Assembly (NCBI GenBank): GCA_028293125.1
Contig: JAQGPJ010000103.1
Location: 124,001-188,000, forward strand
Length of the DNA: 64,000 nt
Source: Verrucomicrobiales bacterium
Lineage (GTDB): Bacteria > Verrucomicrobiota > Verrucomicrobiia > Verrucomicrobiales > V1-33
Reading direction: 5' to 3'
Shown here: one piece after another, positions 1 through 64,000 of the stretch
How positions within the stretch are numbered: the stretch's first letter is position 1
How the letters are laid out: each line of letters opens with the position of its first letter
The notes under the pieces: generated by a model
The model's input: only the letters and a program-made list of their open reading frames with translations
What the model was told of the DNA's origin: nothing
Databases searched by the model: none
Made by a program: the position numbers and the translations under genes

Positions 1-436
1 GCAGAATGCGCTCGGTGGAGGGGTCGAGTTTGTCAGGATCGTCCTTGGAGACCTTGAACTCGCTGATCACGCTGTGCTTGGGATCCTGCTGGCTGTAATA
101 GACGAAAACGCGGCCGTTCTCCTTGTATTTCGGATGGAAGGCCAGGCCCAGCAGTCCCTCCTCGAAATCGTTCTCCTCCATTTTGCGGTCAGAGAGATCA
201 AGGAAGGTCTTCGTTTCGGAGCCAGCGGGGTCCTTGGGCAGAATGAGGATTTTACCTTTCTGCTGCACGAGGAACTGGCGTCCGCTGCCATCGGGGCTAT
301 GCACCAAGGAGATCGGGCGCTCCGTTTTGCAGGCGGCCCACACCGGCTCCAGCCTCAGGGTGTCGGCGGCCAGCAGGCCGGAAACGGTGGAAAGTGCCAA
401 GGCGGATGACAGGAGGGCGGCGGAGAGCGGCTTCAT
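1..436 (-). CDS. Exported glucose/sorbosone dehydrogenase-like protein (3' end beyond window)
   Basis: This reading frame runs off the left edge, so only the first 145 residues are seen. It opens with a typical signal peptide (MKPLSAALLSSALALS..., cleavage probably after LLAAD near residue 25). The mature part reads RLEPVWAACKTERPISLVHSPDGSGR followed by FLVQQKGKILI and EEGLLGLAFHPKYKENG. This is the first-blade pattern of the PQQ-type glucose/sorbosone dehydrogenase beta-propeller family (GSDH), periplasmic proteins that oxidise sugars or sit in larger multidomain enzymes. The catalytic and PQQ-binding residues lie outside the window, so substrate and activity cannot be judged. It is divergent from the glycosidase at 662, with about 225 bp between the two starts for promoters. 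The family call is from sequence pattern memory. Confidence 0.8.
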   Translation of the reverse strand, partial: MKPLSAALLSSALALSTVSGLLAADTLRLEPVWAACKTERPISLVHSPDGSGRQFLVQQKGKILILPKDPAGSETKTFLDLSDRKMEENDFEEGLLGLAFHPKYKENGRVFVYYSQQDPKHSVISEFKVSKDDPDKLDPSTERIL

Positions 437-661
437 GCCGCCCTCATACGATGTGTTTGCCTGGGATGGCAACCCGGCACTTTGCCGGCTTGACGGTGAA
501 AACTGCGGTGCCGGGCTTCCGGAGAGCACGGTAGGCGCCTGCTCGATTTCACACTTCTGCGGCCTGCCGGCGCATTCACGGGAGGAGTTCATTATCCTGT
601 CTCCGGTTTTGAAAGAGCGCATGGACTGGTGAATGTATTCGCCCGGTCCCGTACCCCCCCC

Positions 662-2002
662 ATGAAGCCGTTCCCCCCTTTTCTTTCCCTTCCCCTTTCC
701 TCCGGCTTTGCCGGCCTCCTTCTGCTCTGCGCTCCGCTGCGGACGCAGGCGGCGGCAGAGGAGCGCCCGCTGTTGCGGGAATTCACCGGGCTCTGCGGGC
801 ACACCGTGGCTTTCAAGCCGGAGCTTTACAAAGCGGTCTGCGGGGTGGTGCGCGATTACCATCCCGTGGAGTGGGATCTGCCCGACGACACCTCCATGCT
901 GCCGGAATGGCCGGAGGCCCGCAACCGGGTGTCGTGGGCTGAGGTTTATGGCTCGTGGCACAGAGCCGGGCTGAAAATCAATGTCTGCCTGATGATCGAC
1001 GGCATGGACAAAAAGTGGAAGGACCCCGTGAAGGACTCCTTCGCCTACGGCAAAAGCTTTGCCGAAAACTTCGGCCCCGGCGGCAAATGGCCCTATGTGG
1101 AGTGGGTGGAGATCGGCAACGAGCCCGGCCTCTACACCGATGAGGACTGGGTGAAGGTGATGGAGTCCATGGCCAAAGGCATCCGCGAGGCAAACCCCAG
1201 GCTGAAAATCGTGACCTGCAACATCGAGTCCACCAAAAGCGACCGCTACTGGAAGGGCGCGGACCTCTACAAGGACCGGGACGCGCTTTACGATGTGATC
1301 CAGATCCACCGTTACGCCATCGCCGAGCAGTGGCCGGTGTGGCGGCGGTCGTATCCGGAGAATCCCAAGGTGCCGTTCCTCTCCAGCATCCGGGAATTGA
1401 AGGAATGGCGCGACAAAAATGCCCCTGACAAAAAACTATGGGTGACGGAGTTCGGCTGGGACAGCAGCAGCAAAAAGCCCGATCCCGCCGGCGAGTGGGC
1501 CAAGTGGGTGGGCTCCACCGATGACGAGCAGGCGCGCTGGATTGTGCGCTCCTTCCTGCTCTTCGCGGAGATGGGCATCGACAAGGCCTTCACCTATTTC
1601 TTCAACGACGACGACACGCCGCAGCTGCATGGGGCCTCCGGCCTGACGCGAAAGTACCAGCCCAAACCCGCCTTCCACGCCTCCGCCTGGATGCTGAAAT
1701 CGCTGGGCGGCCACCGGTTCTCCAAAGCGCTGAAAAACTCGCTGGAGGAGGGTTATGCCTATGAGTTCACTCCGGAGAAGGCCGGCGATCCGGTCATCAT
1801 CGCCGCCTGGCACGCCACCAAAGACTCGACCCTGGCCCTGCCCGCGGACGGCCGCAAAGTGCTGAAGGCGGAACGGATGCCGCTGACGCCCGGCGATGCG
1901 GAGACAGTGACCGTATCCACCAAGACCGACAGCGGCGGGGAATGGTCCCTGCCAATCAGTGAAAAGCCCATCCTTCTGTGGGTGGAGCCGACGGCCAAAT
2001 GA
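662..2002 (+). CDS. Exported clan GH-A glycoside hydrolase
   Basis: A 446-residue secreted enzyme. The ATG at 662 begins an obvious signal peptide (MKPFPPFLSLPLSSGFAG..., Ala-rich cleavage region near residue 30); an upstream in-frame GTG at 629 would only add a charged extension before it. The body is a TIM-barrel glycosidase: EIGNEPGLYTDEDW supplies the acid/base Glu (E154, the N-E-P signature at the end of strand 4) and LWVTEFGWDSSSK supplies the nucleophile Glu (E263, strand 7). This pair is diagnostic of clan GH-A (GH5, GH39 and relatives). The length fits a lone catalytic domain plus a short C-terminal beta module around residues 355-446. The polysaccharide or glycoside attacked cannot be told from sequence. 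It converges on the CdsA gene with only 18 bp between stop codons. Confidence 0.8.
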   Translation: MKPFPPFLSLPLSSGFAGLLLLCAPLRTQAAAEERPLLREFTGLCGHTVAFKPELYKAVCGVVRDYHPVEWDLPDDTSMLPEWPEARNRVSWAEVYGSWHRAGLKINVCLMIDGMDKKWKDPVKDSFAYGKSFAENFGPGGKWPYVEWVEIGNEPGLYTDEDWVKVMESMAKGIREANPRLKIVTCNIESTKSDRYWKGADLYKDRDALYDVIQIHRYAIAEQWPVWRRSYPENPKVPFLSSIRELKEWRDKNAPDKKLWVTEFGWDSSSKKPDPAGEWAKWVGSTDDEQARWIVRSFLLFAEMGIDKAFTYFFNDDDTPQLHGASGLTRKYQPKPAFHASAWMLKSLGGHRFSKALKNSLEEGYAYEFTPEKAGDPVIIAAWHATKDSTLALPADGRKVLKAERMPLTPGDAETVTVSTKTDSGGEWSLPISEKPILLWVEPTAK

Positions 2003-2020
2003 TCCGGATTCTCCGCTCCG

Positions 2021-2965
2021 CTACGTCCAGCCGTGGCGGACGATGTGGAAAAACAGCGGGGCGGAGAAGCAGAGGGAATCGATGCGGTCCATCATCCCGC
2101 CGTGGCCCTGGATCATGTGGCCCCAGTCCTTGATGCCGCGGTCGCGCTTGATGGCCGACATGACCAGCCCGCCGAAAAACCCCAGTAGCGTGGCGAGGAG
2201 CGACAGGCCGAACGCCTCCCACCAGCGGAAGGGGGTGAAACCCGTGAGCGCCAGTCCCAGCAGGCTGGCGCTGAGCACGCCGCCCACCAATCCCTCCCAG
2301 GTTTTGGACGGACTGAGCACCGGCGCGACCTTCCGCCTTCCCAGCATTTTGCCCCAGATGTACTGAAGGACATCACTGCTCTGCACCACCAGGATGAGAA
2401 ACAACAGCAGTTGGGAGCTGCGGCCCTCAAAGCCGGGAATCCGCAGGGTCAGCAGCATGGGCAGATGGCTGATGAAAAACACGCAGACCATCAGTCCCCA
2501 CTGAAGCCGGGCGGTGCGCTCCAGAAACCCTTTGCAGTCACCGGCCATGGTCATCCGGATGGGCAGGAACACAAAGGCATAGACGGGAATGAAGATGGCG
2601 AAGAGGCCATACCACTGGATCCACACCAGAAAAAATTGTCCCGGCAAAATGACAAAAAAAGACCAGAACAGGGCGCGGTGATCCGCCATCGTGGTTGGGG
2701 TGGCGGTGATGAATTCCCTCAGCGCGAAAAACGAAATGAGACCGAACACGATGACGGCGGCATGGAATCCCAACGCCAGCGTGCCCGCCAGCACCCCCGC
2801 CATGACCCACCACGCATTGACGCGGGCCACCAGATTCGCCACCACCGGCTGCATGGCGGGCCGGGCGGCGGCCCGGCGTTTAAGAATCCACCCCGTGACG
2901 CTGGCCACGGCCAGCACCGCCAGGATGCCCAGAAAAAGATGCTGTGTCTGCGGAGTCAGGTGCAT
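2021..2965 (-). CDS. Phosphatidate cytidylyltransferase (CdsA family)
   Basis: A 314-residue polytopic membrane enzyme that would make CDP-diacylglycerol from phosphatidate and CTP. It has about eight hydrophobic segments, the internal motif SPSKTWEGLVGG and the C-terminal family signature SAIKRDRGIKDWGHMIQGHG followed by GMMDRID. The two acidic residues there (KDWGH and MDRID) bind the catalytic metals. The start at 2965 (MHLTPQTQ...) is preferred over an upstream in-frame start that would add an unlikely cysteine/arginine-rich leader. The gene is the last of a three-gene cluster and begins 19 bp after the PlsC stop. The arrangement CDP-alcohol transferase, acyltransferase, CdsA resembles accessory clusters such as E. 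coli ynbA-ynbB, so this may be an accessory copy rather than the housekeeping cdsA. Confidence 0.88.
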   Translation of the reverse strand: MHLTPQTQHLFLGILAVLAVASVTGWILKRRAAARPAMQPVVANLVARVNAWWVMAGVLAGTLALGFHAAVIVFGLISFFALREFITATPTTMADHRALFWSFFVILPGQFFLVWIQWYGLFAIFIPVYAFVFLPIRMTMAGDCKGFLERTARLQWGLMVCVFFISHLPMLLTLRIPGFEGRSSQLLLFLILVVQSSDVLQYIWGKMLGRRKVAPVLSPSKTWEGLVGGVLSASLLGLALTGFTPFRWWEAFGLSLLATLLGFFGGLVMSAIKRDRGIKDWGHMIQGHGGMMDRIDSLCFSAPLFFHIVRHGWT

Positions 2966-2984
2966 GGATGGGGAGAGGGGAGAT

Positions 2985-3623
2985 TCACGCCGGCTGATTC
3001 CATTGCCGCAGCGCCAGCACCGCATGACGCGCCCGCTCCAGATAGGCCTCCCTCGGCTCCTGCGGCTGCAGAGTGACCGGAGCCCCGAAGACCACGGTGG
3101 TCAGGAGCGGGATGGGAAGCATCTCCCCTTTGGGCAGAATGCGGTTCAGGTTCTCCAGGAAAACCGGCACAAACTCGATGTCCGGCGCGGCCTTGGCAAG
3201 ATGATAGAGGCCGGCCTTGAAGGCACCGGTCTCACCCGTCAGACTGCGGGTGCCCTCCGGGAAAAGGATGAGCGATTCCCCCTGCTCCAACACCTCCACC
3301 ATGCCACGCAGGGGATTGTCCTGACGGGTGGCTTTGTCCCGGTTGATCAGCAGGGCGCGGAAAACCGCGCACGCCATCCAGCGGCGGAGACTGGTGGCGT
3401 CCCAGAAATCCCGGGCGGCCACGGGTCGGGTGCGGTGACGCTGGGCCGCATCCAGCGCCGACCACAGGGCCACGAAGTCGAGATGGCTGCCATGATTGGC
3501 GAAATACACGCGGGGCCGGGATCCCGCCGGCGGGCAGCCATGCCACACGGCGCGGATGCCGGTGATCAGCTTCACGATCCCCGCCACCAGGGACTGCACA
3601 GGGGTGTTGCCGGGGGAGCTCAT
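2985..3623 (-). CDS. 1-acyl-sn-glycerol-3-phosphate acyltransferase (PlsC family)
   Basis: A 212-residue acyltransferase that would add the second acyl chain to lysophosphatidate. Block I is FANHGSHLDFVALW (the catalytic H-x4-D), block II includes the Arg/Asn stretch ALLINRDKA, and block III is LILFPEGTRS. One amphipathic or hydrophobic segment precedes block I. The start ATG at 3623 overlaps the TGA of the upstream CDP-alcohol phosphatidyltransferase (ATGA), indicating translational coupling. Its product, phosphatidic acid, is the substrate of the CdsA encoded next, so the gene order follows the pathway. Acyl donor (ACP or CoA) is not evident. Confidence 0.88.
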   Translation of the reverse strand: MSSPGNTPVQSLVAGIVKLITGIRAVWHGCPPAGSRPRVYFANHGSHLDFVALWSALDAAQRHRTRPVAARDFWDATSLRRWMACAVFRALLINRDKATRQDNPLRGMVEVLEQGESLILFPEGTRSLTGETGAFKAGLYHLAKAAPDIEFVPVFLENLNRILPKGEMLPIPLLTTVVFGAPVTLQPQEPREAYLERARHAVLALRQWNQPA

Positions 3624-4288
3624 GGGATGCGGGATCGGAGAATGGAGGCGGTGGTGAGAAGACGGCGCGCGGCGGTGGCCACGCTGCCCGCCGCCACCAG
3701 TGCCAGCACCCATGGCATAAGGTGGCCACTGCGGTTCACGGCATACTCCACCGCGCCGGCGATGCAGGCGAAGGTCAGAATGGCCATGCGGTGCTGCTTG
3801 GCGAAGGGGCCGCGGAAATCCTGTTTTCCTGTCAGGCTGGCGCCCAAAGCCCGCGCATAGGCGGTGGACAAAGCCCCTGCCGCGGCGGCCCATCCTGCAT
3901 CCGCCGCCCAGGGATGCCAATGCGCGGCCCCATAGCCGGCGGCCACCAGCAGCAGGGTGTCGGCCAGACGGTCCGGCACCTCGTTGTAAAGATCGCCCAC
4001 CGCCGATTTCAGCCCGCCCTCCACCGCCAGCAGCCCATCCATCAGGTTGCACAGCAGCCGCAGCTGGATCCCCAGTATAGCCATCAGCCACCAGAATGCC
4101 TGGCAGCCGGTGCACGCCTCACGCGGCGCGGCATACAGACAGGCCGCGCCGGCGGCGGCGAAAACAACGCTCAGCACGGAAACCGCGTTCGGCGTGAATT
4201 TCCAACGCAACAGCCGCAGGGACAGAGCCCCCGCCCAAGCCGTTTTACGGCTTTTCAAAGGGCGGCGGGCAGTGGGATCGGAGGGCAT
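3620..4288 (-). CDS. CDP-alcohol phosphatidyltransferase family protein with altered motif
   Basis: A 222-residue membrane protein with about six hydrophobic segments. It carries a CDP-alcohol phosphatidyltransferase motif spanning about residues 81-107: CNLMDGLLAVEGG, then AVGDLYNEVPDRLAD. The family consensus is DGxxARx8Gx3Dx3D. Here the Arg is Val and the third acidic position is Asn, while the first and last Asp and the Gly residues remain. These changes co-occur with the E-V-P-D-R string, so this looks like a coherent subfamily rather than a decayed gene. The enzyme would move a phosphatidyl group from CDP-diacylglycerol to an unknown alcohol. It is the first gene of the PlsC-CdsA cluster and overlaps PlsC by 4 bp. 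Confidence 0.8.
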   Translation of the reverse strand: MPSDPTARRPLKSRKTAWAGALSLRLLRWKFTPNAVSVLSVVFAAAGAACLYAAPREACTGCQAFWWLMAILGIQLRLLCNLMDGLLAVEGGLKSAVGDLYNEVPDRLADTLLLVAAGYGAAHWHPWAADAGWAAAAGALSTAYARALGASLTGKQDFRGPFAKQHRMAILTFACIAGAVEYAVNRSGHLMPWVLALVAAGSVATAARRLLTTASILRSRIP

Positions 4289-4508
4289 GGTTCGTAGAGG
4301 AAAAACGGTCGGTGACAGCCGGACCGCGGTCCTGACCGCCGACTGGTTGCGCCGCGCAATGTGACCTGCCCCGCGCGTTTGTCAGCGGATAATCCTGCCC
4401 GCCTGCTAATTGATAAGCTGACTGAAATGAATGAATGAGAATTGTTCAAAAGCCTGCTTATCCCCGCAGACCGGGTCAAACGCCATACCGCTCCTTTACC
4501 GCCCTCCA

Positions 4509-6947
4509 TCAGCGCGCCCGGTAAAACCGGCGGCCTGTCAGGGAGGCGGCGGGGAGCACATACGGACTGGCGGCTCCGGCAACCGGGGTGAATCCGCTGC
4601 TCAGCTCCGTGGAGGATTCCAGCACGCCGGTGTAAACGATGCTCAGACTGCCGTCGGTATTCCGGACGATGGAGATCGATTTGTCCGCCGCCACCGCGAG
4701 ACCGGCCTGGTAATGGGCCGTGATGCGGGCCGCCGTCAGCGCGGTGCTGTAAACCGCGGGCTCGTCAATAGTGCCGACGAATCCCTCTTCCGCATTGTCC
4801 CCGCGCATGCCGATGGCCCACGGTGCCGACAGCGCCAGCGCGCCCACGGCGTCCTCCCGCGTGGCCACGGACTGGCCGTTGCGGTAAATCGTCCAGGCCG
4901 TGCCATCATAAGTGCCGGCCAGATGAATCCATGTGGTGCCGTCCTGATCATCGCCGGGAACGGCGGACACGGCGGAATGGGTGCCGCCTTCGGCGTCGAT
5001 GGACCCCACCTCGTATTCATTGTTGGGGGTGACTCTCAGGAACGCGCCCCGCTGGCCGTCCGCCCCGCCGCGGGTGATGATGTCCGCCGCCGCTGTGCCG
5101 GATTGCTGTCCTCCCTGAACCCATGCCTCCAAGGTCACCGGCCCGGAGAGACGGAGGCCGGCGGGATCCTCCAGACTCACGGAAGTGCCCACGCCGTCGA
5201 ACAACACCGCGGTGTTGGCCGCATCAAAACCACCAAAAGCAGGCGGACGTGGTCCTAACGCATCGTTCACCGCTCCGACCACGCCGCCATCCGCCGCCTG
5301 ACCAAGAGTGCCCGAATTGACCGCCGGCTGGAGGGGAGGCTCGGACAGCCGGAGGTATTCCACCGGGGCATCCGCCAGCACCACCGCCGCATAACCGGCG
5401 CTCTTTGCGGCATTGGTGCCAGCCTGATAATGCGCCGTCACCTGGGCCGCTGTCAGCACCGTGCCGTAAACCGCCACCTCATCCACGGAGCCGTGGTAGG
5501 GATTCTGCCCATTGTCATAGCTGCCGATGGACAGTTCCTTGGCGAACTGCTCCTCATTGGCCACATAGGTCCCGGTAACCGATTTCCGGTTCTGCCCGTT
5601 GACATAGATGGTGGCGGTGGAGGTGCCCCCGTTCCAAGTCACCACCACGTGATTCCAAGTGCCCAGCTTTCCGGCATTCGCTGTCGTCGCTTGGGCGGTC
5701 AGGCTCACTCCCACAGTGGAGCCCGTTCCGTTGTACATTCGGAAGTTCCATCCCGTGGCCGGGGAACGCTGAAAAAACACCCATCCCTGCCGGTCGCCGT
5801 CGCTCAGGCGGTTGAAGAGCGGACAGGGCCCCGGATCATCCGAGACCTCCTCGCCCACAAGAAACCAGGCCTCCACGCTGAAGTCCGCCGTGGCCGGAGG
5901 GTTCACCGCCGCCGTCCAGGGAACCAGGGTCTGGTTGCTGCCACGATAGCCGGCCGCGCCGTCCACGGCTCCATTGAGAGCGCCCGCCGCCGGACGCACG
6001 GCGGCGGGGTGGTGCAGGCCGTCGCCGACCGGCCCCTGGGTTCCGAAATTGACCGCGGTGTCCGTTTCCACCGACGGCTCGTTCAGCCGCAGATACTCCA
6101 CCGGCCCGTCCGCCTTCACCAAAGTGTCATAGGAGACGGCGGGTGCCGTGGCCGTGCCATTTTGATAGTGCGCCAGAATCTGCGCGGGTGTCAGAAGCTT
6201 CTTATAAACCGCCACTTCATCCACCGCTCCCCGGAAGGGATTGGCCCCCGTGTCGTAGGCTCCGATGGACAATGGTCGGGCATTGGCTGCCGTATTAGCA
6301 GTGTAGGTGCCGGTTTTGCTGCCCACGGCCACGCCGTTCACATACAGGGTCGCCGTGCTGGCGGGGCCGTCCCACGTCACCGCCAGGTGGTTCCAGGTTC
6401 CGGCTTTGCCCTGTCCGGCAGCGGAGGACTGTCCGGTGAGATCCACGCCCACGGCATCGCCGCTGCCACTGTACATTCGGAAATTCCAGCCTGTGCCCGG
6501 AGAGCGCTGGAAGAGGATCCAGCCCTGACGGTTCCCGTCCGACAGCCGGTTGAAAAGCGGACAGGGGCCGGTGGCGTCATCCGTCTCCCTCAGCGGCATC
6601 ACCCAGGCCTCAACCGTGAACGATTCCGCCGCCGGAGGATTCACGTCCGCCACAAAAGGCACCGTGGTGCGGGCACCGCTGCCATCATAATAAGCCGCCC
6701 CGTCCCGGCTTCCCGCCAACGCTCCCTGGACCGGATGCACATCCGTGTGTGTGCCATTGCCCGCCGCTCCCGCACTGCCCTGATTCTCCGCCTTGCCCAA
6801 CTTGGCCGGATCCTGAAACCGATACCACGCCAGCGGCGCATCCACCCGCACCTCACTGGCGTAATCCGCCAGACTGCGGCCGGGCTGGCTTACCAGTGTC
6901 CCGCCAGCCCCGGCGGCGATCAATGAGAGAGAGGAAATGGATTTCAT
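4509..6947 (-). CDS. Secreted protein with three LamG-like jelly-roll domains
   Basis: An 812-residue exported protein. It starts with a signal peptide (MKSISSLSLIAAGAGGTLV...), chosen over a much longer N-terminal extension because it sits directly before the mature sequence. Three concanavalin A-like/LamG domains follow at roughly residues 100-250, 345-500 and 595-745, each opening with an EAW strand (FTVEAWVM, FSVEAWFL, VTLEAWVQ) and closing with a D-E-x-A-V-Y strand. Domains 1 and 2 are near duplicates: both contain GPCPLFNRLSDG, RQGW and a GWNFRMY strand. Domain 3 has diverged. Each is followed by an A-x-I-x-A-H-Y-Q linker. Such domains bind carbohydrate or mediate adhesion; no catalytic module is seen. 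No PEP-CTERM-type sorting tail was recognised; the C-terminus is a short beta-rich module ending GRRFYRAR. Confidence 0.85.
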   Translation of the reverse strand: MKSISSLSLIAAGAGGTLVSQPGRSLADYASEVRVDAPLAWYRFQDPAKLGKAENQGSAGAAGNGTHTDVHPVQGALAGSRDGAAYYDGSGARTTVPFVADVNPPAAESFTVEAWVMPLRETDDATGPCPLFNRLSDGNRQGWILFQRSPGTGWNFRMYSGSGDAVGVDLTGQSSAAGQGKAGTWNHLAVTWDGPASTATLYVNGVAVGSKTGTYTANTAANARPLSIGAYDTGANPFRGAVDEVAVYKKLLTPAQILAHYQNGTATAPAVSYDTLVKADGPVEYLRLNEPSVETDTAVNFGTQGPVGDGLHHPAAVRPAAGALNGAVDGAAGYRGSNQTLVPWTAAVNPPATADFSVEAWFLVGEEVSDDPGPCPLFNRLSDGDRQGWVFFQRSPATGWNFRMYNGTGSTVGVSLTAQATTANAGKLGTWNHVVVTWNGGTSTATIYVNGQNRKSVTGTYVANEEQFAKELSIGSYDNGQNPYHGSVDEVAVYGTVLTAAQVTAHYQAGTNAAKSAGYAAVVLADAPVEYLRLSEPPLQPAVNSGTLGQAADGGVVGAVNDALGPRPPAFGGFDAANTAVLFDGVGTSVSLEDPAGLRLSGPVTLEAWVQGGQQSGTAAADIITRGGADGQRGAFLRVTPNNEYEVGSIDAEGGTHSAVSAVPGDDQDGTTWIHLAGTYDGTAWTIYRNGQSVATREDAVGALALSAPWAIGMRGDNAEEGFVGTIDEPAVYSTALTAARITAHYQAGLAVAADKSISIVRNTDGSLSIVYTGVLESSTELSSGFTPVAGAASPYVLPAASLTGRRFYRAR

Positions 6948-7151
6948 AAAAATGGAGCAAGGGATCACACGCTGTTGAAAGGCGGGAGCAAGACGCACCG
7001 GAACAGCGGCAGCATTATTACAGTCCCATGAGCAGGTCAAGCTTCCGCCCCCGAATCCGCGTGCCGGCTTCTTTTCTTGATTCCTGAACTTCCCACAGCA
7101 GACCGGATTCAGCTTGACGCGGCTGCCCATGTCAGGAACAAAGCCGTCAGC

Positions 7152-7781
7152 ATGAACAAGGATGACTGGAACAATCCCTACCGTGAAACCACCCCCTATG
7201 TTTCCCCCAGCAATCCCTATGCTGTGCCGGAATCGGAAATTGTGGTGCCGGAGCAAACGGAGGGTGCCAGGATCGAGGGAAAGTGCCTTGTGGTTCCGAA
7301 GGACTGGCAAAGCCCTCCCATTTGCCTACTTACCGGTGACACGACCGATCTTTCGGCTTTGCGCCGAAAAAAACTCACTTGGATCCATCCCGCCTGGTTC
7401 ATCCTCTTTTTCATCATAAGGTTGGTGGCTCTACTGGTTTTTATTTTGCTGCGGAAAAAGGGCGAAATTCACTACTGCATCAGCCAGCCTCTCGCCGCGA
7501 AGCTGAAGAGGAGACGGACCATCAACTGGTGTATTTTTGGAACTGGGCTGCTGACCGCTGTGCTGCCAATGGCAGGCACCGGCTTTGATATCATTTTGCA
7601 GTTTGTGCTGACCGGCTTCATCCTGATTGTGCTTTCGGGTGTGCTGGCCACAACGTGGTGCCGGCCATTTTACGCCCGGAAAATTGACAAAACCCACATA
7701 TGGATCGCCAAAATTCCCGCTCGTGTGCGGGAAGCCATTGTCGGGATGGAGAGAACCGCCGTCGCCCGCCCGTGGATGTGA
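7152..7781 (+). CDS. NPYAPP-type membrane protein, tandem copy 1
   Basis: A 209-residue protein of unrecognised family. It has a short soluble N-terminus containing NPY-type motifs (NNPYRETTPY, SNPYAVPES), a conserved segment CLVVPKDWQSPPICLLTGD, then hydrophobic segments around residues 80-100 and 120-165. It ends with IWIAKIPARVREAIVGME. The same blueprint is repeated in the next two genes, so the three are paralogues from tandem duplication. The CxxTG string in the QSPPICLLTG segment is kept in spirit in all copies (CLLTG, CLLMG, CILTG). The start ATG at 7152 places the NPY motif at the N-terminus as in the other copies. No enzymatic motif is seen, and role and topology are unknown. Confidence 0.75.
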   Translation: MNKDDWNNPYRETTPYVSPSNPYAVPESEIVVPEQTEGARIEGKCLVVPKDWQSPPICLLTGDTTDLSALRRKKLTWIHPAWFILFFIIRLVALLVFILLRKKGEIHYCISQPLAAKLKRRRTINWCIFGTGLLTAVLPMAGTGFDIILQFVLTGFILIVLSGVLATTWCRPFYARKIDKTHIWIAKIPARVREAIVGMERTAVARPWM

Positions 7782-7830
7782 ATGCTCCCGCCCCGCCCCC
7801 GGCCATTACCAATAACATTTTCCAATCGAA

Positions 7831-7836
7831 AGGAGG
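7831..7836 (+). promoter_or_regulatory. Perfect Shine-Dalgarno that fixes a GTG start
   Basis: AGGAGG lies 8 nt before the GTG at 7845. It argues for GTG as the start of the second NPYAPP-type gene and against the ATG at 7782, which would begin right behind the preceding stop codon and add 21 residues unlike the paralogues. Strong Shine-Dalgarno sequences are otherwise rare in this window. Confidence 0.75.
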
Positions 7837-7844
7837 TGCGGCTT

Positions 7845-8372
7845 GTGGATACGTCCGGGGATGACAACCCCTACGCCCCGCCAAAGGCCCCGCCTCCGGA
7901 CGGAGCCCCTTCGTGGCCCGCGTACTGCGAAGCCCGATTATTGGTCGTGCCTCCGTCCTGGCAAAGTCCGCCGGTCTGCCTGCTCATGGGGGACATCGTC
8001 GGTCTCGTGCCTTTCCGCGGAGTCAGAATCCGCTACTACCTCAGCCCCCAAGCGGTGAGGAAACTAAAAATCAGAACCATTATCAAGTGGTTCATTTTTG
8101 GGATGGGTCTGCTGCCGGCGATACTTGGGCTGCTTCCAAGCACCAGCAATGCCGGGACGGTGCTCATCCTGCCAGGGGTCCTCCTCGTTCTGATCTCCGG
8201 CGGGCTGGCGCGCGCCTGGCGCATGCCCGTCCGCGCTTGGAAAATTGAGGATGCGCGCATCTGGATAGCCGGCATTCCGGCCCCGGTGCGGAACGCCATT
8301 GTCCAAATGGAGCAGGCTTTGGCGAATCAGCGAGCAAGGCACGACCACCCGACCGGCACTCCGCCCCTGTGA
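7845..8372 (+). CDS. NPYAPP-type membrane protein, tandem copy 2
   Basis: A 175-residue paralogue of the genes at 7152 and 8407, started at a GTG with an ideal Shine-Dalgarno. It opens VDTSGDDNPYAPPKAP, keeps the central segment LLVVPPSWQSPPVCLLMGD, and has one long hydrophobic region (residues ~85-130) rather than two separated ones. It ends with IWIAGIPAPVRNAIVQME, almost identical to copy 1. It is shorter than its neighbours because the region that forms the first membrane segment in copies 1 and 3 is reduced (VGLVPFRGVRIRYYLS). It sits 63 bp after copy 1 and 34 bp before copy 3, so the three are probably co-transcribed. Function unknown. Confidence 0.72.
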   Translation: MDTSGDDNPYAPPKAPPPDGAPSWPAYCEARLLVVPPSWQSPPVCLLMGDIVGLVPFRGVRIRYYLSPQAVRKLKIRTIIKWFIFGMGLLPAILGLLPSTSNAGTVLILPGVLLVLISGGLARAWRMPVRAWKIEDARIWIAGIPAPVRNAIVQMEQALANQRARHDHPTGTPPL

Positions 8373-8406
8373 ACACCATTCTCCGCCGCAAGGAAAGCGT
8401 TATCCC

Positions 8407-9036
8407 ATGAATGATCCCGCCGCCGAAAATCCCTACGCCCCTCCGACCGCGGCGGACAGCGCGCCGGTTCCGCCGGAGGTGGCCTTCATTCAGAAAAAGT
8501 CCCTCGTTGTGCCCAAGGCATGGAAAAGCCCCCGAATCTGCATTCTCACTGGAAAAACGCAGGGCCTGTCGCCTTGCCGGAAGCGGCTTTTGCTGGCCAA
8601 TCCTCTGGGAGTTTTGATCGTTCTGATAATTGCCACTTATCAGCTCTCAGCGGGCCACTATTTTGGGGTATTATTTTTGGCGGTGGCATTGCTGATCCTA
8701 TCCATTGTCCGCAAAAGAGATTTTGTGGAAATCTATCTGAACGGATCAGCAGCCCGGAAACACCAGCTCCATTTGACCATCTATTGGATAATGGCGGGAA
8801 TCCTTTTGATTCTGGTGTTCAAAGGCGTTTACAGCAGCCCTCCCGGCGCCGCATTGCTGGTCGCGATGCTCCTAGCGCTTGGATTGAGCCAAATCCGCTC
8901 ATTCCGCATCGACAAAATACACCGCCGCCGGCTTTGGCTGAGCAACATCCCGCCTGAAATCATGAGGACCATTGTCAGAATGGATGAGGAGAAAGCCGCG
9001 TCCCACGAATCATGGTTTCCACCTCCGCGGTTTTGA
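8407..9036 (+). CDS. NPYAPP-type membrane protein, tandem copy 3
   Basis: A 209-residue paralogue beginning MNDPAAENPYAPPTAAD. It shares the central segment SLVVPKAWKSPRICILTGK and the C-terminal LWLSNIPPEIMRTIVRMD with copies 1 and 2, but is the most diverged. Hydrophobic segments lie near residues 70-105 and 125-160. The ATG at 8407 is preferred because upstream in-frame codons would overlap copy 2 and encode a basic, non-homologous leader. An AAGGAAA sequence about 11 nt upstream may serve as ribosome binding site. It converges on the CotH gene. No known domain is recognised. Confidence 0.75.
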   Translation: MNDPAAENPYAPPTAADSAPVPPEVAFIQKKSLVVPKAWKSPRICILTGKTQGLSPCRKRLLLANPLGVLIVLIIATYQLSAGHYFGVLFLAVALLILSIVRKRDFVEIYLNGSAARKHQLHLTIYWIMAGILLILVFKGVYSSPPGAALLVAMLLALGLSQIRSFRIDKIHRRRLWLSNIPPEIMRTIVRMDEEKAASHESWFPPPRF

Positions 9037-9074
9037 TTTCCATTCATGCCGCGCCGCGGATCCCCGTGGAAATC
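9035..9074. terminator. Hairpin between convergent genes
   Basis: GATTTCCA at 9035-9042 is perfectly complementary to TGGAAATC at 9067-9074, with a GC-rich interior, in the 49-bp gap between the converging stop codons. There is no clear T-run, so a terminator role is inferred from position only. Confidence 0.4.
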
Positions 9075-9085
9075 CGCTCCCCCTC

Positions 9086-12000
9086 TCACGGTTGTTGAAC
9101 CTTCAGCCGCAGGAACTGCCGAGGCTGTTCAGACAGGGGAACGGCGGAGCGCCAAGTTTGAGTGACCACATCGCCGGTGCGGGACTGCGCGGTCAGGGCC
9201 GCAGCGGCCGCGGCGGGACTCCACGGAGCCAGGGTGGCACTAGTCTCCACCGTGCATTTGAGACCGTCAGCGCCGTGGCGCCGGGTGAAGGTCACGGCGG
9301 GATACAGAACCTGCCCGCCGTTGCCGCCGTCCTCCACCGTCACCGTGCCCGGGATCAGCGTGCCAGGACCGGCTTTGACATCGGTGTCACTGGTGCCCAG
9401 GAAAAACTCCATCAGCGCGGTGTAGCCATCGCCGTCGGCATCCGCGGCCGGATCGCCGGTGAAGGCCACAGCGTCGGAGCCGCCGGGCACCGCGGCGGCG
9501 GCACTGCCGCGCCAGCTGGATGGCAGGGCGTGGTCGGGATTGGACAGCGGGCTGATCAGCACCAGCGCGTTTCCCTGCCCGTCCGCCTCCGCCGGCCAGG
9601 GGCTTTTGTCATTCCAAGAGAAGTCGCGGACGGTGCCCTGGCTGTCACTGACCAGCAGCAGACGCTCCCCGCTGTTGCTAAGATTCCCCACAAACGGCCC
9701 CACCACCCGCAGGCCCGGGGCGGGGAACAGGCCGGCAAAAGCCGTCAGGTCGCCCGCCACCACCAGACGCTGGCCGGCGGCGATGGTGGTATTGGCCGGA
9801 AAGTCATAATCGATGCCGTCCCGGATATGCACGCCTGTCAGATCGATGGTGGAGGATCCAATGTTCATGAACTCCAAGTATTCCCCGCTGTTTCCGCCGG
9901 GGGGATTATAATAAACTTGGGAGACCGCCAGATTGGCCGCACTGGCGGGCACGGTGTCCACCTGAAACACAGCGGAGGACAGCGCGCTCCAGACCGCACC
10001 GTTCAGTGCGCGGGCGTTCACGGTGGTGCTGCCGGACAGCGCCACCGGAGCAGTGTAGGTCAGCGCCCCGGTGGCGGTGGCCCCGCCCACGGTGCGGGGA
10101 TCGGAGCCGTCCAGCGTGTAATAAAGGGTGCCGGTGGCGGAGGTGATGCGCAGCTGGAATCCGGGCTGGATGGCTCCGCCGTTCTGCGGGGCGGAGGTGG
10201 CGTCATTCACAAACACCGGCGCCGCCGTGGCCGGGAACAGCCCGTCCGTTTTCAGCTGGTTCAGCACCGTGTTGGAACGGTTGGGCATGATGTTTTTTTT
10301 GACGGTGGCGATGGCGCTTTCCCAGTCGGACACAATGTAGCGCCGCGGGTGACCGGCGGGCAGGCCGCTGAGGGACTGGGCATCACCCCAGCGGGCGGAC
10401 TCGCTCTTCATGGCCAGGCGCAGCTGGCTGGCGCGGTTGTCAAAGCGGGCGATGCATCTGGCGGAGGTCAAGGCGCCGTCATTGAAAAAGTGCCGCTGCA
10501 CATGATCGGCGAAGCGCAGCTTGTACTCCGCCACCTTCATCAGGTCCTCGTGCATCCACTGGGGATTGGAGTAGGAGAAATTGGTCTTGTTGCTGCCGCC
10601 CCAGGGACCCGTCTGATCATTCACCGAGCTGGGGGTGCCCAGGGTGTGCTCGGCATCGCGGATGAAGAACCGGAACCCCTGCGAGCCGTCGCGCCGGTAA
10701 ACACTGAACCAGTTGTTGGGCTGGTTGTGGCCGAGGAAGTTCGACAGCACGGCGTCCCCGTCCCCGGCGTAGAAGATGACCAGCATCTCGTCGATCAGGT
10801 TGTCGATATCCAGCAGCACGGGCATCGCGGGATTCCGCGTGCCGTCGGGATTGCGGCCTTGGATTTCATAATACTTCGCCAGCGTGGGCGCGGTGCCGAT
10901 GGAGAGCACTTTGGTCCACAGGCTGTACCACGCGTTCATGTTGCCGTCCGTGGCCTCGGTGACAAAACCTCCGATATGGTTGCCGCATTTCACGGCGTCA
11001 TACTCATCGGCGTCGCCGCCCATGTAGCTGGCCGCGAACTCGGCCTCCGCCCGCTCCTCGGAGTAATAGACACCCCAGTAAACGCCGTTCAAATACAGGT
11101 GGTGAAACCGGCTTTTGGTGTTGGGCTGCCCCAGGGCGCCCTGGGTGTCGCGGCAGAACATGTCTCGGCACATGGTGTTGAACTTGCCGGTGTTGTAGTC
11201 ACTCTCCCGGAACCAGCCGTAGTTCGAGCCCGTGCCGAAGTCCAGCTTGGCGAAGGAGTTGGTGCCCTCCTTGCCGAAGAACGGGTAGTTCAGCTTGCCA
11301 TCGTATTTTTTGGAGAAATAGAGGCGCAGGCCGTGCTTGTAGAAACTGTCGCCCCGGCTGAACCCGCCGCGGATGCGCAGACCGGCGTCGATCTGGAATC
11401 CTGTGGCGTTGCCATCCGGACTGACATAACCGGGCGGCAGAATCAGCTCCGCGGAGACAGGCCGCTCCCAGGCCGGGCCGTGCTGGTCGGCATTGACATA
11501 CACGCCGTTGGAGCCGGTCAGGTTCGCCTGCGGCGTGACGATGGACAGCGTGGGCAGGGACTGCAGGCTGGCCAGCATCTCCTCCGGGGTGAAGGAGGTG
11601 ACCACATTGGGGTCCATGCCATAGTTCAGCACCTGCCCGTTGACGGAGCCCGTGGGCCATCCCTTGGCCGTGGCGTTGGCGGGGGTTTGGGTCAGAACCT
11701 GGGAAGCGAACAGATAGGTCTGGGTGTCGGTGTTCGTCGGCGCGAATCCGTCCAGAAACACGGCGGCGCGCAGCAGGGTGGTGCCGCCAATGGTGGCGAT
11801 ATTGATGCCTGTGGCACCATCCGGCACCGCGCCGGGATGGATGGCCAGCTCCACGCGCGGAGGGGTGGAGGCGTCCGACGCCGGCACCTGGGTGCCGTTG
11901 GCGGCGGTGGGAGTGGAGCCGTTGATGGTGTAAATGAGAGTGGCCCCCGGCGTGGAGCAGGTGATGACCTCATGCACGGCCTCGGTGTAAAAGCCGCGCC

Positions 12001-13510
12001 CCACGGCGAATTTGGTATCGTCCATCTCATCCAGATACCCCCGCACCCCCGTGGCGCTGTTCGGCGCTGCCGGCGAGGGATTGCTGGAGGCCGGTGCGCC
12101 GAAGTAGCCCTTCTGCTCCGGACTTCCGAAAATCCCATAGGATTTGTTGGTGAACTGCGGCGGATAGGAGGGGGCGAACTCCGAAACCACGGTGTCCTCC
12201 GGCGCCCTGACCAGCCCGAGATATTCCCCACCGGCGGACAGCCCGAAATTCGTGTGCAGATTGGCCGCCGGATTCACGCGGTTCTTGCTGGACGCGAAGA
12301 CAACCTGAAAGCCATTGGCGGGCATGGCGGAGCCGGCGGGAAAACTCCAGGTGGAGCCGCTGTCCTTCAGCGCGTAACCCTGCAGGCTGACCGCGAAGGC
12401 ATTGGGATTGAAGATCTCGATCCAGTCGGAGGAGTCGCCGTCCTCGTCCACCAGCGTGCCGTCATTGTCGGCCATGAATTCCGTGATCCGCATTGGCAGC
12501 ACCGGTGCGCCGATATAAACGGTCAGCTGTTTGGCGGCAGTCCCGGCGGTGTTGGTAGCGGTCAGGGTATAGGTGGTGGTGACGGCGGGCGACACTGTGG
12601 CCGTCCCGGAGGCTTCGGTAGAGGTGCTGAGCACCCCGTTGTCGATGGTGACCGACTCCCCCTTCTCCATCTGCCAGGCCAGCGTTACGGGGGCACCCGC
12701 CGTGGACAGCACGCCCTCTGGCGAGGTCACCGGTCCGGCGGCGGTGGCGGTAAAAGCGCGCACCGTGGGGGTGGGCAGCGTGTAGGTGGAGGGCAGCGCG
12801 TATTTAGTCTGAAAATACCAGCCGATGCGCTGGATGGAGTCCGTGGTCACCGTGCCGTCAAAAATCAGCAGCTCCGCCACGCTTCCCTTCCAGAAACGCG
12901 GCAGGTCCGATCCGTCGCCGCCCATCCAGAAGGCGGAGTAGTTTTTCATACTCCCGCCGGTGGCGCGGACCAGATGCGGCACATCCAGCGTGAAGGTGCC
13001 GTTCGCGGCGGTGGAGCTGTTGAGGAAAAGAGTGCCCACCGGCGTGTTGCCGGTGAAGTCCCCAAAGGTCGCCCCTGCGCTGTTGCCCGCGTAGCGCGAG
13101 GCTGAGGCGTTGCGCCGCAGATTCAGCCCGGAGCCCCCGTTGGACAGCAGCACCGCCCCCGCCGGAGCCCCGGTGTCCATTACGGTCACCGCGAAAATAG
13201 TGCGGGCATTCAAATCCGCATCATCCTCGAACATCACATCGTTCACCCCGTCGAACCGCACCACCGGCTTGTTGTTAAACCGGGGATCGGAGGCCACAAA
13301 AACAGGAGCCCTGTCCCCCGCGGATTTCATCGGCCCCCACTCCGTCACCGGAGCCTGATCCGCCAAAGTAAGACTGTCCGCCTTCAGATGCAGCGTCACA
13401 TTGCCGAAATCGGACGGAGTCAGCGTCTGGGCAGCCACCGGCGCCGTCAGCACGGCCAGCCAGGAGGAGATTAAAACACAGGCCGGAAAAAGCAGGGGAC
13501 GGGCAGCCAT
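9086..13510 (-). CDS. Large secreted CotH-family protein with lamin-tail domains
   Basis: A 1,474-residue exported protein starting with a signal peptide (MAARPLLFPACVLISSWLA...). Approximate order of modules: a concanavalin/LamG-like region (residues 25-230, including PVVRFDGVNDVMFEDD); an Ig-like stretch; a first lamin-tail domain (about 337-450, RITEFMADND...DWIEIFNP); a chitobiase-type Fn3 strand (about 515, TLIYTINGSTPT); a CotH kinase-like core (about 690-1005, with LRIRGGFSRGDSF, YLNGVYWGVYYSEE and FFIRDAEHTLG); a second chitobiase-type module (about 1133, LYYTLDGSDPR); a second lamin-tail domain (about 1193, AVSQVYYNPPGGN...EYLEF); and an acidic DADGDGYTALMEFFLG stretch resembling a calcium-binding dockerin/thrombospondin type-3 repeat near residue 1360. 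CotH proteins phosphorylate spore-coat proteins in Bacillus. In this type of surface protein the substrate is unknown. The start was chosen at the signal peptide. Confidence 0.85.
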   Translation of the reverse strand: MAARPLLFPACVLISSWLAVLTAPVAAQTLTPSDFGNVTLHLKADSLTLADQAPVTEWGPMKSAGDRAPVFVASDPRFNNKPVVRFDGVNDVMFEDDADLNARTIFAVTVMDTGAPAGAVLLSNGGSGLNLRRNASASRYAGNSAGATFGDFTGNTPVGTLFLNSSTAANGTFTLDVPHLVRATGGSMKNYSAFWMGGDGSDLPRFWKGSVAELLIFDGTVTTDSIQRIGWYFQTKYALPSTYTLPTPTVRAFTATAAGPVTSPEGVLSTAGAPVTLAWQMEKGESVTIDNGVLSTSTEASGTATVSPAVTTTYTLTATNTAGTAAKQLTVYIGAPVLPMRITEFMADNDGTLVDEDGDSSDWIEIFNPNAFAVSLQGYALKDSGSTWSFPAGSAMPANGFQVVFASSKNRVNPAANLHTNFGLSAGGEYLGLVRAPEDTVVSEFAPSYPPQFTNKSYGIFGSPEQKGYFGAPASSNPSPAAPNSATGVRGYLDEMDDTKFAVGRGFYTEAVHEVITCSTPGATLIYTINGSTPTAANGTQVPASDASTPPRVELAIHPGAVPDGATGINIATIGGTTLLRAAVFLDGFAPTNTDTQTYLFASQVLTQTPANATAKGWPTGSVNGQVLNYGMDPNVVTSFTPEEMLASLQSLPTLSIVTPQANLTGSNGVYVNADQHGPAWERPVSAELILPPGYVSPDGNATGFQIDAGLRIRGGFSRGDSFYKHGLRLYFSKKYDGKLNYPFFGKEGTNSFAKLDFGTGSNYGWFRESDYNTGKFNTMCRDMFCRDTQGALGQPNTKSRFHHLYLNGVYWGVYYSEERAEAEFAASYMGGDADEYDAVKCGNHIGGFVTEATDGNMNAWYSLWTKVLSIGTAPTLAKYYEIQGRNPDGTRNPAMPVLLDIDNLIDEMLVIFYAGDGDAVLSNFLGHNQPNNWFSVYRRDGSQGFRFFIRDAEHTLGTPSSVNDQTGPWGGSNKTNFSYSNPQWMHEDLMKVAEYKLRFADHVQRHFFNDGALTSARCIARFDNRASQLRLAMKSESARWGDAQSLSGLPAGHPRRYIVSDWESAIATVKKNIMPNRSNTVLNQLKTDGLFPATAAPVFVNDATSAPQNGGAIQPGFQLRITSATGTLYYTLDGSDPRTVGGATATGALTYTAPVALSGSTTVNARALNGAVWSALSSAVFQVDTVPASAANLAVSQVYYNPPGGNSGEYLEFMNIGSSTIDLTGVHIRDGIDYDFPANTTIAAGQRLVVAGDLTAFAGLFPAPGLRVVGPFVGNLSNSGERLLLVSDSQGTVRDFSWNDKSPWPAEADGQGNALVLISPLSNPDHALPSSWRGSAAAAVPGGSDAVAFTGDPAADADGDGYTALMEFFLGTSDTDVKAGPGTLIPGTVTVEDGGNGGQVLYPAVTFTRRHGADGLKCTVETSATLAPWSPAAAAAALTAQSRTGDVVTQTWRSAVPLSEQPRQFLRLKVQQP

Positions 13511-14093
13511 AATCGTCAAAAAAGGAGGGACTTCCTGTCCAGCATACCTTGGAACCCTCCCCAGTGTCATTAAGAAACGTGACGGGCCCGTTTCAATTCA
13601 TGCCCGGAAGCGGCGCGGACCGCTCAAATCCGGCTTGCTCCGGTATTTTCACTGCCGCGCTGAAGGGACAGGCTTTTTCCAAAGGGGAGATGGTTTCAGG
13701 ACCATCCAGTCAGGCAAAGGTTAGAGGCGCCATCCACTCCGGGCCCGCGGTCGGTCAGTGGTCAAACCACCCTTTCCGAAAATCAGGTGATGCAGTTTGC
13801 ACGGGGGCAGCAAGGATCCTCCATTTCCCACCACTGCGCGGATTTTGGACTGATAATGATTTAATTCAAAGGCAGTCTCCGGGCCTCGCAATTCAGCCGA
13901 ACGGAAATATTCCGTCGGGGAAACCAGTTGCTGCCGGGTGGGAATTTGGCGTGAGCAGCGTCCTTATCAAGGAAACTGCCGTTTTGAGCAAGGTCCTCCG
14001 GAACCGTGCAAACCCTGCGTTTCAAATTTGTGATTGGACTTCCGGTCCGTCGTAAATGACCATTCCCCAAAAACCCCCACCCATTATAATTCC
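13511..14093. other. Intergenic region without recognisable gene
   Basis: This 583-bp stretch separates the divergent CotH gene and the small gene at 14094, so promoters for both should lie here. A frame of 168 codons (13549-14055) has no homologue I recognise, biased composition and no support for its start. A bulged hairpin (CCGAACGGAA-ATA-TTCCGTCGG, 13897-13918) is the only structured element noted, without a T-run. Confidence 0.5.
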
Positions 14094-14516
14094 ATGAGCG
14101 CCCAACTGTTCCCTTCCCAGCCGGATCCCGCCCACACTCCCACCTTCACGGTGCTGCCACCGGTGGAGGCATCAGACACGGAAACCTATTCCAATCCCTC
14201 CGGGGCTGCCGCCGGGTCCCGACTGCCGGAACCCATCAAGGCCGCGCTGCGCAATCCGTTCGTGCTGGCGGGCGGGGCCGTGGTCGCCGGAGTGGTGCTG
14301 ACGCGGGTCCTCGGCACCACCGCCGGACGCCGCATCGCGAAGGAGCTGGCGACGGAGGCGATGAAGCATATGAAGCCCACGGCCTCCTCCGTGGCAGGCA
14401 TGGCCGGCACCGCCGCCGCCTCCACCCTGCTGGAGCGCGGAGTGGAGAAATTCGGACCGCAAATCACCGATTACGCGAAGAAAATGCTTGCAGACATCCT
14501 GAGGAAAAAAGAATAA
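14094..14516 (+). CDS. Small hypothetical membrane-associated protein
   Basis: A 140-residue protein with a Pro-rich soluble N-terminus, one predicted hydrophobic helix (NPFVLAGGAVVAGVVLTRVLG, about residues 57-77) and an Ala/Thr-rich amphipathic tail that ends in a lysine-rich ILRKKE. The small-xxx-small spacing in the helix (GG, AG, VA) suggests helix packing. It ends 92 bp before the first PilT-type gene and is on the same strand, so it may belong to that unit. That is a guess from position. No known family is recognised. Base composition and codon use match the neighbours, which supports it being a gene. Confidence 0.6.
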   Translation: MSAQLFPSQPDPAHTPTFTVLPPVEASDTETYSNPSGAAAGSRLPEPIKAALRNPFVLAGGAVVAGVVLTRVLGTTAGRRIAKELATEAMKHMKPTASSVAGMAGTAAASTLLERGVEKFGPQITDYAKKMLADILRKKE

Positions 14517-14608
14517 CGCCCCTTGCCGGCGGACTGTCCGCCACCGGGCTTCCGACTCCGCCCTTTCCTATCAAAACCCATTTCACCACCCACACGAATT
14601 TTTCCTGA

Positions 14609-15727
14609 ATGAGCGAGGAGACTGAAGCCCATCAAGACACCGTTGCCGCGCTGTCCCACGTCGATGATTACTTGAAAATCGGTCAGGAATATGACTGCTC
14701 CGATATCCATCTGCCAACCGCCTCCCCGCCCATGTGGCGGCGCTACGGTCAGCTGCAGCCCATTTGGACCAATGCCCAAAAGCTGACGGCGGCGGACACC
14801 AAAAGGCTGGCGGAAGGTTTTCTCAGTCCCAAGGAGCTGACCCGGCTGCAGGAGCGCGGGGATGTGGACTTCGCCTATGCCACGCCTTTTGGGCGCTTCC
14901 GCGCCTCCGTCGTCACCCAGCGCCTGGGCTACGACATGACCTTCCGCATCATCAACACCCATGTGCGGACCATGGACGAGCTGGCGCTGCCCCGCGGCAT
15001 CAAGCCCCTCACCCAGTACCATAACGGTCTGGTGCTGGTCACGGGCTCCGTGGGTTCCGGCAAGTCCACCACTCTGGCGGCCTTGGTCAATGAGATCAAC
15101 GGGGAGCGGAACGACCACATCATCACGCTGGAGGATCCGATCGAATATGTGTTCGAGTCCAAAGGCTGCCATGTGAACCAGCGCGAGGTGCACAGTCACA
15201 CGGACTCCTTCGCCGCCGCGCTCCGCGGTGCCCTCCGTGAGGATCCGGACGTGATCATGGTGGGGGAAATGCGCGACCTTGAAACCATTTCTTTGGCTAT
15301 TACCGCCTCGGAGACGGGCCACTTGGTGCTGGGCACGCTGCACACCGGCTCCGCCTCCCGGACTCTGGACCGGGTGCTGGACGTGTTCCCCACGGACCAG
15401 CGCGACCAGATCCGCGTCATGGTCAGTGAATCCCTGCGAGGCATCATCTCCCAGCAGCTCGTGCCCCGGGTGGACGGCAACGGCCGTGCCTTGGCCATCG
15501 AGCTGCTCGTCAACACACCCGCGGTCTCCGCCTGTATCCGCGATGGCAAGACCTTCATGCTCCCCGGCGTCATGCAGACCGGCCGTGCGGTCGGGATGAT
15601 GACCATGGACGACGCCCTCAAAAACCTGCTCGACCGCGGTGTCATCTCTCCGGAGGACTGCCTCTACCGGGCCATCGACCAGGACGAGATGCGCAAGGAT
15701 CTGAAGGAACGTAAACTTCTGGCCTGA
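14609..15727 (+). CDS. PilT-type retraction ATPase, diverged copy
   Basis: A 372-residue ATPase of the type IV pilus PilT/PilB family, cytoplasmic and hexameric in known members. It has the PilT N-terminal domain (DCSDIHLPTASPPMWRRYG), Walker A GSVGSGKST at 146-154 (consensus GPTGSGKST, so Pro-Thr becomes Ser-Val), an Asp box (TLEDPIEYVF), Walker B VIMVGEMRDLETI and a His box (LGTLHTGSASRTLDRV). It lacks the C-terminal AIRNLI-like tail seen in classic PilT. The second copy starts 60 bp downstream on the same strand. The pair could be PilT plus a PilU-like accessory ATPase, as in proteobacteria; which copy does which is not resolved by sequence alone, but this one is the more diverged. Confidence 0.85.
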   Translation: MSEETEAHQDTVAALSHVDDYLKIGQEYDCSDIHLPTASPPMWRRYGQLQPIWTNAQKLTAADTKRLAEGFLSPKELTRLQERGDVDFAYATPFGRFRASVVTQRLGYDMTFRIINTHVRTMDELALPRGIKPLTQYHNGLVLVTGSVGSGKSTTLAALVNEINGERNDHIITLEDPIEYVFESKGCHVNQREVHSHTDSFAAALRGALREDPDVIMVGEMRDLETISLAITASETGHLVLGTLHTGSASRTLDRVLDVFPTDQRDQIRVMVSESLRGIISQQLVPRVDGNGRALAIELLVNTPAVSACIRDGKTFMLPGVMQTGRAVGMMTMDDALKNLLDRGVISPEDCLYRAIDQDEMRKDLKERKLLA

Positions 15728-15787
15728 TCCTCCCGCGCCGGTCATCCATCCACTTTATCCTTTTTTCTCCTTTTTCCACCGACTGCC

Positions 15788-16864
15788 ATGGCTGTCATTG
15801 ACCAACTTTTCAGACACCTCATCGAACTCGGAGGCTCCGATCTCCACTTGTCCGAAGGCCAGCCCCCCAAAGTGCGTGTGCACGGTGGGGTGAAGACCAT
15901 CTCGGACCAGATTCTCACCACGGACTACATGGAGGAGATGCTCACCGGCATCTGTGAACCCCGGGCTTGGGAGAAATTTATGGCCCGCGGCGACCTCGAC
16001 TTCGCCTATGAAATGGATGAGCACTCCCGTTTCCGCTGCAACTACTTCAAGCAGCAGAACGGCCTGGGAGCGGTTTTCCGTATCATTCCCACTAAAATCG
16101 CCACCTTGGAGCAGCTTGGCATTCCGCAGGTCGTGAAGCGCTTCGGCGAGATGCGCAGCGGTCTGGTGCTGGTCACCGGTCCCACCGGCTCCGGCAAGTC
16201 CACCACCCTGGCGGCCCTGATCGACTACATCAATTCGAACTTCTCCCGCCATATCATCACGGTGGAGGAGCCCATTGAGTTCGTGCACCGCAACAAGAAA
16301 AGCGTGATCACCCAGCGTGAGGTGCCCATCCAGACCCCGACCTTCGCTGACGGTCTGCGGGCCTCCCTGCGTGAGGACGCGGACATCGTGCTGGTGGGGG
16401 AAATGCGCGACCTTGAAACCATCTCCCTGGCGCTCACGGCGGCGGAGACCGGTCTGCTGGTCTTTGGCACCCTGCACACCAACAACGCCCGCAAGACCGT
16501 CGACCGTCTGGTGGACGTGTTCCCTTCCGACCAGCAGTCGCAGGTGCGCACCATGCTTTCCGCCTCCCTGCGCGGTGTGGTCGCCCAGCTGCTGATGAAG
16601 AAGGCGGACGGCAAGGGCCGGGTGGCCGTGAACGAAGTCCTCGTCGCCACTCCCGCCGTGGCCGCCATCATCCGTGAAGGCGCCACCCAGAAGCTCACGG
16701 ACGTGATCACCGGCGGTGCCGCCTATGGCATGCAGTTCATGGACCAGGCCATCTGGGACAACCTCAAGTCCGAGAACGTGACCCCCATGGAGGCTTACAT
16801 GAAGTCCATCGACAAGACCCGCTTCAAAAAATACCTCAGCGCGGAGGAGGCTGCCGGCCTGTAA
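15788..16864 (+). CDS. pilT: Type IV pilus retraction ATPase PilT
   Basis: A 358-residue ATPase with every canonical PilT element: N-terminal GGSDLHLSEGQPPKVRVHG, Walker A GPTGSGKST at 131-139, Asp box TVEEPIEFVH, Walker B IVLVGEMRDLETI, and His box FGTLHTNNARKTVDRL. It would power pilus retraction (twitching, DNA uptake) or a related secretion function. It follows the diverged PilT copy by 60 bp and is followed by a strong intrinsic terminator at 16952, so the two likely form one transcript. No pilin or pilus assembly gene is nearby in this window, which is usual for pilT loci. The EMRDLET Walker B string, shared with the first copy, is intact. Confidence 0.93.
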   Translation: MAVIDQLFRHLIELGGSDLHLSEGQPPKVRVHGGVKTISDQILTTDYMEEMLTGICEPRAWEKFMARGDLDFAYEMDEHSRFRCNYFKQQNGLGAVFRIIPTKIATLEQLGIPQVVKRFGEMRSGLVLVTGPTGSGKSTTLAALIDYINSNFSRHIITVEEPIEFVHRNKKSVITQREVPIQTPTFADGLRASLREDADIVLVGEMRDLETISLALTAAETGLLVFGTLHTNNARKTVDRLVDVFPSDQQSQVRTMLSASLRGVVAQLLMKKADGKGRVAVNEVLVATPAVAAIIREGATQKLTDVITGGAAYGMQFMDQAIWDNLKSENVTPMEAYMKSIDKTRFKKYLSAEEAAGL

Positions 16865-16951
16865 AAAGGCAATCCGGCATTCCCTGATTCCGCACCTCCA
16901 GCCATCCATCCTGACGGGGAAAAATCGCAATTCCTTAAAAAATCATTTCAG

Positions 16952-16978
16952 AAAAAGCCGGCGGTGCGCCGGCTTTTT
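16952..16978 (+). terminator. Strong Rho-independent terminator after pilT
   Basis: A 12-bp perfect stem (AAAAAGCCGGCG / CGCCGGCTTTTT) with a GTG loop, 88 bp after the pilT stop. The stem ends in a T-run and is flanked by an A-run, so it could work in both directions, but the gene order suggests it ends the PilT transcript. Confidence 0.9.
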
Positions 16979-17112
16979 CCGTTTTATGAAGGCACATTAC
17001 TCCTTCCGCCTTTCCGGACGATGGGAAAAAACCAGCTCCGGCCCTGCGTTCTCCGTCCTGCCGGGCATTCTCCGCCGACTTGACGGATGAGGATTCCCGT
17101 ACACAAAAGGAC

Positions 17113-18729
17113 ATGCTTTCCCGCCATCAGCCTCTTCTCCTCTTTCTCTGCATTTTCGGGCTGGGCCTGGGGCTGTTCACACGGCATAATGACTTTCCCT
17201 GCTATTACCACCCGGATGAGTTCGGGAAAGCCAAACAGCTGGTGAAGGGCACGCGGAATTTCCATCACCCGATGTTAATGCTCACCACCGCGGACTGGAC
17301 GCGGAAGCTGGCGCTGGGCAAGGAGGGGCGCCGGGACTATCAGGCCGTGACGGTGACGGGACGCTGGGTCACGGCCGGTTTTGCCGCACTGGGGGCGGCG
17401 GCCCTTGCGCTGCTGGCCGCGCGGCAGTACCATCTGCTGGCGGGCTGGCTCGTGGGGGTGCTGACCGTGTCGAATTCCCTGATTTTTGAACTGGCGCACT
17501 ATTTCAAGGAGGACCCCTATTTAACTTCCGGAATCGCCCTGACGGCCTTGGCGCTGCACGTGTTCCAACGGAAACCGGACACGAAACGGCTGTGCCTGCT
17601 GGCGGCGGCCACGAGCCTGGCGGCCGCCGGGAAGTTTATCGGCATCGCTCTGCTGCCCATGGTGCTGGTGGCGGTATGGTTTATTGCCGGCCCCGCCGAC
17701 CCGCGGAGGCGCAAGGTGGGACTCGGTTACTTCCTGCTGGTGTTTGCGCTGGTGTGGGCAGCCTTTAATTACCAGGTTTTCAAACCCGACTCCAAAATGT
17801 GGAGCAGCATTGGGGAGGAGATGGACAAGGCCTACGGCAACGAGATCCTGAACCAGCGGAATTCCTTTGGCTTCTATGTCAATGTGCAGGATCAGAACGG
17901 CGGCTGGCTGCCGCCCATTCTCACAGGCCTGTGGCTGCTGTGGGCGGTGACCCATCCCCGCCGGGTCCCGGCGGCGGAATGGGTGCTGGCCGGAACCTCC
18001 ATTCTGTATTTCACCATTTTCAGCCTCACTCCCAAGGACTCCACGCGCTACTATCTGCCCATCACCGCCTCCCTCTGTTACTTCTCCGTGGCCGGCATCA
18101 TGGCCTGGGCGGGGGAGGTCCGGCGCGGCAGTGTGCAATGGGCGGCAGCCGCCGTGGTGGCGGTGGGGGTCTGGCTGCAGTATCCCTCCCTGGTGCGTGA
18201 GTGGAAAGGTTTTATTCAGGATGACCGGGCCGCGATGGAGCAGTGGATCCGTCAAAATTTGCCCGCCAACGCCTACATCGCCCAGGATAAAACAGCCAAC
18301 CTCCCGGAACTGGACCGCCAAGCCAGCAAACACGCCGGCCGCCAGGCGCTGCCCCAGCGGGTCGTCGGCGGCGACGACACCCTCGCCGATATCGGCGATC
18401 TGGCGGAGCTGAGAGCCATGGGCATCACCCATGCCGCCATCTGCTACAACACCTATGCCCGCTATGTGGGGGCGGACGGCAAGGAGGTCTTTATCAGGCC
18501 GGGCACACCCGCCGCCGCCATCCAGCAGGTTTACCAGGCGGTTCTTCCCCCCAATGGCACTGAAGTCTGGTCCATGGCCCGGGGGGCCAACGGCTATCTC
18601 CAGCCCGGACTGAAGCTTATCGACATCAGCGGCATCCCGGCTCCGGAGAAACCGGATGATCAGCCCGGGGAGAGCCACACGCCCCCGGCATCGAAACCGG
18701 CCCCCGGTTCCCCGGACGGGCAGGAATAG
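17113..18729 (+). CDS. GT39-like membrane glycosyltransferase, tandem copy 1
   Basis: A 538-residue polytopic protein of the GT-C fold (dolichyl-phosphate-mannose/ArnT-like, GT39/83 group). The first membrane helix leads into a loop with CYYHPDEFGK; the Asp-Glu pair (D35-E36) sits where these enzymes keep their catalytic acidic residue. A second conserved loop reads ELAHYFKEDPYL. About ten membrane segments are followed by a 150-residue soluble C-terminal domain that includes an IAQDKTANLPE segment and ends with LQPGLKLIDISGIP. The enzyme would move a sugar from a polyprenyl-phosphate carrier to an acceptor outside the cytoplasmic membrane; the substrate is unknown. The ATG at 17113 matches the start of the third copy; a TTG at 17080 is an alternative. 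It is followed by two paralogues on the same strand. Confidence 0.82.
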   Translation: MLSRHQPLLLFLCIFGLGLGLFTRHNDFPCYYHPDEFGKAKQLVKGTRNFHHPMLMLTTADWTRKLALGKEGRRDYQAVTVTGRWVTAGFAALGAAALALLAARQYHLLAGWLVGVLTVSNSLIFELAHYFKEDPYLTSGIALTALALHVFQRKPDTKRLCLLAAATSLAAAGKFIGIALLPMVLVAVWFIAGPADPRRRKVGLGYFLLVFALVWAAFNYQVFKPDSKMWSSIGEEMDKAYGNEILNQRNSFGFYVNVQDQNGGWLPPILTGLWLLWAVTHPRRVPAAEWVLAGTSILYFTIFSLTPKDSTRYYLPITASLCYFSVAGIMAWAGEVRRGSVQWAAAAVVAVGVWLQYPSLVREWKGFIQDDRAAMEQWIRQNLPANAYIAQDKTANLPELDRQASKHAGRQALPQRVVGGDDTLADIGDLAELRAMGITHAAICYNTYARYVGADGKEVFIRPGTPAAAIQQVYQAVLPPNGTEVWSMARGANGYLQPGLKLIDISGIPAPEKPDDQPGESHTPPASKPAPGSPDGQE

Positions 18730-18802
18730 AGTTCCCGGACCACCTCTTCATTTTAGATTCGATCGGACCGCTGTGAACCAGGATTCCATCAAAACCAGCG
18801 GC

Positions 18803-20389
18803 ATGGCCGCCCGTTACTCCCATCTTCTGATCCTGGTGCTGTGCGTGTTCGGGGTGGGACTGGGGATGTTCACGCGGTATAACGGGTTCAAATTCTACTA
18901 CCACCCGGACGAGCCTGGAAAGGTGCGCCAGCTCGTGAACGGCACCCGGAATTTCAATCATCCCATGCTGATGCTCACCACGGTGGACACCGTGAGGAAA
19001 CTGATGCTGGATGAGGCCGGACAGCGGAATTATCAAACAGTTGTGGTGGTGGGACGCTGGGCCACCGCCGCCTCCGCCGCCCTCACCGCCGCGGCCTTGG
19101 CGCTGCTGGCCGCTTGGCACTACGGGCTGTTGGCGGGCGTGCTGACGGGCATGCTGACCCTGTCAAACAGCCTGCTCTTTCAGTTGGCGCATTATCTGAA
19201 GGAGGACCCCTGGCTCACTGCCGGCATCGCCGTGTCCGCCGTGACCCTGTATGCCTTTCAGCGGAAGCCGGACACCAAACGGCTGTGCCTGCTGGCGGTG
19301 GCCACCGGGCTGACCGCCGCGGCCAAGTATGTGGGCATCGCCCTGCTGCCCATGGTGCTCTTTGCGGTTTGGAGACTCTCAGCCGCCGCCGGATCGCGGC
19401 AGCGGCGTGTGTGGCTTGGGCAGCTTCTGCTGATTTCCGCACTGGTGTGGCTGATCCTGAACCACTGGATCTTCATCACCCCCGGCGTGTTCCGTGAAAG
19501 CCTGGGCGGCGAGGTTGGCAAGGCCTACGAAAACAACCGCCAGGGACAATGGGTGTCGCTGATCAAATACATCAACACCCAGCGGGAGATCGGCGGCTGG
19601 TGGACGCCCATTCTTTCCCTGCTGTGGCTGGTGTGGGCGGTTTTCAACGCGCGGCGGGTCACGGCTGCGGAGTGGCTGCTGGGAGGCGTTTCGATGTTCT
19701 ACCTCGTCGTGTTTATTTTCACGCCGAAGGACGCCGCCCGCTACTATCTGCCGGTCGCGGTTGCCTTCAGTTACTTTGCGGTGGCGGGGGTCATGGTGTG
19801 GTCGGGACAGTTCCGGCGGCGGACCGTGTTCTGGGCCGGGGTGGCACTGGTGCTGGGAGCTGTGGCCATTCAGGCACAGGTGCTGCGCAGGGAGTGGAAA
19901 GGCTACAAGCAGGACAACCGGGTGATGCTGGAGGATTACATCGCCCGGCACCTTCCTGCCAGTGCGGTGATCGCCCAGGATGATGTGGTGGCGCTGCCGG
20001 ACCCCTCCCTCAGGGACGGCCGGGGTGACAACAACCGCCGGATGCTGCCCCAGCGCATTATGGGAAGCAAGCTGGTGGCCGGAATGGGGGATGCGGCGCA
20101 GCTGCGGTCCATGGGTGTCACCCATGTCGCCCTGTCCTATGGCATTTACCGGACGTACTTGGACGGATCCCGGAAGGACAGCGATGGATCGGTGGACGCC
20201 GTGAAGCGCGCGCTCAGCAGTATTGTCAAACAAGGCAAAACCATCTGGACCACCAAAAAAGGCTATAACAACTATCTTCAGCCTGAATTGCGGCTGATCG
20301 ATATCAGCGGCGTGCCTGTCCCTGCCGGGGAGACCGCTCCGCCAAAGCGTGAGCAGGAAGAGGAACAGGAGCCGATGGGCGGCCAGTAA
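18803..20389 (+). CDS. GT39-like membrane glycosyltransferase, tandem copy 2
   Basis: A 528-residue paralogue of the proteins at 17113 and 20402, aligned along its full length: KFYYHPDEPGK in the first loop, FNHPMLMLTT, QLAHYLKEDPWL, FQRKPDTKRLCLLA and the ending LQPELRLIDISGVP. It is the most changed copy: HPDEFGK becomes HPDEPGK, HYFKEDP becomes HYLKEDP, and the WSS[IV]GEEMDKAYGN string shared by copies 1 and 3 becomes SLGGEVGKAYEN. The putative catalytic D-E is kept, so it may be active. The ATG at 18803 gives the same length as its neighbours; a GTG at 18773 is possible. It starts 73 bp after copy 1 and ends with a charged Glu-rich tail, 12 bp before copy 3, consistent with one operon. 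Confidence 0.82.
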   Translation: MAARYSHLLILVLCVFGVGLGMFTRYNGFKFYYHPDEPGKVRQLVNGTRNFNHPMLMLTTVDTVRKLMLDEAGQRNYQTVVVVGRWATAASAALTAAALALLAAWHYGLLAGVLTGMLTLSNSLLFQLAHYLKEDPWLTAGIAVSAVTLYAFQRKPDTKRLCLLAVATGLTAAAKYVGIALLPMVLFAVWRLSAAAGSRQRRVWLGQLLLISALVWLILNHWIFITPGVFRESLGGEVGKAYENNRQGQWVSLIKYINTQREIGGWWTPILSLLWLVWAVFNARRVTAAEWLLGGVSMFYLVVFIFTPKDAARYYLPVAVAFSYFAVAGVMVWSGQFRRRTVFWAGVALVLGAVAIQAQVLRREWKGYKQDNRVMLEDYIARHLPASAVIAQDDVVALPDPSLRDGRGDNNRRMLPQRIMGSKLVAGMGDAAQLRSMGVTHVALSYGIYRTYLDGSRKDSDGSVDAVKRALSSIVKQGKTIWTTKKGYNNYLQPELRLIDISGVPVPAGETAPPKREQEEEQEPMGGQ

Positions 20390-20401
20390 AGGGAAAAGAA
20401 T

Positions 20402-21991
20402 ATGCACAGCCGTCCTTCCCTTCCCTTTCTTCTTCTCTTTTTAGGTGTGTTCGGGGCGGGACTGGGGATTTTCACGCGGCACAACCAGTTTGAGGTTTAC
20501 TGCCACCCGGATGAGTTCGGCAAGGCCCGCCAACTGGTGCGGAAGGAGCGGAATTTCAATCACCCCATGCTGATGCTCACCACCGTGGAGCTGGTGGACC
20601 GTGTGGTCCTGAGCCGGGAGGAGCGGAAGGATTTTCAAACCGTCACGGTGACAGGTCGTTGGGCCACGGCGGCTTTCGGCGCGCTCGCCGCCGCATCGCT
20701 GGCCCTGCTGGCCGCCAGACAATATAATCTTTGGGCCGGATGGCTGACCGGACTGTTGGCCGTAGGCAATCCCCTGCTCTTTGAGCTGGCGCACTATTTC
20801 AAGGAGGATCCCTGGCTCACCGCCGGGATTGCCCTCACCGCCTTGGCCCTGCACTCCTTTCAAAGGAAACCGGACCGGACGCGGCTGTGCCTGCTGGCGG
20901 GTGCCACGGCTCTGGCGGCGGCGGGGAAATACATGGGCATCACGCTGCTGCCCATGGCCCTGTGGGCGGTGTGGCGGCTCTCCACGCCTTCGGCGGATGC
21001 CGGTAGTGCTCCCCGGCGGCGATGGACCGCAATGGGGCTTTTCCTGCTGGTCTTTGCCATGGTGTGGCTGGGACTGAATTACTGGCTCTTCAAGTCCGGC
21101 TCACGGATGTGGAGCAGCGTCGGGGAGGAGATGGACAAGGCCTACGGCAACTCCCTGCTCAGCCATGGTGCCCACATTCTCCGGTTTTATGGCTGGCTGC
21201 AATCGCACTACGGCGGCTGGGCGGTGCCCTGTCTGGCCAGTCTGTGGGTGCTGTGGGCGGTGGCACACCCGCGCCGGATTCCAGCGGCGGAGTGGCTGCT
21301 GGCCGGCACTTCGCTCCTGTATTTTGTGATTTTCAGCCTCACTCCCAAGGTTTCCGAACGCTATTACCTGCCTATTTCCGTATCTCTCTGCTACTTCGCG
21401 GTGGCCGGAGTCATGGTTTGGGCGCAGGCCATTCCGCGACATCGGAGAGGACTCTCCATCGCGGGATTGGTCCTGGCGACCGGCTTGGCTGTGGGAGCCG
21501 CCGGCACCCAATACCCGGCTCTCGAAAAAACGTGGACGGGCTTCACCTTTAGTGACCGCCAGCGGCTGGAGCAGTGGATCGTTGGAAACCTTCCAGCGGA
21601 TGCCGTGATCGCCCAGGACGAGGCCGTGAATCTGCCGGAACCGGACCGGATGAGTAAAAAACATGCGGGCCGCACGCCTTTGCCTCAGCGGGTCATGGGG
21701 GCAAAAAAGCTGACTGAAATCGGCACCATTGCTCAGATGCAGGCCAAAGGCGTCACCCACGCCGCCATCTGTCAGCGCATTTATGCCCGCTACTTGGATG
21801 GCACCCTGGACGTCCGGGAAGGTCAGGCGCTTGAGATTCAGCAACTCTACAGCACTCTGCTCCGCAAGGGCCTGATTGTCTGGGAAGCCCCCAGAGGACG
21901 CAATACCCACCTTCAGCCTGGCCTGAGTCTGATTGACATCCGGGGCATTCCCGCAGACCAGAGAGCAGCGCCGCCACCATTGCCAAAATAA
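20402..21991 (+). CDS. GT39-like membrane glycosyltransferase, tandem copy 3
   Basis: A 529-residue paralogue starting MHSRPSLPFLLLFLGVFG with the first-loop motif EVYCHPDEFGK (D37-E38). It shares with copy 1 the strings ELAHYFKEDP, LFELAHYF and SSVGEEMDKAYGN and ends with LQPGLSLIDIRGIP. Copies 1 and 3 resemble each other more than either resembles copy 2. Each has the same soluble C-terminal domain with an IAQDEAVNLPEPDR-type segment. Its stop codon is immediately followed by a 32-bp perfect palindrome that separates it from the converging lipoprotein gene. Donor and acceptor are unknown; a role in glycosylating surface proteins or polymers is plausible from the fold only. Confidence 0.83.
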   Translation: MHSRPSLPFLLLFLGVFGAGLGIFTRHNQFEVYCHPDEFGKARQLVRKERNFNHPMLMLTTVELVDRVVLSREERKDFQTVTVTGRWATAAFGALAAASLALLAARQYNLWAGWLTGLLAVGNPLLFELAHYFKEDPWLTAGIALTALALHSFQRKPDRTRLCLLAGATALAAAGKYMGITLLPMALWAVWRLSTPSADAGSAPRRRWTAMGLFLLVFAMVWLGLNYWLFKSGSRMWSSVGEEMDKAYGNSLLSHGAHILRFYGWLQSHYGGWAVPCLASLWVLWAVAHPRRIPAAEWLLAGTSLLYFVIFSLTPKVSERYYLPISVSLCYFAVAGVMVWAQAIPRHRRGLSIAGLVLATGLAVGAAGTQYPALEKTWTGFTFSDRQRLEQWIVGNLPADAVIAQDEAVNLPEPDRMSKKHAGRTPLPQRVMGAKKLTEIGTIAQMQAKGVTHAAICQRIYARYLDGTLDVREGQALEIQQLYSTLLRKGLIVWEAPRGRNTHLQPGLSLIDIRGIPADQRAAPPPLPK

Positions 21992-21993
21992 AA

Positions 21994-22025
21994 AATGCCG
22001 CAGTCCTGATCAGGACTGCGGCATT
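21994..22025 (-). terminator. 32-bp perfect palindrome, terminator for the minus-strand gene
   Basis: A perfect 16+16-bp inverted repeat (AATGCCGCAGTCCTGA and its complement) with no spacer, between converging genes. Read on the minus strand it is followed by TTTTATTTT, a good uridine tract, so it most likely terminates the lipoprotein gene at 22086. On the plus strand the downstream sequence lacks a T-run. Confidence 0.8.
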
Positions 22026-22085
22026 GGGTTGATTGAATTGGTCAGGCTGGAGGGCTAACCCGGTCAGAAGCCAATTGTCCGCCGG

Positions 22086-23063
22086 TTACTTGCCGTAAAC
22101 CTCGACTTCGATGTACTGATTGGTGTCATCAAGGTCGCGGCCGTTGGAGTAGAAGCGGACGTAGCGGCCTTTGACACCGGGAACAGGCACCGGGCGGCCA
22201 TTGTTGGTTTCGATGTAGGACTGATCCTTGCCCACGCCAAAGCCGGCAGAGTTGTCATAGTCATTGTTGAAAACCGTGGTCGAGGTTTTGAATTCCGGAT
22301 CGTCGGAAACCTGCACGATCACATCCCGGTAAATGACCCCCTGCTTGTGGAAGTGCCACAGCCAGACCAGCCAGACCTCCTTGCTCTCCTCAAGATCGAC
22401 CTGCACCCATGTTTTGCCGAGCTTGAGCTCCACGTAGTAGCCGTCATCGCCCTGCTTGTCCCCATCCGTGACAAGTGAAAGCTCGCCGATCGGGTCCTTG
22501 TCGTCGGAAGTGACCGGCTTGCCCTTGGAAAGCAGGGTCACGCCCTCAGGCACCTGCACCTCCATTACCGGCTTCTGTGAGATGTCCAGATTCGGCGGGC
22601 GGTTGGAGGCGGGCAGCGGAGTGCCTTGGAAAAGCATGGTCGGCATCACCGGCTTGATGGTGATCAGCGGACCGGCGGGGGCAGCGGCGGGAGCGGCCAC
22701 CGTGGTGGTGGGGGCCGCAGCCGCGGTGGTGGGCTCGGGGACGGCAGGTGCCGGGGCCGAAGCCGGGGCCGGGGCTGGCGCGGGGATGGAGGTTTGTTCC
22801 GGAGCTGAAGCGTCGGCAGGCACTGGAGAAGCATGCGTTTCCAGCATAGGGGCAGCCTTCACCTCCGGAGTGGCGGGAGCCGGCGCTGCGGAGGGAACAG
22901 CCGTGGTAGTGGCGGCGTTCGTGTAAACAGAGGGCGTGGCGTTGCCGGTGCCTTCAGCCTTTGACAGCCCGGGAGCAGGCTTGTCGCAGCTGGTGACCGC
23001 GAAAGCAGTGAGGCAGGCCGTGGACAGCGTGACGGCAGCGCGGGAAAGAGAGCGTTTGTTCAT
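22086..23063 (-). CDS. Lipoprotein with Ala/Pro linker and discoidin-like domain
   Basis: A 325-residue exported lipoprotein. The N-terminus has a basic start, a hydrophobic core and a lipobox ending AVTSC (lipid-modified C26). Residues 27 to about 155 form a low-complexity Ala/Pro/Thr/Val linker that would span the periplasm or cell surface. The C-terminal 150 residues read like an F5/8 type C (discoidin) beta-sandwich: LVTDGDKQGDDGYYVEL, TWVQVDLEESKEVWLVWLWH, and the closing GRYVRFYSN...QYIEVEVYGK. Discoidin domains bind glycans or other ligands. It lies 27 bp downstream of the Gfo/Idh/MocA oxidoreductase on the same strand and so may be co-transcribed. The ligand is unknown. Confidence 0.78.
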   Translation of the reverse strand: MNKRSLSRAAVTLSTACLTAFAVTSCDKPAPGLSKAEGTGNATPSVYTNAATTTAVPSAAPAPATPEVKAAPMLETHASPVPADASAPEQTSIPAPAPAPASAPAPAVPEPTTAAAAPTTTVAAPAAAPAGPLITIKPVMPTMLFQGTPLPASNRPPNLDISQKPVMEVQVPEGVTLLSKGKPVTSDDKDPIGELSLVTDGDKQGDDGYYVELKLGKTWVQVDLEESKEVWLVWLWHFHKQGVIYRDVIVQVSDDPEFKTSTTVFNNDYDNSAGFGVGKDQSYIETNNGRPVPVPGVKGRYVRFYSNGRDLDDTNQYIEVEVYGK

Positions 23064-23090
23064 TCGTTGGAGAAAGGGTTTGGGAAAATC

Positions 23091-24578
23091 TCAGGCCACC
23101 TCAAAGTCGGATGGTTTGAACTCGATGCGTTTGCCGGTTTTAACAGCCTCGTTGATGTTGAGAACGGCCACCGCGCATTTGTAGGCTTCACTGACGGGGC
23201 AGTTCAGATCCGTCTGTTTGCCGCTGGCGCGCACTGTGTTGAAGAAGTTCTCCAAATGAAACTGATGCGGCGGTTTTTCGTCCATCTCCTTCGGCATCTG
23301 CGGCAGTTCGTAGGGGTCGGCGGGAATGGAGACCCGCACATCCTGCGTGCCCTCCGTGGCCATCCACTTTTCAGGCAGGTGCCAGGCAACCGGGCGCTCC
23401 CAGAACTTGTTGTAAATCGTGGCCGGGGGTTTGCGGATGTAGCCGGCGCGGGCCAAGGCCTCCCACTGGCCGATTTTGCCGGAGGTGGTGTCCTTCTCGC
23501 GGTAAACCTGGTTGTAAACCGGCTGCTCGGAGATGGCAATCGTGCCCTCCACACCCATCACTTTTTCGTAGTAGTTCTGGGATCCGTTGGTGGTCAGCAC
23601 CTGGTAAAGACCGCGCACCAGATTGGTTTTGGGTTTGTCACCCTCCATCACCGGCACGCCGTTGTCATACAACGGCATGTCGTATTCATACACCACCATC
23701 GCGGTGTCGAGGTGCTCGTAGGAGAACTTGCCTTTGCCACTGGGGAGCATACGGTCCTTGTAGTAGTCCAAGCCGCCGGAGGCCACCATGGCACGGGGCG
23801 TGGTGCCGGTGATCCAGTTGAAAATATCGATTTGGTGGGCTCCGAGATCGGAGATCGGGCCTCCGCCGTATTTGTGGAACCAGCGCCAGTTCGTGTATTC
23901 GAACATGTCCTTGTAGCCATGGGCCTTCAGCACATCCTCGGGAATCCCGCCTTTGACTTCAAAGGGAGGCTTCACCGAGCGGTTCCACTGTCCGTAAAGG
24001 GTCGTGATTTGTCCGAGCAGATTCTTCTGACGGAGCAGGGTGTTGCGCATGAACTGGTAGCGCGGATTGCTCCGGCGCTGGTGGCCGATCTGGAGCAGCT
24101 TGCCGGTTTCCCGCTGGGCGCGCACCATATCCTTGGCGGCGTCCAGGTTATTGGACATCATCTTTTCACAATAGACCTGCTTGCCGGCCTGAAGCCCCAT
24201 GCGGGTGAAGGGGGCGTGCAGCCAGTCCGGAGTGGCAATCAGCAGGCAGTCGATCTCCGGATGCGCCTTGAGCATGTCCTCCAGCAGGGTGTAAATTTTG
24301 ACATCGCTGCCAATGGTCCGGGCCATGGACTTGGCCTTGACCTCCCAAAGATCGCAGACCGCCACAAATTTGAGGCCGGGAATGCGCAGAGCGCTTGTTT
24401 TCAGCACACCGCCCTGGCTGCCGCAGCCCACAAGGGCCACGTTGAGGGTGTCGGAGGGACCGGCGGCATGGGCCGCCATTTTGGAATAGCTCAGCGCTGC
24501 ACCGGTGGCGGCGGTGTTCCGCAGAAACCGCCGGCGGGTGAGATCCGGTTTACCGGAACTGGAATTTAGAGGTGTCAT
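23091..24578 (-). CDS. Tat-exported Gfo/Idh/MocA family oxidoreductase
   Basis: A 495-residue NAD(P)-dependent oxidoreductase. The N-terminus has a twin-arginine signal (TRRRFLRNTAATGAALS), so it is probably exported folded with its cofactor. A Rossmann fold follows (LNVALVGCGSQGG), then the family strings IATPDWLHAP and VYCEKMMSNN. The catalytic EKP motif is E-K-M here, with the Lys kept. The C-terminal alpha/beta domain contains the SDLGAHQIDIFNW segment, whose His usually takes part in catalysis. Exported members of this family are abundant in Verrucomicrobiota and Planctomycetota and act on sugars or polyols; the substrate cannot be read from the sequence. The ATG at 24578 puts the Tat motif near the N-terminus. 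It lies between the DoxX-like gene and the lipoprotein gene. Confidence 0.88.
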   Translation of the reverse strand: MTPLNSSSGKPDLTRRRFLRNTAATGAALSYSKMAAHAAGPSDTLNVALVGCGSQGGVLKTSALRIPGLKFVAVCDLWEVKAKSMARTIGSDVKIYTLLEDMLKAHPEIDCLLIATPDWLHAPFTRMGLQAGKQVYCEKMMSNNLDAAKDMVRAQRETGKLLQIGHQRRSNPRYQFMRNTLLRQKNLLGQITTLYGQWNRSVKPPFEVKGGIPEDVLKAHGYKDMFEYTNWRWFHKYGGGPISDLGAHQIDIFNWITGTTPRAMVASGGLDYYKDRMLPSGKGKFSYEHLDTAMVVYEYDMPLYDNGVPVMEGDKPKTNLVRGLYQVLTTNGSQNYYEKVMGVEGTIAISEQPVYNQVYREKDTTSGKIGQWEALARAGYIRKPPATIYNKFWERPVAWHLPEKWMATEGTQDVRVSIPADPYELPQMPKEMDEKPPHQFHLENFFNTVRASGKQTDLNCPVSEAYKCAVAVLNINEAVKTGKRIEFKPSDFEVA

Positions 24579-24675
24579 AATCAAACGCGTGGGGATTGGT
24601 TGAAAGAGAGGGTGCGGAGGCGCATGAACAGCATGGCAAGCGCCGCGCACCCGTTTCCCTGGTTCCCAATTTTGA

Positions 24676-25314
24676 TCAGAAGCGGGTGATGGCGAAGCGG
24701 TTGTATTTCAGAGTGGCGGCGGCAAGGGCCACCATCAGGACGTAGTTGGAAAGCAGGGAGATATACTGGTTGTCCGGCAGGGTGGCCTGGCCGATGACCA
24801 GACTGATCCAGATGAAGCCTCCCAGGAACAAACCGAGGCGGTTGAAGAGGCCCAGCAGGATCATGCCGCCGGAGACCAGCATCAGGTAGGGGAGCGCCTG
24901 GGCGTAATAGGAGAAAATGTAGCTGAGGAAGTTGGTGATGCGGACTCCGCCTTTGAGGGTCTCCGCGGTTCCTGTCTGCTCGTTCAGCACCTGTTTGTCC
25001 ATGAAGGTTCCAAACTGGAAGAGGTCGGCATTGTTGAAACCGCCGTGCTCATACACCGTTTTGCCCACCGACAGCCAGCGCCCGTTTTTGACAACCTCGC
25101 CGCTCTGGGGATCCTTTTCATCGTGCCAGTAGCTGAAACTGTAATTGTACGGGGCCTCCGGGCTTTTGAACTTGTCCACGCCGGCCAGCAGGAGAAGCAT
25201 CCCCACCAGCACCCGCAGAAGCAGATAAGCCACCGTCTTTCCTGAGAATGGAAGGGGGATGCGCTCATCGGAGGCATCAGTGACAATGGTGACAGAAGAG
25301 GGGTCCTTGGCCAT
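24676..25314 (-). CDS. DoxX-like membrane protein
   Basis: A 212-residue protein with four hydrophobic segments (about residues 28-46, 133-150, 155-175 and 185-203). The first ends in LLLLAGVDKFKSPEAP, the pattern of DoxX/DoxD-type membrane proteins, subunits of quinone-linked thiosulfate oxidoreductases and of oxidative-stress complexes. A 75-residue soluble loop between helices 1 and 2 (YNYSFSYWHDEKDPQ...) is longer than in ordinary DoxX. It lies 97 bp upstream of the Gfo/Idh/MocA gene on the same strand. An electron-transfer partnership with that exported oxidoreductase is possible but inferred from position only. Confidence 0.72.
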   Translation of the reverse strand: MAKDPSSVTIVTDASDERIPLPFSGKTVAYLLLRVLVGMLLLLAGVDKFKSPEAPYNYSFSYWHDEKDPQSGEVVKNGRWLSVGKTVYEHGGFNNADLFQFGTFMDKQVLNEQTGTAETLKGGVRITNFLSYIFSYYAQALPYLMLVSGGMILLGLFNRLGLFLGGFIWISLVIGQATLPDNQYISLLSNYVLMVALAAATLKYNRFAITRF

Positions 25315-25596
25315 GAGGTGAATGGAATTCGTTGAAAACAGAAATCAGGTGAACGTCGAGTGTGTGCGGCGTTTATCAGAAAATCCAGAGCAAATGTCGC
25401 TTCCCGGACCCGGCGGGATGCGTGGAATCGCAACTTATTTACAGGATTTCATATTGGGCCTGTTGGGCTTAATCCCTTCCCAGGATTATTCATGAAAACC
25501 GGTCCGCATACCGTGTTTCCCGCGCATGAAGGCACTGCCCGGTGGGAAACCCCGGAAACAATTTATGGTTCCTCCAAAAGCGGCCGCGGAAGCGGA

Positions 25597-26749
25597 TTAC
25601 CCCAAGTCGTCGTCCCCGCTGCTGTCCGCGGTGCGGCCCCGCAGCTTGGCCTCGATGAAGGGATCGATATCGCCATCCATCACCGAGGACACCGAGCCTG
25701 TGCTTTGTCCGGTGCGGTGGTCCTTCACAAGCTGATAGGGTTGGAAAACGTAGGAGCGGATCTGGCTGCCCCAGGCAATTTCCCCTTTCTCGCTGTAATA
25801 ACGATCGCTGTCGGCGCGCTTTTTGTCCTGCTGCATCTGGTACAGCTTGGCGCGCAGCATGCTTAGGGCCATCTCCTGATTCTTTCCCTGGGAGCGGGCG
25901 ACCTGGGAGGCTACGATGATGCCAGTAGGGATGTGCGTCAGACGCACGGCGGTCTCCACCTTGTTGACGTTCTGGCCGCCCTTGCCGCCGGAGCGGTAGG
26001 TGTCGCGCTTCAGGTCAACATCGCGGATTTCGATCTCCCCGTCATCCTCGACCTCCGGCACCACGTCCACGCTGCAGAAGGAGGTGTGCCGGCGGCTTTG
26101 GGAATCGAACGGGGAAATGCGCACCAGCCGGTGCACCCCGCGCTCGTTCTGAAGATAACCGTAGGCGAACTGTCCTGTCACCTTCATGGTTACGGAGCGG
26201 TAGCCGGCCCCTTCCCCCTCGGTAAAGTCCATCAGTTCCACCTCCATGCCCTTGCGCTCCGCCCAGCGGGCAAACATGCGGTAAAGCATTTCCGCCCAGT
26301 CCTGGGACTCGGTGCCGCCGGCTCCGGCGTGGATGTTGAGGAAGGCGTTGGAGGAGTCCTGGGAGCCGGCCATCAGGGTGACCAGCTCAAACTCGGACAG
26401 CTCCCTCTCCAGTTCGTGAAATTCCGAGCGTGCCTCGAGTCTGAGCGCGGGATCGTCATCCTCGCGGGCCATCTCCAGCAGAACATCAAAATCCGCCAGC
26501 CGGGTGGCTAGTTTTTTGAAGGTCTCCAGCTTCCGCTGGACCTTGGTGCGTTCGGAAAGCACGGCGTCCTTGGCCACGTGTCCCTGCTCCCAGAATCCCG
26601 GGACCGTCATTTTCGCCTCCAGTTCCGCTGAGCGGGATTCAAGGGCGGGCAGGTCAAAGATACCTCCGGAGTTCGCTCAGCCTGCTTTTCAGCAGGGCCG
26701 GGTCGAACGCCTGGAGGTCGATCGCTAAGGCTTTGTTGGTGGAGTCCAT
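25597..26749 (-). CDS. prfB: Peptide chain release factor 2, with programmed +1 frameshift
   Basis: RF2 recognises UGA and UAA stop codons and releases the finished peptide. The product is 383 residues, made by joining a 31-codon zero-frame leader (ATG at 26749, [13 protein letters not shown]...) to the +1 frame at an in-frame TGA. The second frame continues [16 protein letters not shown] and contains the SPF anticodon-mimic tripeptide (RISPFDSQ) and the catalytic GGQ ([11 protein letters not shown]). The slip site CTT TGA C is preceded at 3 nt by GGAGG, as in E. coli prfB. Naive frame calling would start this gene at 26610 and lose the N-terminus. High RF2 terminates at the TGA and lowers its own synthesis, so the gene is autoregulated. 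Confidence 0.96.
26654..26667 (-). promoter_or_regulatory. prfB: prfB programmed +1 frameshift site
   Basis: On the minus strand the sequence is GGAGG-TAT-CTT-TGA-C. The internal Shine-Dalgarno GGAGG (26663-26667) is 3 nt before the slippery CTT, and TGA is codon 32. Spacing and slip codon equal the classical RF2 cassette; it slips CTT to TTT, giving Asp (GAC) as the next residue. Confidence 0.95.
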
Positions 26750-27467
26750 CGGGAACGTGAATTATACACCTGATTCCCGGGGCGCAAGGCGGATTCGTTT
26801 TCCATTCCGGAAAAGGGTGGTTTTAAGTTTCAAGCCGAACGGGGATGGCGGGAGAGTGTCCCAAGTGAAGGGAGTGGCGACCAAACCTGTCCCTCTTTGA
26901 AAACCTGCGGACATCTCACAAGCGAAGTGGGAGCACGGATTGAAAACAGAGCCAGTCGGTGAGGCTGGTGGGGTCAGGCAAGTTTCAGGGTCGACCTCAA
27001 GACCGTCCCCATTTAAGCAATTCAGAATGAACGAATTAAGAGGAAATTTCCCGGGCGGGGCCAGTTTTTCGGGCACTCAGGCGCTATACAGGAAGAATAT
27101 ATTTCTTTTTTTTAAATATTTTTCCATAGAAGAAAGGGGCTAACCGGCCCCATCCGGCCTCATCCAAGTTAATCCATTGAAATCTAACTCATTACGTGGG
27201 TCCAACCCCTGCCGGAAAGTCGACCCCATCCGGCCCCATCCGTTGGGACGCGGGCAGGAGTCACCCCGTCATCAGTGGCGACGGATCCGGCAGGGGCACG
27301 CCGGGGGGCGGTGACCACAGCGCCCTCATTTTCCCTGAAACCGCTGGCACTCAACGGCTGAGGGGTGGTGCTGAATTCAGGGTGAAGCGGGGTTCCGGCC
27401 CGATGCCTGCGGCGGCTCCGCGCCGCACGGATGGCAACTGCTGGTTCCGCATGCCCATCCTTTCCAC
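26750..27467. other. Gene-poor intergenic region with short repeats
   Basis: About 718 bp upstream of prfB hold no gene I can support. Notable are two copies of a 20-bp C-rich word (GGCCCCATCCGGCCTCATCC at 27146 and GACCCCATCCGGCCCCATCC at 27222), a very A/T-rich imperfect hairpin (27090-27124, GGAAGAATATATTT / AAATATTTTTCC), and GGGTCGACCT near 26989 facing a related AGTCGACCCC near 27219. Short frames here have no homologue I recognise. The look is that of a decayed mobile element or a repeat island. Confidence 0.45.
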
Positions 27468-28220
27468 TCAGGGCTTCTTCAACTCCAAAGTCGATTCCCC
27501 GATCACTTTTTTGCCGCCGGGCTCATAGCGGGTGACATCCATGGACTTGAGCATGGTGGAGCCGTTGACCTTCATACCGGCGGTGACGGCGCATTCCTTG
27601 ATGGGCTTGCCCTCCCAGTCATAGCACACCACCTTCAGCAGCGCGCCGCTCTCCTTTTCAGCGTAGATCCGAACCAGACCGTAGTCCCCGATTTTCCGGG
27701 GCGAGTAGAGATCCACGACATAACACTTCCGGGTTTTGACCGTCTCCTCGAGCGGCTGCTTGATGCGCCGCGGCCAGTAGAGGTATCGGGAGGTGATGTC
27801 GTCATAGGTTAGGTCCGTTCCCCGGATGCTCTCGCTGTAGCGCTTGTCCGGCACCGGCACCAGCTTGCGGGATCCTGGCGTAGTCTCCGTCAGCTGCGAT
27901 CCTTTTTCGTTGATATTCAGGCTGATGGTCTGCGGGGGATTGGTGAACTGGAAGCTGATCAGGTCGGCCTTCAGAGTCAGGGTGAAGGGAACGGTTTTGC
28001 TGTCCTTGGTCAGTTCCCCCTGGAGCACGGCATCGCGCAGCGCCCGGCTTTCCTGCACCTTTTTGATGATCTGGTCCGCCGTGATTTCTCCGGACACCGC
28101 CTGCGGAGTCTCCTGGGCCCGGACCACCGTGGCCATTGGTGCGGGCATCACCGTGAGACCGCAGGCCAGCAGCACGGCGGGCACGGAACGGGCGGCGGGC
28201 GGAAGGGTGGCTGTTCTCAT
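27468..28220 (-). CDS. LolA-like outer membrane lipoprotein-sorting protein
   Basis: A 250-residue exported protein with a long signal peptide (MRTATLPPAARSVPAVLLAC..., cleavage probably near VVRAQ at residue 36). The mature domain resembles the LolA/LolB-like beta-sheet family (COG2834-type proteins): ESRALRDAVLQGEL, the central RGTDLTYDDITSRYLYWP and the hydrophobic ending KSMDVTRYEPGGKKVIGESTLEL. Such proteins carry lipids or lipoproteins across the periplasm, and this branch often occurs beside RND or ABC exporters, which are absent here. The start at 28220 is the only one directly ahead of the signal peptide. Function beyond lipid binding is not shown. Confidence 0.75.
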   Translation of the reverse strand: MRTATLPPAARSVPAVLLACGLTVMPAPMATVVRAQETPQAVSGEITADQIIKKVQESRALRDAVLQGELTKDSKTVPFTLTLKADLISFQFTNPPQTISLNINEKGSQLTETTPGSRKLVPVPDKRYSESIRGTDLTYDDITSRYLYWPRRIKQPLEETVKTRKCYVVDLYSPRKIGDYGLVRIYAEKESGALLKVVCYDWEGKPIKECAVTAGMKVNGSTMLKSMDVTRYEPGGKKVIGESTLELKKP

Positions 28221-28466
28221 GGTGCGGGGATTCAGGGGGAGATGAAGTGCGGAATCAATCAGTGGCGGAATTCTCCGACTGCAAGTGTTAAAAAACCTGC
28301 ACAAACTACGGTTCGGAAAATGGAAAGTCAAGGTGTCCTGTCCTTGCCGGATTTAAGACGGTCCTGAGCCGGGTTTTCTTCAATGGCACCGCCGGCAGTC
28401 CGGACAGAAGCACAATCCGCCTCTGTCGGGACAGCGTCCAATGGCGGACAACAACTCCCGCCGGGC

Positions 28467-30179
28467 TTACGCCTGCATACCGGTCACCAGCCGGACCATG
28501 GCGTCAAAGCACTCCAGCGTGTAGGGCTTGGGCAGAAAACCCGCAAAGCCGAGTGCGCGGAAACACTCAGCATCCCCGTGCTGCCCGCTGGTCGCCACCA
28601 CGCGGGCCTCGGGATGCATGCGCCGTATGAAATCGAAAACCTCAAAGCCATTCCGGCCGCAGCGGAGGTTCAAATCCAGAAGCGTCAGGCCAAAAGGATT
28701 CTGGGCGTGCAGACGGTTTTTGTAAAACTGCAGCGCCTCATCACTGGTGGCCGCGGTGACAACATCAAATCCCCGGCTGCGGGCGATCTGGGCCAGCACC
28801 CGGAGCATTCCCTTTTCATCATCCACCACCAGCAGGGAGAGCGGCGGGCAGCCCACCGTTTTGGGCGTGCCCGGCTGCAGGGTGCCAGCCTCCATGGACT
28901 GGGCAGGCACCGGCTCCGCAGCCGGCATCCCCGGGAAATCCATGCAGGAACCGGCCTGAGGTTCAAATCCGGGCCTGGCCGCCCCCGCCCCAGCCTCCTG
29001 ACAGGGCAGATAAAGGATAAACTCCGTGCCCACGAGCACCCGGCTGCGCACCATGATCTCGCCCCCGTGTTCACGGATGATTTTATAGCAAATACACAGT
29101 CCGCAGCCGTTGCCCTCCGGCTTGGTGGTGAAGTGGCTGTGGAAAAGATGCCGGCGGTGCTCCTCCGGAATGCCCGGACCCCAGTCGCGCACGCTGATCT
29201 GGATGTAGGGTCCCGGCGGCAGGGCCACGGAACCGCCCTCATTCACCTGAAAATTCACGGCGCGGACGCGCAGCTGTCCACCGTCCGGCATGGCCTGGCA
29301 GGCATTGCGGATGAGGTTGATCATCACCTGTTCCAGCTGGCTTTCATTCCCATGCACACTCCCCAGGTTCGGATCCGCCACCAGTTTGGCGCGGATATTC
29401 TGCGAAGAAGTCGCCAAGCGCATGACACGGCCCAGCAGACTGACGGGTGAAAAGAGGGTGTGGACCACGGGCCGGGGCCGGAAGCAGTCCAGAAAATCCT
29501 TGGCCAGAGCCGAGGCCCGCCGGATGGATGCCAGCGCCTCGCCCAGCCCTTCAAAAAGATCCCCCTGGGGAGGCATGGCCCGCAGGGCCAGCTGGACGGG
29601 GAGGAGAATCGTGGCCAGCGCGTTGTTGAATTCATGAGCCACATGCCGGGCGGTTTCCCGCACATTCTCAATCATTCCGTCCTGGGTGCCCGCCATTTCC
29701 GCAGGGGCATGGGCATTGGGCCCAACAGGAACAGCCGTCTCCACGCCGCCAGCCGCCGGGTCACGCTCCGCGGGGGCCGCGGAGAAAGTCAGAATGACAC
29801 TGAGAATCTCCCCGGTCTGCTTTTCATGGGCCGCCTGAGCCAAGGCATTCATGAGCGGTGCCCCGGCAGTCCGGAACTGCATCGGACAGGAGGACGGCTG
29901 ACCCTGAAAAGCGGTTTTAAGCGCTTTCTGCACCTCCTGCCACGACTCCGGCGTCAGCAGGGCCTGCAGGGAGGTTTTGGCCAGTTCCGGCAATGGAATT
30001 CCCGTCCATCCGAGGGCGGCGGCGTTTCCCCAGACCATGACAGGTCCTTGAATGGCCCCAATCCCGGACTGAAGAATCAGCACCCCGTCCGACACCTGAT
30101 CAAGTGCCCGGCGGAAATGATAATTGACAGCCCGCGTGAGGTCAGCCGGCGGAGCATGATGGACGACGGGCGCGGACAA
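28467..30179 (-). CDS. Hybrid histidine kinase with C-terminal receiver
   Basis: A 570-residue soluble sensor kinase without membrane helices. The N-terminal 150 residues look like a weak PAS module (ALDQVSDGVLILQSG...WGNAAALGW). The phospho-acceptor is H182 in RHVAHEFNNALATI, the HEFNN form typical of NtrB-like kinases. The ATPase domain shows the N box (NLIRNACQAMPDGG), G1 (DWGPGIPEEH) and G2 (EGNGCGLCICYKI). A Pro/Ala-rich linker leads to a receiver domain (about 450-570) with VVDDEKG, the acceptor D502 in LLDLNLR, ATSG and LPKPY. No output domain or adjacent regulator is found, so the phosphate is probably passed to a protein encoded elsewhere. A near-palindrome at 30287 lies about 110 bp upstream. 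Confidence 0.9.
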   Translation of the reverse strand: MSAPVVHHAPPADLTRAVNYHFRRALDQVSDGVLILQSGIGAIQGPVMVWGNAAALGWTGIPLPELAKTSLQALLTPESWQEVQKALKTAFQGQPSSCPMQFRTAGAPLMNALAQAAHEKQTGEILSVILTFSAAPAERDPAAGGVETAVPVGPNAHAPAEMAGTQDGMIENVRETARHVAHEFNNALATILLPVQLALRAMPPQGDLFEGLGEALASIRRASALAKDFLDCFRPRPVVHTLFSPVSLLGRVMRLATSSQNIRAKLVADPNLGSVHGNESQLEQVMINLIRNACQAMPDGGQLRVRAVNFQVNEGGSVALPPGPYIQISVRDWGPGIPEEHRRHLFHSHFTTKPEGNGCGLCICYKIIREHGGEIMVRSRVLVGTEFILYLPCQEAGAGAARPGFEPQAGSCMDFPGMPAAEPVPAQSMEAGTLQPGTPKTVGCPPLSLLVVDDEKGMLRVLAQIARSRGFDVVTAATSDEALQFYKNRLHAQNPFGLTLLDLNLRCGRNGFEVFDFIRRMHPEARVVATSGQHGDAECFRALGFAGFLPKPYTLECFDAMVRLVTGMQA

Positions 30180-30216
30180 AGGTGAAAAAGATGTAAAAGC
30201 CTGAGGGGGGCTGGCC

Positions 30217-30226
30217 CACTATAGTG
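30217..30226. repeat. Short palindrome upstream of the hybrid kinase
   Basis: CACTATAGTG is a perfect 10-bp palindrome about 40 bp upstream of the kinase start. It could be an operator or a promoter element; nothing else supports it. Confidence 0.3.
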
Positions 30227-30286
30227 CAATGTCCCGCTCCTACAAATGGTAGGTAGAGAAAAAGATGATGAGCCCATAAGGGATTA

Positions 30287-30306
30287 TAATTTCCATATGG
30301 AGATTA
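30287..30306. promoter_or_regulatory. Near-perfect 20-bp palindrome, operator candidate
   Basis: TAATTTCCAT|ATGGAGATTA has one mismatch between its arms and lies in the gap between nuoC and the kinase gene, about 110 bp ahead of the kinase start. No regulator family is assigned. Confidence 0.4.
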
Positions 30307-30438
30307 CCATTTCATAACCACAGCCGTTTTCCATACTGTTCACCTGAACTAACTGTGAGGCAAAATTCCACCATGCCTTGCTGTTTGCACCAAATCAGCC
30401 ATCCACCGAAGGACCATTTCCGCAAAAAATCCCGGTTT

Positions 30439-31011
30439 TCAGGATTCGCCTTTGGCGCGCGGCTCTCCGGCAACGCGGTCCTGCGCTCCCGCGCTGGTCA
30501 CAAACGGTCCCCCCGCCAGCGGCGCGGTCCCGGTGAAGGCCACATCCGGGACCTCCGTAGGCTTGCCGGCCAAGGGGAAGTCCTTCCGCAGCGGGAAGTA
30601 GGGATAGCCGTCCCACATGAGGATGCGCCGGAGGTCCGGGTGCCCCGTGAAGGTGATGCCCATCATGTCGTAAATCTCGCGCTCATGCCAATCCGCCGTG
30701 GGCCAGAGATGGCTGACGGTGTCCACACGGACGTCATCCTCGGCCACGGACACTTTCACCCGCAGGTGGGATTTGCCCGTGAGGGAGTAAAGCTCGTACA
30801 CCACCTGATACCGGGGGTCCTCCCCCATGTTGTCCACGCTGCTGACATCCAGCAGTAGATCGTAGGCCAATTCCCCTTTGAGGTAGGACATCACGGGCAC
30901 CAGCGACTCCAAGGCCACCACCACAGTGGTTTCACGGCGGAACTCCGTGACGGAGATCACGGAGGAAGAGAACTTTTCCTGGAGAGCGAGAGCGGACTCG
31001 GCAGCGGTCAT
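30439..31011 (-). CDS. nuoC: NADH-quinone oxidoreductase subunit C
   Basis: A 190-residue peripheral-arm subunit of respiratory complex I (30-kDa subunit). It has the family signature TADWHEREIYDMMGITF followed by GHPDLRRILMWDGYPYFPLR, which contacts the quinone-site subunits NuoB and NuoD. The last 35 residues are a low-complexity Ala/Gly extension. It lies 96 bp downstream of nuoB on the same strand. In complete operons nuoD follows directly. Here the next gene is a histidine kinase, so the pair is split from the remaining subunits. It is not fused to NuoD. Confidence 0.92.
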   Translation of the reverse strand: MTAAESALALQEKFSSSVISVTEFRRETTVVVALESLVPVMSYLKGELAYDLLLDVSSVDNMGEDPRYQVVYELYSLTGKSHLRVKVSVAEDDVRVDTVSHLWPTADWHEREIYDMMGITFTGHPDLRRILMWDGYPYFPLRKDFPLAGKPTEVPDVAFTGTAPLAGGPFVTSAGAQDRVAGEPRAKGES

Positions 31012-31107
31012 GGACGGGGTGGGAATCGGGGATTGAACAGATGGATGCGGGCAGGCACCATACGGCGCGGTGCCGGTGCTTAGGGCGGCAGGCAGCGTGA
31101 CAGGAAC

Positions 31108-31638
31108 CTAGTCACGCAGGGAGGCAAAAAATTCTTTCTTTTGCTCCACCACCGATTTCTCCCCCTGAATTTTTCTCTGCAGGCGCATGAAGCCGTCGAT
31201 CAGCGCCTCCGGACGGGGAGGACAGCCGGAAATATAGACATCCACCGGGATCAGCCGGTCAATGCCCTGCAGCACCGCGTAGCTGCGGTACATCCCGCCG
31301 CTCGACGCGCAGGCCCCCATGGCGATGCACCATTTCGGCTCCGGCATCTGATCCCAGATGCGCTTCACCGCCAGCGCCATCTTGTAGGTCACGGTGCCGG
31401 CCACGATCATCACATCCGCTTGGCGGGGGGAAAAACGCATCACCTCCGCGCCGAAACGCGCGATATCAAACCGGCTGGAGGCCGTCGCCATGAGTTCGAT
31501 CGCGCAGCAGGCCAAACCCATGGGCATGGGCCAGAGGGAGTTTTTCCGCATCCAGTTGATGGCGGCATCCAACTGCGTGAAAATGATATTCCCCTCGATC
31601 TTCGAATCGTAGGCGGCATGGGCGGTCTCAATGGACAT
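31108..31638 (-). CDS. nuoB: NADH-quinone oxidoreductase subunit B
   Basis: A 176-residue subunit of complex I that holds iron-sulfur cluster N2, the last electron carrier before quinone. The four ligands are visible: adjacent cysteines in GLACCAIEL, one in [12 protein letters not shown], and one in SGCPPRPEA. The ATG at 31638 ([13 protein letters not shown]) is preferred because the upstream in-frame extension runs through a C-rich spacer and the palindrome at 31700. nuoC follows. nuoA, usually directly upstream, is absent; upstream lies a gene-poor stretch. A perfect Rex-type palindrome 62 bp upstream suggests control by the NADH/NAD+ ratio. Confidence 0.94.
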
Positions 31639-31699
31639 GGCGGAAAAAATTCGGCGGTGTCCTCGGAGCTTAGACCCCCACCCCCCCGCCGCAAGGGTA

Positions 31700-31717
31700 T
31701 TGTGAAATATTTCACAA
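31700..31717 (-). promoter_or_regulatory. Rex-type operator upstream of nuoB
   Basis: TTGTGAAATATTTCACAA is an 18-bp perfect palindrome centred about 70 bp before the nuoB start. It equals the known binding consensus of the redox repressor Rex (TTGTGAA-N4-TTCACAA), which leaves DNA when NADH rises and commonly controls NADH dehydrogenase, cytochrome bd and fermentation genes. The match and location are seen; binding is inferred. No rex gene is in the window. Confidence 0.8.
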
Positions 31718-32290
31718 GCATCTAAGGCACCGGCCCGGCACCCTGCCCTCTCCAGAATAAACTCGACCTCCACCATATCATAATGCCTCGTCACTATGTT
31801 CTGATCACCGGCACGGAATCCGGTGAGACACCATGGTGTCGGCGAAGCCCCCAACAGTTCCCGCGGGAACGCATGATCGTTGCATGAGCCCGATCAAATC
31901 GAGTTTCAGTGTTCCGGCGGGGTTGGCGCGGACTTGGCGGGAGGTCATGGACTGGACAGAGCATGGAGTAAGTCGGGCAACGGGCTTGCGGTGACGGATT
32001 CCGTGAGAGGGATCCGATGCCGACCGGGATAAACCACATGCAAATGGTTTTAATCCATGAACCACCAAGTCTTTCAGCAGGGAAAGAGCCAGCTCGGGAT
32101 TGGACAGCCGGGCAAGGTCCGACGGGGATTCGAGATCAAAACGATGCATCGGCTGGTCTCCAAAAGATTCCGCGTAGGACCGGGCCAATGGGGTCTTGCA
32201 CACCTGCCGGGGACCGGGAAGCGCCACTGCCGGGTAATCCTCCCGCCGTTCACGGATGGCATTCAGATTAGTCTGCGGGCAAGAATTATG

Positions 32291-32325
32291 ATTGAAAATT
32301 GAGCGATTGTCGTTCGATTTTCAAT
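32291..32325. repeat. Inverted repeat / hairpin
   Basis: ATTGAAAAT at 32291-32299 pairs perfectly with ATTTTCAAT at 32317-32325, and the inner seven bases pair partly (TGAGCGA / TCGTTCG). It sits alone in a gene-poor region and could be a terminator or a mobile-element terminal structure. Confidence 0.5.
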
Positions 32326-32550
32326 GAGAATTAAGTGCCGACTGTGCCCTCTGAATCCACACCAGGCAGTTTTCCCTCATCCGCTGAAGCATCGACCACA
32401 GGCATCACGCCATCTACGTGCAGGGCAGGTTGAAAAATACGGGCGGACTGGCATGGGAAGCCTGCATGCGGTAATTATGTTAAACGACAGGGATTATGAA
32501 CACTAAATAGCGCGAGCGGCTCCAGTTTCGCAACGTATTTCATGGATATT

Positions 32551-32987
32551 TCACCCACCATTTGCGGTCCGACGCAAGAGTGCGGCGCTTGTCTTTTGAA
32601 TCTCGACAAGCTTGGCTTCGAGGACGGCAATTCTATGCTCCATCGGGCCATCCTTCTTCCGCTGCTCTATGCCGTTGAACATGACGCGACGACTGAGCTC
32701 GGTGATCCGCTCGCCTAATTTCCCATTCAGATTCTTGAGCCTTTCCTCTATTCTGTCCTCCACTCTGCCTGCATTGGAGGAGGCCTCCAATCCCACGTAT
32801 GACGCTCTGGCAGCCTCCTGTCACTTTTCGGTTACCGCCTGGGATTCGGCCTCCATTTTATCCAACCGGGAAATCAAATCTTTCTGCCGCCAGATGAACC
32901 AGCCCGAGACGGACGTGGTCACGGCCAGCGCTAGCGCGCAGAAACCGCAAAAGAGGAGGATTTCGTGATCGTGAAGCTGTCATTCAT
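32551..32987 (-). pseudogene. Broken small membrane-anchored coiled-coil protein
   Basis: One frame reads HDHEILLFCGFCALALAVT...SGWFIWRQKDLISRL (one membrane helix with a start of a coiled coil), meets an in-frame TGA at 32821-32823, then continues without frame change as QEAARASYVGLEASSN, RVEDRIEERLKNLN and MEHRIAVLEAKLVEIQK, a long amphipathic coiled coil, to a stop at 32551. The upstream ATG at 32987 (MNDS) is in another frame by one base. So both a nonsense codon and a 5' frameshift separate the pieces; the coding character on each side of the TGA argues for a recently inactivated gene. A sequencing error or translation of only the downstream part from a GTG at 32796 are alternatives. Family not recognised. 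Confidence 0.6.
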
Positions 32988-33118
32988 CCGCCCATAATGT
33001 CCAGACGGCACCTACTGTCCAAGGTTTTGCGCATAGGTGGATGCCGTGCCGGAACATCACACTCCTCACACCTCTGTTTTTGCTGACCACTTAAACCCTT
33101 GGTTTTCAACTTTTTAGG

Positions 33119-33195
<77 letters not shown>

Positions 33196-33388
33196 TCGTG
33201 GCTTTTGAAAGCTGGCGGACTGTATTCATTGATGGGGCAGGCTCCGCTGTCAACCGGGGTGGTGGGAAAATTTCGCCTGGGCGGAAGCTTTGGCCTCTTT
33301 GTTCAGTTGCTTGAATAGCTGGGCGTCCTTTCGCTGAAATCTCCGCTCCGGTTGCCGGAGCCCGGTTTCCGGTTTTAGGCGTGGGGTT

Positions 33389-36300
33389 ATGGAAATCACG
33401 GACGCATGGTTGATGGAAATGGGCGGCTGGCAGGAGGTGAAGCGCGCGCGGGCAATGTGGAGCGCCGGCGCGGTGTCGGAGGCGGCATTCGATGGGAAGC
33501 GCCTGACGGGATCCGTGCGGGATTCGGGGAAAGTCTTTTCCAGCGGCCTGCTGCTGCGGAGCCGCAGCGATATGGACAATCTATGCAACTGCTTCCAGTC
33601 GCGGCGCGACGGCACCCTCTGCGCGCACTCGCTGGCGGTGGGCACGGCGTGGGCGCGGCGGCATGAGAAACCGCCCGGCGGGAGCGGCGGCGCAGCGGGA
33701 GCGTCCTCATCAGCCATGGGTGCGGGCACCGGTTCCCCTTCGGGCGGTGCGGGAAGGACAGGCGCAGGGGGGGGAATGGCGGGACCGCCGGCGGTGAAAC
33801 CGGCAAAAGCCGATGGCGTGCTTTCTTTTTTCCTGACTCCGAATTTTTTCACGGGCCTGCAGCGGCAGCGCCTGACGGTGGTGGTGGAGACTGGCAAAGG
33901 TGGCTCCGAATCCGAACGACAGACCCAAGCCAAGGCGGACAGCCCTGTACTGGCCTGGCTGGGCAGTCTGCAGCAGAGCACGGTGCCGCCCCACCTGATG
34001 CTCAGCGCCGGGCCGCAGATTGCCGGGCTGCTGGAGGCTCTGGCCGGGCATACGAGAGTTTTCCTGCGTGGCGGCGGAGGCGGAACCGGGCCGCAGCCGT
34101 TCACCGTGACGCCGGAGCCGGCGCGGCTGATGCTGACCTTGGTCACTCCCCCATCCGGGCAGACGGTGAGGCTGTCCCTGAAACCGCCGCAGCCGGATGC
34201 GCAACTGATCCCACCGGCCACGGAGAAGGAAACCGGCTGGCTGTGGCAGCCGTCCACCCTGACGCTGCAGCCGCTGCGGGTGCCGGCGGTCTTTTTTGAA
34301 CTGCTTTCCGCCCTGCCTCCAAGGCCGCCCGCGGAGAAATCCCGGCGCTGGCTGGCGGGGCATTTGGCGGCCCTGCAGAATGTGTTTGATCTGGACACCG
34401 CCGGCTCGTCGCCGGAGGTGCTGTCCTTCCATCTCGTACCGGGCACACCGCGCTTCGAACTGGAGCTGGAGGGCAGCCTGACCCGGCTCAGCGGCAAACT
34501 CCGCTGCCGTTATCCGGATGGCCCCGCCGCCTTTCCGCCGCTGGCGCGGGAGGTGGCGGGATTCCCCTTGGAGTCCGGTGCCCGGCCCGGCGTTTTCCTG
34601 ACCCGGAATCAGGCGGCGGAGGCCGCTGCGGTGCGGAGGCTGGAGAACTGCGGCTTCACCCTGGCCACCAGCGGAGCGGAGGCGGGAGGCAGCGGCGATT
34701 TCCTGCTGAGTCCGGAGAGTGCCATCCTCCAGTTTTTCGCCGGGGAGCTGGAGCGGCTGAAGGCCGACTGGCAGGTCACCACCGGCAGCCGCTTTACGGC
34801 GGCCACCGCCAATGTGGAGCGCCTGTCCCCGCAGTGGAAACCGGTGGGCAGCGGCACGGACTGGCTGTCCTTCGATCTGGCCTTCGCCTCCCCGCGCGGC
34901 ACCGTGCTGGACCGCGTGGAGATTGCCCGGCTGCTGGCGACGGGCTCCGGTCACAAAAAGCTGCCCAACGGACGGACGGCGGTCATTTCGCTGACTGACG
35001 CCATGGATCTGAACGAGGTCCTGCGGGATGTGCAGCCGGACCAGTCGTCCGGCTCCTTCCGGGTGAAAAAATCCCAGGCGGGTTATCTGGAACAGACCTT
35101 TGGCCGTCCGCTGGAGCCGGGCCGCTCCACCGCGCCCGCCTGGCCGCTGGAGTCCAGCGTGCCGCCGGCCCTGACCGCCCTGCTGCGGGACTATCAGAAA
35201 ACCGGGGTCCAGTGGCTGTTGGACCGCGCCGGACAGAACATGGGCGGCATTCTGGCGGATGAGATGGGCCTGGGCAAAACCCTGCAGAGCCTGTCCCTGA
35301 TGGCCGCACTGCGCCGGCAGTGGCCGGACCGGCCCTGTCTGGTGGTGTGCCCGAAATCCCTGCTGGGCAACTGGCGGGCGGAGGCGGCGCGTTTCACGCC
35401 GGAACTGACCTGCCTGACGCTGGAGGGGGTTAAACGCAAAGGGCAGTTCGCCGCCGTCCCGAAAGCGGCCATCGTCCTGACCAGTTATCAACTGCTGGCG
35501 CGGGATATTGAGGAGCACCGGGCCATCCAATGGGGCGCGGTGATTCTGGATGAGGCCGGTTTTATCCGGAACCCTGACACCCAGGCGGCCAAAGCGGCGC
35601 GGGCGCTTCAGGCCGGGGCGCGGTTCGCGCTGACCGGGACCCCTATCGAGAACGGAATGCGCGATCTGTGGTCGCTGATGGAGTTCGCCCTGCCCGGCTG
35701 CCTGGGGACGCGGAAGGATTTCCAAGAGCGCTACGAGACACCGCTGGCTGCGGGCGGAAACGCGCCGGTGATGGCCCGCCTGCGCCGCCGGCTGGCCCCT
35801 CACCTGCTGCGCCGCCTGAAGCAGGAGGTGGCGAAGGATCTGCCGTCGAAGATTGAGAAAGTCCATGCCTGCGAACTCACCGCCGTGCAGCGGGAACTTT
35901 ACGCCGGTCTCATGCGCGAGGGCGCGGCCAAAGTGATGGATGCTGAAAGCGCCAAACAGCAGGGCCAGGCCCGCATGCACCTGCTGACCACGCTGCTGCG
36001 GCTGCGGCAGATCTGCTGCGATCCCGCCCTGCTGCCTGTGGAGCTTCCTGGTCCCCCGACCCCGGAGGCCGACCGGTCCGGCAAGCTGGAGGCGGTGGCG
36101 GAACTGCTGGAGGAAATCCGCGACGGCGGGCACTCCGTCATCATCTTCAGCGCCTTCGCGTCCATGCTGCGGCAGCTGGAGACCACGGTGAAATCCGCCG
36201 GTCTGGGCTACTGCCTGCTGGATGGCCGGACCCAGGACCGCACCGCGCTGGTATCTTCGTTTCAGAACGATCCGGATAAAAGGGTGTTCCTGATCAGTCT

Positions 36301-36586
36301 CAAGGCCGGCGGCTACGGTCTGAATCTGACCAAGGCGGACACGGTCATTCATTTCGACCCCTGGTGGAACCCCGCCGTAGAGGCCCAGGCCACGGACCGC
36401 GCCCACCGCATCGGACAGGACCGTCCGGTGACGGTTTACAAGCTGATCACCACCGGCACCGTGGAGGAGAAGATTCTGAACCTGCAGCGGAAAAAACGCG
36501 GCATGATGGATGCCGCCCTGGACGATGAGGCCCCGCTCATGGACGGCCTGACGGACGGCGAGCTGCGGGACCTGCTGGAAATCTGA
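33389..36586 (+). CDS. SWIM zinc-finger SNF2/HepA-type helicase
   Basis: A 1,065-residue ATPase of the SNF2 family. An N-terminal SWIM zinc finger has the form C66-x-C68-x9-C78-x-H80 (LCNCFQSRRDGTLCAHSLA). Residues 90 to about 590 are a long Pro/Gly/Ala-rich, poorly conserved region with repeating beta-type segments. The helicase core starts near 600: motif I ADEMGLGKT (K630), Ia VVCPKSLLGNW, II ILDEAGFIRN (DEAG at 721-724, the usual form being DEAQ or DEAH), III LTGTPIEN, then the second lobe with SLKAGGYGLNLTKAD and the closing TDRAHRIGQDRPV. Bacterial SWIM-SNF2 proteins translocate on double-stranded DNA and may remodel stalled transcription or repair complexes. It is close to tRNA-Pro and followed by a GT39-like gene. 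Confidence 0.93.
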   Translation: MEITDAWLMEMGGWQEVKRARAMWSAGAVSEAAFDGKRLTGSVRDSGKVFSSGLLLRSRSDMDNLCNCFQSRRDGTLCAHSLAVGTAWARRHEKPPGGSGGAAGASSSAMGAGTGSPSGGAGRTGAGGGMAGPPAVKPAKADGVLSFFLTPNFFTGLQRQRLTVVVETGKGGSESERQTQAKADSPVLAWLGSLQQSTVPPHLMLSAGPQIAGLLEALAGHTRVFLRGGGGGTGPQPFTVTPEPARLMLTLVTPPSGQTVRLSLKPPQPDAQLIPPATEKETGWLWQPSTLTLQPLRVPAVFFELLSALPPRPPAEKSRRWLAGHLAALQNVFDLDTAGSSPEVLSFHLVPGTPRFELELEGSLTRLSGKLRCRYPDGPAAFPPLAREVAGFPLESGARPGVFLTRNQAAEAAAVRRLENCGFTLATSGAEAGGSGDFLLSPESAILQFFAGELERLKADWQVTTGSRFTAATANVERLSPQWKPVGSGTDWLSFDLAFASPRGTVLDRVEIARLLATGSGHKKLPNGRTAVISLTDAMDLNEVLRDVQPDQSSGSFRVKKSQAGYLEQTFGRPLEPGRSTAPAWPLESSVPPALTALLRDYQKTGVQWLLDRAGQNMGGILADEMGLGKTLQSLSLMAALRRQWPDRPCLVVCPKSLLGNWRAEAARFTPELTCLTLEGVKRKGQFAAVPKAAIVLTSYQLLARDIEEHRAIQWGAVILDEAGFIRNPDTQAAKAARALQAGARFALTGTPIENGMRDLWSLMEFALPGCLGTRKDFQERYETPLAAGGNAPVMARLRRRLAPHLLRRLKQEVAKDLPSKIEKVHACELTAVQRELYAGLMREGAAKVMDAESAKQQGQARMHLLTTLLRLRQICCDPALLPVELPGPPTPEADRSGKLEAVAELLEEIRDGGHSVIIFSAFASMLRQLETTVKSAGLGYCLLDGRTQDRTALVSSFQNDPDKRVFLISLKAGGYGLNLTKADTVIHFDPWWNPAVEAQATDRAHRIGQDRPVTVYKLITTGTVEEKILNLQRKKRGMMDAALDDEAPLMDGLTDGELRDLLEI

Positions 36587-36725
36587 ATCCCTCCACGCAC
36601 AGCCCGGCGGCGGGACAGCGGGGGCAGGCCTCCTCACCAAACCCGTTTCCGCTTGTTGCCGGAATGCGGCATGATACAGGCCCCTCCGCTGACCGATTCC
36701 CGCCGCCGCCGTCCTTCGCCGCCCC

Positions 36726-38297
36726 ATGGAGCTGACCTTCACCCAACGCCTGCTGGCGCAGAGCCTGGCTGTGCTCACGCTGCTGCGCTGGTTTCTGGCG
36801 GGGCTGCACGACATCTCGCCGGCGGAGGCGCAGCTGGTGGAGACACTTCGGCATCCGTCCCTTGCAGGACTGGAGGGGGGAAACCTGACCGCCTGGCTGG
36901 CGGGGGTGGGCACTTTTGTCTTCGGCGACTCGCCCTTCGGTGTCCGCTTCGCCGCGCCGCTGCTGATGGCGGGATCCAGCTGGATGCTTTACCGGCTGGC
37001 GCATTCACTGACCGGGGAGAAAACCGCAGGCTGGGCGGTGGCGCTCTTCAACCTGACGCCGATGGCCAATCTGGCCGCCGTGCAGATGCGCCCGGAAACG
37101 CCGGGCATCTTCTTTTTGATCGCCGGTCTGGTTTCAGTGTGGCGCGGACTGCGCCGGGCATCGCCATGGGACTGGCACTGGCCGCTGGCGGGCATGCTGT
37201 TCGGGCTGGGGTTTCTCTGCTGGTATGGGGCCGTGTGGGGCTTGGCGGGCACCCTGCTGCTGTTGGCGGGATCGCGCCGGTGGCGGGGGCTGCTGCGGCG
37301 TCCGGGTCCGTGGTTGATGGCGGCGGACTTCGCGCTGTTCGCCTGGCCGGTGTGGGACTGGAACCGTTCGCATGCCGGGGCGGCGTATTTTTTCTGGCGC
37401 GACGTCGTGCGTCCACCGGAACAGGGATGGCAGTGGTCCGGACCGCTGGTGCAGGCCGGACAGTGGCTGCTGATGGTCAGTCCGGTCATGTTCGCGGCCA
37501 TGCTGTGGGCGCTTTTCCAAGCCGTGAAACAGTGGCGCGCCAGCGATGCCGCGCGCTTCATCACGGTCATGGCCCTGCCGCCGCTGGCCGCCGCCTGGCT
37601 GGCGTCCCTGAGCGCGGGACCGCGTCCCGCCTGGCTGGCTCCCGCGTTCCCTGCGCTGTGCCTGCTGCTGCCATGGGCATGGGAGAACCACCTGCCTGAC
37701 CTGAGGAGGAAAATCCAGCTTCAGTGGCTGTGTGTGCTGCCAGCGCTGGTGGTCACCCCGCTGGTTCTGGACACCGATCTGCTGCGTCACGCGGGCGTGC
37801 CTCTGACCTACCGGCATGACCAGTCCCGGAACTGGCGCGGCTGGCGGACCGTGGCGAAGGAGGCGGAGGAGATCATCCGCAGCGCGGCGCCGCAATCCCC
37901 CGGCGGGCTGTTTGTCATCGCCCAGGACGCGCGGCTGGCCTCCGTGCTGAACTTTCACCTGCCGCTTGGCCTCCCCCTGCTGCGGCCCACTCCCCGGCAT
38001 CCGCTGGTGATGACGCCCTCCGGCCCGGTGCCGGAAAGTGACTATCATTTCTGGCCGGATTACAGTGGCCAGTCGGAGGGGAAAAACGCGTTCCAAGGAC
38101 GGACCGCCCTCTACTTCACCACCTCCCAGGCGGATGCCCCGCCGCCCCGGGTGCGCCGACTTTTCCGCGGCTGCCAGCCACTGACGGTTTTTGATGTGAT
38201 CCAGCGCGGTCTGCCGCTGCGGAGGATCCGGGTCTTTGGCTGCCATGATTACAAAGGCGGCGTCGGTCCTGCCGGCACTGCCCTCGGCGGCGGCTGA
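36726..38297 (+). CDS. GT39-like membrane glycosyltransferase, separate member
   Basis: A 523-residue polytopic protein of the GT-C (GT39/ArnT-like) type with about eleven hydrophobic segments and a soluble C-terminal domain. The first loop reads LHDISPAEAQLVETLRHPS in place of the D-E motif; Asp and Glu are present but spaced differently from the tandem set at 17113-21991, so this protein is a different branch. The typical GVRFAAPLLMAG and AVQMRPETPGIFFL segments of the family are clear. It would transfer a sugar from a lipid carrier outside the cytoplasmic membrane; the acceptor is unknown. It begins 139 bp after the SNF2 helicase stop and ends 79 bp before the MFS transporter, same strand. 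Confidence 0.8.
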   Translation: MELTFTQRLLAQSLAVLTLLRWFLAGLHDISPAEAQLVETLRHPSLAGLEGGNLTAWLAGVGTFVFGDSPFGVRFAAPLLMAGSSWMLYRLAHSLTGEKTAGWAVALFNLTPMANLAAVQMRPETPGIFFLIAGLVSVWRGLRRASPWDWHWPLAGMLFGLGFLCWYGAVWGLAGTLLLLAGSRRWRGLLRRPGPWLMAADFALFAWPVWDWNRSHAGAAYFFWRDVVRPPEQGWQWSGPLVQAGQWLLMVSPVMFAAMLWALFQAVKQWRASDAARFITVMALPPLAAAWLASLSAGPRPAWLAPAFPALCLLLPWAWENHLPDLRRKIQLQWLCVLPALVVTPLVLDTDLLRHAGVPLTYRHDQSRNWRGWRTVAKEAEEIIRSAAPQSPGGLFVIAQDARLASVLNFHLPLGLPLLRPTPRHPLVMTPSGPVPESDYHFWPDYSGQSEGKNAFQGRTALYFTTSQADAPPPRVRRLFRGCQPLTVFDVIQRGLPLRRIRVFGCHDYKGGVGPAGTALGGG

Positions 38298-38376
38298 TTT
38301 TTTTTGTGGCCCTGCCCGCTCCGGGCGGTCAGCATGGGCGCGGACGCCGGATATTTGCGACCAGCCCGTTATTTCC

Positions 38377-39675
38377 ATGAGCACCGCTCCTGACACTTCC
38401 GTGAACGAGGAAAGCCTGTACCGCAGGGTCACCTCGCGGCTGATACCATTTCTGTTCCTATGCTATGTGCTGTCGTTCCTCGATCGGGTGAATGTGGGTT
38501 TCGCCAAATTGAAAATGCTGTCCGACCTGGGCTTCAGCGACACGGTTTACAGCCTGGGGGCGGGCATCTTCTTCATTGGCTATTTTATTTTTGAGGTCCC
38601 CAGCAATCTGCTGCTGGAGCGCGTCGGCGCGCGGATCTGGATCACCCGGATCATGGTCACCTGGGGCTTGATCTCCTCCGCGATGATGTTTGTGAAGTCG
38701 CCAGCCAGCTTTTATGCGCTGCGGTTTTTACTCGGTGTCGCGGAGGCCGGATTTTTCCCCGGCATTATCCTGTATCTGACCTACTGGTATCCGCCGGAGC
38801 GCCGGGGGCGCATCGTCTCGCTGCTCATGATGGCCCTGCCGGTGGCGGGCATGGTGGGAGGTCCGCTGTCAGGGTGGATCCTGAAGTCCTTTGACGGCCT
38901 GCATGGCATGGCGGGCTGGCAATGGCTGTTTCTGCTGGAGGGACTGCCCTCCGTGGTGGTGGGAGCCATGGTGCCGCTGTTTCTGCGCGATGGCATCCGG
39001 AGTGCCAAGTGGCTGTCCGAGGCGGAGAAGCGGACTCTGGAATTCCGGCTTTCACGCTCACTGGAAAAACCATCGGACAAGCCGACCCTGGCCAAACTGC
39101 TCATGCGCCCCCGGCTGCTGGTGCTGAGCCTGATTTATTTCTGCGTCAGCATGGGGCTGTACGGAGCCGTGACCTTCTGGCTTCCGCAGCTGGTGGCGGA
39201 CACCGGAGTGAAGGACATGCTGCATGTGGGCCTGCTGACCGCCCTGCCCAATCTTTGCGCCATTCCGGCCATGTGGCTGGTGGGACGCAGCTCCGACCGC
39301 CGCGGGGAGCGGCGGCGCCACTTCGCCATCAGCGCCCTCTGCGGGGCCGCCGGCCTGGCGCTGAGTGTGATGGCCGGGCAGCACGTGGCGGCCTCTGTTC
39401 TTTTCCTGTCCGTCGCCACCTCCGGCATCATGGCCGCCCTGCCCGTGTTCTGGTCCATGGGCACCGCGCGTCTGGGAGCCTCCGCGGCGGCGGGCATCGC
39501 GCTCATCAATTCCATCGGCGGACTGGCGGGATTCAGCGGCCCCTCCGCCGTGGCCTGGATCAAGGGAGTGACCGGCGGAGGGCTGGCTCACGCGATGTAT
39601 TTCATCGCCGGCTGTCTGGTGCTGGGAGCCCTGCTGACTCTGTTCGCCATTCCGGCGGAATCCGAACCCAAATAA
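38377..39675 (+). CDS. MFS transporter, anion:cation symporter (ACS) family
   Basis: A 432-residue permease with twelve predicted helices in two halves. It has the ACS-type signature FLDRVNVGFAKLKML in helix 1, GYFIFEVPSNLLLERVGAR in helices 2-3, the central loop with RMxS-like GRIVSLLM, and LVGRSSDRRGERRRH in loop 8-9. The family carries organic anions such as glucarate, tartrate and phthalate together with H+ or Na+. The substrate cannot be inferred here because no catabolic gene is next to it. The ATG at 38377 gives the usual short N-terminus. The gene converges on the alpha-2-macroglobulin gene. Confidence 0.88.
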   Translation: MSTAPDTSVNEESLYRRVTSRLIPFLFLCYVLSFLDRVNVGFAKLKMLSDLGFSDTVYSLGAGIFFIGYFIFEVPSNLLLERVGARIWITRIMVTWGLISSAMMFVKSPASFYALRFLLGVAEAGFFPGIILYLTYWYPPERRGRIVSLLMMALPVAGMVGGPLSGWILKSFDGLHGMAGWQWLFLLEGLPSVVVGAMVPLFLRDGIRSAKWLSEAEKRTLEFRLSRSLEKPSDKPTLAKLLMRPRLLVLSLIYFCVSMGLYGAVTFWLPQLVADTGVKDMLHVGLLTALPNLCAIPAMWLVGRSSDRRGERRRHFAISALCGAAGLALSVMAGQHVAASVLFLSVATSGIMAALPVFWSMGTARLGASAAAGIALINSIGGLAGFSGPSAVAWIKGVTGGGLAHAMYFIAGCLVLGALLTLFAIPAESEPK

Positions 39676-39720
39676 AGTCCGGAAGCAGTGTCCGCACGGT
39701 GCTGGATCCCTGTCGGATGG

Positions 39721-39775
39721 ATCACGGATTTCAGCGTGGGGAAAAGCAGTGCTTTCCGTGCTGGAAATCCGTGAT
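39721..39775. terminator. Long imperfect hairpin between convergent genes
   Basis: ATCACGGATTTCAGC at 39721-39735 pairs with GCTGGAAATCCGTGAT at 39760-39775 (one bulged base); the interior holds a second hairpin, GGAAAAGCA / TGCTTTCC. Position between the converging MFS and macroglobulin genes suggests a bidirectional terminator. Confidence 0.65.
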
Positions 39776-39829
39776 TCTCCACTTGGGGCCGCCGGCTTCA
39801 GGGCCGATTCCCGCCCTGGTTTGAAGCCC

Positions 39830-42800
39830 TCATTTTTTCAGCGCTTTCTCGGCCTGAACACCTTGGCCGCCGCTGCGGCGCTTAACGTCCCAGTTTTTGA
39901 GGTTGCCCTCCTGGATCTGGCTGTTGTAGAAATCCACATTCTGCAGATAGGCGTCCTTGCTCAGCACCTTGCCCCCGAAACTCTGGGGAATTTGAGGCGG
40001 ATCGAACTCAACGTTTTTCAACATCCGGCCTTGGGGATCGACCGAGGAGGCTGGAGTGGTGGGGGTAACGCCGGGACTGGTCAGAGCCACGGTGCCCCGG
40101 TGGAAGGCGTAACGGTTGTCCCCCTGCCGCACGATGACGGTGGCGGTGCCGCTCAGGCCGCTGGCTTCGAAGATGCCGCGCGGGTCCGTCTGACCGGACT
40201 GGATGCCGGTGACTCCGCTGGCTATGGCCTTGACCTCGGCCCCGGCCACAAACTTGCCGTCGGCGGCGCCAAGCACATTCACGCGCACGCTGCCGGCGCC
40301 GGCGTCCTCTCGCACATCCAGCTTCAGCCCCGTGATCAGCACCAGACCGCTGGTGAACAGATCGTCTCCCCGCGCGATCACCAGATAGGCCCCCTCCTCT
40401 TTCAAAGGCAGCACCGCGTCCGTGTGAAGGTCGGTCCATGGCGCGGCCTGCGCGGTGTCCACGGGCACGGAGGCCTCCGGCGCGATGCCGGCGAGGTTGA
40501 CGCTGGTGACCCGGCTGAGATTTTTCTCCCGGAGATAGAGTTTCATCAGGTCCACCTTGTAAATCTGGAGGGAGACCTCTTTCACATTGCGGTGGCCCAC
40601 GCTGATCCTGACCTCCTGTCCCGGCGTGAGGGTGGTGATCTCCGGCACATTGATTTTTTTCTCCTCGAAAGCGGCCAGGGCATCGGCGGCGTCAGGGTAC
40701 TTGGCCTTCACTTTGCGGTACCAGTCCACAGCTTCGGCGGGCTTGCCCTCGGCGTGGTAAATCTGGCCGGTGATGTAGCGCGCCAGATCGCGGTCACGAC
40801 TTCCGCCATTGGCCACCGGTGCCGCCGCCGCCAGCGCCTCCGCGTAGTGGAACTGCCAGAAGTGCCCCAGCGCCGCCATATACTGGAACTGGCTGGCGAA
40901 GGGGCTGTCCGGCCAGCGTTTTCCGGCGGACTCCGCGGCGGCGGTGACCGCGGCGTAGTCCTTCAGGGCGAAGAACGCATTGGTCAGGCTGAAGGCCGCG
41001 TCGTCCGCGAGGGCGTCGGCGGGATAGAGGGTGATGAAGCGGTTGAGCAGATCCCGGCTGCGCTCCAGCAGGGCGTTTTTCTCCAGTTTTTTCTGTCCCC
41101 GGCGGACGGAGACGCCCTCCGCGTTGGCGGCATTGCGGAACAGGCCCTGACTCAGGGCGAACAGGGCACCGCGGGCGTCCTCGCTGTCGGGCGAGTCGAA
41201 CCACAGCGCCTCCTGGAAGTCCACGCTGCCGGCGTAGTCGCCCCGGTCCTCCAGGGCGGCGCTGATGCCGGAGTCCGAAAGGAAATTCGCCTCCACCGCC
41301 GCGCTGAAGACATTGGCCCCGCGCTCGTGCTCGCCGATTTTCTGATAGGCCCGGCCCACGCGCAGGATGCGGTCGAAGGGGATCAGCAGGCTTGGATGCC
41401 GTTCATTCAGAGTTTCAAAGGCCTGCACGATCTGCGCGGCGTCGCCGTCCGGGGTGTCGGTCAGCAGCCACAGTCTCATGCGGGTCAGGTCCTTTTCAAA
41501 ATCCGCCCTCCTCGCCGAGGGGGCCAGGGCATCAAGGTGCTTCAGGCACTCCGCCGGGTTTCCGCCCTCGAACGTCAGCCGGGCCAGCTCAAAGTGCTCC
41601 GCCTGGTTCATCTCGTAAGGATCCGGCGACTTTCCGCCCGGTGCCAGCACCGTCAGCGAGGCCGGAACGCCGGGCCGGTATTTGGCGAGGTCGTAGGCAT
41701 CGCTGAGAATGGATGGGGCCAACGTGGAAACGCCGGGTGCCAGAGCCACGATCCGGTATTTCAGAGGCTCGATCACTCCCGGTCCATAGACTAGCCTGAT
41801 GCGGTCCGGAAAAATGTCCACCCGGTTCCAGTTGCCCTCTAGGCTGTCGGGCACCAAGGCGAAACAGGCGGGAATCGGCTCCTCCCAGATCAGATACTGC
41901 GGATGCCGGGTGGCCTCCAGATCGTTTTCTCTGAGCCGCACCTCGACATTCAGGATCTGGCCGGTCTCCGCCGTTTTCACGGGGCTGGTGCTGGCGGCGT
42001 TCAGCTCCGTGCCGCTGTGCCACAGGGGAAGATGCAGGTACCGGCGGCTGGCAAACTCCGGATTGGCCCACGGTTTGGGATCGGAGAGTTCCTTGGGCAC
42101 ACTGGCGAGGACAAGGGAGACGATGACCCGTTTTCCGTCCTTTGGCTGAACGGTGAGCCCATTGACGCCCTCCGCCACCGGCAGCGCCACCCGGTCAGGA
42201 TTGCCGTTCTGATCCAGCGGGCCCTGCGCCGTGGAGAACTGCGCGTCCCCGGGCTCCGTCCAGTCATTGCCACCCGTGAACCATGCGTCCAGCGCCACCG
42301 CCACGGGTCCGGCGGACAGCAGCCGCGCGTCCGGACTCATCAGCCGCGAGCTCAGCAGGGAGTTCACCGCCGCCGCTCCGGTGGCGGATGCGGGATCCAG
42401 GCGGGCGGCGCTCCAGAGCACCATGGCCGCCACCAGCTCCGGCTCGCCGAGCCTGACAATACGGATGCTTCCCTGCCACGACGCGGTCTCCAAGGTGGAG
42501 CCTGTTTTTCCGCGGACCGCCCGATCCTCCAGCGTTTTCAAAAGCTGCCGGGCCTCCTCCGGGCGGTCCATGCGAACCAGCGCCGCCGTCAGGAAAGCGA
42601 GGGCGCTGTCCGAAAGTTTGTCCCTGACGCGCAGCAGCGGCGCGGCATTGGCATAGTCGGCCTGCCCGGCGGCGGCCATGGCCTGCAGCACCGCCGCCTT
42701 TCTCTCGTAGTCGTCCACCGGGATGCCGGCGTAGCTGGCGGTCAGGAATTTCCCCACCCGGTCCTGAAGTTTGTCACTGACCGTGATGCCCGCCTGTTTG

Positions 42801-45800
42801 GCCGTGTGCAGCGCCCACCAGGTCCAGGCGGTTGTCAGGATGTCCGGGGAAATATCCAGCCCGCCCCACGCCCAGCCTCCGCCCTGCTCCCGCAGCGCCA
42901 GTTCACTGACCAGTTCACGGCAGCGCGCGGTCAGCGCCTCCACCTCCGCCTTGCGTTCATCCCCCGCTTTCCGCAGGCGCTGTATCAAGGTCACCTTCGC
43001 CAGCAGTTCCGAAGCCGGCATCAGCTCCGCATTCCCTCCGGAGGATGCAGCCGCCAAAGCGGCGAGCAGATCGCCGGGGGTGCGGAAAATACGGCCCGCC
43101 GCATACTTCAAGGGCTCCGCCGGCACGCCGGGCGCGGAAAGCCCGAAGACACTGTTTCCGGACAGCACGCCGCCGGCGGTTGTCACTTTGGCGGAGGATC
43201 CCAGGTAAGGAACACTACTGTCAGGTTTTTCGGCAGCCGGGGCCCAGGCCGCCAGCAGCTGGCCGTCGGCTGATTCCAGCCGGATGCCGGTGGCCCCTCC
43301 CTCAATGCTGGTCTCCATCGGGAAAAGCATGCGGAGATTTGCCTTCTCCAGCTTGATCTCCGTCTGGCAGCGGGTGCGCCCGGTTCCGGTCACTTTCAGA
43401 GTTCCCTCCAGCCCCGAAGGATTGGTCACCACCAGCAGCGCGGAGGCGGCCTCGGGCTTGATCACCCTCAGCCCAAGGGGATGCCTGATCTCCACCGGCA
43501 GGGAAGCTTGGGTGACGCCCGACTGCGGTGTCCACACTTGGACCACCGCCTGCCATTGCCCATCCGGCAGTTCACCCGCATGGAAAGCCCCCGCCTCCCG
43601 CTCCGCCGTTCTCCAGGCGGGAGCGGCGGTCAACGCGCCCGCAGCCCCTTCCGTATCCGCTCCGCCGCCGGCCTTGCTGCTGAACAGAACCGCCAGCGGC
43701 ATCCTCAAAGGAGTTCCCACGGTTCCGGGCTCAGCGAATATTTCTCCGGCTCCGCCGGAGGCCGCATCCGGAATGGCCGGCAGGATAATCGACTGAACGA
43801 AGCTGTCGGCGGCGCGCCTCACCCCCGTGGCGAACAGCAGCAGTCCAGCACTGCGGGAGGAGGGACTCCCTTGCTGGACGAAACAGTTGAGGTCTGTAAA
43901 GACTTTATTGTCAGTGAGGAGAACCGAATTGGAGCGGTTGAGGTCGGACTCCAGTCCCTGCACCGCTATCAGCCGCAACTGATCATTCGCGGCAACCTCG
44001 ACCGCACCCGCGGGGACGCCCGTGGCCGGCTCGACCTTGACGGAGGTTCCAGGAAACATCAGATCCGCGCTGGTGTGGATGGCCAGCCGCAGGTCACGGG
44101 GTTTCAACAGTGGCAGCAGCTCCTGCCTGGCGGTTCCGGGGGCGACGGAGGTGCCGGAAAAATCCGCCTCGGGATCCGGCGAGGTCCGGATCATGCCATG
44201 CAGCACCGTGGCCGCCACCGGCTTGCCGTCCATTCCCGTGACCTCCACCGCGGGGTTCCCGCCAGGGACCGCCGCCGGCTTCAGCGCCACATTCAGGCTC
44301 CGCCGCACTTGGAGGCCCACGGAGGCGGCGCAGAGCCGCCGGCCATCCAGCGCCGTGGCCGTCACTTGGAAATTCGGCGCATGGGCAGCGGTGACCGGCA
44401 GCGGCAGATCCGTCAGGCCCTGCGGCACGGAGAGCAGCTGATGACTCAGAAAGCGGTCCGCGGAGGCGGTGACGAGCACGTGGTTGAAGGGCTTGAGCGA
44501 CTGCAGCCTCAGCACGGCGGTGGAGCCCTCATTCACCGTGGCGGCGGACGCGAACAGACGGAGCGCGTGGGGATCCGCGCCGCCGGAGGCGTAAAACGGT
44601 TTTTGAACGGCCACCTTGCCGTCCGGAAACGCGAAGCGCACCTCATAATGTCCTCCGTCCCCGATTTTGAAGGTGCTGACCGCCTCCCCTGTGATTTCAT
44701 CGACGGTCAGTTCCTGAGACTCCACCTTCTCTTCAGCGGTCGGAGGCGGAGTGTAGCTGATCCATGGCACCCCCTCCAGAACCCGCGAGGGTGGTGGAGC
44801 CGTATAGCGGAACAAAGTGGCCGTGACGGGCCGGGCGGCGGCCCTGCCGTCATAACCGAGGGCGCGGATCTTGGCGGTCATGGCACCGCCGGCGGGCACT
44901 GTTTCCGGAGCCTGAAAGATCATGATATTGCCTTCCACGGTGGTGACCTGGAGGTTGCCGGTCACCGGCTGGGCCGAAGGCTGTTTGGGCAGGCGGACGG
45001 TCACCGACTCCATGCGCCACGGGGTTTCCGTGCCGGAGGTGGCCTGCACCTCAAACTGCAGCACGCCGGCGGCATCCGTCTCCGCCCGTCCGGTGTGGCC
45101 ATCGGGAAAGGTGATCTCCACCTCCTCGCCGGCCAGGGGCAGCCCCCAAGGCCAGTCCGCCATCAGGGTGGCCTGCACTTTGGCGCCGGGCCTGGCGACA
45201 GGCGCGGCGAGCTTCAGCAGCAGTCTGGGCGTATGGTCCGCCGAGGCCTCCATCACGGGAAATTCGGCACTGATCAGCACTTGTTCGTCCGTCGCCAGCA
45301 GCTGTGCCTTGTAGCCGCCCGCAGGGGCGTTGGAGGGGATTTTAAACTGTCCCCGCACGGTGCCGTCTGCCTCCCATGAGACCGGCTGCGCCAGCACCAG
45401 ACGGTTGTCAGGCGCGAGAATGCGCAGGGTGGCGGCCCCGGCCGCCGGCTTCATGGCTCCCTCTTTGCGCTCCCGGCGCAGCATGAGAAAGCCCGCCGTC
45501 TGGCCGGGGAAATACTCAGGGCGGTCAAAGACGGAGTGCACGGCGTAATCCGGCTGCTCCGTGACGGTCAGGCCGGTCAGATCCAGCCCGGACACCATGG
45601 CTCCCTGGGAAGTCAGGACAAAAGCCCGCACGGTGTCCGGCAGAGCTTCGTGGGGCAGCAGGAAAACACCGTCGTCCCCGGTTTTGCCGTTGGCGATGAT
45701 GCTTTTGCCATCGCTCACCAGCACACTGGCCCCGGCGGCGGGTTTGTTTTCACGGGCGTTGAGGGCCAGCACCAGCAGGCCGCCCCGCGTGGCCTCGGTG

Positions 45801-47965
45801 ATGAGTTCGATATCACTGCGCACCACCAGCGTGGTGGCCTGCCAGTCGTCGCCCTCCACCCGCACCACGCAGGCCCCGGCGGCGTTGTCAGGAAAGGGGA
45901 TGTCAATTTTCTGCTGGAGGCTGCGCCACTGCTCATAACCGCCGATCTCCACCTCCCACGTTTTTTCAGGGGCGATGAGATCCACGTCCAGCTTCTCCAG
46001 CCCGTCGAGGCGGTGGGCGCTGCGCAGCCAGGCCCCAAGGTCGAGGGCGTAGCGGCTCACTTTCACCTTTTTGATATTCCGCACACTCAGCGCCAGGTGC
46101 GGCACCTCATTGGTGCGGAAAACACGGGGCGCGGAGATGGCCAGGGACTTCTCCTCCAGAATCGCGGCCCGCTGTTTGGCCAGGGGCGCCCACTGCCCCC
46201 AGGTCAGCCGGCGGAAAGCGGCGAGCCCCTCCTCAGTCCGGTCCAGCTTGTCTGTCAGGATGAGGGCGGTGTTGTAAAGCGCCAGCGAGGCCTCATCCGA
46301 GTCCGGATACTTCGCGATAAGCCGCGACCACTGCTCAATGGCGCTGCGGAAGAGATCCAGCGTGGCGGCGGCGGGCAACGGGCCATCCAGGGTTTTGACG
46401 CGGTCATCCAGCTCCCTCACCTGGGCGGCGGCGTAGGGGGTCTGTCCATAAATGAACAGAATCTGCCGGGCGCGTCCATCCAGAGGGTATTGGGTCAGGA
46501 AGGCGTCCAGCCTCTCCCGCGCCTGCTTTGCATCCCCGGCCGCCACCGCCTCCAAGCTGATCTGAAATTCCGCATCGATGATCCGCTGCTGGGCCTCCGC
46601 CCACTGGCCTCCGTTGGGATGGTTCACCGTGTAGGCGCGCCAGCGGGCGATGGCGGACTCAAACTTTTTCCGGTCAAATTCGGTCTGCGCGGTTTTGAAT
46701 AGCGTTTCCTGCCTCCGGCGGCTGAGCGTATCGGCAGGGGAAAGACCACTGGCCGGATCCGGCGCGGCATTCGCAGGCAGCCGGGGATCAAACTGATAGT
46801 TTTTCCCGTCAATAAAATCAGCGAACGCCGCCAGCGCCTCATCCGTGCGGCCCAGCGCCAGCAGGTCCTGCCCAATCAGCCGCGACGCCTCCGGAGCCTG
46901 GGTGTCCGCGGGCCACGCGGCGAGAAAAGCCTGCAGGGCATCAATATGACGGGGGAAATCGGTGGATGAGGATGCCGCCACCTGCCTGATTTGCTGGACT
47001 TGCTGGTTGTAGGCCGGCGGCGGAAGGAGGCTATTAGCCCGATGCGAAGGTATGGTGTTGGCACTGTTGGCCTCCCCCTCCGGAACGGACTGGAACTGAT
47101 CGGCATACATCGCCGGTCCTCCGATGATCTGGCAGCGCAGCCAGGCGGCCGAAGCCATCATTCCGGGTTCCGGAGCCGGCTGCAGCGCCAGCAGAGAATC
47201 CACGGTTTTCAGCGCCGGCCCCCAGTCCGGACGCGACATCAGGCACTGCGTCAGCCGCAAACGGGCTTCGGGGATGTGCCTGCCGGGCTGGATGAAGCGT
47301 TTCGCGCCGCGGGGTTTCTCCACTGCCGGGCCGGCGTCGCCACGGGCTCCTTGGGCGTCCGGCGAGCCCGGCCGGCCCACCCCTGCGGGAATCCAGTCCC
47401 GGTCGAACTGGATCAGGTAATCATTCAGCACCGCTAGGGCATTCTCCGCCTGGCCCAGTTTCTGAAGCGTGACCGCCAGCTTGAAAAGCGTGGCCTCCGT
47501 GAAGTCCGGCGTCTGGAACTCCACCTCCAGCGCCCGGCGGTACAGCAGGGCGGCGGCCGCGGGATTGGCCGGTGGAACGTCAATTTCGCCGGGAGCGGGA
47601 ACACGCGCCAGTTCATCGCCGAATTCCGCAAGCCGGCCTGCCAGTCCATCCTTCCGCGCAGAGGCAAGAGCCTGCGCGGCCTCCCCCGCCAGAAGGGTCT
47701 CCGCCTCCGCGAATTTCTTCTGATCGGACAGCGCCTGCGCTTTCAGAAACCGGGCCTTGCGGGCCCATCGGGAATCCGCCGGCACGGCTTCAGCAGCCGT
47801 CACCGCCTCCGCCGCTTTCCCATCCGCCAGACTGGCCGCCGCCTGCCCGTACTGGCGCGCCCGGAGCTGATCCTCGGCCTCCCCCAGGGCGTCGGCTTTC
47901 AGGGAGGGCATAAAACCTGCAGCCAGGGGGATCAGCAGAACCGGGAAAAACAGGGAAGGTTTCAT
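39830..47965 (-). CDS. Giant exported TPR/alpha-2-macroglobulin-like protein, thioester lost
   Basis: A 2,711-residue exported protein with a signal peptide (MKPSLFFPVLLIPLAAGFM). Order of parts: TPR-like helical repeats (about 25-620); an MG domain opening RNIKKVKVSRYALDLGAWL (about 630); a run of MG/Ig domains with the A2M bait-like region; a helical thioester-like domain (about 1620-1950, with GGGWAWGGLDISPDILTTAW); a receptor-binding-like beta domain (about 1990-2120); a second TPR block (about 2130-2440); and a final MG domain opening RNVKEVSLQIYKVDLMKLY (about 2465). The thioester motif position YxxGCxEQ reads YAAGRIFRT (R1625-R1628), so the protein cannot form a covalent trap. Bacterial A2M proteins guard the periplasm against proteases; this thioester-less version would act by binding or by some other role. 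It is 8.1 kb, the largest gene here. Confidence 0.88.
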   Translation of the reverse strand: MKPSLFFPVLLIPLAAGFMPSLKADALGEAEDQLRARQYGQAAASLADGKAAEAVTAAEAVPADSRWARKARFLKAQALSDQKKFAEAETLLAGEAAQALASARKDGLAGRLAEFGDELARVPAPGEIDVPPANPAAAALLYRRALEVEFQTPDFTEATLFKLAVTLQKLGQAENALAVLNDYLIQFDRDWIPAGVGRPGSPDAQGARGDAGPAVEKPRGAKRFIQPGRHIPEARLRLTQCLMSRPDWGPALKTVDSLLALQPAPEPGMMASAAWLRCQIIGGPAMYADQFQSVPEGEANSANTIPSHRANSLLPPPAYNQQVQQIRQVAASSSTDFPRHIDALQAFLAAWPADTQAPEASRLIGQDLLALGRTDEALAAFADFIDGKNYQFDPRLPANAAPDPASGLSPADTLSRRRQETLFKTAQTEFDRKKFESAIARWRAYTVNHPNGGQWAEAQQRIIDAEFQISLEAVAAGDAKQARERLDAFLTQYPLDGRARQILFIYGQTPYAAAQVRELDDRVKTLDGPLPAAATLDLFRSAIEQWSRLIAKYPDSDEASLALYNTALILTDKLDRTEEGLAAFRRLTWGQWAPLAKQRAAILEEKSLAISAPRVFRTNEVPHLALSVRNIKKVKVSRYALDLGAWLRSAHRLDGLEKLDVDLIAPEKTWEVEIGGYEQWRSLQQKIDIPFPDNAAGACVVRVEGDDWQATTLVVRSDIELITEATRGGLLVLALNARENKPAAGASVLVSDGKSIIANGKTGDDGVFLLPHEALPDTVRAFVLTSQGAMVSGLDLTGLTVTEQPDYAVHSVFDRPEYFPGQTAGFLMLRRERKEGAMKPAAGAATLRILAPDNRLVLAQPVSWEADGTVRGQFKIPSNAPAGGYKAQLLATDEQVLISAEFPVMEASADHTPRLLLKLAAPVARPGAKVQATLMADWPWGLPLAGEEVEITFPDGHTGRAETDAAGVLQFEVQATSGTETPWRMESVTVRLPKQPSAQPVTGNLQVTTVEGNIMIFQAPETVPAGGAMTAKIRALGYDGRAAARPVTATLFRYTAPPPSRVLEGVPWISYTPPPTAEEKVESQELTVDEITGEAVSTFKIGDGGHYEVRFAFPDGKVAVQKPFYASGGADPHALRLFASAATVNEGSTAVLRLQSLKPFNHVLVTASADRFLSHQLLSVPQGLTDLPLPVTAAHAPNFQVTATALDGRRLCAASVGLQVRRSLNVALKPAAVPGGNPAVEVTGMDGKPVAATVLHGMIRTSPDPEADFSGTSVAPGTARQELLPLLKPRDLRLAIHTSADLMFPGTSVKVEPATGVPAGAVEVAANDQLRLIAVQGLESDLNRSNSVLLTDNKVFTDLNCFVQQGSPSSRSAGLLLFATGVRRAADSFVQSIILPAIPDAASGGAGEIFAEPGTVGTPLRMPLAVLFSSKAGGGADTEGAAGALTAAPAWRTAEREAGAFHAGELPDGQWQAVVQVWTPQSGVTQASLPVEIRHPLGLRVIKPEAASALLVVTNPSGLEGTLKVTGTGRTRCQTEIKLEKANLRMLFPMETSIEGGATGIRLESADGQLLAAWAPAAEKPDSSVPYLGSSAKVTTAGGVLSGNSVFGLSAPGVPAEPLKYAAGRIFRTPGDLLAALAAASSGGNAELMPASELLAKVTLIQRLRKAGDERKAEVEALTARCRELVSELALREQGGGWAWGGLDISPDILTTAWTWWALHTAKQAGITVSDKLQDRVGKFLTASYAGIPVDDYERKAAVLQAMAAAGQADYANAAPLLRVRDKLSDSALAFLTAALVRMDRPEEARQLLKTLEDRAVRGKTGSTLETASWQGSIRIVRLGEPELVAAMVLWSAARLDPASATGAAAVNSLLSSRLMSPDARLLSAGPVAVALDAWFTGGNDWTEPGDAQFSTAQGPLDQNGNPDRVALPVAEGVNGLTVQPKDGKRVIVSLVLASVPKELSDPKPWANPEFASRRYLHLPLWHSGTELNAASTSPVKTAETGQILNVEVRLRENDLEATRHPQYLIWEEPIPACFALVPDSLEGNWNRVDIFPDRIRLVYGPGVIEPLKYRIVALAPGVSTLAPSILSDAYDLAKYRPGVPASLTVLAPGGKSPDPYEMNQAEHFELARLTFEGGNPAECLKHLDALAPSARRADFEKDLTRMRLWLLTDTPDGDAAQIVQAFETLNERHPSLLIPFDRILRVGRAYQKIGEHERGANVFSAAVEANFLSDSGISAALEDRGDYAGSVDFQEALWFDSPDSEDARGALFALSQGLFRNAANAEGVSVRRGQKKLEKNALLERSRDLLNRFITLYPADALADDAAFSLTNAFFALKDYAAVTAAAESAGKRWPDSPFASQFQYMAALGHFWQFHYAEALAAAAPVANGGSRDRDLARYITGQIYHAEGKPAEAVDWYRKVKAKYPDAADALAAFEEKKINVPEITTLTPGQEVRISVGHRNVKEVSLQIYKVDLMKLYLREKNLSRVTSVNLAGIAPEASVPVDTAQAAPWTDLHTDAVLPLKEEGAYLVIARGDDLFTSGLVLITGLKLDVREDAGAGSVRVNVLGAADGKFVAGAEVKAIASGVTGIQSGQTDPRGIFEASGLSGTATVIVRQGDNRYAFHRGTVALTSPGVTPTTPASSVDPQGRMLKNVEFDPPQIPQSFGGKVLSKDAYLQNVDFYNSQIQEGNLKNWDVKRRSGGQGVQAEKALKK

Positions 47966-48149
47966 ATAGGAGGGGGGAAGCCTGAGCAGTAACTGCCAAT
48001 CCGTCAGGAACAGCTGTCCGGGGACCATTCCACCCTGACCGTATAACAGAACGGCATCTGTAAAAACAATGTAAAAAAGACTGAACAACGGACGGGACGG
48101 GCCGCTCCAAAAGAAAAAATTTCAGGCTGGGAGCGAAATTACTTTGCAA

Positions 48150-48173
48150 CACAAAGTTCTTTGTGCCACAAAG
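48150..48173 (+). promoter_or_regulatory. CACAAAG inverted repeat plus third half-site
   Basis: CACAAAG-TT-CTTTGTG is a perfect inverted repeat with a 2-nt spacer (48150-48165), followed one base later by a third copy of CACAAAG (48167-48173). It lies 56 bp before the start of the membrane protein at 48229 and 185 bp before the divergent macroglobulin gene. Operator identity is inferred; no regulator is matched. Confidence 0.5.
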
Positions 48174-48228
48174 TGTAAGCTGGAAAATTTTCTACGGCAA
48201 CCGACGTTTGAAAGCTACCTTGTTTTAC

Positions 48229-48939
48229 ATGCAACCATCTCTATTTCATCAGGCTCTGCGCGAGCTGCCAGTCCTGTGCCAAGGACGGACCGAGAGACTG
48301 GGAGAGTGGCTGGCGAACCCCACCGGAGCCCGTCTGGCAGCCTGCGCCGTGGCCATCGCCGCCGGCGGGGCGGCCTATGGGTTCACGCTGGGACTGTGGC
48401 GCGCGCCCCTCATGGGGGGCTATGTGGCGCTGAAGCTGCCGCTGCTGCTGGGCCTGACCCTGCTGACCAACGGGCTGATGAACGGCATGCTGGCGCAGGT
48501 GCTGGGAAGCGGTCTGAGTTTCCGCCAGACGGTGATGGCCATGCTGATGAGCTTCACGACTTTCGCGCTGATCACGGGAGCCCTGAGTCCCGTGGCGCTG
48601 GCTTTGGTGTGGAATGCCGCCGGACCTGGTGAGCCCGGCGGCAGTGTGGCCTACCGCGTGATCCTGCTGACCCAGACGGCGGTCATCGCCTTCGCGGGCA
48701 TCACGGCGCACCGGCGGTTCTGGCCGGTGCTGCGGGCGGCCTCGGCCTCGCCACGGGCCGGGACGCTGGTGTTCCTGACGTGGCTGGCGGGCAATCTTTT
48801 TGTGGGCGCGCAGCTGTCCTGGAACCTGCGGCCCTTCTTCGGCCAGCCCGCACGGCCCGTGGAGCTGTTCCGCGCCGACTGGAACCGCAGCAGCTTCTAC
48901 GAGTCCATTTACAAAAACCTGACCAGCTTTCTTCCCTGA
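48229..48939 (+). CDS. Polytopic membrane protein of unknown function, paralogue A
   Basis: A 236-residue protein with about six hydrophobic segments. The N-terminal 40 residues are soluble (MQPSLFHQALRELPVLCQGR). It has helices such as VALKLPLLLGLTLLTNGLMN and a final amphipathic domain ending LSWNLRPFFGQPARPVELFR. The ATG at 48229 is preferred to upstream starts that would run through the operator-like repeats. It is clearly related to the following gene: both place an R-P-x-x-G motif (RPFFG / RPLLG) directly after the last helix, followed by a polar tail of about 25-30 residues rich in F and N/E. No named family is recognised. Confidence 0.72.
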   Translation: MQPSLFHQALRELPVLCQGRTERLGEWLANPTGARLAACAVAIAAGGAAYGFTLGLWRAPLMGGYVALKLPLLLGLTLLTNGLMNGMLAQVLGSGLSFRQTVMAMLMSFTTFALITGALSPVALALVWNAAGPGEPGGSVAYRVILLTQTAVIAFAGITAHRRFWPVLRAASASPRAGTLVFLTWLAGNLFVGAQLSWNLRPFFGQPARPVELFRADWNRSSFYESIYKNLTSFLP

Positions 48940-48997
48940 CCGGGCCGCGCGCCGGACCCTCTGACTTATCCCCATCATTCACCCGCATCCATCTGTT

Positions 48998-49735
48998 ATG
49001 AACGATATTTCCTCACCACCGCCCCCCATGCCCGGCCCCCGGCCCATTCCCTCCAAGGCGCAGCCCCGCGTTATGATCCTCGAGCCCATGGACCGAACTC
49101 CCGGGCTCGCGGCCACCATGGAGGCGCTGCTGAAACGGCCGGGATCGGCGGTCAGGGAATTCGCCGAGGGCCTGCGGGCCGGCAAACTGAGTGCCAGCCT
49201 GACGACGGTCATCCTGGGCGGCCTCGCCTTGTTCGGGCTCACGGCGGTGGGATTCTCCAGCGGCGGGCAATGGTGGGCGACCCCTTTGAAGATGATATCC
49301 GGTCTGGCCCTGTCCACGGCCCTGTGCCTGCCAAGTTTCTATATCTTCTCCTGCCTTTCAGGACTGGAAATCTCCTTCCGGGCCTCTGTGGGACTGCTGA
49401 TGACAGCCCTGGGGCTGACCGGGCTGCTGTTGGCGGGTTTCACTCCAGTGGTCTGGGTTTTTAGCCAGAGCACCGGATCGCTGGTGTTTCTGGGAGGCAT
49501 CCTGCTGGCGGGGTGGCTGGTGGCGTTGTTTTTCGGGATGAAGCTGCTGACCTCGGGAGCCCGCGCCCTGGGCATGAAGGACGGCCTGCACCTGCGGATC
49601 TGGCTGGGTATCTTTGTGCTGGTCACCCTGCAGATGACCTGTGCCCTGAGGCCGCTGCTGGGAAAGGCGGACACCTTCCTGCCTAATGAGAAAAAGTTCT
49701 TCCTCCAGCACTGGGGCGAGCAGATAGGGGGATAG
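48998..49735 (+). CDS. Polytopic membrane protein of unknown function, paralogue B
   Basis: A 245-residue protein with a Pro-rich cytoplasmic or periplasmic N-terminus (ISSPPPPMPGPRPIP) and about six membrane helices from residue 70 on (SLTTVILGGLALFGLTAVGF, PLKMISGLALSTALCLPSFY). It ends MTCALRPLLGKADTFLPNEK, the same end module as paralogue A. It starts 58 bp after paralogue A on the same strand, so the two probably act together, for instance as a heteromer. The neighbouring stressosome operon converges from the right, with no functional link in sequence. Function unknown. Confidence 0.72.
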   Translation: MNDISSPPPPMPGPRPIPSKAQPRVMILEPMDRTPGLAATMEALLKRPGSAVREFAEGLRAGKLSASLTTVILGGLALFGLTAVGFSSGGQWWATPLKMISGLALSTALCLPSFYIFSCLSGLEISFRASVGLLMTALGLTGLLLAGFTPVVWVFSQSTGSLVFLGGILLAGWLVALFFGMKLLTSGARALGMKDGLHLRIWLGIFVLVTLQMTCALRPLLGKADTFLPNEKKFFLQHWGEQIGG

Positions 49736-49816
49736 CATGCCGCTTGGTGATTCCTGCCTCCAGCGCCCCCGTTTCTCTTTTTCCGGCAGATGGGTTGCCT
49801 GGGAAATCCCGGAGGA

Positions 49817-52156
49817 TCAGGCTTCGGAGGAATCCGGTCCCATCACTTCAGCAATGGCCTTTTCCAGATCCGCAATCCGCAGCGGTTTGGTGAGATGCAT
49901 ACTGAAGCCGGCCTGCCGGCTGCGGGCGATATCATCCTTCATGCCGTAGCCGCTGACAGCAATGCCTTTAAGCTCCAAGTCCTTGGAAAGTGTCCGCATC
50001 AGATCGTAGCCACTGGCGTCCGGCAGGCCGATGTCGCTGATCAGCAGCTCGAACCTTGTCTGTCCGGCCTCGCGGCAGGCGTCCGCCACACTCCCCGCGA
50101 TGACCACTCGGTGTCCCCGGCGCTCCAGCAGGGATTTGAACGAACTGCGGGTATCCTGATGGTCATCCACCAGCAGGATGTGATAACCGCTCCGCGCCTC
50201 CGGCATCAAAGGCGCCGCCACCGGCGTCCGCACGGGCGAGGATGACTTCACGGGCGGGTTTGGCCCCAGCTTTCCCACCTTATCACCGGCTGAATTCTCC
50301 GGTTTCACAGGATCGGAAATCAGATTCAGCGTGACGGTGAACACCGAGCCCTGATCCGGACCATCACTCCGGGCCGAGACCTCCCCCTCGTGGGCGGTGA
50401 CAATGCTCCGGCAAATGGCCAAGCCCAGCCCCAGGCCGCCAAAGGAGTTCTCACCGTTTTTCACCTCCGCCTGCTCAAAGGGCTGGAAAATAATCTCCGT
50501 GCGGTTGGCGGCAATACCGCTGCCTGAATCGCTGACCGTGACCCGGATGACATCCTGTCCCTTCTCCTTCTCATTCCACGTCCGCACCACCACCATGCCG
50601 CCGGAGGAACTGAATTTGACCGCATTGTTGACCAGATTCCAGAAAACCTGCTGCAGACGCACGGAATCCCCCAAAACGGTCCGGTGTCCGGCCTCCAGCT
50701 TCAATTCCAGCCGGATGCGCTCCTCCGCCGCATAACTTGAGCAGGCATGACAGGCGGCCTCGATGATTTCATGCAGATCAACGGGCTCCCGGTTGATGAT
50801 GACCTTGCCGCGCGAGATGCGGGTCATGTCCAGAAGATCATCAATCAAGCGGGTCTCCAGTTCCAGATTGCGGCGGATAAGACGGATGTCCTCCAAGGCT
50901 TCCAGCGGCATCCCAGCGTATCCCTCCAGCAGCGACAAACGGGCAAAGATGGGATTCAGGGGATTCCGCAGCTCATGGCTGAGGATGGCCAGAAACTCAT
51001 CCTTGGCCGCGCTGGCGGAACGCACGCTTTTGTAAAGCCGGGCGTTCTCAATGCCTATGGCCGCCTGAAGCGCCACGCTGGCCAGGATGCGCTCGCTTCT
51101 TTCACTGAAAACTCCCGGTGAACGGTGGGCAAAAACCATGGCCCCTGACTGGATTCCCGAGGCCAGGACCACGGGCACCGCCAGATAACTGCGCAGGACA
51201 ATCCCTTTGGGAACCAGCCGCACCCCGCTTTCCTGCTCCAGATCGTCAAACCGCACCATGGCCTGACCGGGCGGACACTCATGCATCACCCGGTGAATGG
51301 CCAGGGCATCGTCGCCGCGGAGCTCCACCGCCAGCATGCCGGCCGTGTGCTGGCGGACCGGGGGATCGGAATCGCTGTCCTCATAAACAAAAACGCCCAC
51401 CTCCGCCCCGGTGATTTCCGTGGTGGCGTCGATCAGCGCCTGGAGAAGATCATCCAGCTCCAGCTTGGACGCCAGCACGTGTCCCACGCGGTAGATCGTG
51501 TCCAGCTCATCGTAAAGCGCCACCACTCCGCGGTTGGTCTCCTGCAGCTCATCGTTCACCCGGACCAGTTCCTCGCTCTTCTCCCCCACCTTCTCCATCA
51601 TAAAGAGAAGCTCGTGGTCCTGACTGCTCAACTCCTCCACGGGGCTGGCCTCCCGGGGCCCGGCCACGGAATCGACAATGGGCTGCAAATCTGTTTTGGA
51701 GATGCTTTTTCCGCGCGGCAATCCCTTTTCCAGACGCACCGTGGTGCCGGAAGGACCGGTTTCCACGACCTCCACACTGTCCATCAAACGGTGAGCACCC
51801 AGGATGCCCATGCCCATGCCGGTGGCTGATTTATACCGCCCGGCCAGCACCTCCTCCAGATGGGGAATGCCCGGGCCCTCATCCTGAATCACGCACACCA
51901 GACTCTGGGGATTGCGTTTTGAAGGAGCTTTGGGGGCGGCTGCGGTCTCGAACAAAAACTCCGCCGAGGCGTTTTTGGCGTAACGGAAAGCGTTGCGGGC
52001 GATTTCCGAAACTGCGGTGGCGATCCGGATCTGGTCCTGCCGGTCAAACCCGAACTTCTCGGCCACCTGCTTGGCGCGGTTGCGGCACAGCACCACATCC
52101 GGCTCCTGCTGAAGCCGCATCCTGAACAGGCGGAAGAGGGCGGGCGATTGGCTCAT
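49817..52156 (-). CDS. Hybrid sensor kinase with RsbT-like N-terminal ATPase domain
   Basis: A 779-residue signalling protein, the last gene of the stressosome operon. Order: RsbT/RsbW-type ATPase domain (residues ~10-135; ATAVSEIARNAFRY and IQDEGPGIPH, G2 ATGMGMGILGAHRLM); a coiled-coil linker (~150-215, LFMMEKVGEKSEELV); GAF (~225-360); HisKA with H394 in AILSHELRNPLNPI; HATPase (~450-610; NLVNNAVKFSS, DSGSGIAANR); and a receiver (~660-779) with acceptor D708 in LLISDIGLPDASG. It would take a signal from the stressosome through the N-terminal ATPase domain or GAF and phosphorylate its own receiver or a partner. Its ATG overlaps the stop of the upstream phosphatase gene (ATGA), so it is translationally coupled. 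No DNA-binding output is fused. The upstream extension in the same frame belongs to another gene. Confidence 0.88.
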   Translation of the reverse strand: MSQSPALFRLFRMRLQQEPDVVLCRNRAKQVAEKFGFDRQDQIRIATAVSEIARNAFRYAKNASAEFLFETAAAPKAPSKRNPQSLVCVIQDEGPGIPHLEEVLAGRYKSATGMGMGILGAHRLMDSVEVVETGPSGTTVRLEKGLPRGKSISKTDLQPIVDSVAGPREASPVEELSSQDHELLFMMEKVGEKSEELVRVNDELQETNRGVVALYDELDTIYRVGHVLASKLELDDLLQALIDATTEITGAEVGVFVYEDSDSDPPVRQHTAGMLAVELRGDDALAIHRVMHECPPGQAMVRFDDLEQESGVRLVPKGIVLRSYLAVPVVLASGIQSGAMVFAHRSPGVFSERSERILASVALQAAIGIENARLYKSVRSASAAKDEFLAILSHELRNPLNPIFARLSLLEGYAGMPLEALEDIRLIRRNLELETRLIDDLLDMTRISRGKVIINREPVDLHEIIEAACHACSSYAAEERIRLELKLEAGHRTVLGDSVRLQQVFWNLVNNAVKFSSSGGMVVVRTWNEKEKGQDVIRVTVSDSGSGIAANRTEIIFQPFEQAEVKNGENSFGGLGLGLAICRSIVTAHEGEVSARSDGPDQGSVFTVTLNLISDPVKPENSAGDKVGKLGPNPPVKSSSPVRTPVAAPLMPEARSGYHILLVDDHQDTRSSFKSLLERRGHRVVIAGSVADACREAGQTRFELLISDIGLPDASGYDLMRTLSKDLELKGIAVSGYGMKDDIARSRQAGFSMHLTKPLRIADLEKAIAEVMGPDSSEA

Positions 52157-53163
52157 GAGGCGGACTGGCGGATGACAACCACCGTGGCGTCGTCGTGCTG
52201 GTGCCTGTGATCCCGATATATAACGCCAGCGACGAGTCCGGGATGCCTCCGAATCAGTCCCGGATACTTTTCCAGGTCCCACCGCGAGCTGATGCCGTCG
52301 GAGTGCAGGATCAGCAGGGAGTCCGGTTTCCATGGATGCGGCATCTCCTGCACCTTTCTCACGCTGGCTCCCAGAGTGCCATTGTCCGCATGCAGTGTTT
52401 TGGCTCCCGCGTCCCCCAGAACGCGCATGGTCACATTTCCAATGCCAGAACTGACAAGCCGGCATCCTTCAGGGTCAATACTGACCGTGGAGGCCGCGGC
52501 CCCACGTGTTTTGAACAGCGCCTGGTGCGCCAGCGAAAGGCATTCCGAAGGACTGATGCGGGCGTGTCTGCGGAATACCGACACCGCCTCCCGTGAAGCC
52601 TCCGCCGCGAAGGGCCCATGTCCCAGACCGTCAGCTAGCAGCACTTGCAAACCGTCCGCGGATTCCCGGAAATCCCACGAATCCCCGCACATATCCTCCC
52701 CTTTCAGCGCCACGCTGACACCACTGCAGATAAATTTCCGGGCCGCGGCACGGGAAGCGTCCGGAACCAAAGGAAAATGCACCCAGACCGCAGTGCCCTG
52801 CCCCGGCTGGCTGTGAATCTGAAACTGCCCGGCCAACCGCTGCACCGCCCCCAGTCCCGTGCCGGCGCTGCCCGCTGTCGAAAAGCCGTCCCGCAGGCAG
52901 GCGTTCACGCTGACCATACCCGGTCCTTTGTCCAGAGCGTGCATCTCCAGCACATAGGCCCCCTCCACTTCCAGTTCATTAAGAAGAATCTCCCCGCCCT
53001 GGCCATGCTTCACCAGATTGCTGGCCAATTCCGTAGCCACAATTGCCGCCTCCCCGGCCTTCACTTCACCGGCACCCAGCCGCTCCGCGGATTCAAGGAC
53101 CTGACGGCGCACGTGTCCAACATGGCCCCCGTGCGTGACCTCCATGCGCAGACTCGGCCTCAT
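52153..53163 (-). CDS. ATPase-PP2C fusion (RsbX-like phosphatase of the stressosome)
   Basis: A 336-residue two-domain protein. Residues ~1-130 are an RsbT/RsbW-type ATPase domain (VATELASNLVKHGQGG, DKGPGMVSV, AGTGLGAVQRLAG). Residues ~140-336 are a SpoIIE/PP2C phosphatase with the metal-binding Asp residues visible in EDMCGDSWDF, LLADGLGHGPF, LHSDGISSRW and the terminal HDDATVVVI. In Bacillus the separate phosphatase RsbX resets RsbS/RsbR by removing their phosphates; here it is fused to a kinase-type domain. It begins 4 bp after the RsbT gene and overlaps the downstream kinase gene by 4 bp. Both domains look intact, so it may both bind and dephosphorylate STAS partners. Confidence 0.88.
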   Translation of the reverse strand: MRPSLRMEVTHGGHVGHVRRQVLESAERLGAGEVKAGEAAIVATELASNLVKHGQGGEILLNELEVEGAYVLEMHALDKGPGMVSVNACLRDGFSTAGSAGTGLGAVQRLAGQFQIHSQPGQGTAVWVHFPLVPDASRAAARKFICSGVSVALKGEDMCGDSWDFRESADGLQVLLADGLGHGPFAAEASREAVSVFRRHARISPSECLSLAHQALFKTRGAAASTVSIDPEGCRLVSSGIGNVTMRVLGDAGAKTLHADNGTLGASVRKVQEMPHPWKPDSLLILHSDGISSRWDLEKYPGLIRRHPGLVAGVIYRDHRHQHDDATVVVIRQSAS

Positions 53164-53167
53164 GTTC

Positions 53168-53575
53168 TTATTTCCACCGGGTTATGGTGATGTGCGTGCC
53201 CTTTCCCGGCGCGGACACCAAGTCAAATTCATTCACCAGCCGCTTGGCACCGCCCAGCCCCAGCCCCATGCCCCCCCCGGAGGTGTAGCCGTCCCGCAGC
53301 GCCAGTTCGATATTTTCAATCCCAGGGCCCTCATCTGCAAAATGGACACGCACCCCTTGCCGCACTCCCTCCCGCAGCAGTTCCAGAACAACCTCCCCGC
53401 CACCGCCGTAGATCAGCAGATTCCGCGCGAGCTCACTGGCCGCCGTAATGATTTTGGTCTGATCCACCAGCGACAGTTTGATCTCCACTGACATTCGCCG
53501 CACCGCTTGGCGGACCGTGACAATATGCTGCTCCTCACTGACCTCCAGCTTCTCAGATTTCAACAAAGTTGCCAT
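53168..53575 (-). CDS. rsbT: Switch kinase RsbT
   Basis: A 135-residue serine kinase of the stressosome. It shows AASELARNLLIYGGGGEV (N box), HFADEGPGIENIE (G1) and GYTSGGGMGLGLGGAKRL (G2), the characteristic RsbT pattern. The ATG at 53575 lies inside the 3' end of rsbS (23-bp overlap), typical for these operons. In stressosomes RsbT is held by RsbS until stress; it then phosphorylates RsbS and RsbR and is set free to act on downstream partners. Here the two downstream genes encode proteins that themselves carry RsbT-like domains. Confidence 0.93.
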   Translation of the reverse strand: MATLLKSEKLEVSEEQHIVTVRQAVRRMSVEIKLSLVDQTKIITAASELARNLLIYGGGGEVVLELLREGVRQGVRVHFADEGPGIENIELALRDGYTSGGGMGLGLGGAKRLVNEFDLVSAPGKGTHITITRWK

Positions 53576-53954
53576 CGGTGGTGAGGTGATAGAAATCGGC
53601 ATCAATCTGACGGCGGAGCAGCTGCATTCCCTTCTCCACATCCAAAGCCGTATAGACTCCCGTCAGGCTGAGCCCCAACTCCACAAGCGTGATGGCCACG
53701 GCGGGCTGCATGCCCACCACCACGGACCCCGCCCCCAGCACCCGTGCCATGGAGGAGATATTGCCCAGCATCCGGCCAATGAAGGAGTCCACAATTTCCA
53801 AGGATGAAATGTCAATGAGCACTCCCTTGGCCAAAGTGGAGGTGATTTTGTTGGTCAGATCATCCTGGAGTGTCAAAGCCAGCTGATCGTGCATGTCCAC
53901 CTGGATGGTCACCAAGAGGAAGTGCCCCATCGTCAGGATTGGGATACGGTCCAT
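53553..53954 (-). CDS. rsbS: Stressosome antagonist RsbS (STAS domain)
   Basis: A 133-residue single-domain STAS protein. The central motif GVLIDISSLEIVDSFIGR is that of RsbS; the phosphorylated Ser corresponds to S57 (the S of DSF). Start and length agree with B. subtilis RsbS. With RsbR it would form the stressosome core and hold RsbT. It lies 37 bp after rsbR and overlaps rsbT by 23 bp. Nothing unusual is seen in the key residues. Confidence 0.94.
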   Translation of the reverse strand: MDRIPILTMGHFLLVTIQVDMHDQLALTLQDDLTNKITSTLAKGVLIDISSLEIVDSFIGRMLGNISSMARVLGAGSVVVGMQPAVAITLVELGLSLTGVYTALDVEKGMQLLRRQIDADFYHLTTDGNFVEI

Positions 53955-53991
53955 TGTGCAGCGGTAAATAAGGGGAATCAGAAGTGAAAAA

Positions 53992-54882
53992 TCAGGACAG
54001 CGCGGAAGTGCCCAAGCCTGTCGGACTGGAGGGGACAGCCCGGCGCATCACCACCAGGCCGCTGCGGTTCATAGCCGTCTTCAGAGCCTCGGCCATGGTG
54101 GCCTTGGTGATCACATTGCCCAGATCGATCTGCAGATGCACCATGGTCTGGGCAATCTGCGGGCGGATGCCGGAGATGATGCAGTCCGCTCCCATCAGCC
54201 GGGCGGCAGCCACGGTTTTCAGGAGATGCTGCGCCACTTGGGTGTCCACGGTGGGCACACCGGTGATATCGATGATGGCGATCTCCGACCGGGTCTGCAC
54301 GATCACCTGCAGCAGCGTCTCCATCACAATGCTGGTGCGGTTGCTGTCCAGAGTCCCGATCAGCGGGAGGGCCACAATGCCCTCCCACAGCTGCACCACC
54401 GGCGTGGAGAGCTCGAGCATGTCCGCCTGCTGGCCACGGATCACTTCTTCGCGCCCCACGAGATAGGTGTCGATGGTGTGCAGACCCAAGTTGTCCAGAA
54501 ATTCTGTCACCTCCCATACTGCATTGGCCAAGCCCTCCGCATCCTTGATGTGGAGCGCTTTCAGCGCAGTGAACAAGGGCTGCTTGAGCGAAAAGACAAA
54601 AATGGCGGTCTCCGACGGGCTGAAGCCCTTTTTGCCGCGCGACCGGGACAGTTCCTCCAGAAAATTCAGCACCGGCCGGTAGGCCGGTTGGCGGAAACTC
54701 AACGAGGGATCCTTATCCAAAGCCTCCGACAGCACCTCCAGAAAAGCGGTCGATTCCCGGCGCAGTTCCACCTCGCTGATCAGGTCCGAGCGCAGCACTC
54801 CGGAATCCAGCTGTCCCTTGACCCATTCCGTTAAAAGGGACTGCCGCTGGCGGATAACTTCGTTGATTTTGGACAAGGCCAT
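53992..54882 (-). CDS. rsbR: Stressosome sensor RsbR (STAS domain)
   Basis: A 296-residue protein with an N-terminal helical sensory domain (residues ~1-150, INEVIRQRQSLLTEWVKGQL and a central FSPSETAIFVFSLKQPLF), a helical linker, and a C-terminal STAS domain (~175-280). The STAS part contains AIIDITGVPTVDTQVAQHL and ISGIRPQIAQTMVHLQ; T214 and T246 are the likely phosphorylation sites matching the two Thr sites of Bacillus RsbRA. The N-terminal domain, which in Bacillus has a globin-like fold without haem, is the signal-receiving part. It is the first gene of the operon. The ATG at 54882 is chosen over an upstream start because it begins the globin-like helix cleanly. Confidence 0.92.
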   Translation of the reverse strand: MALSKINEVIRQRQSLLTEWVKGQLDSGVLRSDLISEVELRRESTAFLEVLSEALDKDPSLSFRQPAYRPVLNFLEELSRSRGKKGFSPSETAIFVFSLKQPLFTALKALHIKDAEGLANAVWEVTEFLDNLGLHTIDTYLVGREEVIRGQQADMLELSTPVVQLWEGIVALPLIGTLDSNRTSIVMETLLQVIVQTRSEIAIIDITGVPTVDTQVAQHLLKTVAAARLMGADCIISGIRPQIAQTMVHLQIDLGNVITKATMAEALKTAMNRSGLVVMRRAVPSSPTGLGTSALS

Positions 54883-54924
54883 ACCGGACTTAACCGGCCC
54901 CCGGCTTCCGTGCAATCCTTATGT

Positions 54925-54944
54925 CTTAATTTGAGCTGATTAAG
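54925..54944 (-). promoter_or_regulatory. Inverted repeat in the rsbR upstream region
   Basis: CTTAAT-N8-ATTAAG (perfect 6-bp arms) lies 43-62 bp before the rsbR start, in the divergent gap to the Lrp gene. It could be an operator or part of the promoter; no regulator is assigned. Confidence 0.4.
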
Positions 54945-55186
54945 GCAATTCGGGGGCAATTGGAAATTCCCCGGCAGAGTCCTGTGCATCGCACATCCAC
55001 TCCGGGCGCAATCCAGGCCTGCAGTTTTCACCATACCGCCGGCGCTGGGGAATCTGTGAAAGGGGAAAATCCCGCCGCCGGCCATTGTGCGCAGTGAAAA
55101 TCCCGTTTATACAGCCCGCCCGCCGGAAACCGGCTTTTTGCCGGTGCCGCGGACCCATCGATAAGTAACACCGCATACGCATACCC

Positions 55187-55666
55187 ATGGACGCATTGCT
55201 CGACCTGCTCACCAAGGACTCCCGTCTCAGCGTGGAGGACCTCGCCGCCCGCCTCAATCTCACCGCCGCAGAGGTGCAGGCCAAGGTCGCAGCGTGGGAG
55301 GCTGACGGGACCATCCTGGGCTATCAGGCGGTGATCGATCCCGAAAAAACCCACAGCAGCGGGGTGACGGCCCTGATCGAAGTGCGGCTGACCCCCGAGC
55401 GCGGGGGCGGCTTTGACCGCTTGGCGGAGCGCGTGGCGAAGTTCGACCAAGTGAAGACCTGCTGGCTGATGAGCGGCGGCTTCGACCTCGCTGTGGTGGT
55501 GGAGGCCGGCAGCCTCCAGGAGGTGGCCCGCTTCGTGGCCGAGAAACTCAGCACCCTCGGCGGCGTGCTCAGCACGGTCACACACTTTCAACTGAAGATC
55601 TACAAACAGAACGGCTTTCTTTCCACCCCTGCCCCGGACGGCTTGCGCCTGCCCATCACGCCATGA
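55187..55666 (+). CDS. Lrp/AsnC family transcription regulator
   Basis: A 159-residue regulator with an N-terminal winged helix-turn-helix (LLDLLTKDSRLSVEDLAARL...AKVAAWEADGTILGYQAV) and a C-terminal RAM ligand-binding domain (ALIEVRLTPERGGGFDRL, CWLMSGGFDLAVVVE). Members bind amino acids and form octamers. Its stop codon overlaps the start of the aminotransferase (ATGA), so the regulator and enzyme are made together and it probably controls that operon in response to an amino acid. It is divergent from the stressosome operon, with 300 bp between the starts. Confidence 0.9.
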   Translation: MDALLDLLTKDSRLSVEDLAARLNLTAAEVQAKVAAWEADGTILGYQAVIDPEKTHSSGVTALIEVRLTPERGGGFDRLAERVAKFDQVKTCWLMSGGFDLAVVVEAGSLQEVARFVAEKLSTLGGVLSTVTHFQLKIYKQNGFLSTPAPDGLRLPITP

Positions 55667-56871
55667 AGCCTCCCACCGATCCGTCCAATTCCATGTCCTC
55701 AGACATTCAAAGCAAAATCGCGGACCGCATCCAAGCCATTCCGCGCTCCGGCATCCGAGAGTTCTTCGAGCTCGTGCTCAACGCCGGCGACGTCATCTCC
55801 CTGGGCGTGGGCGAGCCCGATTTCGCGACGCCCTGGCATATCCGCGAGGCCGCGATTTACTCGCTGGAGAAGGGGCAAACCTCCTACACCAGCAATCTCG
55901 GCCTGCTGGAGCTGCGCAAAAGCATCGCCAAATACGTCGCCCAAAAATTCAGCGTGGCCTATGACCCCGCGAAGGAGGTGATCGTCACTGTGGGGGTTTC
56001 CGAAGCCTTGGATCTGGCTTTCCGCGCCCTGCTGAACCCGGGCGAGGAGGTGATTTACCACGAGCCCTGCTACGTCAGCTACAGCCCCACGATTTACATG
56101 GCCCACGGTGTCCCCGTGGTCGTGGAGACCCAGGCGGAGGACGACTTCGCCCTGCGGGCCTCGGCGGTGGAGAAGTGCATTACCCCGAAGACCAAGGTGA
56201 TCATGCTCAACTTCCCCACCAACCCGACCGGCGCGGTGATGGATCCCAAAGAGCTGCAGGGCATTGCCGATCTGGCCATCAAGCATGACCTCATCGTCAT
56301 CACCGACGAGATCTACAGCGAGCTGCTCTATGATGACCGCACCCACCCCAGCATCGCCGCCCTGCCGGGGATGAAGGAGCGCACCATCCTGATGCATGGC
56401 TTCAGCAAAGCCTTCGCCATGACCGGATTCCGGCTTGGCTATGCCTGCGCCCCGCCGGCGCTGACGGAGGCCATGATGAAGATTCACCAGTATTCCATGC
56501 TCTGCGCGTCCATCACCGCCCAGGTCGCGGCAGTGGAGGCGCTGGAACATGGCGCGGCCCCCATGGAGGAGATGCGCAAAGCCTACTGGCGCCGGCGCAA
56601 TCTGGTGGTCAGCAAGCTGAATGGCGCGGGTCTGAAAACCTTCCAGCCCGGAGGCGCCTTCTACGCCTTCCCAGACATCCGCAGCACCGGCATGACCAGC
56701 CGGGAGTTCGCCACCCGGCTGCTGGAGGAGGAGAAGGTCGCCGTCGTCCCCGGCACGGCCTTCGGCAAAGCCGGCGAGGGCTTTGTCCGCGCCTGCTACG
56801 CCACCGCCGAGGACCAGCTGGCCATCGCGCTGGAACGTGTCGCGGCTTTTGCGCAGAGGCACCGTGGGTGA
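55663..56871 (+). CDS. Class I/II PLP-dependent aminotransferase
   Basis: A 402-residue aminotransferase of fold type I. The PLP-binding Lys is in HGFSKAFAMTGFRLGY; other conserved parts are ISLGVGEPDFATP at the N-terminus, NFPTNPTGAV, ITDEIYSELLYD and the substrate-carboxylate Arg in GFVRACYATAEDQL. It resembles aspartate/alanine-type transaminases of the class I gamma group, which often act on several amino acids. The coupled Lrp-type regulator supports a role in amino acid metabolism. The start at 55663 overlaps the regulator stop; an ATG at 55693 (MSSDIQSK) is an alternative with a cleaner N-terminus. Confidence 0.92.
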   Translation: MKPPTDPSNSMSSDIQSKIADRIQAIPRSGIREFFELVLNAGDVISLGVGEPDFATPWHIREAAIYSLEKGQTSYTSNLGLLELRKSIAKYVAQKFSVAYDPAKEVIVTVGVSEALDLAFRALLNPGEEVIYHEPCYVSYSPTIYMAHGVPVVVETQAEDDFALRASAVEKCITPKTKVIMLNFPTNPTGAVMDPKELQGIADLAIKHDLIVITDEIYSELLYDDRTHPSIAALPGMKERTILMHGFSKAFAMTGFRLGYACAPPALTEAMMKIHQYSMLCASITAQVAAVEALEHGAAPMEEMRKAYWRRRNLVVSKLNGAGLKTFQPGGAFYAFPDIRSTGMTSREFATRLLEEEKVAVVPGTAFGKAGEGFVRACYATAEDQLAIALERVAAFAQRHRG

Positions 56872-56881
56872 AGCAGGGGAG

Positions 56882-57014
56882 GGGGGGAAGTTATTGGTTA
56901 TTGGTTATTAGGTATGGGCGTGCTGTGCTTTCAGCTTCCAGCCCTTCTCAGCAGTGGCCAGCATAATTTCAACCAACCACCGCCAACCAATAATCAATAA
57001 TCAATCACCTCCCC
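56882..57014. repeat. Inverted pair of heptamer repeats
   Basis: The left arm (56882-56912) repeats GTTATTG heptamers; the right arm (56984-57014) repeats AATAATC heptamers. Together they pair as an imperfect inverted repeat of about 31 bp (around 25 matches) with 70 bp between the arms. It lies between the aminotransferase and the next gene. Confidence 0.6.
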
Positions 57015-57027
57015 CACCTCCTCCCTC

Positions 57028-57819
57028 ATGAGCACCCCCGCCATCCGCCGCCTGCCGTCCCCGTCGGTCACACACACGGCACCGTTTTTGGTGTTCATGT
57101 GTTTTCTGGCGTTGAAAGGCTTTTTTAAAAGCCCCGGGGAGTATCCACCCGGCACACCGTGGTGGATGGCGCATTCCGAGCAGTGGATTTATCCTTTGCA
57201 GACCGTCACCTGCCTAGCACTGATCGCCCTGTGGTGGCGGGCCTATCCGATTCACCGGATTTCCATGAAAACCGCGCTGCTGGCGGCGGTGGTGGGGGCA
57301 GTGGGAATCGCTTTGTGGATTCTGCCCTCCATTCTCCGCGATCTCTGGAATGTGCCGGCGTGGCGGCAGCCGGAGATTCTGGGCGTGAAGTGGAACTGGG
57401 AGTGGCTGGGGCTGGCGTCGCGCGGAGGCGAGGGATTCAATCCCACGCTCTGGCAGGATCAGCCGGGTATTTACTGCGGCACGGTGATCATGCGCTTCGT
57501 GAGGATGACGGTGGCCGTGCCCATCCTGGAGGAGCTCTTCTGGCGCAGTTTCCTCTGGCGGACCATTGCCGACCCCTACCGCGATTTCCATCTTTCGCCC
57601 ATCGGCCAATGGAGCGGCCGCGCCCTCGCCATCACGGTTCCGCTGTTCGCGCTCGCGCACCAGCCCGCGGACTACCTGGGGGCGGTGATCTGGGCTCTGC
57701 TCATCAGCTGGGTGCTGGTGCGCACCAAAAGCCTCACCGCCTGTATCGTGGTCCATGCGGTTTCCAACCTCCTGCTGGGCATCTACGTGATGACCACCCG
57801 GCAATGGGGCTTCTGGTGA
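57028..57819 (+). CDS. CPBP-family intramembrane protease (CAAX prenyl protease-related)
   Basis: A 263-residue membrane protein with about seven hydrophobic segments. The CPBP catalytic motifs are clear: EELFWRSFLWR (the EExxxR type), ALFALAHQPAD (His) and CIVVHAVSNLLLG (H-x3-N). The ending IYVMTTRQWGFW is typical of the CAAX-prenyl-protease-related branch that is often carried near exosortase/PEP-CTERM loci. No exosortase or clear PEP-CTERM protein is visible in this window. It is followed 70 bp later by a rhomboid-fold protein. Substrate unknown. Confidence 0.8.
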   Translation: MSTPAIRRLPSPSVTHTAPFLVFMCFLALKGFFKSPGEYPPGTPWWMAHSEQWIYPLQTVTCLALIALWWRAYPIHRISMKTALLAAVVGAVGIALWILPSILRDLWNVPAWRQPEILGVKWNWEWLGLASRGGEGFNPTLWQDQPGIYCGTVIMRFVRMTVAVPILEELFWRSFLWRTIADPYRDFHLSPIGQWSGRALAITVPLFALAHQPADYLGAVIWALLISWVLVRTKSLTACIVVHAVSNLLLGIYVMTTRQWGFW

Positions 57820-57889
57820 AATTCCATAACCTGCGTCCGTCGGTCATGGCGCTCTCCGCGTGTCCCATCCATTTCACTGAATTCCCCCC

Positions 57890-58669
57890 ATGCCCTCCCC
57901 TTCCCTGCTCGACCGCTGTGAGCGCCGGTTCGGCCATCTGGCCATCCCCGGCCTGCTTCGCGTGATCGCCGGCTTTCAGGCTCTGTGTTTTGTCCTGATC
58001 ACGCTGAATCCCGATTTTCGGGAGTTTTTGCAATTGAGTTCGGCAGCCTGGGAAAAAGGGCAGGTTTGGCGGTTCTTCACCTTCTGCTTCATTCCCCAGA
58101 CCACCAGTGTGATCTGGATCATCTTTGTCATTCTGATCCTCATCCGGATTGGTGACGCGCTGGAGGAGGCCTGGGGCAGATTCCGGCTCAATCTCTATTA
58201 TATCTCCAGTGTCATCGCCCTGTGGGCGGCCGTTCTGACGAGCAGCGCTCCTGTGGGAGGGCTTGCCAGCCTCATGCTTTACACGAGTCTGTTCCTCGCC
58301 TTCGCCACCATACTGCCTGATTATACCTTTATGATTTTCTTCATCCTGCCGGTGAAGGTGAAATGGCTGGCCCTGATCAACGCAGCCTTCCTGCTCTACT
58401 ATTTTGTGGCCATTTCCGAGATCCGCCTGCCCATGGTGATCGCTTTGATCCCCTACGCCTGCTTCGGACTTCCCATCCTGCTGCGGAATATGCGGCAGAA
58501 AGCACAGGTTGCCCACCGTCGGGCGGTTTATCAGGAAGCCTCTGTTCCGACTGGCGAGCCGTTCCACGAATGCCGCATCTGCCACCGTACGGATCACACG
58601 AATCCAACTCTGGAGTTCCGCATTGCCGGCGATGATCAGGAATACTGCTTGGAGCATCTCCCGAAATAA
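57890..58669 (+). CDS. Rhomboid-fold protein without catalytic serine, C-terminal zinc-ribbon
   Basis: A 259-residue protein with about six membrane helices in the rhomboid layout. The loop segment SSAAWEKGQVWRFFTFCFIP carries the rhomboid W-x-x-G-x-x-W-R signature. Where active proteases have GxSG, the helix reads VGGLASLMLYTS, with no G-x-S-G and no partner His in the last helix, so the protein is probably inactive (iRhom/derlin-like). The last 60 residues form a soluble domain with CRICHRTDHTN and EYCLEHL, a possible C-x2-C...C-x2-H zinc site. It lies 70 bp after the CPBP protease on the same strand. Role unknown, perhaps in handling membrane proteins. Confidence 0.68.
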   Translation: MPSPSLLDRCERRFGHLAIPGLLRVIAGFQALCFVLITLNPDFREFLQLSSAAWEKGQVWRFFTFCFIPQTTSVIWIIFVILILIRIGDALEEAWGRFRLNLYYISSVIALWAAVLTSSAPVGGLASLMLYTSLFLAFATILPDYTFMIFFILPVKVKWLALINAAFLLYYFVAISEIRLPMVIALIPYACFGLPILLRNMRQKAQVAHRRAVYQEASVPTGEPFHECRICHRTDHTNPTLEFRIAGDDQEYCLEHLPK

Positions 58670-58822
58670 ACTCCGGCCCGCCCTGGAAATGATTTTTCCG
58701 GCTCTGAGTCTGCATTGCCGCAGCCTGCCCATGCCTTTACCTTCCCTGTATTCCTCCTTGCTCCGGGACGCATTCCGATGTTGAGGACGCCATGAGTTTG
58801 TCCCGCCACTTTCCACATCCTC

Positions 58823-59431
58823 ATGGCTGACCCGGAACACCACCTTTCCATCGGAGCGGTGCGTGTGCTGGGGCGCAGTGCACGCGAGCGCCTCACCGCC
58901 CAACGCTCCCTCACCGTCTGGCTTTTCGGCCTCAGCGGGTCCGGCAAAAGCACTCTCGCCACTGCTTTGGACCGCACGCTCAACTCCGAGGGCCGGCTGA
59001 CCACCCTCCTTGATGGCGATCTGCTGCGCACCGGTCTGAATGCCGGCCTCGGCTTCAGCGACGACGACCGCCGGGAGAATGTCCGCCGCGCGGCGGAAGT
59101 CGCCCGTCTCTTCAATCAGGCCGGCGTCATCACCATCTGCTCCTTCATCACCCCCCGCCGGGCGTTGCGCACCCTGGCCAAACAGATTGTGGGCGAGGAC
59201 GATTTTCTGCTGGTTTACGTCAAAGCCAGCATGGAGACCTGCCGGGCCCGCGATGTCAAAGGACTCTATGCCAAAGCCGATGGGGGGGCACTCAAACAGT
59301 TCACCGGCCGTGACTCCATCTTTGAGGAGCCTGTCAGCGTGGATCTGACCCTGGACACCGAAACCATGACCGAGGAGGTCTGCATGGAGGCGATCCTCGC
59401 GGCGGTCCGTCCCCGGATTGTCAGGGAGTGA
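58823..59431 (+). CDS. cysC: Adenylylsulfate kinase (APS kinase)
   Basis: A 202-residue enzyme that phosphorylates APS to PAPS in sulfate assimilation. The P-loop GLSGSGKST is at 36-44. The APS-binding Asp/Arg are in TLLDGDLLRTGL and DDRRENVRRAAEV, and the DVKGLYAKA segment is conserved. The phospho-enzyme Ser of the E. coli enzyme (FISP) is Thr here (SFITPRRAL); that residue is dispensable in many APS kinases. No fused or adjacent ATP sulfurylase is present, so the neighbouring genes are not a sulfate operon. Confidence 0.92.
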   Translation: MADPEHHLSIGAVRVLGRSARERLTAQRSLTVWLFGLSGSGKSTLATALDRTLNSEGRLTTLLDGDLLRTGLNAGLGFSDDDRRENVRRAAEVARLFNQAGVITICSFITPRRALRTLAKQIVGEDDFLLVYVKASMETCRARDVKGLYAKADGGALKQFTGRDSIFEEPVSVDLTLDTETMTEEVCMEAILAAVRPRIVRE

Positions 59432-59432
59432 A

Positions 59433-59451
59433 GCCGCGGGCGGCCCGCTTC
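59433..59451 (+). terminator. Weak hairpin after cysC
   Basis: GCGGG-CGG-CCCGC forms a compact stem a few bases after the cysC stop and is followed by a short T-stretch (ATTTTGCC). It separates cysC from the converging operon; low-confidence terminator. Confidence 0.4.
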
Positions 59452-59527
59452 TGATTTTGCCAAAAAAAAGCGGATCCTCCCCCAGCCAAGCTGCCCTGCT
59501 GCCCCTGCAGGCGGGAACGGCATTCCT

Positions 59528-60250
59528 CTACAAAATACCGCCGTCCAGCTTCAGCACCGCACCAGTGGTGTAGCCGGCCTCATGGCTGGCCAGATAAAGC
59601 ACGGCGGCGGCCACCTCCCCAGGCAGTCCCAGACGGCGCGCCGGCACAGTTTTCGCCAAGGCCGCCAGCGCTTCCGGCCCCCCGCCGAGCGCCGGGGTTT
59701 GAATATATCCAGGGCACACCGCGTTCACCGTGATGCAGGCCCGCGCCACCTCCTTGGCCAGCGACTGAGTAAGGGCCACCACTCCGGCTTTGGCCGCAGC
59801 GTAGTTCGCCTGCCCCGCCGGGGCCAGCAGGGCGCTGAGGGAGCTGATGTTCACGATCCGGCCAAACCGCTGCCCCATCATAGTGCGCATCACCGCCCGG
59901 CAGCCGAGAAAAACGGAGGTCAGATTTCCGGCAATGACCTCATGCCAAGTTTCATCCGTCATCGACGCCAGCAGCCCGTCGCGGTGCGACCCCGCATTGT
60001 TCACCAGCACATCCAGCCGCCCGGTTTCCCTGACCACCTCCTCCACCGCCGACTGCCAGGCCGCCGCATCCGTCACCTCCAGACTCAATGAGGTGATCCG
60101 CCCGGGGAACTCCGAAGCCAGCGCCTCCACTCCGTCCCGCCGCTGCCGCACGCCGCCAAACACCCGCGTCTCCGGGGAGGATTCCAGAAAGGCCCGCGCG
60201 CAGGCCAAGCCGATTCCGCTGTTGGCTCCGGTGATGAGGATGGTTTTCAT
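59528..60250 (-). CDS. SDR oxidoreductase, 3-oxoacyl-ACP reductase (FabG type)
   Basis: A 240-residue short-chain dehydrogenase. The cofactor motif is ITGANSGIGLACARAF, with LVNNAGSHRDG; the catalytic residues are Ser in NISSLSALLAPAGQANY and the Y-x3-K (YAAAKAG). Its ATG overlaps the stop of the acyltransferase upstream (ATGA), so it is co-translated with it. FabG-type enzymes reduce 3-oxoacyl-ACP in fatty-acid elongation; with two acyltransferases in the same operon a role in making a special acyl chain is plausible, but it could act on other ketones. The end ALKLDGGIL fits the family. Confidence 0.87.
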   Translation of the reverse strand: MKTILITGANSGIGLACARAFLESSPETRVFGGVRQRRDGVEALASEFPGRITSLSLEVTDAAAWQSAVEEVVRETGRLDVLVNNAGSHRDGLLASMTDETWHEVIAGNLTSVFLGCRAVMRTMMGQRFGRIVNISSLSALLAPAGQANYAAAKAGVVALTQSLAKEVARACITVNAVCPGYIQTPALGGGPEALAALAKTVPARRLGLPGEVAAAVLYLASHEAGYTTGAVLKLDGGIL

Positions 60251-60891
60251 GATTTTTGACGGCTATCCGGCCGGGCGCACCGGCTTTGCGGATTCGCCGC
60301 GATGGCATAAAGTCGGATCAAAGCCTCGCGCAGCCGCTGGCTCAGGTCCGGCCCCGGCGGCAGAGGCTCGCCGAAATGCACGGCCCAGCGGGTGCGCCTC
60401 AGCGGCAGCCAGGCGGTCCAGCGGCTGAACTGTTCCCCGCCAGCGACCGCGCAGGGCACCACCGGCACTTGGGCCAGCTGCGCCAGACGGCAGAGATTCT
60501 CATTCAATGACCCGCCGGATGTCACGGCATCGGACCCGGTGCGCAGGGTGCCCTCCGGAAAAAGCCCCACCACCTCCCCGCTTTGCATAAGACTGATCAT
60601 TCGGCGCACCGCCTTGGGGTCACGCTTTGACCGGTCCAGCGGGATCACCCCGATCCACCGGAAAAACCGCCGCCATGGTCCCAGGGAAACTTCCACCGCC
60701 GACACCCACCGGATCACCCGCCATGTGGAGCCCATCATCATCATGCAGTCGTAGGGACTGCGGTGGTTCGCGGCCAGCAGGCATCCGCCCGCCGTGTCCA
60801 GAAAATGCCCGCCACGAACCTCCTTCCGCGAGCAGAACCAAAGCGGGCCCCGCCCGAAGAGGCACAGAGCGAAATAAAACGGCCGGTTCAC
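60247..60891 (-). CDS. Lysophospholipid acyltransferase (PlsC-like), copy 2
   Basis: A 214-residue acyltransferase with the block I motif LAANHRSPYDCMMMM (H-x4-D) and block III GLFPEGTLRTGSD. It would start at a GTG (60891) 4 bp after the stop of the neighbouring acyltransferase; the alternative upstream in-frame starts overlap that gene heavily. It overlaps the FabG gene by 4 bp. The glycerol-phosphate-binding residues of real PlsC differ here (R-S-P-Y in the block I), so the acceptor may be another lysolipid. Acyl donor unknown. Confidence 0.78.
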   Translation of the reverse strand: MNRPFYFALCLFGRGPLWFCSRKEVRGGHFLDTAGGCLLAANHRSPYDCMMMMGSTWRVIRWVSAVEVSLGPWRRFFRWIGVIPLDRSKRDPKAVRRMISLMQSGEVVGLFPEGTLRTGSDAVTSGGSLNENLCRLAQLAQVPVVPCAVAGGEQFSRWTAWLPLRRTRWAVHFGEPLPPGPDLSQRLREALIRLYAIAANPQSRCARPDSRQKS

Positions 60892-60895
60892 GGAG

Positions 60896-61624
60896 TCAGG
60901 GGATGATGGATTCAGGCTCGGGGAAGCGGTGCCGCAACTCGCCATACAGCTCCACGAACGCCTGTTCCAGCTGTTTGGCAAAAGCATCCCGCCCCGCCCT
61001 GCCGGAGCCATTGGCCGGAGCTTTTAACGGAGCACCGGCTACCACCCACAGCCGGCCCAGCTTCAGTGGCAGCCACGGACCCGGGCTGTTCAGGCGCTGG
61101 GTCCCTGACACCACCACGGGCACCACCGGCACCCCGGCCCGCGCCGCCAGCAGCGCCACTCCACGCCGGACGGGCGCGCCACGCACCACCGAATCCCCGC
61201 CAGCCATGATTTCACCCTCCGGAAAAATGCCCACCATTTCCCCCCTGCGCAGCCGTGCCAGCGCCTCGCGCACCCCCGGCAGCGCCTTCCCATGGCGGTT
61301 GATGGGAAAAGCCCCGATGCGGTCCAGAAAAGCAGCCCAACTCCGGCAGCGGTAAAATTCCTCCCGCGCCATCCAGCTGACCGGATTTTTCAGCAAAACG
61401 CTCATCACCACCGGATCCAGATGGCTCACGTGGCTCACCGCCAACAGTGCCCCGCCCTTCAACCCGGCATGGTCCAGCCCGTGAACCTTCACCCTCATGG
61501 CGGCCCCAAAGGCAAACTGCCAGAACGCGCGCACCACCGCATAAAACCGGGCCGGAGCCTGCAGCCGCCGGAAATGGCGCGCAGTGACGGGAGCGGTTTG
61601 GCAGGGTTCAGGCATCGGTGCCAT
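60896..61624 (-). CDS. Lysophospholipid acyltransferase (PlsC-like), copy 1
   Basis: A 242-residue acyltransferase with block I AVSHVSHLDPVVMSVLL (H-x4-D), block II REEFYRCRSW...IGAFPINRHG and block III GIFPEGEIMAGG. It is the first gene of the three-gene operon with acyltransferase copy 2 and FabG. The ATG at 61624 (MAPMPEP) was chosen; MPEP at 61615 is possible. Its sequence differs from the PlsC at 2985, so the genome has at least three such enzymes in this window alone. Confidence 0.8.
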   Translation of the reverse strand: MAPMPEPCQTAPVTARHFRRLQAPARFYAVVRAFWQFAFGAAMRVKVHGLDHAGLKGGALLAVSHVSHLDPVVMSVLLKNPVSWMAREEFYRCRSWAAFLDRIGAFPINRHGKALPGVREALARLRRGEMVGIFPEGEIMAGGDSVVRGAPVRRGVALLAARAGVPVVPVVVSGTQRLNSPGPWLPLKLGRLWVVAGAPLKAPANGSGRAGRDAFAKQLEQAFVELYGELRHRFPEPESIIP

Positions 61625-61738
61625 GGAATCCCTGTTTTTAAGCAAACGTCAAGGATTGAGCGCTTCGCCCAAGTGGGCTTGGTGCACTCTTCCTCTTTCC
61701 TCCTTTGTCCTGTTGCATGAAATTTTTTTCCTCCCCCA

Positions 61739-62149
61739 TCACGGAGCAGTCCGGCCGTAGGCCGCAGTAAGGTATCTGGTCAGGGGAGCAATCACCTCGT
61801 CCGGCAGCGGGGCACCGAACTTTTCCTTCATTTTCTTCACAGTCGCCGACCAGTATTTTTCACCCGAGGGCGGTTGGGTCTCACAGTAATCAGCGGAATG
61901 GCACGTCAGGCAGAAGGCCTGCGCCAGCTCCCCTCCTTCCCCCGGACGGTAGGTCCCCGCCTCCACAGGAAGCTCCAGTTCACGGGCACCGGAACCACTG
62001 GAGACCGCCGCCGGCACAGCCGGGGCGGAGGCAGCCGGCGGAGCAGGGACCGGACCGGGAACAGGATCGGCCACCAGAGACCCGACAGCGGCGAAACTGG
62101 CCAGGGCTCCGAGACCCAAGGACAGGAGAATAGAGGTGAAGCGGCTCAT
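61739..62149 (-). CDS. c-type cytochrome subunit of sulfite dehydrogenase (SorB-like)
   Basis: A 136-residue exported monohaem cytochrome. The signal peptide (MSRFTSILLSLGLGALASFAA) is followed by a Pro/Ala-rich linker (PGPVPAPPAASAPAVPAAV) and a short c-type domain with the haem site FCLTCH (C80, C83, H84); an axial Met in EKYWSATVKKMKEKFG is likely. The ATG overlaps the stop of the sulfite dehydrogenase gene (ATGA), the same arrangement as sorA-sorB. It would accept electrons from the molybdenum subunit and hand them to the respiratory chain. Confidence 0.85.
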   Translation of the reverse strand: MSRFTSILLSLGLGALASFAAVGSLVADPVPGPVPAPPAASAPAVPAAVSSGSGARELELPVEAGTYRPGEGGELAQAFCLTCHSADYCETQPPSGEKYWSATVKKMKEKFGAPLPDEVIAPLTRYLTAAYGRTAP

Positions 62150-63363
62150 GCGGTGATCATCACTTTGGTGTTTTCCACAACATTCCGGGCGTAGCCGGCC
62201 GGGTTCCACAATGGCTCCAGCGGCTGAGTCTCCCCGATGCGGTTGAAGGCGCGGCACAGAATGCGGGCTTCCCCCGTTTTGCCCGGCGTCCACGGAAGTG
62301 TCCATTCTCGGAAGGAATAGCGTCCCGGGTCCCTGCCCAGTGCCGCCCCCTGCCAGGAGTGTCCGCCATCGGTGCTGACCTGCACCTCCGTCAGGCCCGC
62401 GCCGCTGTCGAAGGCGATCCCGCGAAGAGTCACGCTTTGCCCGGAACGCACCGCCGCGCCGTCCGTGAGACTGGTGAGGAACGAGCGGATTTTGAACCTG
62501 CTGATGGGCACCGTTTTGGCCGGGGTGGTGCCGGGCTCCACACAGCCGCCGGGCGTGTCCGGCACCCGGTAGCCCGCCGCCATCCAGAAGCCGCCGAAGG
62601 TTTCATCCACCACATTCAGTTCGTTCAGGTGCTTGATCCAGTAAGTGCCGAAATAGCCTGGCACCACCAGGCGCAGCGGATAACCGTTCAGCCACGGCAG
62701 GTCCTCGCCGTTCATGCTCCAGGCGATCAGAATTTCCCCGTCCAGCGCGTGGTCCACATCCAGCGCCTTGATAAAATCCGGTGTGGCCGGAAGCACTCCG
62801 CTGTCCAGCCCGTTGCAGACCACCTGTTTGGCCCCGGCGGCAATGCCGGCCCTGCCCAGCACGTCCTTCACTCTGACCCCGCGCCATACGGCATTTCCCA
62901 TGGCTCCGTTCGCCAGCTGTCCTCCATTCACGCGGGGATTAAAGAACCCGCGGCTGTTTCCCGAGCACTGGTTCACCGCCGTGACCTCCACGGTCTCCAT
63001 TTTTTTCAGTTCCTCCAAGGACAAGGAAAGGGATGTTTTCACCAGCCCCTTCACCTCCAGCCTGAAAGCCGCAGGATCAATGCGGGTGGGCAGCGCCGAC
63101 AGGTGATAGCGGACGAAAAAAGCGTCGTTCGGCGTGATGATCCCCTCATTGTAAACCGCAAACGGCGTCTCCAGCTGCGGCGGCCGGCTGGTCAGCACAA
63201 TCAGCGGTCTTTTTCCTGGATAAGCCACCAAGTGGCGGCGGCCATTGGCGAAGGGGAGTTCCACTGTCCCTTCCTCCGCCGCCTCCAACCGCCCGACGGA
63301 CGCGGCGGCGGCGGCCATGACGCTGCTTTGCAGAAACCGGCGGCGGGAAAGCTGAGACTTCAT
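62146..63363 (-). CDS. Sulfite dehydrogenase molybdenum subunit (SorA-like)
   Basis: A 405-residue molybdopterin oxidoreductase of the sulfite oxidase family. A Tat signal (LSRRRFLQSSVMAAAAAS) would export it folded. The molybdenum ligand is C133 in AVNQCSGNSRGFF; the substrate-site Arg and Tyr stretches follow (PGYFGTYWIKHLNEL). The C-terminal Ig-like dimerisation domain reads EVQVSTDGGHSWQGA. It would oxidise sulfite to sulfate in the periplasm and pass electrons to the cytochrome subunit that follows with a 4-bp overlap. cysC, 2.7 kb away, belongs to the opposite (assimilatory) direction of sulfur metabolism. Confidence 0.9.
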   Translation of the reverse strand: MKSQLSRRRFLQSSVMAAAAASVGRLEAAEEGTVELPFANGRRHLVAYPGKRPLIVLTSRPPQLETPFAVYNEGIITPNDAFFVRYHLSALPTRIDPAAFRLEVKGLVKTSLSLSLEELKKMETVEVTAVNQCSGNSRGFFNPRVNGGQLANGAMGNAVWRGVRVKDVLGRAGIAAGAKQVVCNGLDSGVLPATPDFIKALDVDHALDGEILIAWSMNGEDLPWLNGYPLRLVVPGYFGTYWIKHLNELNVVDETFGGFWMAAGYRVPDTPGGCVEPGTTPAKTVPISRFKIRSFLTSLTDGAAVRSGQSVTLRGIAFDSGAGLTEVQVSTDGGHSWQGAALGRDPGRYSFREWTLPWTPGKTGEARILCRAFNRIGETQPLEPLWNPAGYARNVVENTKVMITA

Positions 63364-63510
63364 CCCTCCATCCTGATGCTGGGATTTTGGACTGTCGAAA
63401 TGAAACTGCTCCGCAAGAGCGGTGCCTCTTCCTCACTCATTTTTAAAGCTGAAGGCCGTTTGCCTGCTGCTGGCAGCTGCGTCCGGTTTTGTCCCGCCAC
63501 CGCCCTCCGT

Positions 63511-64000
63511 TCACTCGCCTTTTCTTGGCGGCAGGCGCTCCGCCAAATCCCGCAGCAGTTCCCCCTGCACCTGCTGGATCTCCATCAGCTTCAGAATGTG
63601 GTGCTGCATCAGATGGTCCATCTTTTCATGGAGATGCCTGATTTCGAGTTCAGACTTCAGATTCACCCGGTAATCCTGCTCCGCATGCTCGCGGTCCCGT
63701 GACTCTTGGCGGTGCTGGCTCATCATGATGACCGGAGCCTGAAGCGCCGCAATGCACGAAAGTAGAAGATTCAGCAGGATAAAGGGATAAGGATCCGGCC
63801 CTCCCGACTTCCAAAGCAGGGTGTTCATGCCAATCCATATCACAATGAACACTCCGAAGCTGATGATGAACTTCCAGCTGCCGCCGAAGTCAGCGATGAT
63901 GTCGGAAATCCGCTCTCCAAAGGTGAGGCGGGCATTTTCCTCATCCTCGTCGTCCGGGGGCTCGGAAATGATGTCGTGCTCCTTCAGGCTGTCGATGACC
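63511..64000 (-). CDS. DUF1003-like membrane protein (5' end beyond window)
   Basis: The frame runs off the right edge, so the N-terminus is missing. The visible 162 residues contain an acidic segment (SEPPDDEDEEN), ARLTFGERISDIIADFGGSW, two membrane helices (FIVIWIGMNTLLWKSG; YPFILLNLLLSCIAALQAP), the hallmark VIMMSQHRQESRDREHAE, and a terminal coiled coil (HLHEKMDHLMQHHILKLMEI). This order is characteristic of the DUF1003 family, whose function is unknown. Neighbours give no further hint. Confidence 0.85.
   Translation of the reverse strand, partial: VIDSLKEHDIISEPPDDEDEENARLTFGERISDIIADFGGSWKFIISFGVFIVIWIGMNTLLWKSGGPDPYPFILLNLLLSCIAALQAPVIMMSQHRQESRDREHAEQDYRVNLKSELEIRHLHEKMDHLMQHHILKLMEIQQVQGELLRDLAERLPPRKGE

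Follow-up and report, generated by a model that had tools for sequence, protein, structure and literature searches.

Introduction

Alpha-2-macroglobulin (A2M) of human blood traps proteases by means of a thioester, a chemical 'glue'. A2Ms that lack the thioester are known as Type II and one of these, MagD of Pseudomonas aeruginosa, carries no CXEQ motif and is reported to hold TEV protease non-covalently once the bait region has been cleaved (PMC5764988). MagD protects against some peptidoglycan-targeting T6SS effectors (PMC12663445).

A 2025 preprint (PMC12485934) describes CAGE, a hollow homotetramer of approximately 1 MDa built from a protein of about 2,200-2,400 residues in Tetrahymena (CAGE1-3) and Dictyostelium (AbpF). 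Its homologues number in the thousands, are mostly bacterial, notably from Planctomycetota and Verrucomicrobiota, and in bacteria carry signal peptides. CAGE was presented as a 'novel fold' of unexplained function and origin. Two of its beta domains find their best PDB matches in A2M, and the authors made no A2M assignment. Beyond this preprint we found no papers on bacterial A2Ms in the Verrucomicrobiota.

Here we consider a gene in a window of 64,000 nucleotides, the whole stretch of DNA analysed, from a Verrucomicrobiales bacterium (assembly GCA_028293125.1, contig JAQGPJ010000103.1, positions 124,001 to 188,000). On balance we favour the view that its product represents a distinct exported family of thioester-less A2Ms with duplicated end units, probably a bacterial CAGE that would enclose clients non-covalently in a hollow shell.

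The gene and its surroundings

The gene (39830-47965) is an uninterrupted open reading frame (ORF) on the minus strand, with the ATG at 47965 and the stop codon at 39830-39832, and encodes 2,711 amino acids. The ORF and the full-length homologues together define it as a probably exported, thioester-less A2M with a TPR-NIE-MG1 unit at both ends. Judged by the flanking ORFs in the window it stands alone, without operon partners. It is flanked upstream by a small membrane-protein-like ORF in divergent orientation (48163-48939) and downstream by an MFS transporter gene that converges on it (38236-39675). No gene set resembling the six-gene mag operon of Type II A2Ms flanks the gene in the window or in its relatives, and no PBP1c gene, the partner of Type I A2Ms, sits beside the window gene among the MFS transporter and small membrane-protein-like ORFs. 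The relatives' A2M genes share no conserved neighbourhood; their neighbours are unrelated housekeeping genes, which rules out operon partners.

The upstream ORF and the one after it (48998-49735) are both membrane-protein-like, approximately 250 residues long, divergent from the A2M gene and devoid of Pfam matches. A regulatory cluster at 49817-53641 comprises a hybrid of HATPase, GAF, histidine kinase and response regulator (882 aa), a SpoIIE-phosphatase-like protein (336 aa) and an anti-sigma-type HATPase (157 aa). Long ORFs of up to 681 aa run antisense to the A2M gene on the plus strand (39749-41794, 41903-43273 and 43481-45379) and similar ones lie opposite the relatives' genes; they are probably spurious, a product of codon bias at high GC. 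In two lineages DUF1549/DUF1553 and DUF1501 genes adjoin the A2M gene and differ in orientation (L031:1101-4718 and L033:2-3428), the DUF1549/DUF1501 pair being common only to L031/L032 and L033.

Distribution of the family

Full-length family members are found here and there in the Verrucomicrobiota and also in Poribacteria, with 26-58% identity to the window protein. Those relatives that are named belong to Akkermansiaceae, Verrucomicrobiaceae, Spartobacteria and Candidatus Poribacteria. The relatives are about 2,300-2,800 residues long, complete or nearly so, and some end at contig ends. Identity is 58% for L026, about 40% for L027-L032, 34% for L033 and 26-30% for L034-L036 from Poribacteria; L063 and L065-L068 are further members in other Verrucomicrobiota. 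The domain order that the original prediction proposed seeking in related genomes is therefore there, in full-length homologues from both phyla. Detection depended on profiles. A scan of genome contigs with the single protein returned no relative whereas the family alignment returned 11, and phmmer with the single protein gave no match to PDB sequences whereas the family profile did.

Could a gene of this length be an assembly artefact or a fusion of separate genes? The same full-length architecture recurs in many independent genomes of two phyla, which refutes both; no support for either was found, and we attach practically no credence to them.

The family is patchy, with strong matches to the C-terminal unit in five of 388 genomes of the phylum. 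Ordinary A2Ms (PF00207) are present in 69 of 145 Verrucomicrobiota genomes. Among the matches listed from these 145 genomes, other A2Ms have frames that reach no more than about 2,300 aa, which upholds the length contrast drawn in the original prediction, and the sole longer frame (G016, 2,700 aa) is itself a family member.

The same genome encodes two further A2Ms with a thioester motif, on contigs C66 and C96. The first is a 2,065-aa frame with YPYGCAEQ. The second, with HDCTEQ, lies beside a PBP1c gene and is split into two frames. This Type I A2M (L024:2031-8041) consists of overlapping frames of 1,076 and 1,042 aa, the latter holding HDCTEQ, with an apparent frameshift near L024:5235 that is due either to sequencing error or to a pseudogene. 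The PBP1c genes of this genome are on C96 and C21, and the pair on C96 means that a canonical A2M-PBP1c pair exists apart from the window gene. PBP1c had been suggested as a partner encoded elsewhere in the genome; it belongs to the other A2M and is ruled out as partner of the window protein.

A TPR-containing A2M, P0006 (G011 contig 8), resembles the window protein in a weak N-terminal TPR and in its MG2, BRD and A2M domains. It differs in that its sequence stops at a contig end before the TED and that the family HMMs found in it neither NIE nor a C-terminal unit.

Domain organization

Pfam recognizes YfiO/TPR, bMG3, MG2, A2M_BRD and a C-terminal TPR in the window protein; PF00207 goes undetected by Pfam in this sequence and is present in the relatives L034 and L065. 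AlphaFold models cover residues 400-1440 (mean pLDDT 75.5) and 1560-2711 (mean pLDDT 74), with most domains confident. Domain HMMs, these models and structure searches give a core in the order MG2-MG5, bait-like linker, MG7, CUB with inserted TED and MG10, framed at each end by a TPR-NIE-MG1 unit. The original prediction of a 2,711-residue ORF with TPR and MG-type domains at both ends is upheld by Pfam, models and family HMMs, and that of an A2M core between them by HMMs and structure alignments. All features below are encoded on the minus strand.

The N-terminus (residues 1-24; 47894-47965) reads as a likely Sec signal peptide without a lipobox cysteine, as in the relatives, whose N-termini are hydrophobic, so the protein would be exported to the periplasm or beyond. 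A TPR/YfiO-like helical block follows (residues 25-603; 46157-47893), delimited by Pfam YfiO and TPR matches, model helices and conservation; its proximal half, 411-603, is the conserved one. The N-terminal NIE-type domain (604-717; 45815-46156) was assigned with VIA-align and a family HMM, and MG1 (718-800; 45566-45814) with Pfam bMG3, residue 1 of mature C3 aligning at model position 319, which is residue 718. From the NIE domain onward the N half matches Salmonella A2M, VIA-align placing model positions 204-988 on 155-930 with Z 19.2 and an rmsd of 14 over 612 residues.

MG2 (805-905; 45251-45553; Pfam MG2, E 2e-10) aligns with MG2 of human A2M (2p9r) with Z 12.9 and rmsd 2.5. MG3-MG5 (906-1245; 44231-45250), supported by Pfam, model, structure alignment and family HMMs, divide into MG3 (906-998), MG4 (999-1130) and then MG5, with the A2M_BRD match at 1144-1244 inside. 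A variable linker before MG7 (1360-1440; 43646-43888) is predicted to be disordered (pLDDT < 50) and would occupy the position of the bait region; it has 24% mean pairwise identity and ranges from 69 to 107 residues among the relatives. MG7 itself (1441-1565; 43271-43645) is defined by a family HMM that matches MG7 of thioester A2Ms and by PF00207 in L034 and L065.

The first part of the CUB domain (1590-1629; 43079-43198), with strands 1605-1609 and 1619-1627, and the second (1898-1985; 42011-42274), located by alignment of the model to native human A2M, enclose the TED, an alpha/alpha toroid of 12 helices (1630-1897; 42275-43078; VIA-align). VIA-align superposes the TED on the C5 TE domain (9y6c) with Z 23.3 and rmsd 3.3 over 260 residues, and on C4 (1hzf) with Z 22.5; the proposed check of the thioester-domain fold by structure prediction is thus answered in its favour. 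The core ends with an MG10/receptor-binding-type domain (1986-2110; 41636-42010; model, structure alignment, family HMM). Over the whole span from CUB to the receptor-binding domain, VIA-align places model positions 33-547, residues 1592-2106, on native human A2M with Z 29.8 over 474 residues.

The second end unit consists of a TPR block (2111-2433; 40667-41635; Pfam, model, Foldseek, family HMM), an NIE copy (2434-2550; 40316-40666) and an MG1 copy (2551-2625; 40091-40315; Pfam, profile comparison, family HMM, conservation). The C-terminal tail (2626-2711; 39833-40090; model, alignment) has a long helix, predicted by AlphaFold at 2670-2698 with low confidence, and a conserved KRRS..KGV-type motif. 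Over its 60-86 or so residues W/F..KRRS..KGV is kept in Verrucomicrobiota and RRS..G[VI] in Poribacteria. The tail may serve as a peptide for assembly or docking.

L064, a thioester A2M (YPYGCTEQ) from the same phylum, is matched by each of the HMMs built from the family for MG2, MG3-5, MG7, CUB-TED and MG10, with E values as low as 4e-18. The Pfam and family HMM matches together with the VIA-align structure alignments establish the window protein as a member of the A2M superfamily, by both sequence and structure.

The thioester site

No CxEQ is present anywhere in the window protein, which rules out a hidden motif elsewhere in the chain, and none occurs in the 16 of 16 family members read, some of them incomplete at contig ends. 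The original prediction was right that the thioester is missing but placed the site at YAAGRIFRT. This string (1621-1629) belongs in the model to CUB strand 1619-1627, after which come helix 1630-1643, a loop without Cys at 1644-1649 (GNAELM; 43019-43036) and helix 1650-1666, which opens with PASELLA. Aligned with three A2Ms that keep YPYGCxEQ, among them YPYGCTEQ and YPYGCAEQ sequences, the motif falls at the loop, at about 1644-1650 and just before PASELLA. The true slot is therefore some 20 residues C-terminal of YAAGRIFRT, and that string is ruled out as a degenerate motif. The placement uses the multiple alignment, hhalign against two thioester A2Ms being too loose near the motif, and in this alignment no family member has CxEQ at the loop.

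CxEQ is absent from every member examined, so the loss of the thioester preceded the spread of the family; it is ancient, family-wide and seen in two phyla. What the original prediction called 'destroyed' is this old loss and not a motif decayed at YAAGRIFRT. The stretch around the slot, 1630-1650, has 20% mean pairwise identity and is the least conserved segment measured.

By class, the window protein lacks the CxEQ that Type I A2Ms have at the TED start, and shares with Type II the lack of CXEQ and a bait-like linker that may be cleaved. It might then be a Type II, MagD-like trap or envelope-defence factor of the periplasm, a monomer or hetero-complex whose ends replace MagA, MagB and MagF, and would form no hollow homo-oligomer. 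TPR blocks are common protein-binding modules and could serve such a role. The lost thioester and retained bait-like linker are as in MagD, with its guard against peptidoglycan-targeting T6SS effectors (PMC12663445). Against this stand the lack of mag-operon neighbours and of any conserved neighbourhood, and a layout whose two ends both correspond to CAGE, whereas PMC5764988 nowhere uses the word 'tetratricopeptide'. We consider this explanation unlikely. Non-covalent trapping as reported for MagD (PMC5764988) does give the mechanism first proposed for the window protein a precedent, so the claim that such a trap would be new falls.

Duplicated end units

Compared profile to profile, residues 595-810 and 2430-2640 align over 181 columns with E 3.3e-15 and 26% identity. 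The two NIE models match each other (E 1e-9 and 5e-9), and the N- and C-terminal NIE HMMs cross-match in P0001, L065, L066, L067 and the C-terminal part of L068. Foldseek matches the C-terminal model to the NIE-MG1 pair of ECAM (4zjh); the range was not printed and the model holds only one such pair. A different fold for the C-terminal MG part, which would have undone the original prediction, is thus not what is seen. The thioester A2M L064 has one NIE match and no C-terminal unit by the family HMMs. The sequence comparisons show that the NIE-MG1 parts at the two ends are true internal duplicates, as the related strings at the start of each had suggested. Only the number of domains needs correcting: TPR and MG parts exist as foreseen, and the duplicated part comprises two domains at each end, NIE and MG1, rather than one.

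Conservation is uneven. Mean pairwise identity of the end units is 44-58% overall (N-terminal NIE 52%, C-terminal MG1 55%, proximal N-terminal TPR 50%, C-terminal TPR 49%) except for the distal N-terminal TPR, 25-410, at 33%, and the C-terminal NIE copy (2434-2550), at 58%, is the most conserved segment of the protein. MG7 has 24% and the TED about 38%. The arms have been maintained by selection, while divergence has affected the bait-like linker and the parts around it.

End units so much better conserved than the core are what a scaffold or adaptor would show. In that reading the arms serve as docking sites for the cell wall or for secretion or outer-membrane proteins, and the core, no longer a trap, is a spacer. 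The missing thioester and fast core divergence also fit a core that traps nothing, and to that extent count against a container. Yet every A2M core domain is kept in order across two phyla and the TED retains its fold as well as its mean pairwise identity of about 38%, none of which a mere spacer need do. We judge the scaffold improbable.

Comparison with CAGE

The CAGE domains listed in PMC12485934 are a helical domain (1-443), beta domains (444-555, 556-635, 636-748, 758-843, 851-951 and a split 963-1195), a beta domain (1215-1244 and 1565-1598) that encloses a helical one (1244-1559), then a beta domain (1606-1738), a helical domain (1751-2011) and a final domain (2014-2215). The last is read as beta because the preprint calls all domains besides 1, 2, 11, 13 and 14 beta. 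The window protein has the same order, in a mapping made post hoc: alpha, six beta, split beta with inserted alpha, beta, alpha and a beta unit of some 200 residues. Both the CAGE list and the window protein show the CUB/TED topology, a beta domain split by the insertion of a helical one. Lengths of the 13 mapped segments correlate with a log r of 0.93, a value reached in none of 100,000 permutations, a figure that overstates the match as the mapping was drawn by eye after both lists had been seen. Domain 9 of CAGE, a small, scattered sheet, has no counterpart in the mapping, and from the fifth MG domain to CUB there are 459 residues in the window protein against about 252 in CAGE1. The family profiles identified no chain as CAGE in a PDB copy that may hold no CAGE entries, and fold searches of the PDB gave no CAGE structure among the matches listed.

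By this modelled layout the window family is probably bacterial CAGE, and CAGE would therefore be a thioester-less A2M. We lean towards regarding CAGE of protists, fungi and bacteria as a branch of the A2M superfamily, derived from an exported bacterial A2M that had lost its thioester and duplicated the TPR-NIE-MG1 arm, the A2M sequence of the window family showing the link.

Assessment of function

How might such a protein work? Duplication of the TPR-NIE-MG1 unit would have put a copy at both ends of the A2M core. Copies of the protein, four in CAGE, would form a hollow shell, in which the two conserved end units are likely to provide shell contacts or sites where partners dock. The most likely client would be a foreign enzyme, such as a protease, that cleaves the exposed and variable linker ahead of MG7. 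It may then be enclosed non-covalently, in the way reported for MagD.

A container of this kind could instead be an exported, chaperone-like one for the cell's own clients, with no cleavage trigger. A role of that sort is among those the CAGE authors propose (PMC12485934), but no client is known and the disordered, variable, bait-like linker has been retained at the A2M bait position; we think it very improbable.

If the link of our preferred reading to CAGE is true, an orphan megadalton particle of ciliates, slime moulds and bacteria gains an A2M family and a bacterial origin, and the mechanism to test is non-covalent enclosure, possibly triggered by cleavage of the bait-like linker. Even without that link, the family shows a complete A2M chassis maintained in two phyla although its reactive bond is missing, and the concentration of conservation in the duplicated end unit directs the search for function there.

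Comparison with known A2Ms

The best bacterial structural matches of the window protein are Type I A2Ms, which go with PBP1c (E. coli YfhM/ECAM, Salmonella A2M) and have NIE, MG1-MG10, CUB and TED in the same order. Type I proteins have a CxEQ thioester, 1,600-1,650 residues and a PBP1c neighbour; the window protein has none of the three and adds the TPR blocks and second NIE-MG1. Complement C5, an animal plasma protein with anaphylatoxin and C345C domains and no TPR, likewise has a TED without thioester in an otherwise complete A2M-superfamily chain.

MagD is alike in its A2M core, lack of CXEQ and retained bait region, and is periplasmic where the window protein is probably exported. It differs in belonging to a six-gene mag operon with the partners MagA, MagB and MagF whereas the window gene is alone, and the accessible text of PMC5764988 mentions neither TPR nor a C-terminal NIE-MG1 copy. 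Our literature search found no A2M precedent for a duplicated TPR-NIE-MG1 arm.

CAGE shares the helical N-terminal block, the series of beta sandwiches, the second helical block and the terminal beta unit of about 200 residues. With 2,216 aa CAGE1 is the shorter protein. Pfam recognises no domain in it, and the preprint called its fold novel; the tetramer is known only for eukaryotic forms, and the comparison with the window protein is one of domain lists. Set beside these systems, the family owes its interest to the duplication of its arms and to the probable connection with CAGE, not to the lost thioester, which has a precedent.
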